A stretch of DNA of 64,000 bases from Ceratothoa steindachneri. Taxonomy: Eukaryota; Arthropoda; Malacostraca; Isopoda; Cymothoidae. This document shows, in pieces, positions 1 through 64,000 of this stretch. Positions within the stretch are counted from its first letter, which is position 1. The number at the start of each line of letters is the position of its first letter. Where the stretch lies: assembly GCA_963969495.1 (NCBI GenBank), contig OZ018323.1, forward strand, positions 72,078,920 to 72,142,919, in the 5' to 3' direction. The notes below the pieces were generated by a model. That model saw nothing but the letters and a program-made list of their open reading frames with translations, ran no database searches and was not told the origin of the DNA. The position numbers and the translations under genes were made by a program.

Positions 1-2098
1 GATTCTATAATTGGCACCCTATCAGCCATACAAATCGCTCGTGTAGACGTAAACTTAGGGAATATGCGAAGTCTATATAAGTTTTTCTAAGGATATACAT
101 AAGTCCCTATTACGAGGCTAAGGAATTCAGGCTGACCAGCCCGGTCTTTTCCGCGCCCCTTCGAAACCCTTCTGTGGGTTTTATCCCCTCCATTCCCCTA
201 GGTTCTCTGGGTAGAGCTGGTTACAACAAGGGTTCACATCGAGCCTCTTCTAGAAAACATGGCTCCACCTCTTTCCCAATGCGTTTCAATAGATTTGTTA
301 GGGCCCAGGCCTCGAACACGCTGAAGGTGGTTTTTAGGCTATCTTCCGGGATTCCTAAAGATTTCCCCCGAAAGAATAAACTATGTTTCTTGGAAAGGGT
401 GGATCATTCAAAGGAAGAACTTATTACTTAAAAGCTGCCTCACTCACTAAAAGCTTCAAGACGGCAGGAGGAAAAATAGCATAACGACCTCAACTTCACC
501 CCATATTTCCTCAAAAGAGACAGCGCCTTCAATATCTTGTTCGGACAATAGGGCACGGAGTTCTTCTTTTGGGAAGCTTACGTCATTCCTCGTGAGGGTC
601 TTCAAATGAAGAGTGCCTGCATCTCTTCCGAGTTAAGCCTGGAGAGTATATTATTTCGAGGGAATTGTCCCTGAATACAGGCTAGCTGGGAGGAGATGCA
701 GAGGGTCTTCGCTTGGATATAAGAGTTTTGCGACCTCACAACTACAGGATTTACACATTGCATAGTGTTTCCGCTCTTATATTTGCTATAAATCTACCCT
801 TTTTGACTGTTGCAGTGAACATACTCCTGGATAGGAGGTATACTGATATTTCTGCGTATATTCCACCGTCAGACAACTTCTACATGGGGACTTATGCTGC
901 TTCACAGCACGGTTGCTGAGGAGAGGCCTCTGTACTGCTTGGATATTTAAACGGTAGATCCAATCTCTAGGGACTTAATTCTTTAGTCACTGACGTATTA
1001 GGCCCTTGCGGACCTAATTGATTAGCTGGAGATATGTTATCGTAGGTCAGGTCAAATTCAGACCTATGCTCGAATTCCTTGGTCTAAGAGGAGCAAGAAA
1101 AGTGTGAGCGGATTAAGCCGCTATATCCAATTGGGAATTATAGTCACTACCGTTAATCTCGGGAATATGGGTTGAGGGAGTACCTTGCCGAGAGGAAAAT
1201 GGAGCCAAAAATTTAGAACAATAGGCTCTTGTCGCTAGAATATCAATTAATTTGAATAGAAATCTTGCCTTCGCACCCGTGGGGGCCGGGCGCCAATGGA
1301 GAGTTACGCGTCGCGTTCGGCATAGGATGATACTAAATTCCTAAGTCCAGCGTCTAATAATTTATACGGGCTCGCCGGAAGCGGCTTACACCAGGCATTG
1401 GAAGGTGTGTGTGTGGGGGGAGGGGGGAGGTCCAGTTTATCAGACGCATCGCCGAAGAAAGTGAACCTTGTCTCGGTTCACACGATCCGTGATGATTCCG
1501 CAGCGACCTTTTGTCTCTCACGGCGTATCGATAGGTGCCTCTTGTGGCAGAAAGCGCTTCTGTCTGGCGAAGATTGAAGATTCTTCCGACCACGTGATAA
1601 TATATCTCTCTCTCAAATATGTGTATTAAATTTAAAATGATTTTACGCAACCTGCTGATTTTGATTGCAAAGTGGTCAATAGCTTCCATGGTTGGGATCA
1701 CTTACCTAATAATCTATCATTTTATGGTTAGGTTAGGAAATGGATGGATCCAGTCCTGTTCACAGTGCGGCTTCTGCAGTTTCACTCCAAGTCGAATACT
1801 ATACTCTTACTGGAAAATGTCTTAACCGAGGCTCTTCTTCATAGACTGCAAGAAATCATGATATTTTTCAATCTGAAGAAGGCATAGAGTATCAATAGAG
1901 TATCATGGATTTAGCGTACATAGGTGTGGGGGGAACCCTCTCGGTCACAATGGAGTATGAAGAGGGCGTCTTGCAGGAAAGTGTACTCAATGTAGTTGTA
2001 GACGATCTGGTGAAAAGTGAATAATTTTGGTGTTTTCTTCTAACAATTTTCTGTTGAGATTATTTTTATGATTTTGAGCCGTGCGTTTTTTTTTGCAG
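1..2098. other. GC-richer unassigned block
   Basis: This stretch is clearly less AT-rich than the sequence that follows. It contains only short open frames (such as 174-431, 713-919 and 1354-1701), none of which resembles a family I recognise. There is a short purine/pyrimidine-biased tract near 1410-1430. It could be a decayed mobile element or flanking exonic/UTR sequence of a gene lying to the left. I found no terminal repeats or conserved protein motif to decide. Confidence 0.3.
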
Positions 2099-2336
2099 GC
2101 GCCTTTGCTTAGATGGTAATTCATTCTTCTTGTTAGAAGAAAACAACAAAACTATTGACTTTGAACTAGATCGTCGACAACTATTTTCTCTAGAAACATT
2201 CTTTATACCTGAAAAACCACCAAAGCTAAACATTCAATTTAATTCGAACGAAAAACTGCCACCAGTAGAATTGGGAGCAAAACCACGAGGGATGGTTAAT
2301 CCCCCCCCCCATGCAGGTCATAATCTCTTGACGTGA
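2099..2336 (+). CDS. Possible coding exon behind a splice acceptor, unrecognised product
   Basis: A strong 3' splice-site look-alike (a T-run followed by GCAG, ending at 2098) directly precedes a frame that stays open for about 79 codons to a TGA at 2334-2336. The peptide begins RLCLDGNSFF and contains FELDRRQLF and PEKPPKLNI, an acidic and proline-containing composition that looks like real protein rather than translated AT-rich DNA. A possible donor (CAG|GTCATA, GT at 2318) would end the exon before the C-run-containing tail. No upstream partner exon was identified and I do not recognise the protein family. It may be a true internal exon, a terminal exon, or a retained fragment of a pseudogene. 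Confidence 0.25.
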
Positions 2337-3907
<1,571 letters not shown>

Positions 3908-4061
3908 AGAGAACATAAAGTACTATCGCATATAATCTCTATATACACTTTGGAGCAAACACTCATAAAATAGATTTGAATTTACTAATTTAAATCTATT
4001 TTATGAGTGTTTGCTCCAAAGTGTATATAGAGATTATATGCGATACTACTTTATGTTCTCT
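3908..4061. repeat. Large near-perfect palindrome (70-bp arms, 14-nt loop)
   Basis: The left arm (3908-3977) is the reverse complement of the right arm (3992-4061) with one mismatch. The C in the left-arm segment AAGTACTATCG faces a G in the complement of the right arm. The loop is 3978-3991. There is no ORF. Such a structure could be a foldback MITE, two head-to-head terminal repeats, or a local inverted duplication. I saw no obvious target-site duplication. It would form a long hairpin in single-stranded DNA or RNA. Confidence 0.95.
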
Positions 4062-7000
4062 TCAAGACGGCCATACAAGACAATTACTTTAGTTAGTAAA
4101 ACAGAAATGTGGAATTGTGTACCTTGAGGTGTTGTGTATACCACGTCAGTTTACATGATAAAAATCGACTTAAATTGGTTTTCCCAAAAAGAATATTATA
4201 GAGTAGGCCACACAAATAAAAATGGCAAAAAAATAAAAAAGTTGCGGAGATTTTTTTTTAAACTTATGACTGAATGCATTTCCACATTATTCCTTTCATA
4301 AATAGAAGGCGAAGGTTTCCTAACCTGAAATTCCTAGATCTTCTTCCTATCATTTACCTCTTATAAGACAGGTAATTGTTAGCTATTCTTTATTCCCTAG
4401 TACTTTTGTTTAAACCTGATCCTTTTGGTTTGTAATTTATTACTTTTAATCACTTTTACCTATTTAGTATTTTTTTATCTAGGTTTTGTAGATATCTGCC
4501 TATTTTGGTCTACATTCCTTTATCATTGACTGAAAACCACTCGTTCCTTAAAATACCCATCGTTCATCTCTCTATTTTAAGAGTTTGCTTGAGCCGTGAC
4601 TGAGGAGTAGTCCTAAACTGAGAAGGTATGCTGAGATGGAGGAAGAGATAAAGTAAAATTGCAGGTAAATAAATAAAGCAGGAAGTCAAAGATTTATTAC
4701 CGATAGCAAGTAAAGAATGAAAAGACCAGCCTAAAAAAGTGAGGCAAATAATTGGGTAATTTATATTTGTAATATGCTACTTTTTCTTTACGTGTTCCAT
4801 TTGCAGCACCTGTAAAGTATTTTTAATTAGAAAAATCACTAACCAGAAAAATTAATTCATCTTAAATTATATGGCATTATAATGCATTAGAGTAAGTCAT
4901 TCAATACTAGTTTGTTTGTTTTTACAAATAACCTAGATAGTTTTTCTTAGAGGGCAAAATGAGTAATATCCCGCGAATAAGGAAATTTCATAAAGGTAAA
5001 TATTGGTCGGATTTCTAATGAATGCTGACTGACGGATGTGACATACCTTTGAAGTATGGTCTCTCTATGCTGTTAAATAAAGGGGACTTATTAAATAAAT
5101 ATCATAATTTTCTTGTCTATATTTTGGCTCTCACTTTAAACTCGATTACGGACATGCGTATTTCAAAGGTTTGCCATTGAATAACTATTACGATATTTTT
5201 ATTTCTATATATATTCTTTGAAAAATAAACAAATTTAAAGTAGAGACCAGACAACAAAGGGCAAGCATGTTTTATGTAGTTTAGCAATTCCTTCCCAAAT
5301 GCATAAATAACTTTTAAAATTTCCTTTTTATTTCTTGAGATATTTTATGTGCTGTGTTTATTTTGAATTTAATTTCGTTCATTATTTTTTTTCCATTTCG
5401 TTCCTCCTCCGCCTTTATCTTTCTCAGCTCCTGCGATAAAGTTGATTCCAACTTCCCGAGCTTTTTTCGCTATCATAATTTAAAAGTCTTGTTTGGGAGA
5501 CTTTTGTTTTCATTATTTTTATCCTTGCAGGAGTATACACATAAAAGGATACATATTCATACGAAATATCCATTTCCATGAAATATTTGACGTTTCTCCT
5601 GAACGAAGAAGATGGTTAGATGCAAAAATACGGTGTTTTATAATGCTAACAATTAGGTTTATTATCCGATGTAATTGTATAACTAGGTTGGACATATATA
5701 GAAAATTAAACCCACAGCTGACTTGTAGTAGACTTGTTAGGTAAAAATAATTCCAACCAAATGAGAAAATAGCAAAATATTTTTATTTAATCATCAGTTA
5801 ATTGTGATATTATTTTAATGAGAGGCAGTTTTCTTGCGCAATACTTCTTTCATAAATGCTTTACTGAGCAATAGGGTTTTGTCTAATATAACACATATAA
5901 ACACTTTTCACGTTTTACTTAGTCCGGCAAATTTCAAACAATTTTAAATTATAAAAAATATTCTTTTGTCGTATTATTAAATAATTCTGTTTGTTTCAAT
6001 CAAGCTAATATTTTTGAAAATTAAATTTAGTAAATATAAAAACTGAAGGACACCATTCGTACTTCATTGGTTGATTCTATCATATACATATTTATTTTAT
6101 AGTGACAATGATAGTAATTCATTTTAATTTTTCCGTCTTGGGTGAAAAAGCGGGGTTAAATGGCATAATTGTTTAATGTGCTATTATTATATAAATCAAA
6201 GCAAACTTTCGGATTTACATTATATTTTCTTGTTTATAGACGTGAATTGTCCATTTAACTCACACTTATATTCGTTAGCAAATTTTCATTGCACTTTTTT
6301 CGTTAATCTGTAACACGTATGTACTCGATTGTCTAAAAAAAATGTCGTGTTAGCTAGCTCATGGTCACATGATTTTCCTCAACTTTATTGTATATAAATA
6401 AAAAGCTACGTGTATTAACTATAATAATCTAATGTAATACTAATCAGCCTTGAACTAAAAATTGAATGCACGCATTACAACAATAGTAAAAATGATTTTT
6501 TTTTCTGTGCTAAGCAATAAATTTATATGGCACTCACTTAGGAAAAAAAAGTGGCCGATTCTGAGCCGAGCGAATTGATAGTATGCAACAAAAGGGATTG
6601 TAAAGTGAGAAAGAGAATGAGGAAGAGATGATATGTCATATTGAAAAGAAAAGGATACACAAAGATTTTATACTAAAATAACGAAAATGAGATAAAAAAA
6701 ACTAGGTGCCTATGCATTTCTTCAGTGAATATGGGCACACTCTCTTTAGGGATAATGGGGGACGATAAAACATAGACAAGAATCACCTTTTATCGGAAAA
6801 ATGGGTTATGGCAGATGGCTGCAGCAGATTTAACTGAGCAAAAATTCAGAATTGCTACATATTTAACCATATTTTTAGAGGGCGTAATCTCTTTGGCAAT
6901 GGGATCGAGGCCGCTGGCTTTGCTGCGTTTAAGACTCAAACAGAAAGCTATCTACGTATATGATATTAATTAACTTGGGTGATAGGTTACGAAAATCTAG

Positions 7001-8355
7001 AGGCAGTTTACTTTTGTTAGGAAGTCTCTTTGCTAACTGAGGAAATGTGCTAATATAGTTTCCGGAAAATAGAAAAAATATGATTTTTAAAGTTTTATTT
7101 ATTCTTTTTCTATGACTAAAGAAATAAAAAAATCGATAGGATTATTAATATAATAAAGTCTCATTCTACCTTATTCGAGGTGACTTATAGATGGTTACGT
7201 TGTATTCTAGCGACCGGCCTTAGATCTGCTTTTAGCGTGGAAGTCCCCACTGCGCAAGGCAATATACGGTACAAAGGAGTGGTAAACTAAATTCTTACAC
7301 AAACATAATGCACTAAAATAAGTAAAATATGTATGATTAAATAGGAATTTATGTGATAAGAATGGCTGAATCTCATATTTAATTAACTTTCAAGCTTTGA
7401 AAAAACCACTGAGAAACCACGTCATTTATATTTAAATTAGCTTGAATGTTATTAAAGAAAATTTTATTATAATTTCAAATTTATACCTCCGCATGTCTAC
7501 CAGGCCTGAAGTTGGCATGGGAGGCGATACAACCCTCCAGATGTCAGCTACAGCTAACATCTGTTTGGACCTTCTTCTACTCAACTCAATCCTTTGTTTT
7601 TATTTTGCCTGATGGTAACTTTTCTTTATCTAAAACTTTCTTAAAAAATTTTTGTTTTTTTCTAAAGAAATAATTATTGAATAGATATTAAAAAAAATTT
7701 AGAAAGAACTTTCTTCTTTACTTGATGAATATCTCTGCATTTCACCCTACTTCAATTGTTACAATAAAAATTTGGACACAAAGTCCATATCAACCAAGAA
7801 TAAGCCGCCGTAGTTTATTTATTAAAATAAATTACCTTTCCTATATATTAGCTCACCAATCTTTACGGAGAGCATATTTTTCGCTCTTTCCTAATTGAGC
7901 CATTTTGCTGCTTTCCTAAATGAGCTGTTTTGTTTTCCTTTATTTTATTCAATATTACGCATTGACTTCACCGATTTACCTCTTAAGGTCGACAATTATA
8001 TGTTTTCCAGCAAGATCAAAAGAAAAAAGGATTTGAGGGGAAGAGGAAATAGAGTGGTGCAGTCTCAAAGACAGATCGTCAAGACTGGATATTGAAAATG
8101 GAAGTAAACAAGGCATCTCGATGCCGAATGGAGGAGAAAGATAGGCTACCGGTATTTCTGGCTTATTGCAGTGGTCCCTATGGCTAAACTATATATTTGT
8201 TATATACAATTATGAATTCAATTTTAAATAAACTATTGGCAATACCATCCCTAGACCTTTACAGAGATATACATACATATTAAACATAATCAACTTCATA
8301 AGTAATGTATTCCTAAAAAAGGCAAAAGAGTTTTCCTTTACGATGGTAAATTGAA
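4062..8355. other. AT-rich gene-free stretch
   Basis: No recognisable gene, RNA gene or mobile element. Open frames at 5354-5581, 5493-5744 and 7895-8095 are short, low-complexity translations. A slightly GC-richer patch lies at 7490-7570 but no conserved peptide was found in it. Confidence 0.5.
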
Positions 8356-8590
8356 AAGATTTCAACTCACAAATATTGAACAATAATAATGAGTATGGTT
8401 TGGTAGGTTGTGGTTTTTGCCGAATATGAAGAGGAAAGGATAAATTATTTGAATTCAGAGTTGTTTTTAAACATTTAATCAAAATTGAATTCATATATTC
8501 GTCCTATCCTCTTCATGTTCTATAAAAACCACACCTAACAAACCATACTCAATATTATTGTTCAAATATTCCTGTTAAAATATTTCATTG
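8356..8590. repeat. Diverged inverted repeat
   Basis: Read on the minus strand, about 8356-8463 resembles the plus-strand sequence of about 8484-8590, sharing blocks such as CCTCTTCAT, AAAACCACA and CCAAACCATACTCA. The arms are clearly diverged. The right arm is also the beginning of the tandem repeat that follows, so an old inverted copy and a younger direct copy lie side by side. The minus-strand open frame over the left arm (8210-8494) has no recognisable product. Confidence 0.8.
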
Positions 8591-9092
8591 CTTAATGTTA
8601 AGGGTTTTTCTTCACTATATTTAAAAAACCTTTGTATATCACATAAATTTGTAATAATTATTTATTTAAAGTGTTTAATTAATGCATACCCTAATTTCTA
8701 TAGTTATTACAATCCATTCATGTAAGTATTCTAAAGCTATATTTCTCATTTTTTGTTAAGTTTTCTAATGAACTCTTATATATTTAATCAAAATTGAATT
8801 CATATATTCGTCCTATCCTCTTCATGTTCTATAAAAACCACACCTAACAAACCATACTCAATATTATTGTTCAAATATTCCTGTTAAAATATTTCATTGC
8901 TTAATGTTAAGGGTTTTTCTTCACTATATTTAAAAAACCTTCGTATATCACATAACTTTGTAATAATTATTTATTTAAAGTGTTTAATTAATGCATACCC
9001 TAATTTCTATAGTTATTACAATCCATTCATGTAAGTATTCTAAAGCTATATTTCTCATTTTTTGTTAAGTTTTCTAATGAACTCTTATATAT
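8473..9092. repeat. Tandem duplication, two copies of about 309 bp
   Basis: Copy A is 8473-8781 and copy B is 8782-9092, both beginning ATTTAATCAAAATTGAATTC. The copies differ at only a few positions (for example CCTTTGTATATC in A against CCTTCGTATATC in B, and ATAAATTTG against ATAACTTTG), so the duplication is recent. The unit is AT-rich and non-coding. Confidence 0.95.
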
Positions 9093-9185
9093 TCCTAGGA
9101 AGAAAAGATGATCGCCAAGCTCAAAACATTATATATGTAAATATATATATAGGCATATGAGTTGCTGCTAACCAGTCTAATCTTC

Positions 9186-9310
9186 AATTTCACGGTGAAG
9201 GTAAGGACACATAGGAGGCTGAGGTACATGTGATTTATTTATGGAACAACCTTTCGGGCGTATCACCAATCTTCAGGTTCTAAAATTATTACATAATCTA
9301 ATACAGTTAA
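9186..9310 (-). repeat. Left inverted arm of the Penelope-like composite
   Basis: About 125 bp, whose reverse complement matches 12789-12921. Shared blocks include CCGAAAGGTTGTTCCATAAA and GTACCTCAGCCTCC. The right copy has a short TATGAAGG-type duplication that this one lacks. The arm directly abuts the 5' edge of the RT fragment. The sequence style (a CTGA-AGA...CGAAA core followed by ATAAATAAATC) is that of the terminal region of Penelope-like elements. Confidence 0.85.
9250..9276 (-). ncRNA. Hammerhead-like core in left arm
   Basis: On the minus strand this reads CTGAAGA (matching the CUGANGA core), a short potential stem, then CCCGAAA. Penelope-like elements are known to carry minimal hammerhead motifs near their ends. 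Stem III and the UH cleavage site do not form convincingly here, so it is probably inactive or only a resemblance. Confidence 0.3.
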
Positions 9311-9330
9311 AAAATATCTCTAAAATTAGA

Positions 9331-10770
9331 AGATAAAGTTAACAGAGTTCTGTTAAATCTAAAATCCACTAAAGTTATAGATCAGCAAACTTGTGATGCT
9401 CTCCATTCTAGTGATTCTGGGCTAGGCTTATTATACGGCCTCCCAAAGCTACACAAAGCTGATGTTCCTCTCCGACCACCTTTGGCTTCCTATTATCTTG
9501 CAACTTTTAACTTTTCTAAATATTTTGCTAATTTACTCTCTGGGTTAGCCATAGATCAATACACCATAAAAAACAGCTATTCCTTTGTTAATGAATTATT
9601 GTCACACAATTTTGCACCCTCAAAAGTCCTAGTCAGTTACGATGTATCCTCACTATTTTCAAAAGTTAGTTAATGAAACAATTGATAATAATTTAAGTCC
9701 AATTTAAAAAAAAACAGGCATCTTTCACAATTTCTCTCGTCAAAATTTTAAAACTATTTTAGAAATGATTTTTAATGAGAATTATTTTTTATTTAATAAT
9801 AGGTTTTACCAACAGATAGTTGGAGTAGGAATGGGTTCACCAATAGTTCCAATAGCCATTTAGACTTCAAACCCATATTTGATCGTATGTTTGTGGACGA
9901 ATACCTTTGCTATTTTCAATAATATAGACCATGCCCACCATTTTTTAAATTTTATAAACTCTTATCATCCCACCATTAAATATACCATTGAATTAGATAG
10001 TAATTATCAACTTCATTTTCTAGACGTCATTTTATAAAAAACCGACAAACTAACTACCTAAATATACAGAAAGCTTACCTTTACTCGCCTAGGAATCAAC
10101 TTTTTCAGCCATTGTGACTTGTCACATAAACTCAGTGTTAATAAATCTCTAATATATAGAGGTTACCATCTCTCCTCCAATTATTCCCTAATGCACAATG
10201 AATTCCAGACTCTAAAGTCTTATTTTAAAAATAAGTGTTACCCCCCCCAACTTTGGTTGACAAGCCAATCAATAATTTTCTACCCCAAATTTACTCCCCA
10301 TCCTTTCTATCATATAATGTTACCAAAAATGAAAAAAAATTCGTAGTACCTGAAATGGGACCTTACAATAAGTTATTCACTAGAAAATGCAACAAATTAC
10401 TCAAAAAATATTTCTTTCATACCAACTTCAAAATCACTTTTGTCCACCCACTTTCCATAGGAAGTTTCTTCTCGTCAAAAGACAAACTTCTTCTAGAAAT
10501 GAGCAGCCGTGTGTGTTGTTTACCCTTTTAATTGTCCTTGTTGTTTGCAAGGAACCTATATTGGTAGTACGGTTCGCTCATTGAAAGAGAGGTTTTGTTC
10601 TCACATGGGAATAATCCATGCACTGGAAAAAAATTACCTAAGAAGGTGTAATTAGATATAATATTATACATTGCAAGACAGAATGTTCCATTGATAACTT
10701 TAAAATAATTGGACGCAATTATAATTAATATAGTCTAGGGATTTTAGAATCACTAAAAATACGGACAAAA
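9331..10770 (+). pseudogene. Penelope-like retroelement: RT plus GIY-YIG, decayed
   Basis: The first segment (9340-9673) is open and contains the Penelope RT signature YGLPKLHK followed by PLRP-type sequence, and then SYDVSSLF, which is RT motif A. After a frameshift come GVGMGSP (about 9819-9842, motif B) and FVDE in place of the YVDD box (about 9888-9901). Next are FLDV and SHKLSVNKSLIYRG, typical of the region after the palm. At 10500-10760, split over frames, are NCPCCLQGTYIGSTVRSLKERF and a LESL...TLN tail, which match a GIY-YIG endonuclease domain. The RT N-terminus is missing: the inverted arm abuts about where the fingers would begin. Several stops and frameshifts make it non-functional. 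Family identification is confident; the exact Penelope subfamily is not assigned. Confidence 0.9.
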
Positions 10771-10946
10771 TCTCCTACACTCAACATAGATAATATCCCT
10801 TTTCCCCTTCTTATTTCTTTATTTTAATTACCCCATTCAACAACCAACCAACCTTCTCTTATTTAGTAATCAACCACTAAAAATCCAATCCTTCTTTAAG
10901 CCAAATCCTTTAGAATTTCTTCACTTTATGATTTCTTCTGAAATTC

Positions 10947-11175
10947 ATCGGTAAGCAATATAATACTGTAATTATTTCCTTTTGTGTTTTTGCTTTTTTT
11001 TCGTGTAAATAGTGCTTACATTAGATTGATATTTTGATTCTCTTGCATTTTAAATCCCTGATTTATCGGTAAGCAATATTATACTATAATTATTTAGTTT
11101 TGTGTTTTTGTTTTTTTGTGTCAATAATGGTTACATTAGATTGATAATTTGATTCTCTTGCCTTTTAAATCCCTG
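10947..11175. repeat. Tandem duplication, two copies of about 115 bp
   Basis: Copy 1 is about 10947-11064 and copy 2 is 11065-11175. Both begin ATCGGTAAGCAATAT, share TTACATTAGATTGAT, and end TTTTAAATCCCTG. They are moderately diverged by substitutions and T-run length changes. Non-coding. It lies between the Penelope-like 3' end and the GC-rich block. Confidence 0.9.
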
Positions 11176-12360
11176 TGTAGGAGAATCGTCGCTCTCCTGT
11201 TCTCTCCAAGTGGAGACACGGGACGGTGACCGCAAAAATATCCGGGCCCGGCACCGTGGGTCAAACTCGTAACCACAGACCTCGCCACTCGTCTCTATGA
11301 AAAGCCGAATGGTTTTAAACTGCAAGATTGCTCCTACGAGATTATATTCAATTTGAACTCAATTAAGAAATTGGAGTTGCGTTTCTCTCAAGCTCGAACG
11401 CCAGCGAGAGCCGAGGTAAGACTTGCTGAGAAAAACCGTTGGGATAAGGACCTTCTGCGGCCCGTCCACAAGCCCCCTCCCTCCTACCCCTACCCCAGTG
11501 GGGTGACGAGGTATAAATAACAAACACTTGGGGAAAACGGAGTAGAATAAGTGAGTTGCAAGGCTACGAAGTCCCCTGCAAGGGAGGCAGGGCTGCTACC
11601 AAGGAGACTAAGAAACAGCTTATCCTCGAGCTATTCCCTGGTCATCAAACCGAACTTTAAGTTAACTTGTTCAAGTTCAACTTATTCTCGTCAGATAACC
11701 CCTCCCACTATCCTTTCCTTAAAGAAGCCCCTCCTCCGTGTACAGTCCTTACCCTTTAAGAAGAGCACTCTGAGTACACTACTCGCCCTTGAAGAATTAC
11801 AAAACGAAGAAAAAGCTCTTCCTCGAGCCCGTTCCCCGGTGGTCACACCGAACTCTAAGTTAAATTGGTTTAAGAACCAAGTTGAACTTACTGTCTTCAG
11901 AGAGAACCCTCCTATCCTAGTGCATTCTAAAGCATGGTGATAATCTTTCCCCTTGAAGAAAACTCCCCCGAGTACACTCCTCGCCCTTGAAAAAGACGCC
12001 CCCGAGTACATTCCCTCCAACACTCCCCCGAGTCATGGTATTCAAGCCTTAGCTCATCGCTATACAGTGAGAATTACTCGTCAAAGTAATCCGAAGAGGA
12101 GAAAGGAACCTTCTTTCACTATCCCGTGGTGATATTCCTTCCTACCGAAAGCGTGTGGACCCTAGCTGCCACACTCGCCAAAGTCAGTGGTGTCTTTCAA
12201 GTTATTCGTCCGCAACCTCCATTTGGCCGGTCGGCACGCGTCTTGGAGCCAATAACATTCCCGAGGTAAAGTGCTCATTGAGTTCAAGGTCAGACTCAAA
12301 CCTGTTCCAAGGGGTATCTACAAAGGTAGTTGCAGCCGATAAAGGCCACTAGCATTTTGT
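11176..12360. other. GC-rich block inside the composite
   Basis: GC content and texture change sharply at about 11176, just after the duplicated TAAATCCCTG, and revert near 12360. The block holds the 34-bp minisatellite described separately. Both strands have medium open frames (11551-11940 plus, 11691-12023 minus) because the minisatellite lacks stops in several frames, so I do not call them genes. The block could be an independent insertion within the Penelope-like composite or its non-coding 3' part. Confidence 0.5.
11618..12037 (-). repeat. 34-bp minisatellite in a higher-order duplication of about 200 bp
   Basis: Read on the minus strand, units follow AGTGTACTCGGGGGAGTTTT then CTTCAAGGGGAAAG (34 nt). 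Units lie at about 11712-11746, 11747-11780, 11945-11978 and 11980-12013, plus a partial one at 12014-12037. The two pairs of units sit in a larger repeat in which the spacer is also duplicated (the blocks CTCGAGC...CACACCGAAC and CTCGAGC...CAAACCGAAC recur). Units are imperfect, so the array is old or drifting. Confidence 0.85.
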
Positions 12361-12788
12361 TTTTTTAAATTGAAGTGAGTGGTGGGTCAAACATCACTAT
12401 AATGTCAAGTAGGTCAAGTAAGAAAGCTTAACGGATAAATTATTGAAGTCTTTATTGTGTATTTAAATTCGTAGCATTTCTGTGGTTCATGTTTATTTTC
12501 CTTTTGTGTTTTAATTTGTTTTAACAATTTTGTTTATTCTTCCTCAAATCGCTACGTTTGTACAGGGAACCTTTAAAGTTTGAAGATGTCAAGACCGTTA
12601 ATAATAATAATCAAAATCATATATAGCACTCTTAGAGAAGTATAACGTGAGTCAAAGAGGCTTCTTTTTATTGTAGTACGTACAAACTCTTTCCACCACT
12701 CGGTCCTTCCTGTACCACGACACCCTGAGTTATCTTTTAATTTACCTACATGGTCCTAACCTGATTATTTTTAATATTTTTAATATTC

Positions 12789-12921
12789 TTTAAATGTATT
12801 AGATTATTTTATAATTTTAGAAACTGAAGATGGGTTATACGCCCGAAAGGTTGTTCCATAAATAAATCACACGTACCTCAGCCTCCTATGTGTCCTTACC
12901 TTCATACCTTCACCGTGAATT
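12789..12921 (+). repeat. Right inverted arm of the Penelope-like composite
   Basis: Reverse complement of 9186-9310, about 3.5 kb away. It is the same orientation as the RT ORF and so is the better candidate for the true 3' terminal region of the Penelope-like element. It is followed immediately by an (AT)n tract, which may mark the insertion junction. Confidence 0.85.
12824..12848 (+). ncRNA. Hammerhead-like core in right arm
   Basis: CTGAAGA at 12824-12830 (CUGANGA core), then GGG and CCC that can pair as stem II over a 7-nt loop, then GAAA at 12845-12848. The following GG...CC could form a two-pair stem III, but the required A-U closing pair and UH cleavage triplet are not evident. I call it hammerhead-like only. 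Confidence 0.3.

Positions 12922-12999
<78 letters not shown>
12921..12999. repeat. (AT)n microsatellite
   Basis: Alternating AT with one ACAT interruption near 12930, directly abutting the right inverted arm. Confidence 0.95.
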
Positions 13000-13002
<3 letters not shown>

Positions 13003-16000
13003 ATTAACGCGTACACGACGTATTAAATCATTATTGAACGTAACGTTTTGTACATCTAATGTACATCATCGGCAATTCTCTGATAAATGATAATGTACAC
13101 ATACAAAAGGACTTTTAAAATTACATAATTCAAAATTTGAAAACCCAAAGTAATAAACTAATTAAAGTAGAACGTAGAGAAAAACGAATAAATAACAATT
13201 ACAAGTAAACATAAATGTAGGAAACCTTAGCTTATCAATTTTAGAATCCGTGAATAATATGTGGCTGGAGATCCGACTAAAATATATTTAGAAGTTTATG
13301 GCTTAAATAACTATTCTTATGTAAACAGGTCTTTTGGTTATAAAAAGGTTTTGGTATTTGTTATATAGAAGGTACCTGGTTCAGTAACCCTTTTATTAAA
13401 TAAGGGCACTGAGGACTTTTGGTAATTTAATTTAGCTATGATTTTTAATATAAAATGACTACAAATTTTTATATCGAGTGTGTTGAGATACAAATTCAAA
13501 ACAAAAAACTCTCCGACTGCAATGCGTATGGCAAGATACAGAATGGTTCCCAATTGATAAAAAAATTGGATTTTTCAGAGGTCTATTTTTATAATTTGAC
13601 AGATAGATGTTTGCTGATCCATATATGGAGTCGGATAGGGGCTTAACTCGAGCTGCTAGCCTGGTAGCCTACATTCCGCATTACACTAATGGGGATTGCG
13701 AATTTTTCTTGTTATTATATACTGACAAAAATGAAATCCAAAATTACAATAATGGTAACAATTAAAGCGTAATGTAAGTCTCATTAATTTATTTGGTCGC
13801 TGGCCAATTTTTAAGTATCCTTAATTAAACATGTTATTTATTTTCTAGAAATTAATTTATATTTATTAATTATAAGATCGCGGTGTCCATTTTATTCATT
13901 AAATAAATGTTCATTCCTTTCAATTCACTGGCTTTATTAATGAGATCACCTCGATGAGTATTGATGTGGAATAATTATTAACCAATATTCCAGTTATGTA
14001 ATGTTGCGTTCTTATTATTAATAGCTTATTTGGCCAAAAAGGGGAAACATGTAAGGGTAAAATAAAAATTAATTTAAGGATTTATAGATAACTGTAGTTA
14101 GAGAAACTTGACCTTTTCAATAAATGATCTTTATACAATAAGGTTGGATGGAAAACTAAATATAATTTTTTAAACTACTGGTTTATAAACAGTATGTTGT
14201 TGAACTTCAAATTTTTGGAAAGAGGAGAAGCATTTAACAAAATTATTTAAACAGCTAATATATGAACCTAAAATTCACAGATATACGCGAACCAAATTAA
14301 AATTTATTGTGATTAAGCGAACATCTTTTGAGTTCTAGATCAAAAAGGGTTACAAATTGTTTTGAATTTGGTTCACTTTAGATCCTGAGAACAATAAGAT
14401 AGATAAACTCTTTTAGCGCGGATTGGGGAAAATTAGTTTGCTGGTCTCCATATTTTGGTGAATAGCATTGTATATTCCTAATGCCCTGTTCATGTTACAA
14501 ACTATATGGATATAAACTTTAGTTCAAATTGGGTATACCATGGTTAGTTTCCTGTTCCGATTGAGAGAGACAAATCTTGCATACTGAGGGGTTTTATGAA
14601 CAGTTAATCTTTTGGCAAATAATAGTTACGAAAACATTATGACGTAGATTTGAAAATATATAAAAGATATGAATTACTATTGAAATACTCGTAGGTTCTC
14701 AGAAACTCAAATCTCTTAACTAAATGACAGTATGAAGATGAGAGATGAATGCACTCTGCAAGAGTATTTTATTCTCATTTATTTGGAAAATATTATAATA
14801 TAAAGTAAAGATATTAAGGCTTAAGAGAAAGAAATTTCGTTTTCACTAAACTTAAGATGACAATTTATCACTTGTTTTATGAAGGATGATGTCCAGAAAT
14901 AGGATTATATTATTTTTTCCTCTTTAACAGTGCGAGGCATAGTTGAATGAACCGAGATTCTTGTATTACAAAAGTTGGTAAGATGGAGGGAGAGTGAAAA
15001 ATAATTCGAAAACATATGATAAAATGAAAGTCATATTTAGAGGGTACAACTACTGTTAATTTTCTTCTCAAATTGTCACAACAATTCTGATATACGTGTG
15101 ATGTTAGGAAAATTATATATTTAAAAACTAAGTAAATTTCTTTGAAAGCAAGTTCAAATGTTTTTTTAAAAAGAAGACATGTAAAACTATTATACTTATC
15201 AGAACTAGTTAAAAATTACTTTGAATAATATAAAAAAATTCATCTAAGGTTATATTATTTAATAGGAAAGAGACATCTAAGCTGACCAGTGGGATCGTAT
15301 TATGCTTTTTCTGGTGGAGTAACCAGTTTTATCGAGTGAGATGACAAAATTATAATTTAATATATTTTACATTCATCAAATTATACGATACTTGAAAAAA
15401 TCGAATATAATCCAATGAAAATTTTAAATAACTCTTACTTGACTAATTCAACAAAACTATTAATAACATTTCAATGCCTTTTGCTTGATTCTCTTAAATT
15501 TTTAGAAAGTTTATAGGAACACTATTTAGCTTAACACGGAATAATCCTTCACTAAGTCTGGTTGTTCGTTTGCTTTATATTAATATAATTTGGTAGAGTT
15601 TACAAAAATATTAACTACTTGGCAAGTGTTTAGTTAAAATATAAAATTTATTCATCTGCAGTGAAGATACGTGCGAAAGTCTTTTGGTAATTGAATCCGA
15701 AACAATTTGCTTAGGGTTTTATTAAATTAGTTAAGTATATATAAAGAATTCTCTCTGATTACCAATGATGTTTGAAGGACAACTCTCGCCTTCGTAAGTG
15801 CCTATTTCTGTAATAAAAAACAAGAAGTTTAGGACTTTTGACGCGTATTAGATAATAGTTTTGTGCTTTAGCGCATTTATTATAAAGTTTAATGATAAGT
15901 ACATAAAGTTGATGTAAAAACTGAATTTTATTTGCAAACAGAAATATTTGCGAGCTTAGGCATCCTAAATTTTAACTCAAAAATAAAATATGATGAAATA

Positions 16001-17059
16001 GCCGAACTGCTTAAATAGAGGATAATCTTTCTTTACATTCTAATTTTCATGTAAGTTAGTTTCATACATGCACAAATGAAATTTAAATGAGTATGCAGAT
16101 AGTAACTGGTAAAACCAATTCACAAACATAAGGTTATTATTTGTAAGCTCAACTTGTAATTTGAAGAAAAAAGTGCAGGTTTGGAGAGAAAAATTTAGAA
16201 GGAATTGATATCTAAGATTAGGGAATTTTCTTAAAACGGAGAGATAATTTTGTTACTACCAAACCCTTATCATAAAAGAAATCCTAAATTTAAAAATTTC
16301 AGGTAGTACATTTCAGCCCAGTACCAATTTTCGTGTTTATGAGTTTGAGTTTATATTGGTGTTTTGAATTTGTTCCCTTCCCTTTTACTTTGCATTTCCT
16401 TCTTTAATAATTAAGTTTTACTGTACTTAAATATAAACGCAACCCCGAGGGCCAAAATGAAGAAGTCAGGAAATAGCAAAAGGACAAACAATCTTCAAAA
16501 GAAAACCGAAAACAACAACAAATAAATTAGCCTCTAGCTACTTATTCAAAGCATTCTTAACCACACTGATTAATATGCAATTCAGAACATTCCAGAGTCA
16601 TCTTTTCCTTAAACAATCTACAAAAATTTCAATACCTAAAACATAAAACAACTACACTAAAAATCGAGAAAAATATAGATTCGTGTTAATAGGTTTAACA
16701 GCAGTATGATTTAGTCCTGGTGTCATTCTCTTCTTTAAAACACATCATTGTTCACCTTTGTGATATGGTCGTGTGTGATTATGATTAATCTTTGTAGAAT
16801 TTTACTTCCGTGGATATAAGTGTGCTTCACGCTCATATCTCAATCAATATAGATAGTCAGAAATAATTTTCACCATCTTCAGCCGATAGGATGGTGAAAG
16901 ACTTTCACGTATATTTTGATAAAGATGCTAGTATCAGGTTCGAACGGAGATAATGTCCGATTTCAGTGTATATATTAAAAATAAAAAATTAGGACTATGA
17001 AAATATTTAATGATAAAATTAAACTCCATTCCTTGTATAACCTCAGTGTATCTGTCATT
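13000..17059. other. AT-rich gene-free stretch
   Basis: No protein signature, RNA gene or repeat pair was found. The overlapping plus and minus open frames at 13338-13646 are mutual shadows without recognisable content. The stretch is compatible with intergenic DNA or a long intron. Confidence 0.5.
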
Positions 17060-17442
17060 AAGATTATAAATACCACACTTGTAATATTGGTTAGCTTTTG
17101 ATACAAAATATGAACCTGTTCTAGTAATGTCAACCCAACAGCATCAAAATTGTTATGTAATCATATAAAAAAGTGGTACTCAGAAGAAACATGTTCATGG
17201 AAATATAGAAAATAAAGCAAAATTTCTCAACCGATCTCCTACAAGAGATATGTCGCCAAGATTATAAAAACCACGCTTGTAATATTTGTTAGCTTTTGTT
17301 AGAAAACCTCTTCTAGTAATGTTAACCTAAGAGCATCAAAATTGTTTTGTAATCTCCTGAACAAGTGGTATTCAGAAGGAACAATTTCAGGAGAATATAG
17401 AAAATGAAGCAAATTCCTCATCTGAACTCTTTCAAGAGATTT
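17060..17442. repeat. Diverged tandem duplication, two copies of about 190-198 bp
   Basis: Copy 1 (17060-17257) and copy 2 (17258 to about 17442) both start AAGATTATAAA and share blocks such as CTTGTAATATT, TTAGCTTTTG, TCTAGTAATGT, AGCATCAAAATTGTT, AAGTGGTA and CAAGAGAT. Small indels and substitutions show it is older than the duplications at 8.5 and 20.3 kb. Non-coding. Confidence 0.9.
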
Positions 17443-20311
17443 TTAGTTATTTGATCTCGGTGTGTATGTGCTTTATCGGGATGGAAGAGTTAACCTCTTC
17501 TCTTTGAATAAAGAGGGTTGCCGTTGGCTTAAAAAGGTTTTAAAATGACAAAATTAATTGCAATAAAAATTACCATTAATTGTTTGTTAAATCTTTCACT
17601 TCGCAATGGACTATTCCTTCAATATCTCACCATACACTCAACATCATCTTTTTAAATGAAGTCCCCCCCTCAGTTTTTGAGACCTTCTCTTCCTCGACTG
17701 ATCCAATAACGGTGGCTTATTAGGTTATGATAAAGGATTCCCTTTTTTATCACCAGTAACAAGCTTGCCCAAAATTAGGCATGGAGGTGTTGTGAAAGTT
17801 TTGAATCATAGCAAACAACACCTTCTGGCAGATTAGCCGTGAAAAGTAAGTACAAGATCTATTTTATAATCACTGGAACCTTTACAATCCTTTTCAGTTG
17901 ACGTATAACAGTCGTATGGGTTACGTTAAATTGTTCAACGAATTCTTTAGGGATGTACCAGGATTTTCGAGAGAACGAATTCCAACTCTTTGGAATCCTG
18001 TTAAATTGGACGATATCCTTTTGATGTGTCTTTTAGACTAAAATCAAAACGTGGAACGGGAAATCCATATCCCGCAACTTCTTTCATTCAATGACTCATC
18101 CCTATGATTACTCAGAAGGGATCTTGCCGCTTTACTTGCATCACCAATTTTATAAAACTCATTGAGTAAATAAAGTCTAATGCGATCTTTAAATGGTACG
18201 AAAACATAGTTGAATACCACAGAAGATTATGAACAATATTTTTATAATCTGACAGAAAAAGGTAAAAATTACTCAATGTATTATTCTTAAAAAAACCGTT
18301 AATGGCTTCGCCACTCCCATCTACGGGGGGAGCTTGCGCTTCGCTACTAAGATTAAAATTTAAAATCTAATAAAAGCAGCCATGGTTAAATTTTTATAAA
18401 TTTTATGAACTTCGCCAATTATAATCATTTTAAATCGAACTCTAAACTAAATTTCCCCCCTTTCAAAATATCACGTTGCTAAAATATAGTTATAGATAGA
18501 ATAGAAGATACATAGAAATAAATTTTCTGAACTTCACCATTTGTAATTGTTTGGGTTTTAAAAAATTCACAAAATTTCTATACTTATATTTATTTCTGAA
18601 CTAGACCATTTTGTTTTTTGATATTATAAAATAATTATTAGACATAACTTGGATAAAAAACATAAGTCATAACCAAACTAAGATGAAATTATTATTCAAA
18701 TACTCAAAAAAATCCGCTTCTTAAATTATAGAGTAGTGATGATGATGATGTGATGATGATGAAGATGATGATGATAACAGGAGGCAATACTTTATTTAAT
18801 AATATATAAAAATTTATTACAGAAGATCTGACATTGCTTTTTTTCCAACTTGATACAATATTATTGGGATTGTTTTTAATTTAATGACATGACACAGACA
18901 ATAAAGTTATCTAATAGTATCAGATAAGATACAGTAAGTTTTCTTGAGTTGGTGTATCTTCAGGTGAAGAAAACTTAGTAAGTTTCTTATTTTCAGGTGT
19001 AGGTTTCGAGTGCTAAGCGGGTATAATGCTAAGTTAACCTAATATATCTTAAACAAGTTATAAATATTAGGCGAGTTATTTTTTTATGTAGGTTTCGTGA
19101 TCTGATCGGAGCTCTGAGGGTTAGGACGCGCGAGTTTTATACCAGGTAAAATATTCATCATTAATCATTTCCTATAATCATAGTCACAAACAAAACCTTT
19201 ATCTCTTGATTATCTACTAAAATGCATAAATTTAAACAAACTAAGAAAAGTAGGAAATTCAAAATACAAATATTTATCTTCGAATAAAACCCACACACCT
19301 AAACTACCTGGCCTAACCTACGAAACACATATTAAAACACTTTTCTTCTCTTAATAAAGCCAATAAACCCAAATACCCTGACCTAACCTAGGATAAGAAA
19401 GATAACTTGGTTGAGGAAGGTTAGAATGGGATGTTTTATCTTGACTCGTAAGTATCGAGGTGGCTTATTTTGGATTGAAAAAAACCTTAGCTGGTTTATT
19501 CTCATGTTTATGTTTCTGGCGTGGGTGGGTTCTTATTTCATATATTTAGGTGATCCTTGGTAATACTTGAATCAGAAAAACAAATGGGTAAAATAGTTAA
19601 GGTGAGAGAAATATTGCAATGCAAATGCCTAGTTACACTGATTAAGTTCGCCTACTATGCTTATAACGGTAGCTTTCGATAACAATTATTTCGTTCTTAT
19701 CATTTATATATCTGTTGTTAGTTTCCTCTTAGAGCCGTACCTCCTTTTTATTTATAATTATGTGTCTTTTTTTATACCCAAATAAATACATTTAGAGTAA
19801 ATAATGATGAAAGAACATTACGTGTTGTTAGTATAGGAGATATAATTTTTTGATTACCTCCTAAGTTTCTCTTTGAAGCTTTAAGGTTAGAGTAAATCTG
19901 AACAATGATTGGATAATCGGTATAAAAATAACAAGAATTCTAAAGGTATTCGTTGTACATTTTTTGTTCACTCGATTTGTTAACTAATGTAATTCATCAA
20001 GGTATTTTGTGCATTACAAGAGTTTTATCTAGTTTACTAATAGAAATTCTTTCCAAAGGATGAAATGACCAAAGCGGACAGGAAGTAGAATTTGTAAATA
20101 AATCATAAAACGACAAGTAATAAAATTGCCACAATTATGCATGATTACAAAGAAATACAACTACCCACAAATTACACTGTTAGTAAAACGTTTGATAAAT
20201 TTACTTTATTAAATGAAAAGCTTAACCAAATGGTAAAAAATGGATCGACCCTTTGTCTTAAAGGAGTATGATAAATATTACAGTTGGCCTTTCTATTGTA
20301 ATAATTCATTT
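17443..20311. other. AT-rich gene-free stretch
   Basis: No gene recognised. It contains the GAT microsatellite listed separately and a small GC-rich island at about 18300-18350 with a local palindrome-like CTCCC...GGGAG. No splice-bounded open frame with protein-like content was seen. Confidence 0.5.
18736..18776. repeat. (GAT)n microsatellite
   Basis: About 41 bp of GAT/TGA triplets with two single-unit interruptions. Confidence 0.95.
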
Positions 20312-22102
20312 ATCTCGAATCAAGTTTAGTAGTAAAAAATGACATATGTGAATATCTTCGTAGCTCAAAAGTGTTTGTCAATCTTAAATTTATTGGATCA
20401 TTTTAGAAGTAATATTTCTATTTTTTATTTTAGGTTGTACTTTTGGTGACCAAAATCTTCTTATGCCGCTTCTGTCTTGTAGTTAAAATTCAGGTGTTTA
20501 TTTATAACAATTCATTTTGGGGGGGTTTAACATTATCTAGTTTATAATGCTTTAAACACCTATGAATACTCAAGTAAAATAATTATTAATTTACTCTATT
20601 TATTAATTATAATATTTAACGAACAAATATCATTATTTTTATGAACATAGTCAAACCCGAAAACATTTATTAAAGAGAGAAATATTAGACTTATGATATG
20701 AACCAAGCGAAGCTACGAGTAACTAACAATTCACAGTATATGGTCTAATCTTACACGGAAACCTAAAGAAAAGAAGTAAAATTTCTAATTAAATTTCATT
20801 CGTTATTATAATATAAATCAGTGATAAATGTTAAGCCCTTTGATAGATTTGCAGAGGAAGAGAAAGCAGAGAGGTTAATAATAAATGGAGAGGAAAAATG
20901 GAGGATGTTAGTTGTACGGTACCCAACTTGCAAGCGAAAACCGTTCATCTACCTGGTGAGGTGGGAGGACTATATAACAATTTAGTAGTTTGTGGATATG
21001 GTTTAAAGATCTGCTCTTTGGTGAAAGTGTACTGGTATGATTCCTGCGCGGAGACGAGAGAAGGAAGAGAAGGCCGTGTTGTAAATGTGAATGTATAGAA
21101 GGATTATTTTCCGTCACCAGGATTTAGGAGGAGATGAAGTTCAAATGACTCGATGGAGGGAAGATGTTTAAGGGGTCCCAAATCTTAAATCCTTTTTCGA
21201 TTCCAGTATCTGTGAAATACAGATGTCATAAAAGTTTGGTGGAGTTGACATATAATGGTAGAATGGAGGATATATTGTAGTCATTAATCTTTTTGGGTGA
21301 ATTTATATTATTACTACCTCTACATAACAATTTAAAAGACTGCTTCCATTTTTTTAAATGTTTACCTATTGCTTTTAGTTTTACAGTTGATGTAATCTTT
21401 AAAACCTAAATTATCATAACATAAGTTTGGTTTGGCTAAAATATCTATAGTTAGTAATAAATCACCCGAAAAGTGAAAATAATGCTTGAAACTTGATCTA
21501 GGAACCAAAGTTAGGTCATCTTTTCTTATAAAGCCAGCCACAACATCCTCGTCCTTAGCTGCATCAAATGGAAAATTTTAGTTTGTACAAACTTGTTCTA
21601 AAGAGATATGCAATCTTAAAAAATAATGAGAGAGTGTAGAAGATAGCTCAACCAGCCTAAGAACTTTTTGAATGCAAGTAATTTACAAATATAAATTTCT
21701 GTCGAAGAATTTGAAAATAAGAGTACTGTATTTGATTTTTTATAAACCTTTTTTTATAATTTCTTAATTATCTTTTACCCGGCCCGCTTAGAAAATTTTA
21801 AAAATTTATTTGATTTTTCGTCGGAACCATTAAGCATCAAGAAAGAAATAGAAATATATACCTTCCAATATTCTATGCGTTATACAGAAAGAGAAAATAA
21901 TTTAATTAGAATACGTCCATTACTTTCTCATTGGTGATAAAGACATAGGTGAGACGACTACCTATGAGCAACTGGTTGCGAATATACCAACTTTTCCTTG
22001 TTTTTATATTTTAATCTTTCTAAAAACAATATTATTTTCTTTTTTATGGTATATGCGGCATATACCATAAAAAAGAAAATAATATTGTGTAAATTCTTTA
22101 GC
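20312..22102. repeat. Large tandem duplication, copy 1 (1791 bp)
   Basis: It is identical or nearly so to 22103-23893 at an exact offset of 1791 bp. The only difference I noticed is AAAAGACTGC here (near 21330) against AACAGACTGC in copy 2. Each boundary (20312, 22103, 23894) carries ATCTC, a 5-bp microhomology. The unit includes mirrored short open frames (plus 20898-21098, minus 20908-21117) that I cannot assign to any family, and ends with a perfect palindrome. Confidence 0.97.
22026..22088. repeat. Perfect 63-bp palindrome in copy 1
   Basis: Arms of 31 nt around a single central G at 22057; the left arm starts ACAATATTATTTTC. It lies 15 bp before the internal junction of the large duplication. 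It has the form of a foldback element. Confidence 0.97.
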
Positions 22103-23893
22103 ATCTCGAATCAAGTTTAGTAGTAAAAAATGACATATGTGAATATCTTCGTAGCTCAAAAGTGTTTGTCAATCTTAAATTTATTGGATCATTTTAGAAG
22201 TAATATTTCTATTTTTTATTTTAGGTTGTACTTTTGGTGACCAAAATCTTCTTATGCCGCTTCTGTCTTGTAGTTAAAATTCAGGTGTTTATTTATAACA
22301 ATTCATTTTGGGGGGGTTTAACATTATCTAGTTTATAATGCTTTAAACACCTATGAATACTCAAGTAAAATAATTATTAATTTACTCTATTTATTAATTA
22401 TAATATTTAACGAACAAATATCATTATTTTTATGAACATAGTCAAACCCGAAAACATTTATTAAAGAGAGAAATATTAGACTTATGATATGAACCAAGCG
22501 AAGCTACGAGTAACTAACAATTCACAGTATATGGTCTAATCTTACACGGAAACCTAAAGAAAAGAAGTAAAATTTCTAATTAAATTTCATTCGTTATTAT
22601 AATATAAATCAGTGATAAATGTTAAGCCCTTTGATAGATTTGCAGAGGAAGAGAAAGCAGAGAGGTTAATAATAAATGGAGAGGAAAAATGGAGGATGTT
22701 AGTTGTACGGTACCCAACTTGCAAGCGAAAACCGTTCATCTACCTGGTGAGGTGGGAGGACTATATAACAATTTAGTAGTTTGTGGATATGGTTTAAAGA
22801 TCTGCTCTTTGGTGAAAGTGTACTGGTATGATTCCTGCGCGGAGACGAGAGAAGGAAGAGAAGGCCGTGTTGTAAATGTGAATGTATAGAAGGATTATTT
22901 TCCGTCACCAGGATTTAGGAGGAGATGAAGTTCAAATGACTCGATGGAGGGAAGATGTTTAAGGGGTCCCAAATCTTAAATCCTTTTTCGATTCCAGTAT
23001 CTGTGAAATACAGATGTCATAAAAGTTTGGTGGAGTTGACATATAATGGTAGAATGGAGGATATATTGTAGTCATTAATCTTTTTGGGTGAATTTATATT
23101 ATTACTACCTCTACATAACAATTTAACAGACTGCTTCCATTTTTTTAAATGTTTACCTATTGCTTTTAGTTTTACAGTTGATGTAATCTTTAAAACCTAA
23201 ATTATCATAACATAAGTTTGGTTTGGCTAAAATATCTATAGTTAGTAATAAATCACCCGAAAAGTGAAAATAATGCTTGAAACTTGATCTAGGAACCAAA
23301 GTTAGGTCATCTTTTCTTATAAAGCCAGCCACAACATCCTCGTCCTTAGCTGCATCAAATGGAAAATTTTAGTTTGTACAAACTTGTTCTAAAGAGATAT
23401 GCAATCTTAAAAAATAATGAGAGAGTGTAGAAGATAGCTCAACCAGCCTAAGAACTTTTTGAATGCAAGTAATTTACAAATATAAATTTCTGTCGAAGAA
23501 TTTGAAAATAAGAGTACTGTATTTGATTTTTTATAAACCTTTTTTTATAATTTCTTAATTATCTTTTACCCGGCCCGCTTAGAAAATTTTAAAAATTTAT
23601 TTGATTTTTCGTCGGAACCATTAAGCATCAAGAAAGAAATAGAAATATATACCTTCCAATATTCTATGCGTTATACAGAAAGAGAAAATAATTTAATTAG
23701 AATACGTCCATTACTTTCTCATTGGTGATAAAGACATAGGTGAGACGACTACCTATGAGCAACTGGTTGCGAATATACCAACTTTTCCTTGTTTTTATAT
23801 TTTAATCTTTCTAAAAACAATATTATTTTCTTTTTTATGGTATATGCGGCATATACCATAAAAAAGAAAATAATATTGTGTAAATTCTTTAGC
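22103..23893. repeat. Large tandem duplication, copy 2 (1791 bp)
   Basis: Second copy of 20312-22102, with the same mirrored short frames (22689-22889 and 22699-22908) and the same terminal palindrome. The right junction continues into a dispersed repeat whose first about 10 bp are also present at the end of copy 1. The right edge is therefore the ancestral context, and the internal junction at 22103 is the new one. Confidence 0.97.
23817..23879. repeat. Perfect 63-bp palindrome in copy 2
   Basis: Copy of the 22026-22088 palindrome, lying just left of the dispersed repeat that begins near 23884. Confidence 0.97.
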
Positions 23894-24404
23894 ATCTCTG
23901 CTGTAAGAGTGCCAACACCTCCTTCCATCACTTTCGTTACCCATAATTAGCCATAAATACTTTTACATTCTTCTATTTGACAAGGTTATGCCACTTACTG
24001 TACAACTCCAATCTCCCCTATTCTTTTTTGGCGATAGAATCATTTTGCAGAACCTTCGTTATGCCACTCTCCCCTCTTTCCTATATATGTGATTGATGGT
24101 TTTCATATGCTTTCATTATTTTACCATATTTTACTTTCGTCTTCACTCATCTTTCCTTCTTACTCCTATCTCTAGCAAAAGAGTTTCAGGGGTGAAATGG
24201 CACTATGCTGGTTTAATACCCAGAGATTTTCATACCGTTGCGTCCACAAAGGCAACACTCCTGACATTTCAAGGCTAAATTGCTTGTAGGAGGATCTGAA
24301 TGCTACATATTTGGACTAATTTCTTTAAAGATCTCTTAAAACAAACTTTCCGTGGAAAAAGTTCTGTTAGTTTTCCATTTAAATATTAAAAAAAATATAA
24401 ACCA
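23884..24404. repeat. Dispersed repeat, copy 1 (about 520 bp)
   Basis: Collinear with 30023-30544. Shared blocks include AAGAGNGCCAACACCTCC, CAAAGGCAACACTCCTGACA and AGTTCTGTTAGTTTT. Substitutions are scattered at roughly one in fifteen to twenty bases and do not preserve a reading frame with recognisable product. Terminal inverted repeats are not visible. It is bracketed by two perfect palindromes (23817-23879 and 24411-24455) that are absent beside the other copy. Confidence 0.92.
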
Positions 24405-24410
24405 AATAAT

Positions 24411-24455
24411 ATAGAGAATATATGAGGCATATAATATGCCTCATATATTCTCTAT
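24411..24455. repeat. Perfect 45-bp palindrome
   Basis: Arms of 22 nt (left arm ATAGAGAATATATGAGGCAT plus AT) around a single A at 24433. It lies a few bases right of the end of the dispersed repeat. Confidence 0.97.
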
Positions 24456-25170
24456 AGAATATAAATTTCGAAGCGAAAATAAGTCAATAAAAATTTATTA
24501 GAGCATTACTGGCAACACTCTATCGAGCAGCACCTACATAGACAATTTTTTCATATTTTTATCAAATGAATCCTACTAGAACTTCCTCCCATTGGGTAAA
24601 TAGATACAAGAAGTTATCTTAAATTACTATCTTATTAATTTATGATCTCCAATTAAAGAATTCAGAGAATCAAAATTTTAAGGTACACAATCGGGCTGCA
24701 CTAGTTCTGAAAAATCTTTTTGTTCATTACTTTGGATATTGGGGAGTAAGGCAAACAGAAAGGTAGGATCAAAGTCAATGACCACTAAGAAACAGAAAAG
24801 GCTCTTCACTTGTCTTGGAAATTTTTTAATCCAATGTGAAAACCAGCTAAGCTGTAAATGTAGAAAATCAATGGAATAATGAACTTCAGTGGCATTTTAT
24901 TGATAACACAGGGGAACAATTTTAATCACATTTTACGAGGACTTAGATTTACCTGCCAACTTCAATTCGTTCTTTCATGCTTATTTCAAATAAATAATCT
25001 ATTTTTATCTACATGCTATAGTTATTCTGTAATTTCTATTTTCTCGTTTCCCCGAAAACTGCCCTCCGGACGGACAGATAGGGTGCTTGTACAAAGCAAA
25101 TACTTCACAGTATATAGTAGAAAGAGAATAATAAGTGTTATTGCGCAAATTATTAACATTATTGTTTCCT
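24456..25170. other. Gene-free stretch upstream of the repeat-family gene relic
   Basis: AT-rich. The open frame 24879-25268 runs through this stretch into the relic because a real initiation region lies at its end. Only its last part (from ATG 25193) is protein-like. The sequence just before 25178 ends in a polypyrimidine tract and CAG, a splice-acceptor look-alike, so part of this stretch may be the intron of the relic's ancestor. Confidence 0.4.
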
Positions 25171-25177
25171 TTTTCAG

Positions 25178-26926
25178 GTCTCATGTTAGAGTGATGGCTT
25201 CGTCAAGAGGAAATATCGTTAATGATCCAGCAACCATCTGCTATATATGTGGCTGTTACATATTTTGATGTTCCTCTTAGCGATCAAGATAAGAAGTGAG
25301 CCCCACATGCTGTTTGCCATAGTTGTGTGGAACATGTTTGTGAGTGGACGAAAGGAATACCCATGGTTTGTCGAGAGCTAAAGGATCATGTATCGGACTG
25401 TTTTTTTGGTCTAGTGAATACTAAAGGTATTGGCAAAAAAAATCGGCACAAGTTCGACTACCTCAACATTCTCTCGGCAATCAGGCCAGTACCTCATTCT
25501 AAGTCTTTACTAGTTCCGATTTTGGGTGAATATATTCTTCCTCCGAGGATGAAAATGATGTGCCTGATATGGAATTCCACGGAATGGATGCAGAGTCTGC
25601 AGATTCTTCATCAGATACTAAACAGTCATTAGCTCCTTACTGTTTCAAGCAAGAGGATATGAATGACTTGATACTTGATTTGTTGGTCTCCAAGGAAGCT
25701 GCCGAACTTTTAGCCTCCAGGTTGAGTGAAAAACATATGCTTGAGAGGTCAGTACGGGTATCATATTAGCGAACAAGGTAGAGTACATTTGTTAAGTATT
25801 TCTCTGAGGACAAACAATTTGTATACTGCCATGATGTTCCTGGTCTGTTTACCGAGTTGGGACTTGGTACCTATAGCCCTGCTGCTCTAGAGACTGTTTT
25901 TAGATAGCTTCAAGCGTAGACTCAAGTGTGTCCTCTTGCATAAAGGCAATGACTTTGGTGTAGTTCCTCTTGGTCACTATCTCCATCTGCGAGAAACTTA
26001 CGAAGACATAAGAATGGTCATGGATTTACTTAAGTACCATGAACACAATTGGATCAATGTGTAGACCTTAAGATGGTCAACTTCTTCCTTGACCAGCAGA
26101 AGGGATATACAAATTTTCCATTCCATATCTGTATGTGGGACAGTCGAGCCCGTGAAAAAACACTGGTCTCAAAATGATTAGCCAGTTCCGGAAACTTTGA
26201 AAGTAGAAATGCTAAACAATGTTAATGAGCCAATCGTAAGTCGAGAGATAATCGTTTTCCCTCCACTTCATCTCAAACTATGGTTGATAAAGCAGTATTT
26301 TAAGGCATTGAGCACTGACAATGATTGTTTTCAGTACATAGTATCAGCGTTTCCTGCTTTGTCATACGAAAAAATAAAAGCAAGAGTATTTGATTGTCCC
26401 CAAATCCGAAGACTTCTGAGTGATTCTAGATTCATGAACACCTTGAATGCAAAAGAGAAAGCAGCCTGTCTCTCATTTTCTGCCGTTGTTCGTAACTTCT
26501 TGGAAAGCAAAAAAAGGCATAACTACGAGGATCTGGTTAATAATATGCTTTTAGCAAATCGTGATCTGAGATGCAACATGAGTGTGAAGCTTCATTTCCT
26601 AAATAGTCACCTCACTCGATTCCCAGATAATCTCGGAGCCGTAAGCGACAAACATAGGAACGCTTCCATTAGGATTTGATGATGATAGAAGATCGCTACC
26701 AAGGTTTACTGGGATAGACACATGATGGGAGAATACTGCTCTACGAATAGAAGAGATCAGCCGGTGAAGACTTACAAGAGAAAGAGTTACAAACGCAAAG
26801 TTTTGCCCTATTGAAATCAAGAAGAGGTCCTTCAGCCTGATGTACGGTCATTAATAAATTAGCATCTATTTGATTACAGTATTTGTAATCTTAATGTGTA
26901 ATTCAAGTTTCTTCTCATATGCAATA
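25178..26926 (+). pseudogene. Relic of an arthropod repeat-family protein gene (uncharacterised)
   Basis: From ATG 25193 the frames successively give ATICYICGCYIF (a CxxC motif), CHSCVEHVCEWT, IPMVCRELKDHVSDCFFG, LVNTKGIGKKNRHKFDY, an acidic stretch, a leucine-rich SKEAAELLASRLSEKHMLE, then DLKMVNFFLDQQ, CMWDSRARE, FPPLHLKLWLIKQYFKAL, FDCPQIRRLL, LRCNMSVKLHFLNSHL and RYQG. From memory this is the order and wording of a large protein family found many times in arthropod and some cnidarian genome annotations, usually unnamed and probably carried by a mobile element. The longest intact part is 26197-26679. Stops and frameshifts (such as TGA 25267, TAG 25767 and TAG in NV*TLRW near 26062) kill the gene. 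A splice acceptor precedes the ATG and AATAAA occurs at 26921-26926, so it looks like an inherited genomic copy, not a processed one. Function unknown to me. Confidence 0.75.
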
Positions 26927-29900
26927 AAATGTTTGTGTAAAAAACCTGATTCGCTATAAATAACGCCAAAGGATGATTCAAATTTACTTCAGGGCATCAT
27001 GATAAGCGTGATAGAATTTTTGTATAATATTAGTTGTTGATATTACGAACAGTCTGTAGCATTAAGAGAGAATCGGAATTCAGATTTGAAATTACTACGC
27101 TCGAATTAGGTAGGAAAATGTACTTTTGTCAATTCACCAAATACATTGTTCCCCAGTGTAATTAATGAACGCATTTGTTTAAGGTGTTTAATTATTTCAT
27201 TTGAAAAACATCAGTAATAAATGTAGTAAGTGTGTGTTTACTTTAACAAATAATAAGACATTTAATTTTGCTTAAGTATATAGAAAATAATTTTGTAAAT
27301 ATTTATCGCATTTTTGTGATTTCAACATATCTTTAAATATTAAAATTCTTTCATTTTCTAAGTACAACATTATTTATATGTATATTATTTTCCTTTACAA
27401 TTTTGGTGGCAGGACATATCAAAGGTATGCTAATCTGCCTTTGACCTTATTTTGTCCCTGACATCGCCGAATATTGTGATGCAAATGTCTCTTTGCCAAT
27501 GAAAAACGTGAAACTCATAAATTATTTCCATATAATTATTGATTACAACTGATTATGATGGCATTATTTTAAAAGAATTCGTATTCTATACAGACACTAA
27601 TTCGATGACTGTATTTCAAAGGGTTTGTTAATATGTAATCACATTTTAAGGAAAACGTTTTACGGAATAAATGATTTGAAAAGCACTTAGTAATTTTCCA
27701 ATTTTGGTGGAAAATACAAGAAATGTGGAATAATATTTTTTCTTATTCTATTTATGATACAATTTACAAAATATTATTTTATTTTTCCAGTTATAAATTG
27801 CATATTTAAAAGATACTATTATTGCTAAGGTAATATATAATTGAATAGTGAATAATCAACTAGATTTATATTAGCACATTAGATTAAGTCATAGTTCTGT
27901 TATATTCAGGATCAAAATAAAATTTGCTCGACTCGTTTATCGGTTTTCGTGGCAAGGTAATCTGATAGAAGAGATATAGTTAGCTAATTTAATGAGCTAG
28001 AATTTATAAATAATCATACCCTCTGACGTAAAGCCTAAAAACTTTTAGAAAAAAGAATTTGGAAAGTTATTTGATGTAGACAATGAAATGTAAATTAATT
28101 TTTACGTAGGTTAATTTTTAAAATATTATTTTTTCTTGATGAAGGATAAAATCATGTAGTATAGTATATACTTTTCCATTTTCACCTACTTTAAAACTTA
28201 TCTACGAACCGGTGCCATAATCTATTGCTGTAGACATGTCATCATTGGTTTTTGCTTAATAGAAGTACTTCGCCTGTTTCTGAATTTTGTAACTCTAAAA
28301 ACCCTTAAAAGTCTTCTAACCTACCAAAAATGCCATATCTTGAGCAAATGGGAGAGAAACTACAATAAAGTATGAACAATAATGTACAACAACGTCAGCT
28401 TGGAAAAACGCTAGCGCTTTTTGATATTGGGGAAACTTACTCTATTTGTGAGCTAAAGAATGCAAAAAATGTTGGTAGGGGAAATCTTTTGACAACTCTT
28501 CAAAAATAAAATTACCAAAGAGGATAAAGAATCATATACTAAGAGTAATTCAGTAGGTATATATCATTTTATATTTATTTATTTTATATTGAAAACCAAA
28601 ACAAGCAATGAATAAATAAGAGAAAATGCCCTTAATTTACCAATGACTCTTCTTGTATTTCTTACCTTGAAGAAAACTAGTTAAACAAGTCTGTAAGAAG
28701 AATATTAAATCTCTAGACATTCGAGTCTATTCTCTTTTTAAAGCTGAATGAATATGTTACCACGCTAGTGGTAAAAATTCCAGGATCAATACCCTAAACA
28801 TTAGTGTGCTAAGAATTAGTAAAGCCCCGTCAGAGTATAGCTTCCGACCAAGTTTTATTATTATGGAACTTGTATGATTTTTAATAAAAACGTTAAAGTC
28901 ATTTGTTTTTGAATGGTCCATCGGCTCTCGCTGCTATCCCATCTTAATTTTGCAGCCAACCCATAATTAAAAAGAGAGGAATGGAGGAAAAATTATGTTA
29001 AATAAACAAAAATAGTAGAGATAGGATGAAATATATTGTAGATAAAAACATCGTTAACCCCTAAAGTACTAAAATAATGAGGAAGAGGTATTATAATTTG
29101 GCAGGAAAATGGTTCCATAGAGAAGAGCAAAGAAGCTTAGCAATGTGAACATGGACTTTCACTTCCAATGGGGTTGTAACATTAAATTAATAATTGCAGA
29201 GGGTAAACAGGGAAAAATGGGTTTATTTCTAATAAGGATTCAAGAATCTTTTCAATCGAAAATTTCAAATGCTTACCTCTTATTTTTCACGTTCACAAAT
29301 GACAACAAGATGGCATTTATCTAATATTTGTCGTTTTCGTATCTTTATTGTGCCTGCCATTTTTACCTACAATTTATTTGCAAGAAATATAATAGTAGTC
29401 CTAGGTCTTAAAATATATTATTAATAAAAGTAAACTAATAGGGACTTTATATTTAGAAATCCCAAGACTTGCGAAAGCTTCCTGATACATGAAAATCACT
29501 CAGGAAGAACCATTCTTTGAGAGGTTCATATTAAGAGCAAACTGAAAAATTCTGTCAAGTACCATACTTCGGTATTTTCATCAACTTTGTTCATAGGAAA
29601 ACCTATTTTCTCACTTTTCAGAGGGAGGTGTCATATTTGGCAGGTGATCGTTCAGTTAAATGTTTAAACCAAAAAACTTTCAAAATTGTTCAATAGAAAT
29701 TAGTAGCTTTAATATTCAGAAGAGTTATTGAGAATAATAAACATTTTACTTTGGTAAAATCCCTATCAAATAATTAAAGCAATTTGATTTTTGGCCTTAT
29801 TGATTTATGCTAATTTGCTTCGGGCAAAAACCTAAAAGAGACAGATGCATCTTAAAGATAAATCTCTCTTAAATGTATACACCTCATCTAGATTTGCTAA

Positions 29901-30022
29901 AATAAGAGATTCTGCATCAAAATCAGAAAATTGACTAATTTACTTGACTCAATTCAATTAAATTTATTAAAAATAAATTAAATGATCAAAAGATTCCTAC
30001 CGTATGTGGTTAATTTATGTAG
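26927..30022. other. AT-rich gene-free stretch
   Basis: No ORF of note, no repeat pair and no RNA gene seen over about 3 kb. Confidence 0.5.
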
Positions 30023-30544
30023 ATTCTTAAGCATCTCTGCCGTAAGAGGGCCAACACCTCCTGCCATCACTTTCGTTACTCATAATTAGCCATAAATACT
30101 TTTACATTCTTCCATTTTACTAGGTTATGCCACTTACTGTACAACTCCAATCTCACTTATTCTTCTTGGCCATAGAATCATTTTGCAGAACCTTCGTTAT
30201 GCCACTCTCCCCTCTTTCCTATATATGTTAGTAATGATTTTGATATGCTTTCAATATTTTACCATATTTTCCTTTCGTCTACACTCATCTTTCCTTTTTA
30301 CTCCTACCTCTAGCAAAAGAGTGTCATGGGTAAAATGGCCCTATGCTGGTTTAATATCCAAAGATTGTCGTACCGTTCCGTCCACAAAGGCAACACTCCT
30401 GACATTTCAAGGTTAAATTGCTTATAGGAGGATCTGAATGCTATATATTTTTAATATTTTCTTTAAAGATCTCTTACAACAAACTTTCTGTGGAAAAAGT
30501 TCTGTTAGTTTTTCATTTAAATATTAAATAAAATAAAAACCAAA
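30023..30544. repeat. Dispersed repeat, copy 2 (about 520 bp)
   Basis: Second copy of 23884-24404, same orientation. Its plus-strand open frame (30183-30416) is not conserved in the first copy in a protein-like way, so I treat it as non-coding. Confidence 0.92.
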
Positions 30545-32827
30545 GCTTATTTGAACTCCAATCGGATATAGTATTATTGTATATCAAAATCTATGGTGGG
30601 TATTTTATGTAATCTCTCCAATTCTTAAAAGAGAGCGAACAAAGCTTTTACAAAATTTGGTCATTCTAAAATTATTTTGTATGCTTAAATTCTAAACAAA
30701 GGTGCTTTTATTTATCGTATCTTGCATTATATATTACCCGAAATTGAGAAAAAGCAGGTTGAATGGAATCTTGTTCAGGTTCTCAGACTATAATATTGAG
30801 AATGAATTCGAAGAAAAAATGTAACAACTGAAAAATTTCTCAAAACACCGAAACCACTTTAGTAACACCATCTACTGCTAACTTTTACCGCCTTTAAATG
30901 ACTATTTGGGAAAACTATTAAAAAATGTATCGATTTTTACACTCTATTTATATATTCGCTAAGGAAAAATGGCCGAATCACTAAAAAGGAAAAACCATTC
31001 TCCATTATATAATGAGAGCTTTTATATTTTACATAATTATTTTGCTGGAATTTTTTTTCTCCTTCCTTGGTCTAAAAATCTATGACTCTAAGTTTCCGAT
31101 AGTTAGCCTTTGTAGCTATAATAATATCCTAGTTAAAACAAAGAAATCCGTGCGTACGAACTTAATCTTTATAGTGGGAATGGAGCCTTGAAAGAGTTCA
31201 CTTAAATTAAGAACAGAAACGGCTAAATAGAATTAAAGAATTAGAACGAAAAATTAAACTCAAGAATCATTCAAATAGGTCATACAAATACGTACATACT
31301 TAAAAAAAAGAGAGGTAAAAATATATATCACAAACTCACATAAAACTATACTTATTGTTATTTCAGCTGGGTTGTCCAATTTTATGACTTCGAAAAGGGT
31401 AAGAAAATTAATATGAATCTAATGCTACTCTCCTATAAATATGACTGGAACTAAAAAAAATACCACTTTCAATATTATTGTTACCCAACTATTATTAACA
31501 TAATTATTTAAAAATTGGCAGAAATTATATACTGATGAAGGCGTTTAAAAAATCAATCAAATATTTTCTTACAAATCTTTGAATTTAACTTACACCATAA
31601 AATAAAGATGTTTGTTTTACAATTTCTACCTTTGAAAGTGAAGACACTGAATTTGAAAAGGTAATTCTAGCTTTTAGACAAATTGGAAGTTTTAGGGAGA
31701 AATAGATACATGTTAAGAGAAATACCTTAAGTTGAATAATTGTTTTATTATTTGCAATTCTATAAAGGCTTGCTTTTCTTTTGTGTTTCTAGATAGTTAA
31801 ATATCTTTGTTAAAAATGCTTGTATAAAACAGGACAATAAGAATTATGTTTATAACTTAATTTAACATCTCTTTTAAAAGTTTTCAGAATATCTATTAAA
31901 ATATGTCTTTTGAAATCGAGAGAGGGAAACTGTTAATAATTATCTACGGAGAGATTTATCCATACATATTAATTTGTTTTAAGAGTAGGGGAAAATTTAG
32001 AAAACACTTAACGTTACATTTTCTTGCTGCTTTCACATGAGTAGGCTAAACACGAATGAGAGCTTCAGGTTTCGCTCATATGTTAAAAAAAATTTACCAG
32101 TGCATTCTTACCAATTCCATTCTTGCCAATAGCGAAAACTGCTATTTAAACAACTATGCAATGAATATATTCCCACAGGAAACTTTAACTGCAATGTTTG
32201 AACTTTGCATATATAGCGAGTATGCAAATGCTCAGAAAAAGAAATAATAATGATTGCTCGAAAGGTTTTATGCTGTCGTTAAGAAGCTGAGATTTGTTGC
32301 TAAATGAGTCGTTTAAATGGATTGATCAAACCAAAAACATAGACCATTTTCATATCTCTCCTCCTATTCTTTGATCATTTATCCAATATAAGATGGAGTT
32401 CCAGCTTTCTTTGAGAGCCAGTTAAATTTATTTAATCGAACACGAGTGTATATTGACATAATACCTTAAACTATAGATAATGTATTTTTTGCATGAATAT
32501 TACTAACATGCGCAACATAACCAAAGAGGTATTTAAATGTTATTTTTTTCATTCTCCGGCAATCAACAATCAGAAAGAATAAAATAGTGGGTGTAACTTT
32601 AAAATCATGCATTTTTGGAAGTTTTGGGGATAGATTTTATTCTATTTTTATAAAAGTAAACCAAAAAGTGAGGGTACAATTTTATATAAAGAAAAATACA
32701 TTTTTATCATAATAATTCTAAACATCCCTTAAATATCTCTTAACCAAAACAACATGCTATAGTAAAAGTTCCTTGGGGTATGCAAGAACAGAGGAAATCT
32801 GTCAAGCGAAGCATGCAAGAAATGTTA
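30545..32827. other. AT-rich gene-free stretch
   Basis: No recognisable gene or repeat. The open frame at 32056-32247 has no family resemblance. Confidence 0.5.
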
Positions 32828-34132
32828 TAATGGGTGTTACAATAATTTGGACCGATTTTAAATGTGAGTTAAGGTTAAGCGGCAAATGATTTTTTTCTTT
32901 TTTTTCAGATTTACCAACTTCAGTATTTAGTCATTTCAACCATGGAAAGAATAACAATCGAACAACGTGTTAAAGTTATCGAAGCCGTTTACAAAAATAG
33001 ACGTTCAAACAGAAACGCATTTCGGGCACTTCGCGATTATTTTGGTCAACATAATCAACCAACCGAGAGTGTAATTGGGAAATTCTTCGTAAATTCAAAC
33101 AAATGGGGTCAGTGGCAGATATGAAAATGCCATTGCGTGCCCGTCTACGCCGTTTAGCGGAAAACATTGCTGCAGTGCGCGAGAATGTGGCCGAAGATCC
33201 AGACACCTTTATTTGTCATCACGCGCAGGAATTGAACCTCTCCACAACAACGTGACATCGAATTTTGACAAAAGATTTGTCTCGACATGCTTACAAAATT
33301 CGATTGACACAAGAACTAACGACTGCTAACCATTTGAAGCGCCTTACATTCGTCAATTGGGTGCACGAGCATAGACCACCCGATGATAAATTTTCGTCAG
33401 AAATCATCTTTAGTAATGAAGTCCTTTTTCATCTTGGTGTATTCGTTAATTATGAGAATTGTCGCATTTGAGCTAATGAAAATCCCAGGAAGTTTGTTGA
33501 AAAGACACTGCATCCACAAAAGGTCACTGTTTGGTGTGCATTTATTGCTAGCAGAATCATTGGGCCGTATTTCTTCGAAAATGATGCCGGGAATTCTGTT
33601 ACGGTGACAGGCGAGCGATACTGTGCCATGATAACCAACCTTTTATGGCCAGAATGAATATTTTAGATGTCGAAGATTTGTGATTTCAACAGGATGGCGC
33701 CACATGCAACACACTCAATGCAACAATGGCTTTATTGAATGAGAAGTTCCCAATTTGCATCATCTCTCGAACCAGCGAGGTCAATTGTCCACCACGATCG
33801 TGTGACTTGACGCCTTTAGATTTCTTCCTTTGCAGTCATGTCTAAAGTAAGGTCTATGCTACCAAGCCAACAAAAATTCAACAGCTGAAGGATGAGATAA
33901 TAAGGCATATTGGTGAGATCGAGGAGCAACTATGCAGAGACGTCATAAAAATTTTGACCATCAAGTGTAGGTGTGCCGCCGAAGCCTTGACGTACATTTA
34001 GGCGATATTATTTCTCACACATGATTTCCATGACTCAAATAACATGATCCAATAGTTAAATCAATCAATTTCTACCAATAGCCTTGTTTTATTTACTGCT
34101 AACTTCGATCCGTCTTAATAGAACACCCTTTA
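32828..34132 (+). mobile_element. Mariner-type DNA transposon, about 1.3 kb, decayed
   Basis: Terminal inverted repeats are visible: left TAATGGGTGTTAC and right, read inward, TAAAGGGTGTTC, each preceded by TA as expected for Tc1/mariner target duplication. The size of about 1305 bp is normal for a mariner. The single transposase gene inside (separate entry) is broken. The same family is present at 56956-58199 in the opposite orientation, sharing the subterminal TTTAAATGTGAGTTAAG. Confidence 0.92.
32942..34002 (+). pseudogene. Mariner transposase, broken
   Basis: It starts at ATG 32942 with MERITIEQRVKVIEAVYKN and ALRDYFGQHN, an N-terminal helix-turn-helix of the mariner/SETMAR type. A frameshift follows SVIGKF. 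The catalytic domain continues with AEDPDTFI, HAYKIRLTQEL, FVNWVHEH, then IIFSNEV, where the first catalytic Asp is replaced by Asn. Next come VTVWCAFIASRIIGPYFFEN and, after more frame changes, FQQDGATC and SCDLTPLDFF. The second and third Asp are 41 residues apart (DD41D), the spacing I know from rosa-type mariners. Besides the frameshifts there are in-frame stops (TGA in place of a Thr/Leu codon near 33253, and in NCRI*A). Non-functional. Confidence 0.9.
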
Positions 34133-34134
34133 TA

Positions 34135-35229
34135 ATCTGCTGCAAAATTAACGCATTCACATATATGTCTTCCCCACTAAATGTAATAAATGATGACAAT
34201 TTGTTATTTTTCATATGGTTGTATTTGATATCAGTATAGTAGAATAAATTGATTTAGACTAATGACTGCAAATTTTCCTTTTGCTAAGATCGAAGTTAAA
34301 TGAACGATTCAGAAGATATAAAATCCTCGGTAGAATATTTTAACTCCAAGAAATATGGATTTTTATAACTTTGTTTTAAATATATGTTAATTTTTATTCC
34401 TATGTTCTTATTTTATCTCATTTTTGATTGAAAATGTGCACTTTCTCCAGTTTTCCTATTGGAAATTGAGAAATTTAAAATACTTTTATCCAAGTCGCAC
34501 AAAAAACTTGCAAGAATAAAAGACTTTTTCTATACTTTTTTGATATAACAATTAGGAAATAATACTTACCATCCCAGAATAAAAATCTATGACACATAGT
34601 GATTTTTTCACCTTTCCGATAGCCATAAAGTCACATTTGCATCACAAAACTTAAACGACGACGGGGCAAAGTGGGTGTCGGAAGCAGGATCTCCTACCTT
34701 TGAAATGTTCTAAAAGGAATTGGAAATGAAAATATGTAAATATAAATTACATTTCAATTTGAAAAGAAAAATATAACATCTTATGATTTTAAAATTTAGC
34801 AATATTTTGGAAGGCACAGTAAACTGAGTTGAACTATATTGAGAAAAATTATTAATTTTGAAAATCATTCGGTATTTCTTACATAAAATAACTCAGAGAA
34901 ATATGCTCTTTAACTATTTAAAAGGTAGTTCCCCATAATGACATCATTAAATCGGCCTCTAACAAACACGCTCATAATAGATTATCAACACCTGTAGGAC
35001 GCCGATTAATAATCCCCACTAAGACAAAGATCATGCCGCTAAAACACACCTTAACTTCATGGTAACACAGTTTTCCCCAAATCTAAGTAAAAGAATCCCC
35101 CTTTTCAATACAGGCAGGATGCATACTACCCTCAACGCAACATGCGCATACTACAAGTAAATATTACACTAAAAAATCTCAACCGTAACCTCGACCCATC
35201 ACTCACAGATATTTCCACTCTCACTTAAC
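34135..35229. other. AT-rich gene-free stretch
   Basis: Nothing recognisable between the mariner and the weak exon candidate. Confidence 0.5.
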
Positions 35230-35252
35230 ATAGCAAGCCACTGGCACTGGCA

Positions 35253-35456
35253 TTACCGACAGCGGTATCCGTCCAAACTGTAAACGGAACAAAAGTTGGT
35301 TAAATACATATTTGCAACATACCCAGCACAACCACAGCTAATACGAGTTCTCCTGATACACGGAGTGCAGCGAACCTGGAAGAAACCAATCCGGTCTGCG
35401 GAGTTCATCAGTACCTGCCAGGCATGTTGGTCGGGGGCAATTCCTGGGTAGTACAT
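35253..35456 (-). CDS. Weak candidate exon, Cys-rich, minus strand
   Basis: An open minus-strand frame of 67 codons in a locally GC-richer patch gives DQHAWQVLMNSADRIGFF followed by a cysteine cluster (RCTPCIRRTRISCGC and later NFCSVYS, GYRC). Acceptor-like CAG sites precede and follow parts of it (TACTACCCAG near 35446, TTTCTTCCAG near 35375), and a GTAATG donor look-alike follows GYRCR. It resembles no family that I can name. It could be a small exon, or chance. Confidence 0.15.
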   Translation of the reverse strand: MYYPGIAPDQHAWQVLMNSADRIGFFQVRCTPCIRRTRISCGCAGYVANMYLTNFCSVYSLDGYRCR

Positions 35457-35459
35457 AAA

Positions 35460-38400
35460 TAAGTAGGTAAACGGAGTAGCTATAATTTTAAACTGGTTCC
35501 AGGATTCTAAAGCAAAGAACAGTGAGCCTTTTTCTCTTTGTTAGTGTTTTCATTATTTGATTCTCCCCTTTTCTCTGCCTTGCAATCGGTGGAAATAATA
35601 ACCACAGACAGAGAACACATCATATATAATGAACCCAAATGAGAATTTTGGAACATAATGATTCTCTATGTTCATGAGTTGGCTATCAGAACATAATAAT
35701 GTAGAATCAAAAATGAACTGTTAGGAAGGCTATTTGTAACATTTAAGCCTATAGCAAGAAGTGTTAGCAGGTTACCTTAAATAATCAAAGTGGAAAAATC
35801 AGTAAATTGGTCCTACGCGATGCAATGCAAGCGTGTTATCATGTTTCAAAAATATTAAATCATTGACTCTAGTTTCACATCTAAAATTTATAAAAACAAG
35901 AACGAATTCCTTGCAAAGAAATATATCTGGTCCTAGAAAGAGACAAAATTAATTAATGGTTATTAAGAACGACAAATGTGGAACTCAACGGTTTTATTAA
36001 GTAAGCTAAAAACAGTTTGGTTTTGATGACTCTCTGTTGAATAAATATTTACCTACAATTAAATACTAAACAGTTAAGGGTATTCCTAACATAATTTTAG
36101 TACTCTTTACCAAACAGCCTAAATTTGGTGGAATTGGCTCTGATAAGGACCAAGCTTACAATTAAGCGATGTGCCAATTGCTTTTGTGTTCAAATCACCT
36201 CAAATAATCTTCTCGTTTGCCCTACGACGCTAGAAAATTTTCAATCAATTTTAATTCCTCTAGCTAGATCTTTATTAACAAATGTCTTTTTCAAACTATT
36301 CTAAAGTAGATACTCACATTCTGGTTTCTTTTATATAGTGAAAATACTTCTTTGAGTTCTTATGTTAGGTACTTTTGACACATTTTTACTTCCTCTAACT
36401 TCATCCTGATATACAAATGTCTTTAATTAAAATCGTGACATATAACTCCGTACGGATTGCCATTTCTTTTGTAAAAAAATAAAGTTATATTGGTTGCCAG
36501 ATTTTACATCTATATACGAAGAAACTCGTAATTTTTAGTAGTTTATTCAATTTTTACTCATTTTTTCTCTTTTTACTGCAAGTAAAATAGTAATAACATA
36601 TTTAATGCAATGAAACAACAACTGAATTCGGACCTGATTTAAATGTCAAATTAAAGAGAACTCTTTTTGGCAAAACAAGGTGTTTCTTACATTTTGACCT
36701 TTTGTGATAATCGCTTTTCAAAATCCCTCAAAATCTGTCAGATATAGCATGGGCAACCATGGTTTAACTGAAACCTAGGAGATTGCATGCCTACCATGCC
36801 AAAATGACCTAGAGGTGCTCGAAGCAGTGTTTTCCAATGTTTGCTATATGCTAACTTCACCACTTGTCTTGAGTTTATCGAATTCTACCCTCCCTTATCG
36901 AGTATTAATCGAATACACCAATGGGGTAGTGTTCCAAAAATACTTATACCATGCATTCTCTGGCTAAGCACAATGCCTGGACCCTAGAGCAGTTTTGGTA
37001 ATTTACTGCTATATACTATCCGCACCATCTTCCAAACATTTTTACTTCCTCGAGCTTCGGCACTTTTTTATAGAGATGGTCTTGTTGGTTTCCAATTGTT
37101 AGCTTTAAGTAATTTTAATACCCGAGTTTCACATATCCATGTGGTAAAAGAGCTGGAGGGATCCAATGGCAACTATCATACAACCTAAAAAAATGTAGTA
37201 ATACGATTTCTTTCCTTTTGATATTAAGAGATACTTCTGAAAATGTTCCTGTGAGAATCACCAAAGTACTGGTAATCGTAGCTTTTCAGTTTTGAGAGCA
37301 AAATCACTAGAGACTTCCAGGATGGTATTCTGCCATGAAGTTTCTAATAGAACAATCAGGAAGCAAAGGTCTTATTTCCCCCAAAAGAGATGGCCAGGAG
37401 CAAACAGACGCGTGGGAAAGGATATTAAATTTTAAATTTAAAATAATTCTGTCAAATATAGAGTAAGGTTAAAGAAGAGCAACTAATCAAATCGAAGAAC
37501 TATATCATATGATCAAGAAGTTTATAGTCGAATACGGGCGAGGTAACCTTTCTTTGCAAGCTAAAATATACTGAGTCTTGAAAAAATGCAATATTTTTTT
37601 TACCTTTATTGAGATGAAATAAAATTTTGCCTCCCAAAGTTCATTTGGACTAATTCAATTATGAATTCACATTAGAAATTTTAATTAACTCAATAAAATA
37701 TACCACCATTTTGAGCAACGCTTAAAATGATGTTATGGGCATGTGTTTTGAAATTGGCTAATATGTATTAGACACCATTATTCCACTTAATAAACCGTAA
37801 GAGTGCCTTTCAGTCATATATTTGGGAAAATAAAGGAGATAGAGTCTTCTTTTGGGCAAACTCCATCAAAGAGGTGAATTCGACATTTCAGGTTGGTGCT
37901 CAACCTGGGAGAAAGAGTGGACTATTGTCTTTAGCTTCCATCTTATGACAATAATCGATATAGAGCACCGAACTTTCTTTTCCAAAATTAATTTAGAGGA
38001 GATAATCAAATGCACAAACGCAAAACCTCGCTCATTGAAATGGGTTATTCCGATTAATCCGAACGTATAGACAAAATACAGAATACTTTGTTTAATCTCA
38101 TCGCTGCGCTGACCCTACCAGCAAAAATGGGGCTGTATATCGTTAATTTTATTTGGAGAATACAAGAAGAAAGAGATCAATTTATTTATATATAAATAAG
38201 AAGCAATTGGACAACCATGATCAAATTTTATTATTATTACTGGTGGAGTCTCTGACGAAGAATGAAAATAATATCCTTACGAATCATATACGCATAAACA
38301 ATATAAAATTATATAACAAGCATGAATAAGCAGCAAATATATTTTATGTATACTAAACAAAGGAATCCCTACCAAATTACTTTGCCTCTTACTGACCCTC

Positions 38401-40550
38401 TTGTTCTTTATTGCGGTTGAGATATTAATATATTATTATTTCTATTTTATTAGTAATATTGGTTAGTTTTGGTATTCTGTAGGTGGTAAGGAAATCAAGA
38501 GAGGGGAGTTAAGTCAAGGAAGGAGCAGAACGGTCTCTCGCTATTCTGCATACCTTAATATTGACAAAATAAGCTTCTAATAATAGGGAAGAACTTTAAA
38601 TTTCGAGGAATTACAATGAAATTGGGAGGAAAATAATCTGGTTTATTTTATTATTTAGCAAAGGAATATTATTGAGTAAAGCATTGGACCCTTTTTCACT
38701 CCTCACATCCTATTTGGGTTGGTATTTTGCTCGTATAAAGGAAAGTAAAATGCCATTTTCATCTTTGGTTTTATCATCGGACACAGTAGTGTATTCATTT
38801 ATAAGACAAAAATTGGGAATTAAGTTTTCTGATTGGAGAGAAATAATTATATTAGTAACATATTTTCCTCATACAAATGTCAATCTAATTAACATAATGG
38901 GAAAAGTCAACCTTTGAAGATGGTCAGTAAATTAGGTACAAACATAAAATTGGTTCATGACAAAACATAACTTCTAACATATATTATACTATTTTTACAC
39001 GACTCTTATGATTGATATTTTTTTTGTATCGCTCAAACCCTTACTCATGATAACCCGTCAAGACAACTTCATATTGACCAATATTCACACCTTTTTTATC
39101 AAAGTTTAGCCACTTTGACCCTACAAAAGATAAGCCTAATTGCATTAATCCTTGGAATTTGCCCTTGTAAATGGAAACTTATCATACTTTGCTCAGAAAA
39201 ACATGGGTAACTTTGACGTTGTTTCCCTTTAATACGAACACTACAGGTAAGGATTACTCGACTTATAGGCAAAGTTCTCATTAGTAGTTGGAAACATAAC
39301 CGTTGAAGGGCTGAAAATTCATATAATTTTCGTATTTGAAACGGCTATTCGAAGACATGGCCCAAAAGTATATTTTGAGAGGGTGCTTCTCGTAAATGCT
39401 AGAAATGTGTTCTTTTTTTTGGTATATTTGCTCCTTGGAGCTCAAATTGCCACTAAATTGTCGTGCGAAAAATGAAAACGATGCCGAGACCAAAAGATTC
39501 AGAGTCAATTGAACATTTTATTTTTTTTTTAAACATTCGGGAATTTTGACCCATAACATAATACCAAAACTTAATATGGCGACAGTTTTGTTAATTTAAT
39601 CCAGGGCAAAAAGGATTTGTTGATATACCTTAAAAAGGATGACATTGGGAAATATGGATTTTCATTATCGAGAGCATAAAAATTCCTTCCAGTTCAGTTG
39701 ATATTTGTCTGTGTATTGAAAGTTTTAAAACCCCAGCTGGTTCTCCATTTGATTAAAGTTAATGAATCTTATGTCGCCATGAGTGCCACTCGTTATTCGA
39801 AAGCGGGATAATGCCGGCGCTCATCGTCAACTCAAATCATTTTTTTGGGCAAATATATATGGAAGAAGCCGGTACACACGAAATGGGAGTAATCAATGCA
39901 GGGAGTCAATACATGCATCACAGCCCATTCCGTGTAGAGTGAGTGCACTAGGTCGGGAGATTTTTACGAAAATATGTGCATACGGTAGAACAGCAGCGAT
40001 GGAATGATGATGCAAATCAGGTAGGGGTCCAATTTGCTTTCGAGTAGAGGAATATTTCTTCTTCTATTCAACTAACATGCGCCACTTAAGGTTTTTCAGG
40101 TCAACTAGGCATAGGAAATCAGCTACTGCCCCTTTCATCCAAGTTAGTATCATTGTATCGTTTGCAGTCTATAATTTAAGACACAGAGCTGGCCTATTCT
40201 TTTTTCTGCAAAGTTCATCGGTATCTTGCTGATGGCTACACCAAATGTGACGAGAACCCGGTCTTTCTGATGAGGTAAACAAGTAGTAAACGGCTTTCTT
40301 GGTATTAGCTCATTATAAGTTTACACGAAATAAATCAGAATTCACCATTATCTGTGAATAAATACACTTACCAGAACTTGCTCTTCCTATTGCCCCTTCG
40401 AATCAGGAGGCAAGTGAATCGGAAGCATGAAGGAACGCTATGGACTTACTAAACCACACGAAAATCGGACTGCGATAAGGTGCACTCAGCTCAGACATTC
40501 ACCGTTGTTCGAACTCTACCTTCCGACACCATTTGTTCCCTTCCTCCTCA
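35460..40550. other. AT-rich gene-free stretch
   Basis: About 5 kb without a recognisable gene, repeat pair or RNA gene. Open frames such as 37852-38070, 38672-38917 and 39783-40007 show no conserved motif. GC rises gradually after about 39800. Confidence 0.45.
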
Positions 40551-42696
40551 AGAGAGTAATTACTGTATTTTGGCGTTCAGTAAACACGATGGCCTAAACC
40601 TCCCTCCCCGCACGTGTTTGTGACTTTATAAATAGCCTCGATGCAAATATCCCTTTTATTTAAAACGAATTAATTGCAGGCTTTGGGGAAAGGAGGTTTG
40701 CGGTCTAGCCCAATGCGGAACCCCGAGGGCAAGAGACATCTTGGATTTGGGCGGAAGTTACAACTTGCACGGGGGTTTCTAACCTACACAACGGGTCCGC
40801 CTAGGACCATAGAGGAATACACACCCGTCTCTATGTATGGTGGAAATAAATCTGAATAATCAAAACCCTTCAGAGGGGGCGGAACCCTCAGCTGGGGATC
40901 GTTGTTTCGGCCCCCAACTAGCGGCCCCACCCTCTTAGGAGCCCAACCAAGTACACACTCATTATTCCCCCTTCACCCCAGTCTCATTTTACAGGGCATG
41001 TTTGGCTGTGGGGCATCCTTCGCAAGGGTATCCAGTAAAATACCTCGCTCTTTAGACACGCTTAGACCATGGGTTGCGAGATCACCCTACGCACACTTCA
41101 CAAATCAAACACGAAACCCACGCTAACACACACGGAAATATTTTATCTCTCATGTACACTCCTCTCCCTCCCCCTCCCCCGTCGCGAATATTATTAATGC
41201 AAGCATTGGGCTGAGGCTGATTTTTGTCTAAAAAGGACACCCAGACTTTCCATACAAGAGCAAGCGATACCCTCACAACGAAGAAATGTTTTACCTCACC
41301 GCCAGACACCACAATTAAGAACCAAATCCGAGTACGACGTACCAGCCCCCTCTGGCTGGAGTTTAGCTCATAGGAGATACTCGCCGCCCTAAAAGAAGAC
41401 TACGGCGAAGACAGGTTACAGGACCTATATTACAAAAACAAAAGTCCTGGTCCTTAATAGCACAAAAAATGAGACAGATGTAGCTACAACATAACTTACG
41501 TCCACATCAATGCCTAAGGTGATACATAACAGGCCAACAGACTAGATCGTATAAATCTGATCCTGTCAGGTCTAAGTGCAATTTAAATGGTCACTTTTAC
41601 ACCGCATGCACAAAGATCATGCTCAGTTTTGCCAACTGTAGTGTGGCGCAAACGTCGCAGTGAGTTAAGGTCTCCATGCCTCAAATAGAAGCGTGGGAAC
41701 GTGATAGTGGGGCTCAGTAGGCCCCAATACACCTCTACATCAGACACGTTTACCACCTCCATCCCCAGTCACACTGCCCCACCACCACCGCTTACAAATT
41801 CTTATAATGCTGCTGTAATCCCGTACGGGGCGACCCCCGTGCATCCCCCAAGACTATCAATATGTTATACGCTGCTAACGGTCTAGGGCAAATTGTCTTT
41901 CTAGAGACACTTTTTGGCATTCTTATCCTTCTTAGTGCCTTCGCCGATGCGACTGTTGACGAATTATGCTGCGTTTTCATATTGTATCATCCATAGTTGA
42001 CTGCGCTTGATACTGGATTGGGGGTCCATTTCTCCTTCTCCAGGGTTTTGAAATCAGAGTATTTCCTTCTCTTAGGTGGATTGATGTCATGGCTATGAGC
42101 TCCACCTTCCAGTCTAACCGTGATACCCAGTCATGAAAGTAACCTCCTTAGTAAATAGTGTGGCGTAAAAAGAATCTGGATGGAGATTCGAAATGCTGAC
42201 CCAACGATTGCCGGGCAAACACGCTAACGACTATACTTGCTGGGAGGTAACTAACAAACGCACGACTACCGCTCCTACCAACACCAAGCACACGTAAACA
42301 CCATACATGCAAACACTATAAGCCACGACACCATTCATACCAGCTCCCACGTCCCTCAACTGTACTACCCTGCCTACCTACGAGCTCCCTACCTCCTTCC
42401 ACTGCCCTTTCTGTCTTTTGTGCCGCTCCCTCAGTTTCCTCTCCTCTCACCACTCCCATCTTCCCTGTAGTCAATTGTATTCCTTATCCAGACCCCTCCA
42501 TCCCTTCAATTGCTGCTCCTGTTCCGCCTTCTTATGTCCCTATCATTTCCCTTACATCTCCTATTCCTCTTCGTGTCCTAACCCCTTTTCACGACGATCC
42601 TCCACTAGATCTTTTTCTTTCCCTGTCCCTCCCATTGCTTCTTCAGACGCTACTGTAGCCTCCTCTAGCGCCCATTACGCTTCTTCGTTTGTTCCT
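40551..42696. other. GC-richer unassigned block
   Basis: Base composition is distinctly more GC- and pyrimidine-rich than the neighbours, with many short overlapping open frames on both strands (for example 40902-41126 plus and 41082-41312 minus). I recognise no transposase, RT or domestic gene in it. It holds the SINE-like box pair at 42183-42233 and runs into the 21-bp minisatellite. Confidence 0.4.
42183..42233 (-). promoter_or_regulatory. tRNA-like A and B boxes of a probable SINE
   Basis: On the minus strand TAGTCGTTAGCGTG (42233-42220) resembles a tRNA A box/D arm (consensus-like AGTGGTTAGCGTG), and CATTTCGAATCTC (42195-42183) resembles the B box (GGTTCGAATCC). Between them is TTTGCCCGGCAATCGTTGGG. 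Spacing and order are right for an internal RNA polymerase III promoter of a tRNA-derived SINE. The cloverleaf is not intact enough to call a tRNA gene. SINE ends were not located. Confidence 0.5.
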
Positions 42697-42906
42697 GCCT
42701 CATCTCCCATCGACCCTGACCCTACTCTCATCGATCCCGTCTCCTTTTCAATCGATTCTGTTTCCACCGCTTTTAGTCCTGCCTCTGCTTTTATCGGTCC
42801 TCTCTTTTCCCCTCTCAACTCGGCCTCTTCTCTCCTCGTACCTGTATCCTCCTCTATCGACTTCGTCTCTTCTCTCATCGTACCCGTCTTTTCGTTAATC
42901 AATCTT
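42697..42906. repeat. 21-bp minisatellite, about ten units, open in several frames
   Basis: Ten consecutive 21-bp units beginning at GCCTCATCTCCCATCGACCCT. Later units such as GTCTCTTCTCTCATCGTACC plus C keep the pattern. Because 21 is a multiple of three, translation gives heptads: on the minus strand ETGSMRE-like units (EKTGTMR, EETKSIE, EDTGTRR, KETGSMR, VGSGSMG), and on the plus strand Ser/Pro/Val-rich units. The 183-aa plus frame at 42418-42969 and the 75-aa minus frame at 42675-42902 both owe their openness to this array. I regard it as a minisatellite, while allowing that it could be the repetitive part of a real exon. Confidence 0.85.
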
Positions 42907-42969
42907 CTCCTCTCTCTCGCTATCAGACTCTTCCCTTTTTTATCTTTTTCCTTACCCTACCCATCCTGA

Positions 42970-45900
42970 TCATAATCCTCCCCTAGATCTTCCCCCACTA
43001 AATCCTTTCCCTTCTCCACCATCTCACACTCCTCCAACAACAGTCCCTATCCCTTTTTATGATCACCCCACCCTTACCTGCAGACACCATCTCCACCACA
43101 CCCTACACAGACTACTTACTATACATAACACACACCAACACTTGCAGACTTCTCGGGGGAGGCTCAAAGTTTATCGGTGGGTGATCCCCGACTGTACGCA
43201 AACGTACTCTACCAGCGTCTCGCTGTGTACGATATGTGTCAGATAAACCCCAGCAAAAATATATTTGCTCTACTTGAATAACCTTTAAACAAACTATCCT
43301 CAGAACACACAACACCTGCAGTTACACAAGCCACACACAACATCTCCTCTTAGACCTCTTCTGTGATTCACACCACCTTCCTACCAAAAGCCCCACCCCA
43401 TCCCGGTGGCCTTACCACTTCAAAAAAAGAACATAACACCATCTTCACTTAACCCAATAGAGACAGCCACATGGCATACTAGCACAACACTCGCAAAAGT
43501 GGTCGTATAAGCATCACTACCCGTTACATAAGGTCCCAAGGGAGGAATCCCCCGTTAGTGCGTTAGGCTCCAATTCCAAAATGCGGCAGTATACCACATG
43601 GCGTAATTAACCAACACGTACACAAGAGTTGTCCATCCAAACACCACGTTCAACACGACTTTCCGGAGATAAAACACACGTTAAACAACACTTGAACTTT
43701 TCTCCAGCATCACAAAGCAGCGTCCGAAGGTACGTGCCTTTCTCCCTTCCGATTAGTCTCTTCTTCTGACGATCCAGTCATGAGACACACACAAACACAC
43801 GATAATACCCATAAGTACCCTCCGCATCGTTGTATACCTAATGAACTATTCACTCCTGCTCTCTCTCTTAAGTTTTGTTCTGAACTGCTCGTCTCTTATT
43901 AAATGATCTTCTGTGCTCATACTGTGATTCCTCTTTTTTATTTCTATACGCAGATACGATTCGATTAGAAATGAATAGGAGGAGAAATGCAATTAAGTTT
44001 TTACAAGGAACGGTCTTGAAGCATCCCGTTGGGGGAAAAGGTTCGGTCCTATTGAGTGCACTTGTAACGTGAACAAGTGGCTTAGATACGGAGTACCAAA
44101 TCTTCTCGAATTTCACCAAGAATAGTTTTAATTCACACTTCAAATCCTCTATTAGCATTGCGGTAGGGGTGTTTTTATTAGCTTCACTCTTGGGAGAAGT
44201 AAACTATATGATCATATCGGTTGTTTCCGGTACGTGGCTAAAACGAACTCCGAGTGGTAGGGAGACATGTGTGTTTCAGCTGTATCTGGTGCAAGAGATG
44301 CTTCAAGACTGGCTCACGAAGGAAATCGTCGCTGAAAGAAGCGTTAAGTGTATAATTGAGGAAAAGGAATTCACGTAGTAACTCTATTGGTTTCATGTCG
44401 GGAAAGCTTTTACTTCGTTTGGACCTAACGAAAGAAGTTGTTCGTGTGTGCGTATTTTATTTTATTGATCATATATCTATGGAACTTGATAATTGTCGTG
44501 GAAGCTTTAATCTATAAATAAGACTTGTACTCAAGGAGAAGTAGAGATGGTATTTATAGTTTTCGATATGGGAGGGATTAGACTCTTCTATAGTCTCCAT
44601 CGCACGAAATTATTATTATACTTTTGTGTAAAAAAATTGACTAAGGTGTGAAACGTACAATCGACCTTTATTTCAAACCAACGACCATAGAAATGAAGAT
44701 ATTTTCGCCAATAAGTGAACCAAAGGACTTAGGCTTCCTCTAAAATACAACTGCTAGCTCTAAACTGTATGCCAGCACAACCAGCTTTATCTACTTGATT
44801 CGCTACTGGTTATTCTTGAATTTTTGATACCATTGAATATATACTCTTTTTACTTTGGAATATAGTAAGAAAAGAGATTGGATTTCGTGATTTATTATAG
44901 AAATAATAAATCGATTAACTATAAGAAAAATATTAAATCAATAAATGGAATAATCTTCATTTAGAATTTCTATTACAATTTAACTGCTTTGAGTGCATTG
45001 AATTCTTTCACTTGACTTTACTTGCAGTAGTATAAAAGTACTCTAAATGTATTCGAAAAGATAATGGAGATTTTGGCTGTATGAACACGGTTGTGGATGG
45101 GCAAATTGAATTAATTAATGGACATTATTTTCAGGAACGTGGAAAAGTGCAGGGTAAATCAATGAGTTAACAAGGAAGAGGAGGTCGTCTCATACTTTAT
45201 GAATGAGCTTTTGCGGCTCCTTCATATGAGTATTCTTCAATATGAGTACTTGAATATAAGTACTCTTATGAAAAGAGGTTTGTTGCGCTCTCTTGCTCCC
45301 TTCTGAGGTGCTGGAGGCTCGTCCAGAAATTTCTTTTGGTCGTACGGAAAGGCTTCTTTCCGGAGATGTATGGTAGCTCATCTGGAAAAAGGTGAAGGAG
45401 GGCTTACCCGACAACATCAATAGAGATAGTATATCTATCGAGTTCATGATATATGTAATAAATAAAATTTTGTCGTGTTCTAGTTGCTGCCAAAGAAAAC
45501 TGGAGGGTATGATGCTATTCATTTCGAAACGATTTCAAACTTTAATATAAACAAACTTTTGGATATATATCTTATATAAGTGCAGTAAATTAAATTTCTT
45601 AAATGAATCGTTACATTTATAAAAGATTACTTCAAGGATCTAAATGCAAATGAAGAGAGAGACAAACAAATTATTTTGGATTTAACTTTGACTTATGAAT
45701 AAAGTTAGTAGAAAGTATAGACGAGGCGATAATCTGAAAAGCTATCACAACATAATTCGATTCAATTTAAATTTTCTGTAAAATTTTGTGAGAGCTCTTA
45801 ACTTATTTTGAATTTTATATCTAGTAATTATGATGGCTTTTTGCGCCAACAATAAACTTTTAAATTTGCATGATTATTTTAAACGTTGTAAATTTCAAAA

Positions 45901-46579
45901 AGAAATGCATAATGATCTCCAGCGTTTATTTTTACGATAAGTAAGGAAATAGTACACGATAACTCTAGAATATCTACTAGCTCAAATTAGAGTGTAAAAT
46001 GTGTAAAGGGTGAAATAGAATAGAATATAAGCGAAGGTAACCGATTATATTAAAATTCATGAACAAGTAATAATGTTGAAAATACAAACCACTCTCTTTA
46101 ACACGGTCAATTTGTTAAACGCATAGTAAAAATAGGAAGAAGGAAATATGAAGAGTAACTTGAGTCCTTGTTATGACATTTAGTAAGCTAATTAGAGAGT
46201 GCTTGCATAAGATCCGTCAAAGTGCCGTTAGTGTCCATAGAGATGATCCGAATCATTGGTAAAGATATTTACTGCACATTATGTAAATGTTCATACCGTC
46301 GGACATAAAAAAACATGTCTACAATACGAGACGTAATCAATTTCAATAAAAACTCTATGTTTAGCCATGTTTAAAAATCAACTTTTACTTATTTTAATAA
46401 GTTTCAGTATAATTTTACATACCTTTTCACCTGGAATAGTTGTAAATCATAGCTATTTTGGTATATGAGGTATGAAGCATTGCCTCATAGGGCTTTAAAT
46501 TTTGTGGCCAAAAGCACCAGTTTCGGTGTACTTGGATAATGTTTTATCTATAAATTCTTATTTAAACAAGATAAAGGCA
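42970..46579. other. Unassigned: GC-richer to about 43.9 kb, then AT-rich
   Basis: No recognisable gene. Medium open frames (43868-44158 minus, 44169-44378 plus, 45190-45522 minus) have mixed composition but no motif I know and no supporting splice context that I trust. Confidence 0.4.
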
Positions 46580-46870
46580 GTAAACCTGAAAGTATGTCAG
46601 ATCCAGTAGCTCTGCTAATGTTTGGTACACCTTCATACGGAAAGGAAGTTATTGGGCGTATCTGTGTTTGAAAATTCGTCTGTCACAACTTAGGGTTAGG
46701 TTTTAATGAATATACTTGATACATGGAAAAATACAGATAATATTACCATTGGTATTGACCCTACATCCTGTGACAGTAGATTTCATAGAGAAGCTGCTAC
46801 ACTGCTAGAGAAATTGCTGAACAAAAATCTTTTATATCTCGCCTGCAGAGATCATATCTTGGAAATCCTA

Positions 46871-48162
46871 GTACAGGGTCACGCTCCAAGAACGGGAATG
46901 CACACACTTTTGGTGATATATCCTTTATTCATTCACTAATCACCCTTAATTGGAGGACATGACAGATGCAATGCCTGTTAACACAACTAGATCTTAACGT
47001 TGTGTTGAATATACTACTGCAAACATTACTACTAGACAGGCTAATTCAAGAAAGAGCAGGACACTTTCGTGCATCAGGTCAAATGTGTAAATGCCCCCTC
47101 CAAGAGAAGAATTCAGGACTGGGTGGACCACTTTGAGAACTATGACAACTGTCCATGCCATTGAGGATGCCCCAGAAAGCGTACAGCAGAGCTGGTCCAA
47201 AACGCTTTGTGTGCAAGCGAGGTCAGGCCGTCGGTATCTCCCGTGAGACTTGCAGGGGAGTGCTAGTAATGAATGTAAAGGCCTAGCCAAACACAATACA
47301 GACGAAGCAGACACATACAGCTTCAGGCAAGTTGAAGAGAAGGCATATGGCAGTCAAGATACTGGAGAAGATTCAGGAGACCCCAACTTTCCTTAACCTC
47401 TTTTGGACCTCAGATGAAGTTCACTTCCATCTTGAAGGAAAGGTAAACTCGAAGACAAATGTCTTATAGGGAAACTTCAGACCAAATGAGGTAGCCAAAA
47501 AGCCCCTACGTTCCCCTTAGTTCACGCTATGGAGTGCAATCTCAGCAAGATGCATCATCGGACCATTCTTCTTCGAGGAATCTGGCGCGACAGTGATAGT
47601 CACCAAGGAGCGATATATTGAAGTCCTCAAAACCATCAAGAGAGAGCTGCAGACCCTGTTTCAGTCGCTTATGGGGAAGTTCTAGTTCCAGCAAGATGGA
47701 GCAAGCTATCACACCTCAAACCTGTCCCGAAATTGACTGAAAGAGATCTTTGGTGGCCGTGTGATCAGTCTCAAGACTGATTTTGAGTGGGCACCTCACA
47801 GCCCAGATATCAGCCCCCCCTAGATTTCTTTCTCTGGGGCAACTTTAAAGCCAGAGTGTGCGTAGAGAGACCCAGGACCATAACGGAACTCAAGGAAGCT
47901 ATGAGAGCCATTAGTTGGTCAGTTTGTAAGGATGTCATGGACATTTTGTGCTGCACCTCAAGAGATACACAAAGCTAAATGGAGGTTATCTCCAAGACGT
48001 GCTCTAGAATAAATACGAAAACTACAAAGACTCTCATGTTTTGATATGATGTTTTAAATAAAATAAACTAGCTCTTACCAAAGTTTTATTCAATCCTTGA
48101 AGAAAAATAAGAAATGAGGCCTATCGAAATTTAGGGCCCGTTATATTTGGGTGACCCTGTAG
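46871..48162 (+). mobile_element. Mariner-type transposon nested in the repeat-family ORF
   Basis: Left end GTACAGGGTCAC and right end GTGACCCTGTAG form terminal inverted repeats, and each is flanked by TA (46869-46870 and 48163-48164), the expected target duplication. Length is about 1292 bp. The TIR sequence differs from the 32.8/57 kb family, so this is a separate lineage. It inserted into a Leu codon of the host relic, and its removal with one TA leaves the host frame continuous (HILEIL then VDFRFK). Confidence 0.92.
47060..47975 (+). pseudogene. Mariner transposase, broken
   Basis: Recognisable pieces in order are RRIQDWVDHFENYDNC (helix-turn-helix region); KILEKIQETPTFLNLFWTSD running into DEVHFHLEGKVN (first catalytic Asp); WSAISARCIIGPFFFEE; VTKERYIEVLKTI; FQQDGASYHTS (second Asp); WAPHSPDIS; and, after a C-run frameshift at 47814-47820, LDFFLWGNFKARV. 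Correcting the C-run gives 41 residues between second and third Asp (DD41D). There are stops (such as VL*GNF and SRN*LKE) and a damaged N-terminal half. Non-functional. Confidence 0.88.
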
Positions 48163-49024
48163 TAGTCGACTTTCGTTTTAAGCTGTTTAGGAAGATGAGG
48201 GATGCAGATATTCTCTGTTCGATATCAAAAGCAAAAGGATAAAGGAAAAACAACATCATTAAATAAATAGTCAAGTATATTCTAACAGAGGAAAGACTTC
48301 CAAAATTCGACTACAGAGAAATCGCTGAACTGACTGACGGTCATTGTTCTTTGAAGGAGGCATCATCGCGACTTTTGCTGATGTCCATCCAGCGACATTT
48401 TCTGGCTAGATGGATGAGCAGATGTTCTTAATTATAATGCTGGTGCTTGCATATAAATTTGACTACGATTAAGAAACTCTATTAAGCTGGAATGACTCAA
48501 CACCTTTGTATTGTTCTACAATTCTATATAAATGTCATTGTTTGTTTCACATGCTTTCTTGAACTCTCTGAGTTTATGTAATACGGACATGTTGAAGTAC
48601 TAAAAAACTACCCCCTAGATTGCTGTTACATTCGTTAATAAGATGAAAAACTACAAATAGTATTTAAAATAGGAAGATGTGTCATTCAGCATGTTCAATA
48701 ATAGATTGAGTACTACATTGAAGCAGGAAATTTCTGCGCAATTACTTGCCACTGAGAAGCAAACAGCTTAAGATCAGTAAAGAATTTATTCTAGGAAAAC
48801 ATATCTAAGACAATTCTAGTTGAACTCATTAGCCCAGAATCACATGTCCTGCTAGACACCATGGACATTGGATCCAAGTGTCTTAAGCAACCTGTCACGT
48901 CTCGGCCGCAAAATGAAGACCACATAAAGGCATTGGACTATGTTAAGAATCTGAAAGCAGTGAATAACATTGCTGAATGTGGTATCAATTTAGTGAGAGA
49001 CTTTGTATTTCTCATGTAATAAAT

Positions 49025-49815
49025 TCCAAGAAACTAACTCATTGTTAAGAGTTAATCATGTAGTGCTTTCACGTCTTCATCCATTAGAAATATGACAACT
49101 AAATGTTGATTTTAAATTTGTGTTATAAATAAAACGTTAGGTATTCCTTGACTGTGCCTTTTCTGTCTTCAAGACTATCAGAAATTATATAAATTAGAGA
49201 GAAGATTAAAAGCACTTTAATCTGGTAATTTTAAGTATTTTCAGGACAAAATACAGAGACCTATGAAAGTAAGAACATGATAATTTTTTAACAAGCCTAA
49301 CAATATACTTTCAAGTAATGACATAACGGTTCCAGATAGGATTTTTTACTTTACCTGTGAATTATTAGAATCGAACTGTTAACATTCCTTTTGTACAATT
49401 TTCAAATAAACTTTTATAAAAGAAAGATATCCTGAGGAGCGCAAAGCAGAAATTGCAACAGAATTTTATAATCTCCCTGGAACTAAAATATCTAGTTTTA
49501 TTTCTAGTTATCTGCCCTGGTTGGCGGCATAGAAAATGTGGTGAATGGTGAAATGCTATATGTATAATACAAACTTATTTGCACGTGATTGGAAAATTTA
49601 TATAATCCAGAACATAAGAGGCGGATGAAAGGGCTGGGAGAGGCGGGACACGGTTCAAAGCGCCTCTGAGGTGTCCCGGTCAGGGACACCCCTATCGGGG
49701 ATATTGGCTGCAGAGAATACATACATGAAGTTTGGAGAGGAAAACTGGTTGGTCCTGGAGAGAAAGATCCATGGAAATGAATAAAGATGAAAGAGGATTT
49801 TCGAAAGCATCTTCC
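49025..49815. other. Unassigned AT-rich stretch
   Basis: No gene recognised. The minus-strand frame at 49504-49722 is not protein-like and may belong to the degraded 3' part of the neighbouring retroelement. Confidence 0.4.
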
Positions 49816-49819
49816 ACCT

Positions 49820-50590
49820 AAATCTTATGGAATTCGCAATGCAGTTTTCTGAAAAGAGACACTTCCGACGACGAGCTGGCCCGGATGTCGATCAAACAAG
49901 CGTTGAGATTCTGTGGACTCAGTGGATGAAGGCCTTACAACTGTGACGACGAGCACAGAAGTGCATGATGAGGGCAAGGACCTGCTAACTGTGTTATGGG
50001 GCGCCGGTGAACCCCATGGGAAGGCGTGTGAAGCGTAAGATTTCCTGGCCGATGACAAACCCGAAGTGACGACGAGCATTGGGGTGCAATTTCAAATGGT
50101 AAAAGCCATCCTTGAGGTCTAGCTTGACTGCTATGCCAAGCTCATGTCATACACGACCCAAGTCGAGCCACTAAGTTATTCCAGCCTGAAGAAGCTAGAG
50201 AACTACCGGGAGAGCTAAAGAGTTAGAATGAGCCCAAAGATGGTAGTTACGACGAATTTAGACTCTGACACCATGCTTTAGGAGAAAACGAATTATCTTA
50301 ATAACCGGTGCAAGTAGATCAAAATACTCGACAAGGTTAACATCCAGGTGAGGGAAGGCGGAGATTAGAACCCGTTGCTGAGCCAAAATATCGGTGACGG
50401 CTGTAATCTCCATGCGCTCATCTTGCTCATCTTCATCGGCGGCATCGTTGCAGTCGCGCTAAGGTGCTATTGTCACCGTCACAGTCGTTCTCGAGCAGTG
50501 CAAGTGGCATTATTTCTATGAGGGCCACTCATAATATCTCGCAAGATATCGTCTTCCTCGGAGGGGGTAGAGGAAACCGGCCCAGGTAGA
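49820..50590 (-). pseudogene. Retroelement reverse-transcriptase relic, minus strand
   Basis: The minus strand encodes AVKLDLKDGFYHLKLHPNAR from 50131 downwards, then RHFGFVIG, RFTRLPMGFTGAP and a stop. LDLKDGFYHL is RT motif A and LPMGFTGAP is motif B. Downstream, HSCKAFIH sits where the catalytic FxDD box belongs but is destroyed. Upstream pieces include TAVTDILAQQRVLISAFPH and a gag-like EEDDILRDIMSGPHRNN in another frame. Stops and frameshifts are frequent. The motif wording is unlike the gypsy RT consensus and closer to tyrosine-recombinase (DIRS/Ngaro-like) retroelements, but I cannot settle the class. It abuts the Tc1-like relic on the plus strand. Confidence 0.8.
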
Positions 50591-50599
50591 AATTGCAAA

Positions 50600-51645
50600 C
50601 TAAATGTTTCAACTCAGATAACAAGGTAGTATCGCCAAATAGGGTTGGGAACTGTGGTCGTAAGCCAGTAACACCATCTAGGATTGATAGAAAAATAAGA
50701 AAAATATCTCAACAATAGGAGAGCATCCTGTAGTAAGATTTCCCGTGAATTAATGGAAGAGAACCTCATTGTGCATCCTACAACAATTAAAAACAGACTT
50801 TTAGAAAGTGGATTAGACGCACATTGTCCAAGGCACAAACCTATGCTTAGCCCCGCAATAGTGGAGGCGCGCCATGCATGGGCTAAAAATTGTATTTCAT
50901 GGATTTCTGAGCAATGGGACCAGGTAAGGCCATCTAAAATAGTGGATTAGGGTCTTTATGTATTGTCTTATTGCTAAACTGAGAAATGTATTAATAAAAT
51001 AACATGTTAGGATTGATTTCAATCATAAAACTACCTTTAGACTTAAACAATCACTTATTATGGATGTTCTATTAATCAAATATGGTTTTCAATTGTTGCA
51101 GGTGGTGCTTAATGAAGAATCCACAATAGCAGTGCTCGGTGATTGGGTGCAAAGCGTGAAAAGAGGGCTGGGGAGGAATATATACCAAATTACAACAAAA
51201 GATTATGGTTTGGGGGCAATTTGTATCCATAAAATAAGGCTCCTGAAGATGATTAAGGAGACTATGAACCAAGATAGGTACATAGAGATACTTAGAGGCC
51301 ATCTACTACCACAAGTAAGGGAATGGTATGAAGATAAGCCTTAGAATTTCCAACATGACTCAACCCCATGCCAAACAGCTAAATCCATAAAGAAGTGGTG
51401 CGACGAAAATGGCGTTAATGTGTTACCATAGCCAGGAACTACACTTGACCTGAACCCCATCGATAAATTATAGTCTCTGTTGAAAGTTCCAATGTTTCAT
51501 TTTTCTATTACAATGAAAAAACAGCTAACTGGATGACTCATTTAAAATTGGTTCCATTTGAATAGTATTAAGGATCTTTTTAAAACGCTAATTCGTGGCC
51601 TGCAAGGTCATGTACAAGCTCCTAATGCTTATAAATGGGGGCAAA
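50600..51645 (+). pseudogene. Tc1-like transposase relic with an intron
   Basis: Exon 1 shows GNCGRKPVTPSRIDRKIRK and KISRELMEENLIVHPTTIKN, the paired-type helix-turn-helix and GRPR-like region, then RLLESGLDAHCPRHKP and EARHAWAKNCISW, as in Tc1 transposases. It ends WDQ at 50923. Exon 2 begins VVLNEESTIAVLG at 51102. The first catalytic Asp (consensus SDES) is here NEES, so Asp is replaced by Glu. Then come TTKDYGLGAICI, REWYEDKP with a stop, FQHDSTPCQTAKSIKKW (second Asp), and DLNPIDKL, where the final Glu is Asp. The spacing from the second Asp to that residue is 34 (DD34E class). Three or more stops. Terminal repeats were not found. Dead copy. Confidence 0.88.
50924..51101 (+). other. Spliceosomal-type intron in the Tc1-like transposase
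   Basis: 178 bp, starting CAG|GTAAGG and ending TTTTCAATTGTTGCAG|G. Splicing joins WDQ to VVLNEES in phase 0, exactly the WxxVVFSDES junction of the Tc1 family. Without splicing the frame hits TAG at 50948-50950. The intron is AT-rich like the surroundings and contains TTAAT/CTAAC-like branch-point candidates. Confidence 0.8.
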
Positions 51646-53769
51646 CTGACTAATGTAATTCTATTTATGTATAAAAAATACCAAATAAATCATCGGTCAA
51701 TAAATAAATTCAGTTTATTTGACCTTTATATAGAGAAATGCCAAAAATTGCCAAAATCCACCATAATTTTTCCAGTACTGCATGTTGCGAAAAACCTCGA
51801 TAATATTTCAATATGGGTAGTCAAATTTTAAATAGAGCCGACCTGGAAAATTATTTTGGTATTTTACTCTATGTTCAAAAAGGCAAAGGGCTGGAAATTA
51901 GGTCCTATAATTCATAACTTGACCATTTGAATTCAAATCTAGAGCTCTTAGAAGGGCTCATTTTGACTATGCGGTGCCAGTACAGTCAACATACCTACGT
52001 GCAAAAGCATCTCAATTTTCTTTCACTGCATGAAATGCATCAACGATGCCCACTTAGAGAGAGGTCTCTCAAAATTAAGGGGGTCATGACTTTTTTAATT
52101 ATTCCTTGGTTTTGAGTTATATAAAAAAGTTATATAACAAAAGATTGACAATGCGCTAGCAGAATGTCATTTCTTATGGAGGAAAAAAATAAAGTACCTT
52201 TATTTAAATGTCATTAATTACTATAGTAAACATGTTTTGCTATGTTTTTGAAATGTTTAAGTTATTTGAATCTAATATCTCTTAATACTTCATATATAGT
52301 TTATTACTTCAGTAATTATAATTAAATTTTGGTAAAATTAAATAAATGTAAAATATAAGACAAGAAAAAAAGTTTCAAATTGCGAAAAGAATAGTCTCTT
52401 TACTTAAGCTTTGGTACGGTAGAAAATACTAAACCTAGAGGCATAGTTTAGGTATGCATTTAGCTAATTCAAAGCCTAAATTAAAAATAATTTACCCAAG
52501 CAATAATTCTTTTCTTTTAAAACTGATATTTCTTTTGAACGTGTTTACGCTTTTGATAAATTAAAAATCTCTTTAGTTCCCAAAGATTTTTTCGAATTCC
52601 TTAAAGCTACTTTCACTATAGTAAAGTACTTAACTTTCAAATTTATATTGATCTCTAGGACCAAATTCACACGGATTACTTAGGCACAATCGGTGAACAT
52701 TAGGTACAACTGTACTTGACAGAATGGCTCCTTGCATTTGACACAACAGTTTCGTTATCCAACTGCCAAACAGGTGGTGAGATTATCACTTTAATTTCTA
52801 GCAAATCTGGTATAGTCTTCCTCAACGGTCTGTCAATTAAAGGAATGTTTTCCACAGTTCCGCCTAAAGTCGCATCAGAAAAAGCGATAGGTTTTCCTTG
52901 AACAGGCTAGGCATCCTTTGTTTTTTCGTTCCCTTTATACCAGAAACACTGCCAGAAATGATATTTTTCTACATGAAGCTTACAGCTTCATTAGATGGAT
53001 GACAGTTGGAAGAAGAGGCGCATGCAGGGAATTGGGACCACAGATTGGCGGACTTTAACTGTTGGAATATTGATATTTGTATTGCCTTCGAACAGCCAAG
53101 GAGGGCACACAACGCAGTATGCATCGGTTACCTGCTGCAAGCGCGAATAGCCCCCCCCCCACTTAAGCATATCATTTGGAATGCATCTTTTGTGGCAGAC
53201 AATCTTGGAAAGAGAGGGAATGACATTCTAAAATATATTGAGAGGGGTGCAAGGGGCAAACAAAGTTGAGAACCACTCCAAAATGCAGGAAAAAGTAACG
53301 CTTCAAGGTGTGTCTCTCAGTTTTACTTATCAGCCAGTTACATACTCTCGCTCACTTATGATATTCTTGAGATGTTCCCATCTTCCTTATCACCGTCATA
53401 CATCTTTGATTAAATTCAAAATCGATTATGACATTCATAACCAAACAAACGCACAAGAGAATCTTCCTCTGGATAAACCCCTTGATTCGGCCCTAAAATA
53501 TTGTGTTATTTTCTCATGACTAATTAATTGTTTAGAACGTTAAATATTAGTGTACCTAACCCCTTTTTTTTCCCTCTAATATTTCATCTCAGGTAACACA
53601 TATCCAAAATATAATCCTCGTCTCCGCAAATGAGAACAGCTGATTTCATATTGTAATGATCATTCTTCCTAACTGATTCAAACTTCTTCAACTACAAGAT
53701 TAAAACTAAAAGCAATGCACCTTTTTTAATTATTTTTCTTAAAACTTTAACCATGCATTTTCCCCTTAG
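51646..53769. other. Unassigned AT-rich stretch, possible hAT end at its right
   Basis: No transposase or host gene recognised. Near 53240-53285 the wording GGGGTGCAAGGGGCAAAC...GTTGAGAACCACT resembles the right terminus of hAT elements, but no matching left end was seen. Open frames 52716-52901, 53006-53269 and 53238-53519 have no conserved motif and cross a C10 run at 53151-53160. Confidence 0.35.
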
Positions 53770-53935
53770 TCGAAGAGCTCTCTAATTCATCTCTCCCTAT
53801 CTCCCTTTTTCTCTCAATTTGTTTCCTTCTCGATATCTCCCTCAACCTCGATCTCTCTCTCAACTCCTCTTAATCTTTCTCTCTCGCGCGCTCTCTAGCT
53901 CTATTGCTCTCTCTCTCGATTTCCCTCTTTACGGA
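53770..53935. repeat. CT-rich low-complexity tract
   Basis: Degenerate (CT)n/(TC)n with CTCTC, GCGCGC and CTCTAGCTC interruptions over about 165 bp. Confidence 0.85.
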
Positions 53936-56900
53936 TTTTTATTATTTCCAAATATGAACTCTATTTGAGTATCGTATGACAAATGTTCTTCGAGCACTGC
54001 ACTGCACTCCTCACTATCACAAATCTGAGCAATATTTCTATAATAATTATATTCAATGCACATTACTTTTATTTTAAATACAACTATTTTAAAGGAAAGT
54101 AAAACCGAGAGGGTACCTAACAAGAAACTTTCGCCGACAATCAAATAAATATATGTGCGCTATATTATCTCGAACTATATAGAGTTTATGAGAAAAATAT
54201 TGACTTAGAAGCAAAATTCAAGCAAAATAAGCATAGGTGCTCTCCTAAAAAGGAAAAACTAATTGAAATTATCATTATTGCTCCAATATACTGTATATCA
54301 TACCCGGGCTAATCGTTGCTTGTAATTAATTCCCCTTTTCAGCTACTATCGAAAAATTAAAATGAATATGACGCCTGTTTGTTATGCCGAATTTTTATCG
54401 CAATATTTCGGTGTTTCACGAAAAACTGCAAGCGTCTGGTAATAGAAATTACTCGTTTATTTTTTTTCAAAACAACGTGGGAATTTGGAATAGGCTGCCA
54501 TTTTAGAAAATTATTCATTTTTCATTTCCAGATTAACTCTTATATATAACCGTTTGCAAGCATAGAATCAATGGTGCAGTAAGAATTTGAAAACATTGTC
54601 CAAAGTTAATAATTACTTGAATGAAACACTCAAAAACCTGATAGTGGAGTCTTTTGGTTTTATATTTACTAAATTACCTTTTCAGGAATTTTATGTATAA
54701 AATGGAACCAATCATTTATTTTAGTCACATGACAACTAGAAATTGTATGATCTTAATTTAATATATGTACCTTTTATATCTTCATTCAAAGCATAAAAAT
54801 TGTGAAGAGCTGTCTATAAATCTCTTTAAACATTTAGCCGATGTTAACTATTGCCAATAAAAGTCTTGCGCAAGAAAAGAAATATTCTTCCTCGATAAAA
54901 TACTCCTTTTAGCAGATAGTTGAAGAGATAGCCATAGATTTTTCACATTTTGTTCAAATAATTTTAATGAACGCCTAATACATGCCAGTTATAGTTTTTA
55001 TGGTCCTTATATGCCCATATTGTTTTTATTATTATATTCAATTAGCAACCTTTTGCTTTTCCTGCATCAGATACCAAACAAATAAGGTTTAATTTATGAA
55101 AGGGCAGAACTTCTTAATGAGTCCCTAAACTCTGATCTACCTTATATTTATTTTTAACAAATTTAGTATAATAGAAATTGTGAGAAATATCATCTTCAAT
55201 GTTATTTCCACCATTTATAATTCAAAGTCTGATGCGATTTGCGAGATTCACAATGAACTGGATACATTAACTCTAAATTTCCGTAAATTTGAGCACATTC
55301 ACTTATGGTGCGTGCCCTCAGGTGTAATGTTTCTTTATTTTGTTGAATACACCTTCTTCTTTACTATACCTCAAAAAAGCAGTCAAGGGGTGAGGGTAAG
55401 TTATGGTGACGAGGAGACCATTGTGATATTTCCCATGCGTCGAGAATTTAGTAACATCTTTACAACACAATTATATTTTCTCGATTGAGCTTCATTTGAA
55501 AGAGCGAATATTTCATTCAAATCTACATTTAGGATAAATGTAACTCCTTATTTGTGTGTCTCTGAGAGAAAAATACTGAAAAGAAAACACCGAATACAAA
55601 ACTTTTAAAATATGATACCGAAAACAACTCTAAAATTTGGAAAGGATTTTATCGCCTGATTTGAGAAGGATAACAAAAGGAGCATTAAAATGAATTGAAA
55701 AAGAGAGTAAATTCAAAAATAAAGCCACAGCACGAAAATAAAGCAGGAAATGGTAAGGGAAATGTAAAGGTTATTTATGAGTTTGGGAAGGAATTGTTAA
55801 ACAACAAGACGATTGCCATTTGCTGTATGTTCCTATTATTATGTGTTTTATTATGTAAAATCGAAAAAATGATAAAAAATCCTCTTTATAATAGTTTAGG
55901 CTACCTACGTTAATGTCATCAGTCACATAATTCTTCAAATAGAATTTTAATTGCTATCCAATATGTGAATAAATAGTGTGTCACTGTAAGAGCTAAAGAG
56001 AGAGAAAGAGAAATATATTTGTAGTCGGGCGCAAATAATTTGATAGCTCGTGACGAACTGCTTTGTCACGTATTCCCGTATTTTTCTATTAAGATCTTGT
56101 CTAGTCTCGTGCCAGACCCCATTATTTACATGAGCAATTTCCTAGAGTCAATTCCTATTTAAAAAAAAGGTGTAAAGGGTAAGAAAGCCCAAAGTTTGTA
56201 TGTTTCCTTATTGTGTCGTTGGAAACGTAATTATTCTCCTTTAAAAATACGGAAAGGGCCTCGATTAAAGCAATTAGAGGTAACTATTCGAACGTTTAAC
56301 GTTGACATTCTGCGATTAAGGTAGTGTCAAAAGAATTTGCGATGACAAGTCCATACCCATAAGGAGAATTGCTTCCGTTGAATTCAGTTGCTCTGAATAG
56401 TGTCTATGTGAGCTTAAATTCCGCAGCTGATTGCCACATCATTAATAAAATGTTCCCAGAACTCCATCTGGCGGCATGTATTGGACGGTGCCTATAGTTA
56501 TGAGAGCGAAATATATAGCTAAAATAAGAGTGGAATCTGACATTTAGATAATACTAAAAAGAATTTGCAGCTATAAATGGCGATCAGACTTTATTTGATT
56601 ACGTGGGCACATTTTTAGGCGCATTAGTGAACCAATTTGAGAAAATGCTAATAGGAGCATTTGTTCGAAGTCGCTGCTTAAATACTAGTACATTACACTC
56701 ATATTTTGCCATGTTAGGATTATTTGTGAAGCAAAAGAAAACAGTTGATTAAACTCGAAGGTATTATAGCTTTTGTGGTCTTTAACAATTAACATGCTTG
56801 TTTAGGTTTTTTCAAACAAACTAGAGTGCACTTGCCTTATTTCTGTGCAACTTTGAGAATATTTCAGAAGCTTTGACGTGTGAATTATGATGTTCGTATT

Positions 56901-56955
56901 AATATAAATATATAAAGCCACTCTTATGTTTGAACAATTCAATTCAATGCTGTTA
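53936..56955. other. AT-rich gene-free stretch
   Basis: Open frames at 53929-54144, 55180-55488 and 55695-55913 lack recognisable motifs. No repeats or RNA genes noted. Confidence 0.45.
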
Positions 56956-58199
56956 TAAAGTGTGTTCCAGTAAGACGGATCAAGGTTAGAAGTAAATAAA
57001 ACAGTGTTATTGTTGAAAATTTATTGATTTCACTATGGATCATGTTATTTGAGTCATGGCAAAGCTTCGGCGGCACAACTCCACTCGATGGTCAAAATTT
57101 TGGATGACGTCTCTGCATAGTTACTCATCGATCCCACCAATATGCCTTATTTTCTCATTCTTCTGATGTTGAATTATTGTTGGGTTGTTGGCATAGAACT
57201 TACTTTTGAGATGACCCAAAAGAAAGAAATCTAAAGGCGTCAAGTCACACGATTGTGGTGGCAAATTGACCTCGCTGGTTCGAGAGATGATGCGACCTGA
57301 GAACTTCTCATTCAATAAAGCCATAGTTGCATTGACTGTGTGGCATGTGGCACCATCCTGTTGGAACCACAAATCCTCGACGTCCATAGAATTTAATTCA
57401 GGCCTTCAAATGTTGGTTATCATGGTATGATATCGCTCGCTTGTCACCATAACATAATTCCCGGCATCATTTTCGAAGAAATACGGTCCAATGATTCCGC
57501 TAGCAAAAAGTGACCTTTGGTGGATGCAGTGGCTTTTCAACAATCATCCTGGTTTTTTTTGTCAGCCCAAATGTAACAATTCTGCTTATTAACGAATCCA
57601 CCAAGATGAAAATGAACTTCATCACTAAAGATTATTTTTTCCCCAAAATCATCATCGGCTTGACTTTGCTCTGGCATCCAATTGACGAACGTACGGAGCT
57701 TCAAATCGTAAACAGTTTTCAGTTCTTGTGTCAATTGAATTTTGTAAGCGTGTAGAGAAAAATCTTTTGTAAAAATTCGACGTAACATTGTTGTGGAGAG
57801 GTTCAATTCATGCTCGCGATGACGAATAGAGGTGCCTGGATCTTCGGCCATATTCTCGCGTACAGCAGCAATGTTTTCAGCTGAACGGCGAAAACAATAG
57901 CGTTTTCATACATGCCACTTACCCCATTTGTTTTAAATTACGAACAATTCTCCCAATTACACTCTAGGGTGTTCGATTATGTTGACCCAAAAAATCGCGA
58001 AGTGGCCGAAATGCGTTTCTGTTTGAACGTCCATTTTCGTAATAGGCTTCGATAACATTAACACGTTCTTTGATTGTTAATCTTTCCATGGTTGAAATTT
58101 ACAAATACTGAAGTTGTTAAATATGAAATAAAAAAAATCATTAGACGCTTAAACTTAACTCACATTTAAAATTGGTTCAAGATATTGGAACACTTTTTA
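56956..58199 (-). mobile_element. Mariner-type transposon, second copy of the 32.8 kb family
   Basis: Plus-strand left end TAAAGTGTGTTCC and, read inward on the minus strand, right end TAAAAAGTGTTCC form the terminal inverted repeats. A TA precedes the left end; on the right it has mutated to TT. About 1244 bp. The sequence is homologous to 32828-34132 throughout but inverted relative to it, and the two are well diverged, so they are independent old insertions. Confidence 0.92.
57110..58090 (-). pseudogene. Mariner transposase, broken, minus strand
   Basis: From ATG 58090 it reads MERLTIKERVNVIEAYYENG, PLRDFLGQHN, then (57851-57537) AEDPGTSIRHREHELNLSTT, LHAYKIQLTQEL, FVNWMPEQ, IIFSDEVHFHLGGFVN with the first catalytic Asp intact. 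The last open part (57387-57121) has LWFQQDGATCHT and SCDLTPLDFFLLGHLKSKFY. The second and third Asp are 41 residues apart (DD41D). Between these parts are stops and frame changes. This copy preserves all three catalytic Asp residues, unlike the 32.8 kb copy, but its frame is broken. Confidence 0.9.
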
Positions 58200-58454
58200 T
58201 TTGGGTAACAGAAAGAATTCCTGGAATTCCTCAACCCTCTTCTGCAGCGCCAAACATAGGACTACGCAACTTTAAAAGGCCTAGTAGCAACTGCGGCGCC
58301 TACGAAGAGGCTAGAAATAAACGGTAGGCAGAGAAAAAAAATCGAATAACATTAATCGAAGCAGCATTGGAGAAGTTCATATGGATGTCTCAGAATTCTT
58401 TGTTCTACCCGTGGAAGAAATAATGTATTAGTGTCGTAGAATTGCTCATAGTCT

Positions 58455-58902
58455 GGTCCAATAATTGTTCTAGTCCTTGATCTGGAAATACCGCTTTTGT
58501 TTAAGCCGGTGGTATTGCCCCTATGACTCAATCCTACGATCATATATATATTTATATATATAGGTAGGCTTTAATTCCTACTGAACGTGTGAAAGCTGGT
58601 TAGAGGCGGGTTGTGCCGTAGCCAGGATTCTCACATTAAAGTCCCACTTGTTACTGGGGGTAGGTTTGTGATTGTTGAATTCTAAGAGTGCAAAATACAG
58701 GTTGGATAAAGTTGCCGAAGGGATGCTTAATTAAAGTCTTTCCAAGGATACGTCAAAAAGGAGGTGCCACAAATAAACACACGTACAAAAATAAACTTTA
58801 CTTGACACAAAAAATAATAATTATTAGCAAAAGTTAAACGGTCATTTAGGGAAATAAGGATTAAATATTAAACACTGACGTTAAGCGTCTAGATTTATAA
58901 TC
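58455..58902 (-). repeat. 3' LTR remnant of the gypsy-type element
   Basis: About 448 bp collinear with 61626-62121 (both begin GGTCCAATAATT, share CCGCTTTTGTTTAAG, CTGGTTAGAGGCGGGTTGTG and CACAAATAAACACACGTAC, and end near AGATTTATAAT). In element orientation this is the LTR part following integrase. The homology stops inside the LTR, and integrase begins within a few bases, so the U3 part of this LTR and the end of pol have been deleted together. It includes a short AT tract at 58543-58561. Confidence 0.85.
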
Positions 58903-58908
58903 ACTCCC

Positions 58909-59985
58909 TTACAGGAGCTCAAATGGGGTAAATCCGATGGTCCTATGGGGAATTTCGCGGCATGCGAATAACGCAACCTGCAAATATCGGTGCCATTCTT
59001 GGGGTTGTTCCATGCAAAGCTTGTCGAGGACGCTTTTCAAGGTCGCATTGAACTTTTCGCACATACCGTTCGCGCTCGGAGGAAAGGGGGTGGTAAAAAT
59101 AGGTTTGATTTGGAGCAGGGTGTTCACGTGTTCCATGAGCTCAGAGGTAAACTGGCGGCCTCTATCTGACAAGATTTCTTTGGGCAATCCTACTTTAGAA
59201 AAAATGGAAATAAGGGCTTCAGAGCAAGAGATACTCTCGATCCTTTTTAGAGCGACAGCGTCTGGGAATCGGGTAGCGACGTCTATCAGGGTTAGTACAT
59301 GCGTATGACCTTCGGCGGAAGGGGGGTGGATTGGTCCGATGAGGTTGATGGCGACTCTCGAGAAGGGCTCCAAAATGACTAGGGTTCTTTGCAGGGAAGT
59401 TGGGGCTATTCGACCTTTTGCAGTGGTTTTCTGGCACAAGTCGCACGTTTTGCAGAATTCTGCAATATCTTTGGCGTCACCGGGACCGAAAAAGTATTTA
59501 AATACTCGCTGAGAAGTCTTGTTATGACCGAAATGACCGGCCTAGGACTTTCATGTGCTACTCGCAGGATTTGGTCCACATGTGTTCGCGGAATACATAT
59601 TTACTTGGAAGGTGGGTCTGACTCATCTCGTGAGGTGCTAAATAGAAGGGAGTCGTTAATGATGTACCTTATGCGTCGGCTCCCTCGAACGATCACCTCT
59701 TCGTTCTTTCGGGCCTTTTCCCAAAGGCAATGAAGTAAAGGGCAGCTCTGCTGAGCTCTGAGGAATTGTGCATTACTCGTTTAGACCTCTAAGGGGGCCT
59801 CTGGGGTAAACAAGCGCGTTGGGAGAGAGGCCTTGTGGCTAGCTTGCGCTCAAGTGACGACAGCTTGAGTCACTTCACTCGGAGAGAGTAGTGCGCTCTG
59901 GCCAATGAGTACCGAGCAAAATTTGATGGAGGCTGCCACTACGTCAGCCGACATAGTGAAATATTTACACTGTACATGGTAGCGG
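58909..59985 (-). pseudogene. Ty3/gypsy integrase with upstream linker, truncated
   Basis: After a linker with FCSVLIGQSALLSPSEVTQA and RAQQSCPLLHCLWEKARKNEEVIV comes, following a frameshift near 59548, the HHCC zinc domain (AHESP...AGHFGHNKT...FCKTCDLCQKT). Then come LTLIDVATRF, LSDRGRQFTS and NGMCEKFNATL. The catalytic triad is Asp, Asp, Glu with 35 residues between the last two, as in integrases. The C-terminal half is lost: the protein runs GFTPFELL and stops at TAA just before the LTR remnant, where the family would continue with LYGR. Cut-and-join activity is impossible from this copy. No RT or RNase H sequence lies between protease and integrase. Confidence 0.9.
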
Positions 59986-61307
59986 ATTACCAGGAATCTA
60001 TTTTCTCAACCCAAGAAGTCGTTTACAATTGCGTACTTCTTATGTTGGGGGTCGTCAGGGGGAAGCAATTTGTCCGACACCACAATGCATGTGCACCCGG
60101 TGTCTCTGACGAGGGTAGACACTTTACAGCCATTGATCGAGCCGGTTTTAAAATTTAGTCCTCCGGGGGTACTTTTGTTGAACAGGAAGTTCACTTGAAA
60201 TTCCTGTGGGGATGGAGACGAGGGGGATGACGTAAGCGTGGCCGGCTGTTCCGGGGAAAGGGTAGCAGTTACTTGGTGGACTTGTTGGCTCTGGGTGGGA
60301 CGTAGGCTAGAATTCTGTACATATTGGGACTTAAAATGGCCGGGGGAACCGCAGGAGTAGCATATAACCTGCTTATTCTGGTGCTGGTTATTGTAGAAGG
60401 TATTGAAGACTGGGGGGTTTCTGTCTTTTTGGGCTACAAAAGGCGTATTCTTTGGCCTGAAAGGGGCTGTGGTCTTTATCAATGGAGGGGGTTTCCTTTG
60501 TTGGGACTTCCATTGACTAAATTTATTCTTCGGGGACGGGGGACTATTCTTCCGGGTTTCCTTTGGGTATAGGCGATGACTTGTCGCATGGAGATCCACT
60601 TCCTCGAGGCATTCTTGGAAGGTAGACGCTCAGGGGTCTTGCACAAATGCTCGCATCTCCTTGGGAAGGGTCGACAATAGCTGGTCTTTTAACATAAAGT
60701 CAATCAGAGCCTCATACTCCGATTCCACTTTGGAGGATTCTAACCAGAACTGGAGGTTTCGCTTTAGGATATATCCAAAAGGTCGGTAAGTTTGACCGGG
60801 CTGGATTTTAGCCGATCTAAACTTAGCGTGGTAGAACTGAGGGTTCAAGTTGAAGGCGGATAGCAATTCGGCCTTCAAGGTGCTATAGTCTATTGTAGCT
60901 TCGTGTGGTAACGAGATGAAAATTTCTCTTAAGCGCAGCCTGAGCAATGGGAGCAATCTACTCACTCCTTCGGATTCTAGGGTCCATCCGTTTACGTCGA
61001 AGATCTTTTCAAAATGTGTCAAGTATGAGCACAAATCTTCTTCGTCTTTATATTGGGAAAGTTTCATAGCGGGGACCTGGGGTTGATGATAACGGGATCC
61101 AACAGAACTGACTTCAACTTGGTCTCTGCTTAATTTCCTTTCATGTTTTAGAATCCTTTCTCTTTCTTGCATTTCTTCTTTTCTTACCTCCATTTCACGT
61201 GCTCTTTCCTCTCGCTGTTCGCTTTAGACGAATTCTTTTAGTTCCTGTCCTGTGAGATCGAGAGCTTGTCCTTGCTTGACGAAAACTTCGAACGATTGTG
61301 AAGCCAT
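59986..61307 (-). pseudogene. Ty3/gypsy gag-protease ORF, with nonsense codons
   Basis: I place the start at ATG 61307 (MASQSFEVFVKQGQALDLTG), upstream of the longest open part, because that frame is coding and only interrupted by TAA near 61229. The core 61193-60630 has a charged coiled-coil start (MEVRKEEMQERERILKHERK), then LCSYLTHFEKIFDV, RSAKIQPGQTYRPFGYILKR and DQLLSTLPKEMRAFVQDP, as in SCAN/retrotransposon gag. A TGA at 60632-60630 interrupts the same frame, which resumes to 60006. The zinc knuckle CYSCGSPGHFKSQY (about 60362-60321) has Tyr for its last Cys. The protease motif VRDTGCT (about 60107-60090) follows, then a TGA at 60008-60006. The frame continues past it into the linker before integrase. 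Confidence 0.88.
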
Positions 61308-61595
61308 TGCTGCTCTTGCTGACGCAACTGGTGACTCACGAAAGAACTTACGCACCTGGTAAGAGAACTAGAAGCTGCGATTTTTCCTAACCGATACAAT
61401 CTAATAATTAACCCACAAAATAATGAATATTTTCCTAGCTTTGTTTTTGCTATCTGGAAAGGGTTATTAATGGTTATTATTTATATTCCTTCGGGAAATA
61501 GACTCTAATTATTAAAATTTTCATTAGTATATTTTGGCTTTCTTGGACGTTGGCAAGTTTTAGGCTATATGAGTTCGCTTCCCCCAAAATTTAAA

Positions 61596-61613
61596 CGCTT
61601 AAAGCTGACACCA
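61596..61613 (-). promoter_or_regulatory. Primer-binding site, probably tRNA-Leu
   Basis: On the minus strand TGGTGTCAGCTTTAAGCG starts at 61613, just inside the 5' LTR homology. TGGTGTCAG is the start of PBSs complementary to the 3' end of metazoan tRNA-Leu as I recall. Nine bases agree and the rest do not match the commonest isoacceptor. It lies 13 bp inside the edge of LTR homology, a little more than usual. Confidence 0.6.
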
Positions 61614-61710
61614 CTTTTATATATAGGTCCAATAATTATTCTAGTCCTTGATCTGGACACACCGCTTTTGTTTAAGTTGGTGGTATTGACCTAATGACTT
61701 AATCCTACGA

Positions 61711-61713
61711 TAA

Positions 61714-61787
<74 letters not shown>
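61711..61787. repeat. (AT)n microsatellite inside the 5' LTR
   Basis: About 77 bp of alternating AT with one ACAT. The 3' LTR remnant has only about 19 bp at the homologous position, so the tract expanded or contracted after insertion. Confidence 0.95.
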
Positions 61788-61789
<2 letters not shown>

Positions 61790-62599
61790 GTAGGCTTTAA
61801 TTTCTACTGAACGTGCAAAAGCTGGTTAGAGGCGGGTTGTGCCGTAGCTAGGATTCTCACTATAAAAGTCTCACTTGTTACTGGGGGGAGGTTTGTGATT
61901 GTTGAATTCTAAGAGTGACAAATACAGGTTAGATACATTAGCCGAAGGGATGCTTACTTAAAGTCTTGCCAAGGGTACGTCAAAAGAAAGGCGCCACAAA
62001 TAAACACACGTACTCAAAATAAACTTTACTTTACACAAATATAATAATTAGCAATAGTTAACAGGCAAAATTAAGGATTAAATATTAAACACTGATGTTA
62101 AGCGTTTAGATTTATAATGACTCAATGGGGGAATCAATCAGGGTTAATTAAATAGGTAATTTGAGAATAGAGAGACACTAGGTTTACAGATTACCATTAA
62201 TTGATGGATTGGAGAGACGACTACTCGGGTCCAGACGGGGTGGTTCGGGTAGCGTTAACACGAGTTCTCGGGGAAAGGAGGGATAAGAGGACGGGTTCGG
62301 GGCTGCTGGCTGCAGTTCCAGTTAGTTCACTCATAACTGGATGTGACACTAACAAATAGTAACTTCCAGTAACTATTTGGATGTTCCTTTTCTTACTCAA
62401 GTTACGTTGAGCAACAGAGCGTACTCTTCTAGTCACAGACTCTGCGGGGCGGGATTTACTTACAGCAACAATTTGAGACACCGATCAAGTTGGATTGACG
62501 GCGCGTTGGCAGTCGATACGTTACGGCAACGACTCTCGTTCAACGTGAGGATTACGCGAGTAGGTTTGGGACACTGCTGTAGAGGGATGAACGGCGTTA

Positions 62600-62609
62600 T
62601 TATTTATAC
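62600..62609 (-). promoter_or_regulatory. TATA box of the 5' LTR
   Basis: Minus-strand GTATAAATAA in the inferred U3, oriented toward gag, about 1.3 kb upstream of the gag ATG. Confidence 0.4.
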
Positions 62610-62645
62610 TGCGGACTGTGAGAAATCAAGAGAGGATTCCATTCA

Positions 62646-64000
62646 CTAAAATTCGCTTATCGCAGCGCCTTCTGGACAATCTCTATGGTATCATAAAGAA
62701 GGCAAATAGAATTTAGGCTTCTCTGTGAGATAGGCCTTCTTTCGTCAGATTTCCTGTCGCCCGTTGGGGAATGGTGGGGGGGTCGGAGTGACAGGAGACG
62801 AAGGTCAACTCAAACGACAAATTTCTTTTGTTCCCACGATTGTCTGGTGGCATGCGAGTATGTACGTTCCATACCCTCACAATATACGAATACAGTTATG
62901 AGAATAGTTTTCGACATTTGTAAAAATTATATTTTTGCAAGATCATGCTTCATAAAAAGCCAAGCAGTTTAAACTTTCAAAGTAGTAATAAGGAACCTGT
63001 ATGACTAGACTGAGAAATATTCCCTTAAGAATTATGTAAAGATTATTTCTGTTTTGTTAGAAATAAAAAATATAAAGTATATACAAATAAATAAATGCTC
63101 AATTTCTGTAAGTTTTTGCGCCATTGAGAAAATAATTGCGAGTGACATTCTGGGCGTTTATATTTTTACCAATAACGATGATAAAGTACATAAGCTGAGC
63201 TTAGGCTCTGCATTGAAACCACACATTGGTCCTCTTTTTGGTAAATTCTACCATGATGTATCGACTATTATTTGGAAATCTAGGATAAAATTATCCCTCT
63301 GCTTTAAGGATTTTTCAAACTTAAAGTTATTAAACAGTTAAAAACAAATGCATCGCCCGTTTTTCTTCAAATCTAATGGCAACTTCCATTCTTTCTTTTT
63401 CTGACTTGGCTTAGATAACATCAAAGATTAATTAAGAAAATAGTGTGTTCTCGTTAATTACACATACAACATTTGTCAATGCATAGAAACTTGCAAAAGT
63501 AGGTATGAGTAGTATTTAGGTACATGCTAATTCAGACTACTTAAGAAAGATGGTGGAATTTGTTCTTTAAATAATTTCTTATTAGTAAACTTACCAAAAC
63601 TTTGTGTAGTTAAATAGATGGAGTACAATGTAGAGCTAATTGGAGAGGAAGCAAATGGATTGTGGAGTAATTTTACGTTATCCAAATGTTGCTCTCATAC
63701 TTCCAAACTGAAGAGTATTAATTTGATTATAATACTCCTCTAAGAACTACGGAGAGCATATAATATTATTTAAGATAAATATGTTGAAGTTTACCGAGAA
63801 TGATGAATAAGGAGACGTACGTCATATGTGAACTGTGCCTCAACTCTTTGCGATGGTGCCATTTGAGATAACAATCATAAATTTATGGCCTTATAAAACG
63901 GGAAGGAATAGCTCAGCATATCCACAGATTTCCCATTAATGCCAGTAATAATTACAGTAGTAATGCGGATAATATAACTAGTAGTATAAACGTTATAAAA
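62646..64000. other. Unassigned stretch to window end
   Basis: GC-richer to about 62880, then AT-rich. The open frame 63054-63341 (LEIKNIKYIQINKC... VYIFTNNDDKVHKL) is 95 codons with a fairly protein-like middle but matches nothing I know. No repeat or RNA gene noted. Confidence 0.4.

Follow-up and report, generated by a model that had tools for sequence, protein, structure and literature searches.

A 3′-deleted Ty3/Gypsy element from a family of Gmr1-like gene order in the isopod Ceratothoa steindachneri

Passages of three papers describe the Gmr1 clade as Gypsy elements whose integrase (IN) lies upstream of the reverse transcriptase (RT) (PMC3587641, PMC8220671, PMC6238403). For crustaceans, passages of PMC3587641 report Gmr1-like elements in shrimps, a prawn and a spider crab, and call GyRex4, GyRex5, Gychoro2, GyMaja1 and GyLiva4 the first Gmr1-like elements described from protostomes. 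Furthermore, parts of PMC4592553 and PMC3424704, which discuss the SCAN work of Emerson and Thomas 2011, tie the SCAN domain to the Gag of Gmr1-like elements.

Here we describe an LTR element in a stretch of 64,000 nucleotides of the C. steindachneri genome (the window). With high confidence we assign it, by gene order, to a Ty3/Gypsy family of the Gmr1-like kind, of which it is a defunct copy carrying a deletion. Its features are as follows.

58432-62881, minus strand: whole degenerate LTR element, its LTR ends placed against relatives
62881, minus strand: 5′ end of the element (TGTGAGGG), from LTR alignment with relatives
61626-62881, minus strand: 5′ LTR, from direct repeats and comparison with relatives
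61598-61613, minus strand: putative primer-binding-site-like stretch beginning TGGTGTCAGC, called by sequence and compared with relatives
60630-61223, minus strand: Gag fragment, with a sub-threshold SCAN-like match (PF02023) at 60636-60839
60327-60365, minus strand: CCHC zinc knuckle (nucleocapsid, NC), PF00098, 21.0 bits against a cut-off of 20.8
59898-60104, minus strand: putative protease (PR), DTG to LIGQ, split by a stop, called by motif only
59871-59909, minus strand: stretch LIGQSALLSPSEV, named as linker by the sequence-only reading
59542-59897, minus strand: PR-IN linker, interrupted by stops and shifted in frame in the window copy
58912-59541, minus strand: integrase up to FELL, comprising an H2C2 zinc domain and an rve core (Pfam)
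58904-58906, minus strand: deletion junction, about 3 bp of overlap between both sides, from alignment to relatives and a genome search
58432-58906, minus strand: remnant of the 3′ LTR, its last ~475 bases, from direct repeats and comparison with relatives
58432, minus strand: 3′ end of the element (CTACGACA), from LTR alignment with relatives

The sequence-only reading had rightly recognised an element at this site, and its bounds of 58455-61613 give way to a true reach from 58432 to 62881. The direct repeats pair 58455-58906 with 61626-62123 at 89-96% identity, and the 5′ LTR of the window copy lacks the terminal ~23 bases, though these are kept in relatives. Two LTRs with TG...CA ends (TGTGAGGG...CTACGACA), as expected of Ty3/Gypsy elements, are directly observed in the relatives. 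The 16 bases of the putative primer-binding site are identical in 9 of the 17 relatives with a readable site, changed in 7 and unrelated in one (L027). The window 5′ LTR also contains an AT dinucleotide repeat (61711-61788), and some relatives carry far longer AT runs at the same place or nearby. Beside the element, on the minus strand at 57121-57905, two open frames resemble by eye a mariner-type transposase; they are a candidate only, with no Pfam match at E 0.01.

From high to low coordinates the window copy reads Gag, CCHC knuckle, DTG protease motif, linker and integrase, with no RT between, and stops interrupt Gag, protease and linker. Gag (60630-61223), NC/PR (60006-60629) and the linker (59850-60005 and 59601-59780) are stop-to-stop pieces of one minus-strand frame, as the sequence-only reading had said; its distance of about 0.55 kb from DTG to the integrase zinc domain compares with a measured 0.56 kb to the IN open frame, which starts at 59541. 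The window integrase lies in a different frame from the linker. Taken in isolation, this copy would permit an in-frame deletion of RT and RNase H from a canonical Gypsy element (PR-RT-IN), bringing PR beside IN, as well as the earlier proposal that RT follows integrase in this family.

The relatives within the same genome distinguish the two. We queried the assembly (3.93 Gb, 529 contigs) with the window integrase, retained the best 150 scored places (the window's own included), and took as relatives 20 stretches of ~10 kb spread down the list of matches. All 20 were found to have the order NC/PR, IN, IN C-terminus, RT, and Gag lies ahead of NC/PR in 19, the exception (L024) having this region deleted. 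From where the PR match ends, IN follows after 447-505 bp in 20/20 copies and after exactly 468 in 11; only the linker had been predicted to lie in this gap, which is too short for RT. Furthermore, we paired by coordinate (≤6 kb) the best 150 hits each for protease, RT and integrase: 36/36 PR to IN, 32/32 IN to RT and 33/33 PR to RT pairs are in this order, with start-to-start distances of 648-675 bp for PR to IN and 1305-1367 bp for IN to RT. The arrangement that would contradict it, RT between PR and IN, was found in none of the 20 sampled loci, and no pair among the 36, 32 and 33 from the best 150 hits each is reversed. With IN directly after PR and RT after IN in every sampled relative, an in-frame loss from a canonical Gypsy element is very improbable. 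The family thus has IN upstream of RT, as in Gmr1-like elements, and not RT between PR and IN as in canonical Gypsy elements; because the relatives share the PR-IN-RT order, it is a family trait, and ~3.0 kb is missing from the window copy.

The domains downstream of integrase are of Gypsy type. In addition to the RT seen after IN in 20/20 relatives, Pfam places RVT_1 downstream of IN in 4 of 5 copies scanned (E 5.1e-24 to 9.1e-29), with none found in the fifth piece (L009). RT_RNaseH follows RT in 9 of 11 scanned copies (5/7 in one scan, 4/4 in another), which bears out the prediction that RT and RNase H come after integrase; Pfam found no RNase H in the pieces of L030 and L036, the latter ending upstream of the RNase H position known from other copies. 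The two best PDB chains for the RNase H region are near-equal, Ty3 (7q5b) and 4ol8, titled reverse transcriptase/ribonuclease H and presumably that of Ty3. The window integrase matches Integrase_H2C2 (3.3e-10) and rve (6.6e-9) in Pfam, and its nearest solved structures in a PDB search are foamy virus integrases, followed by Ty3. Gypsy-type IN, RT and RNase H are all found, RT and RNase H in relatives only and absent from the window copy. A Ty1/copia element would have PR-IN-RT as its normal order, identical to the one observed. Copia-type RT is Pfam RVT_2; the relatives have RVT_1 with RT_RNaseH, Ty3 is among the two best solved chains, the integrase resembles those of foamy viruses and Ty3, and the Gag of relatives is SCAN-like, so that the chance of a copia element is negligible. 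The position of the first catalytic Asp is Asn in the window integrase and Asp in 9 of the 11 relatives that have a residue aligned to it. Scanning viral contigs with the integrase found no relative, and phage records gave no match.

The reading frames suggest how the family was built. In one relative (L036), NC/PR, IN, the IN C-terminus and RT all lie within one natural open frame 1127 aa long, and three others (L023, L032, L038) have Gag and NC/PR within one open frame. In 8/20 relatives the five queries all have their best match in the same frame; in the other 12 they do not (in L024 only four queries matched), which we attribute to decay. In copies whose RNase H frame is open, it closes near 6990, ahead of a 3′ LTR start near 7280, so no envelope fits. 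We read the family layout as LTR, Gag (SCAN-like capsid and CCHC), protease, integrase, reverse transcriptase, RNase H, LTR; gag and pol share one frame, and there is no space for an envelope gene. The family presumably worked as other LTR retrotransposons do, the protease cleaving a single polyprotein, a tRNA priming reverse transcription, and integration producing a 5-bp duplication.

The putative retropepsin is called on its DTG motif only (codons at 60096-60104, minus strand); a PR piece from a sibling copy had no match in Pfam or PDB, and Asp_protease_2 is matched weakly (E 0.015) in one homologue, P0087. The stretch LIGQSALLSPSEV had been proposed as the PR-IN linker: it does lie before IN, and its start is better read as part of the protease, whose C-terminal motif we take it to be.

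For the Gag fragment, the SCAN match (PF02023) is at E 1.1e-4 and 22.3 bits, below the curated cut-off of 27, and the Gag of one relative (L010) likewise stays under it at 19.2 bits. SCAN exceeds the cut-off in two database relatives, P0107 from the mantis shrimp Oratosquilla (48.6 bits, 7.2e-13) and P0132 from Batillaria (35.4 bits). Both are predicted protostome proteins with SCAN in Gag, an IN C-terminal piece and then RT. SCAN in the Gag of mantis shrimp and snail relatives, with the IN C-terminus before RT, bears on the origin of the SCAN domain. The CCHC knuckle was matched (zf-CCHC) from the open frame 60009-60629. The predicted Gag fold (mean pLDDT 58.5, pTM 0.35) was too poor for a fold search. 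Against PDB, Gag gave 23 weak matches, the best a histone demethylase (E 0.042), with zinc finger protein 24 at E 0.52 in a chain we take to be its SCAN domain; a search for Gag homologues found one protein.

Relatives also occur in other animals. For an IN-RT piece of L010, the best named matches among the best 120 of 182 are Eriocheir sinensis and Homarus americanus; Oratosquilla, snails, gobies and a sea cucumber are further named ones among the matches listed. IN and RT were both matched in 67 of 133 database proteins taken from the matches listed, with IN first in 67/67; because one of the queries behind this set itself spanned the IN C-terminus and RT, this confirms the order, but not independently.

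The alignment with relatives shows the deletion junction directly. Internal matches stop at 58904 in 19/20 relatives and at 58906 in the other (L034); alignment to their 3′ LTR starts at 58906 in 14/20 and at 58878-58901 in 6, the LTR resuming ~760 bp from its start. The join of the integrase FELL to the LTR interior, earlier placed at about 58903-58909, is thereby fixed at 58904-58906. Relatives that have no indels in this region (L026, L027, L029, L037, L038) carry ~3.0 kb between the two sides, comprising the IN C-terminus, RT, RNase H, the polypurine tract (PPT) and the first ~760 bp of the 3′ LTR. Allowing up to 3 mismatches, the junction sequence has a single occurrence genome-wide, and we therefore take it to be private to the window copy and not a derivative that has spread. 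The IN C-terminus, RT, RNase H and 5′ part of the 3′ LTR were apparently lost in one private event of ~3 kb, which may have happened inside one insertion or between two adjacent ones. The 3′ deletion of the sequence-only reading is thus upheld by the junction, while its placement within one insertion is left unproven by flanks that do not match and LTRs that diverge.

Indeed, the 9.8% difference between the window LTRs, together with the lack of a 5-bp duplication, raises the possibility that they come from two insertions, the 3′ LTR remnant deriving from a separate insertion of this family that was linked to the first by deletion or recombination between two copies. The 5-bp flanks of the window copy differ (TATAT and CTAAT), so there is no target-site duplication, while 7 of the 10 relatives with both ends placed have an exact one (L021, L024, L027, L029, L033, L034, L037); however, L022 differs by one base and L032 and L036 have no match, so that 3/10 relatives also lack an exact duplication. 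One of the seven, L027, is not a clean case: its LTR end and 3′ flank are doubled (oriented 1700-2397 and 8413-9130, 92.6% over 718 columns), the second flank copy lying directly after the upstream LTR and ahead of the internal part, and this locus was rearranged after insertion. The window LTR-LTR distance, 0.098 over 328 sites, exceeds that of all 15 relatives measured (0.016-0.068, L027 included; L024, L025, L031, L035 and L036 gave no usable pair) and falls inside the range between different copies (0.019-0.124, median 0.066). Nor are the window LTRs each other's nearest (rank 29 and 31 of 36) or sisters on a tree built from aligned LTR parts only. Yet among all LTRs only 16/32 have their own partner as nearest neighbour and the tree is star-like, and the window PR-linker region is also distant from relatives (median 0.085), as would be possible for one old insertion whose duplication has eroded. 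Given this weak support and the distance of the window copy elsewhere too, we regard one and two insertions as about equally probable.

The family is large. The exact PPT-LTR junction occurs 370 times in the genome, compared with 0 for a control, and 11 of the 19 relatives whose 3′ LTR start was placed keep it, which together suggest ~640 comparable copies, a rough figure given a sample chosen by integrase similarity. The candidate counts of 30,000-49,000 from a first look are loose and are not copy numbers. Three equal-score protease hits ~10.6 kb apart (C3:95963295, 95973904, 95984508), each with a PPT-LTR junction 3.5 kb on, look like a tandem multiplication of a stretch holding one copy.

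We also found copies with integrases shortened or missing. In 9 of the 33 PR-RT pairs (best 150 hits each) the distance is 694-1355 bp, compared with the usual ~2015, and all nine, fetched as L041-L049 (contigs C11, C3, C7, C2, C3, C7, C14, C8 and C5, respectively), lack from a third to all of the integrase. In L032 coordinates, L042-L044 have common breakpoints near 4570/5655 with ~7-8 bp of joint overlap, and L045-L047 near 4598/5432 with 13 bp. Because neither set groups on a tree of neighbouring sequence (L022 left out), we tentatively suggest, as a possibility somewhat doubtful at present, that the family repeatedly loses integrase via the same deletions, either by recurrent template switching during reverse transcription or through integrase-less derivatives spread in trans and recombining with full copies.

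Taken together, these results settle a question of gene order from a broken copy and extend, by a large family, what is recorded of an arrangement unusual among Gypsy elements, opening no new question of principle. The Gmr1-like order is already known, crustaceans included, and the window family is a further member by gene order. The crustacean GyRex4, GyRex5, Gychoro2, GyMaja1 and GyLiva4, as presented in passages of PMC3587641, are Gmr1-like with IN upstream of RT, as here; GyRex4 (RT/RH) and GyRex5 (INT) are separate non-overlapping fragments, whereas the window family is known from long copies, the comparison being by description. LGF3 of the annelid Lamellibrachia luymesi, an invertebrate Gmr1 family in a passage of PMC8220671, belongs to a clade described there as having the same order and is likewise likened by description. 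According to parts of PMC11117352, Gmr elements of Tetraodontiformes have a joint Gag-and-Pol product of 1506-1634 aa, and gag and pol are also in one frame here; they measure 6.1-6.5 kb with LTRs of 337-518 bp, in contrast to ~7.5-7.7 kb with LTRs of ~1.25-1.4 kb for long copies of the window family. Finally, the IN and RT/RNase H of Ty3 (PDB 7q5b) are related by sequence to those of the window family, but in the Ty3 chain the RT/RNase H match (791-1008) precedes the IN match (1111-1319), the opposite of the order found here.
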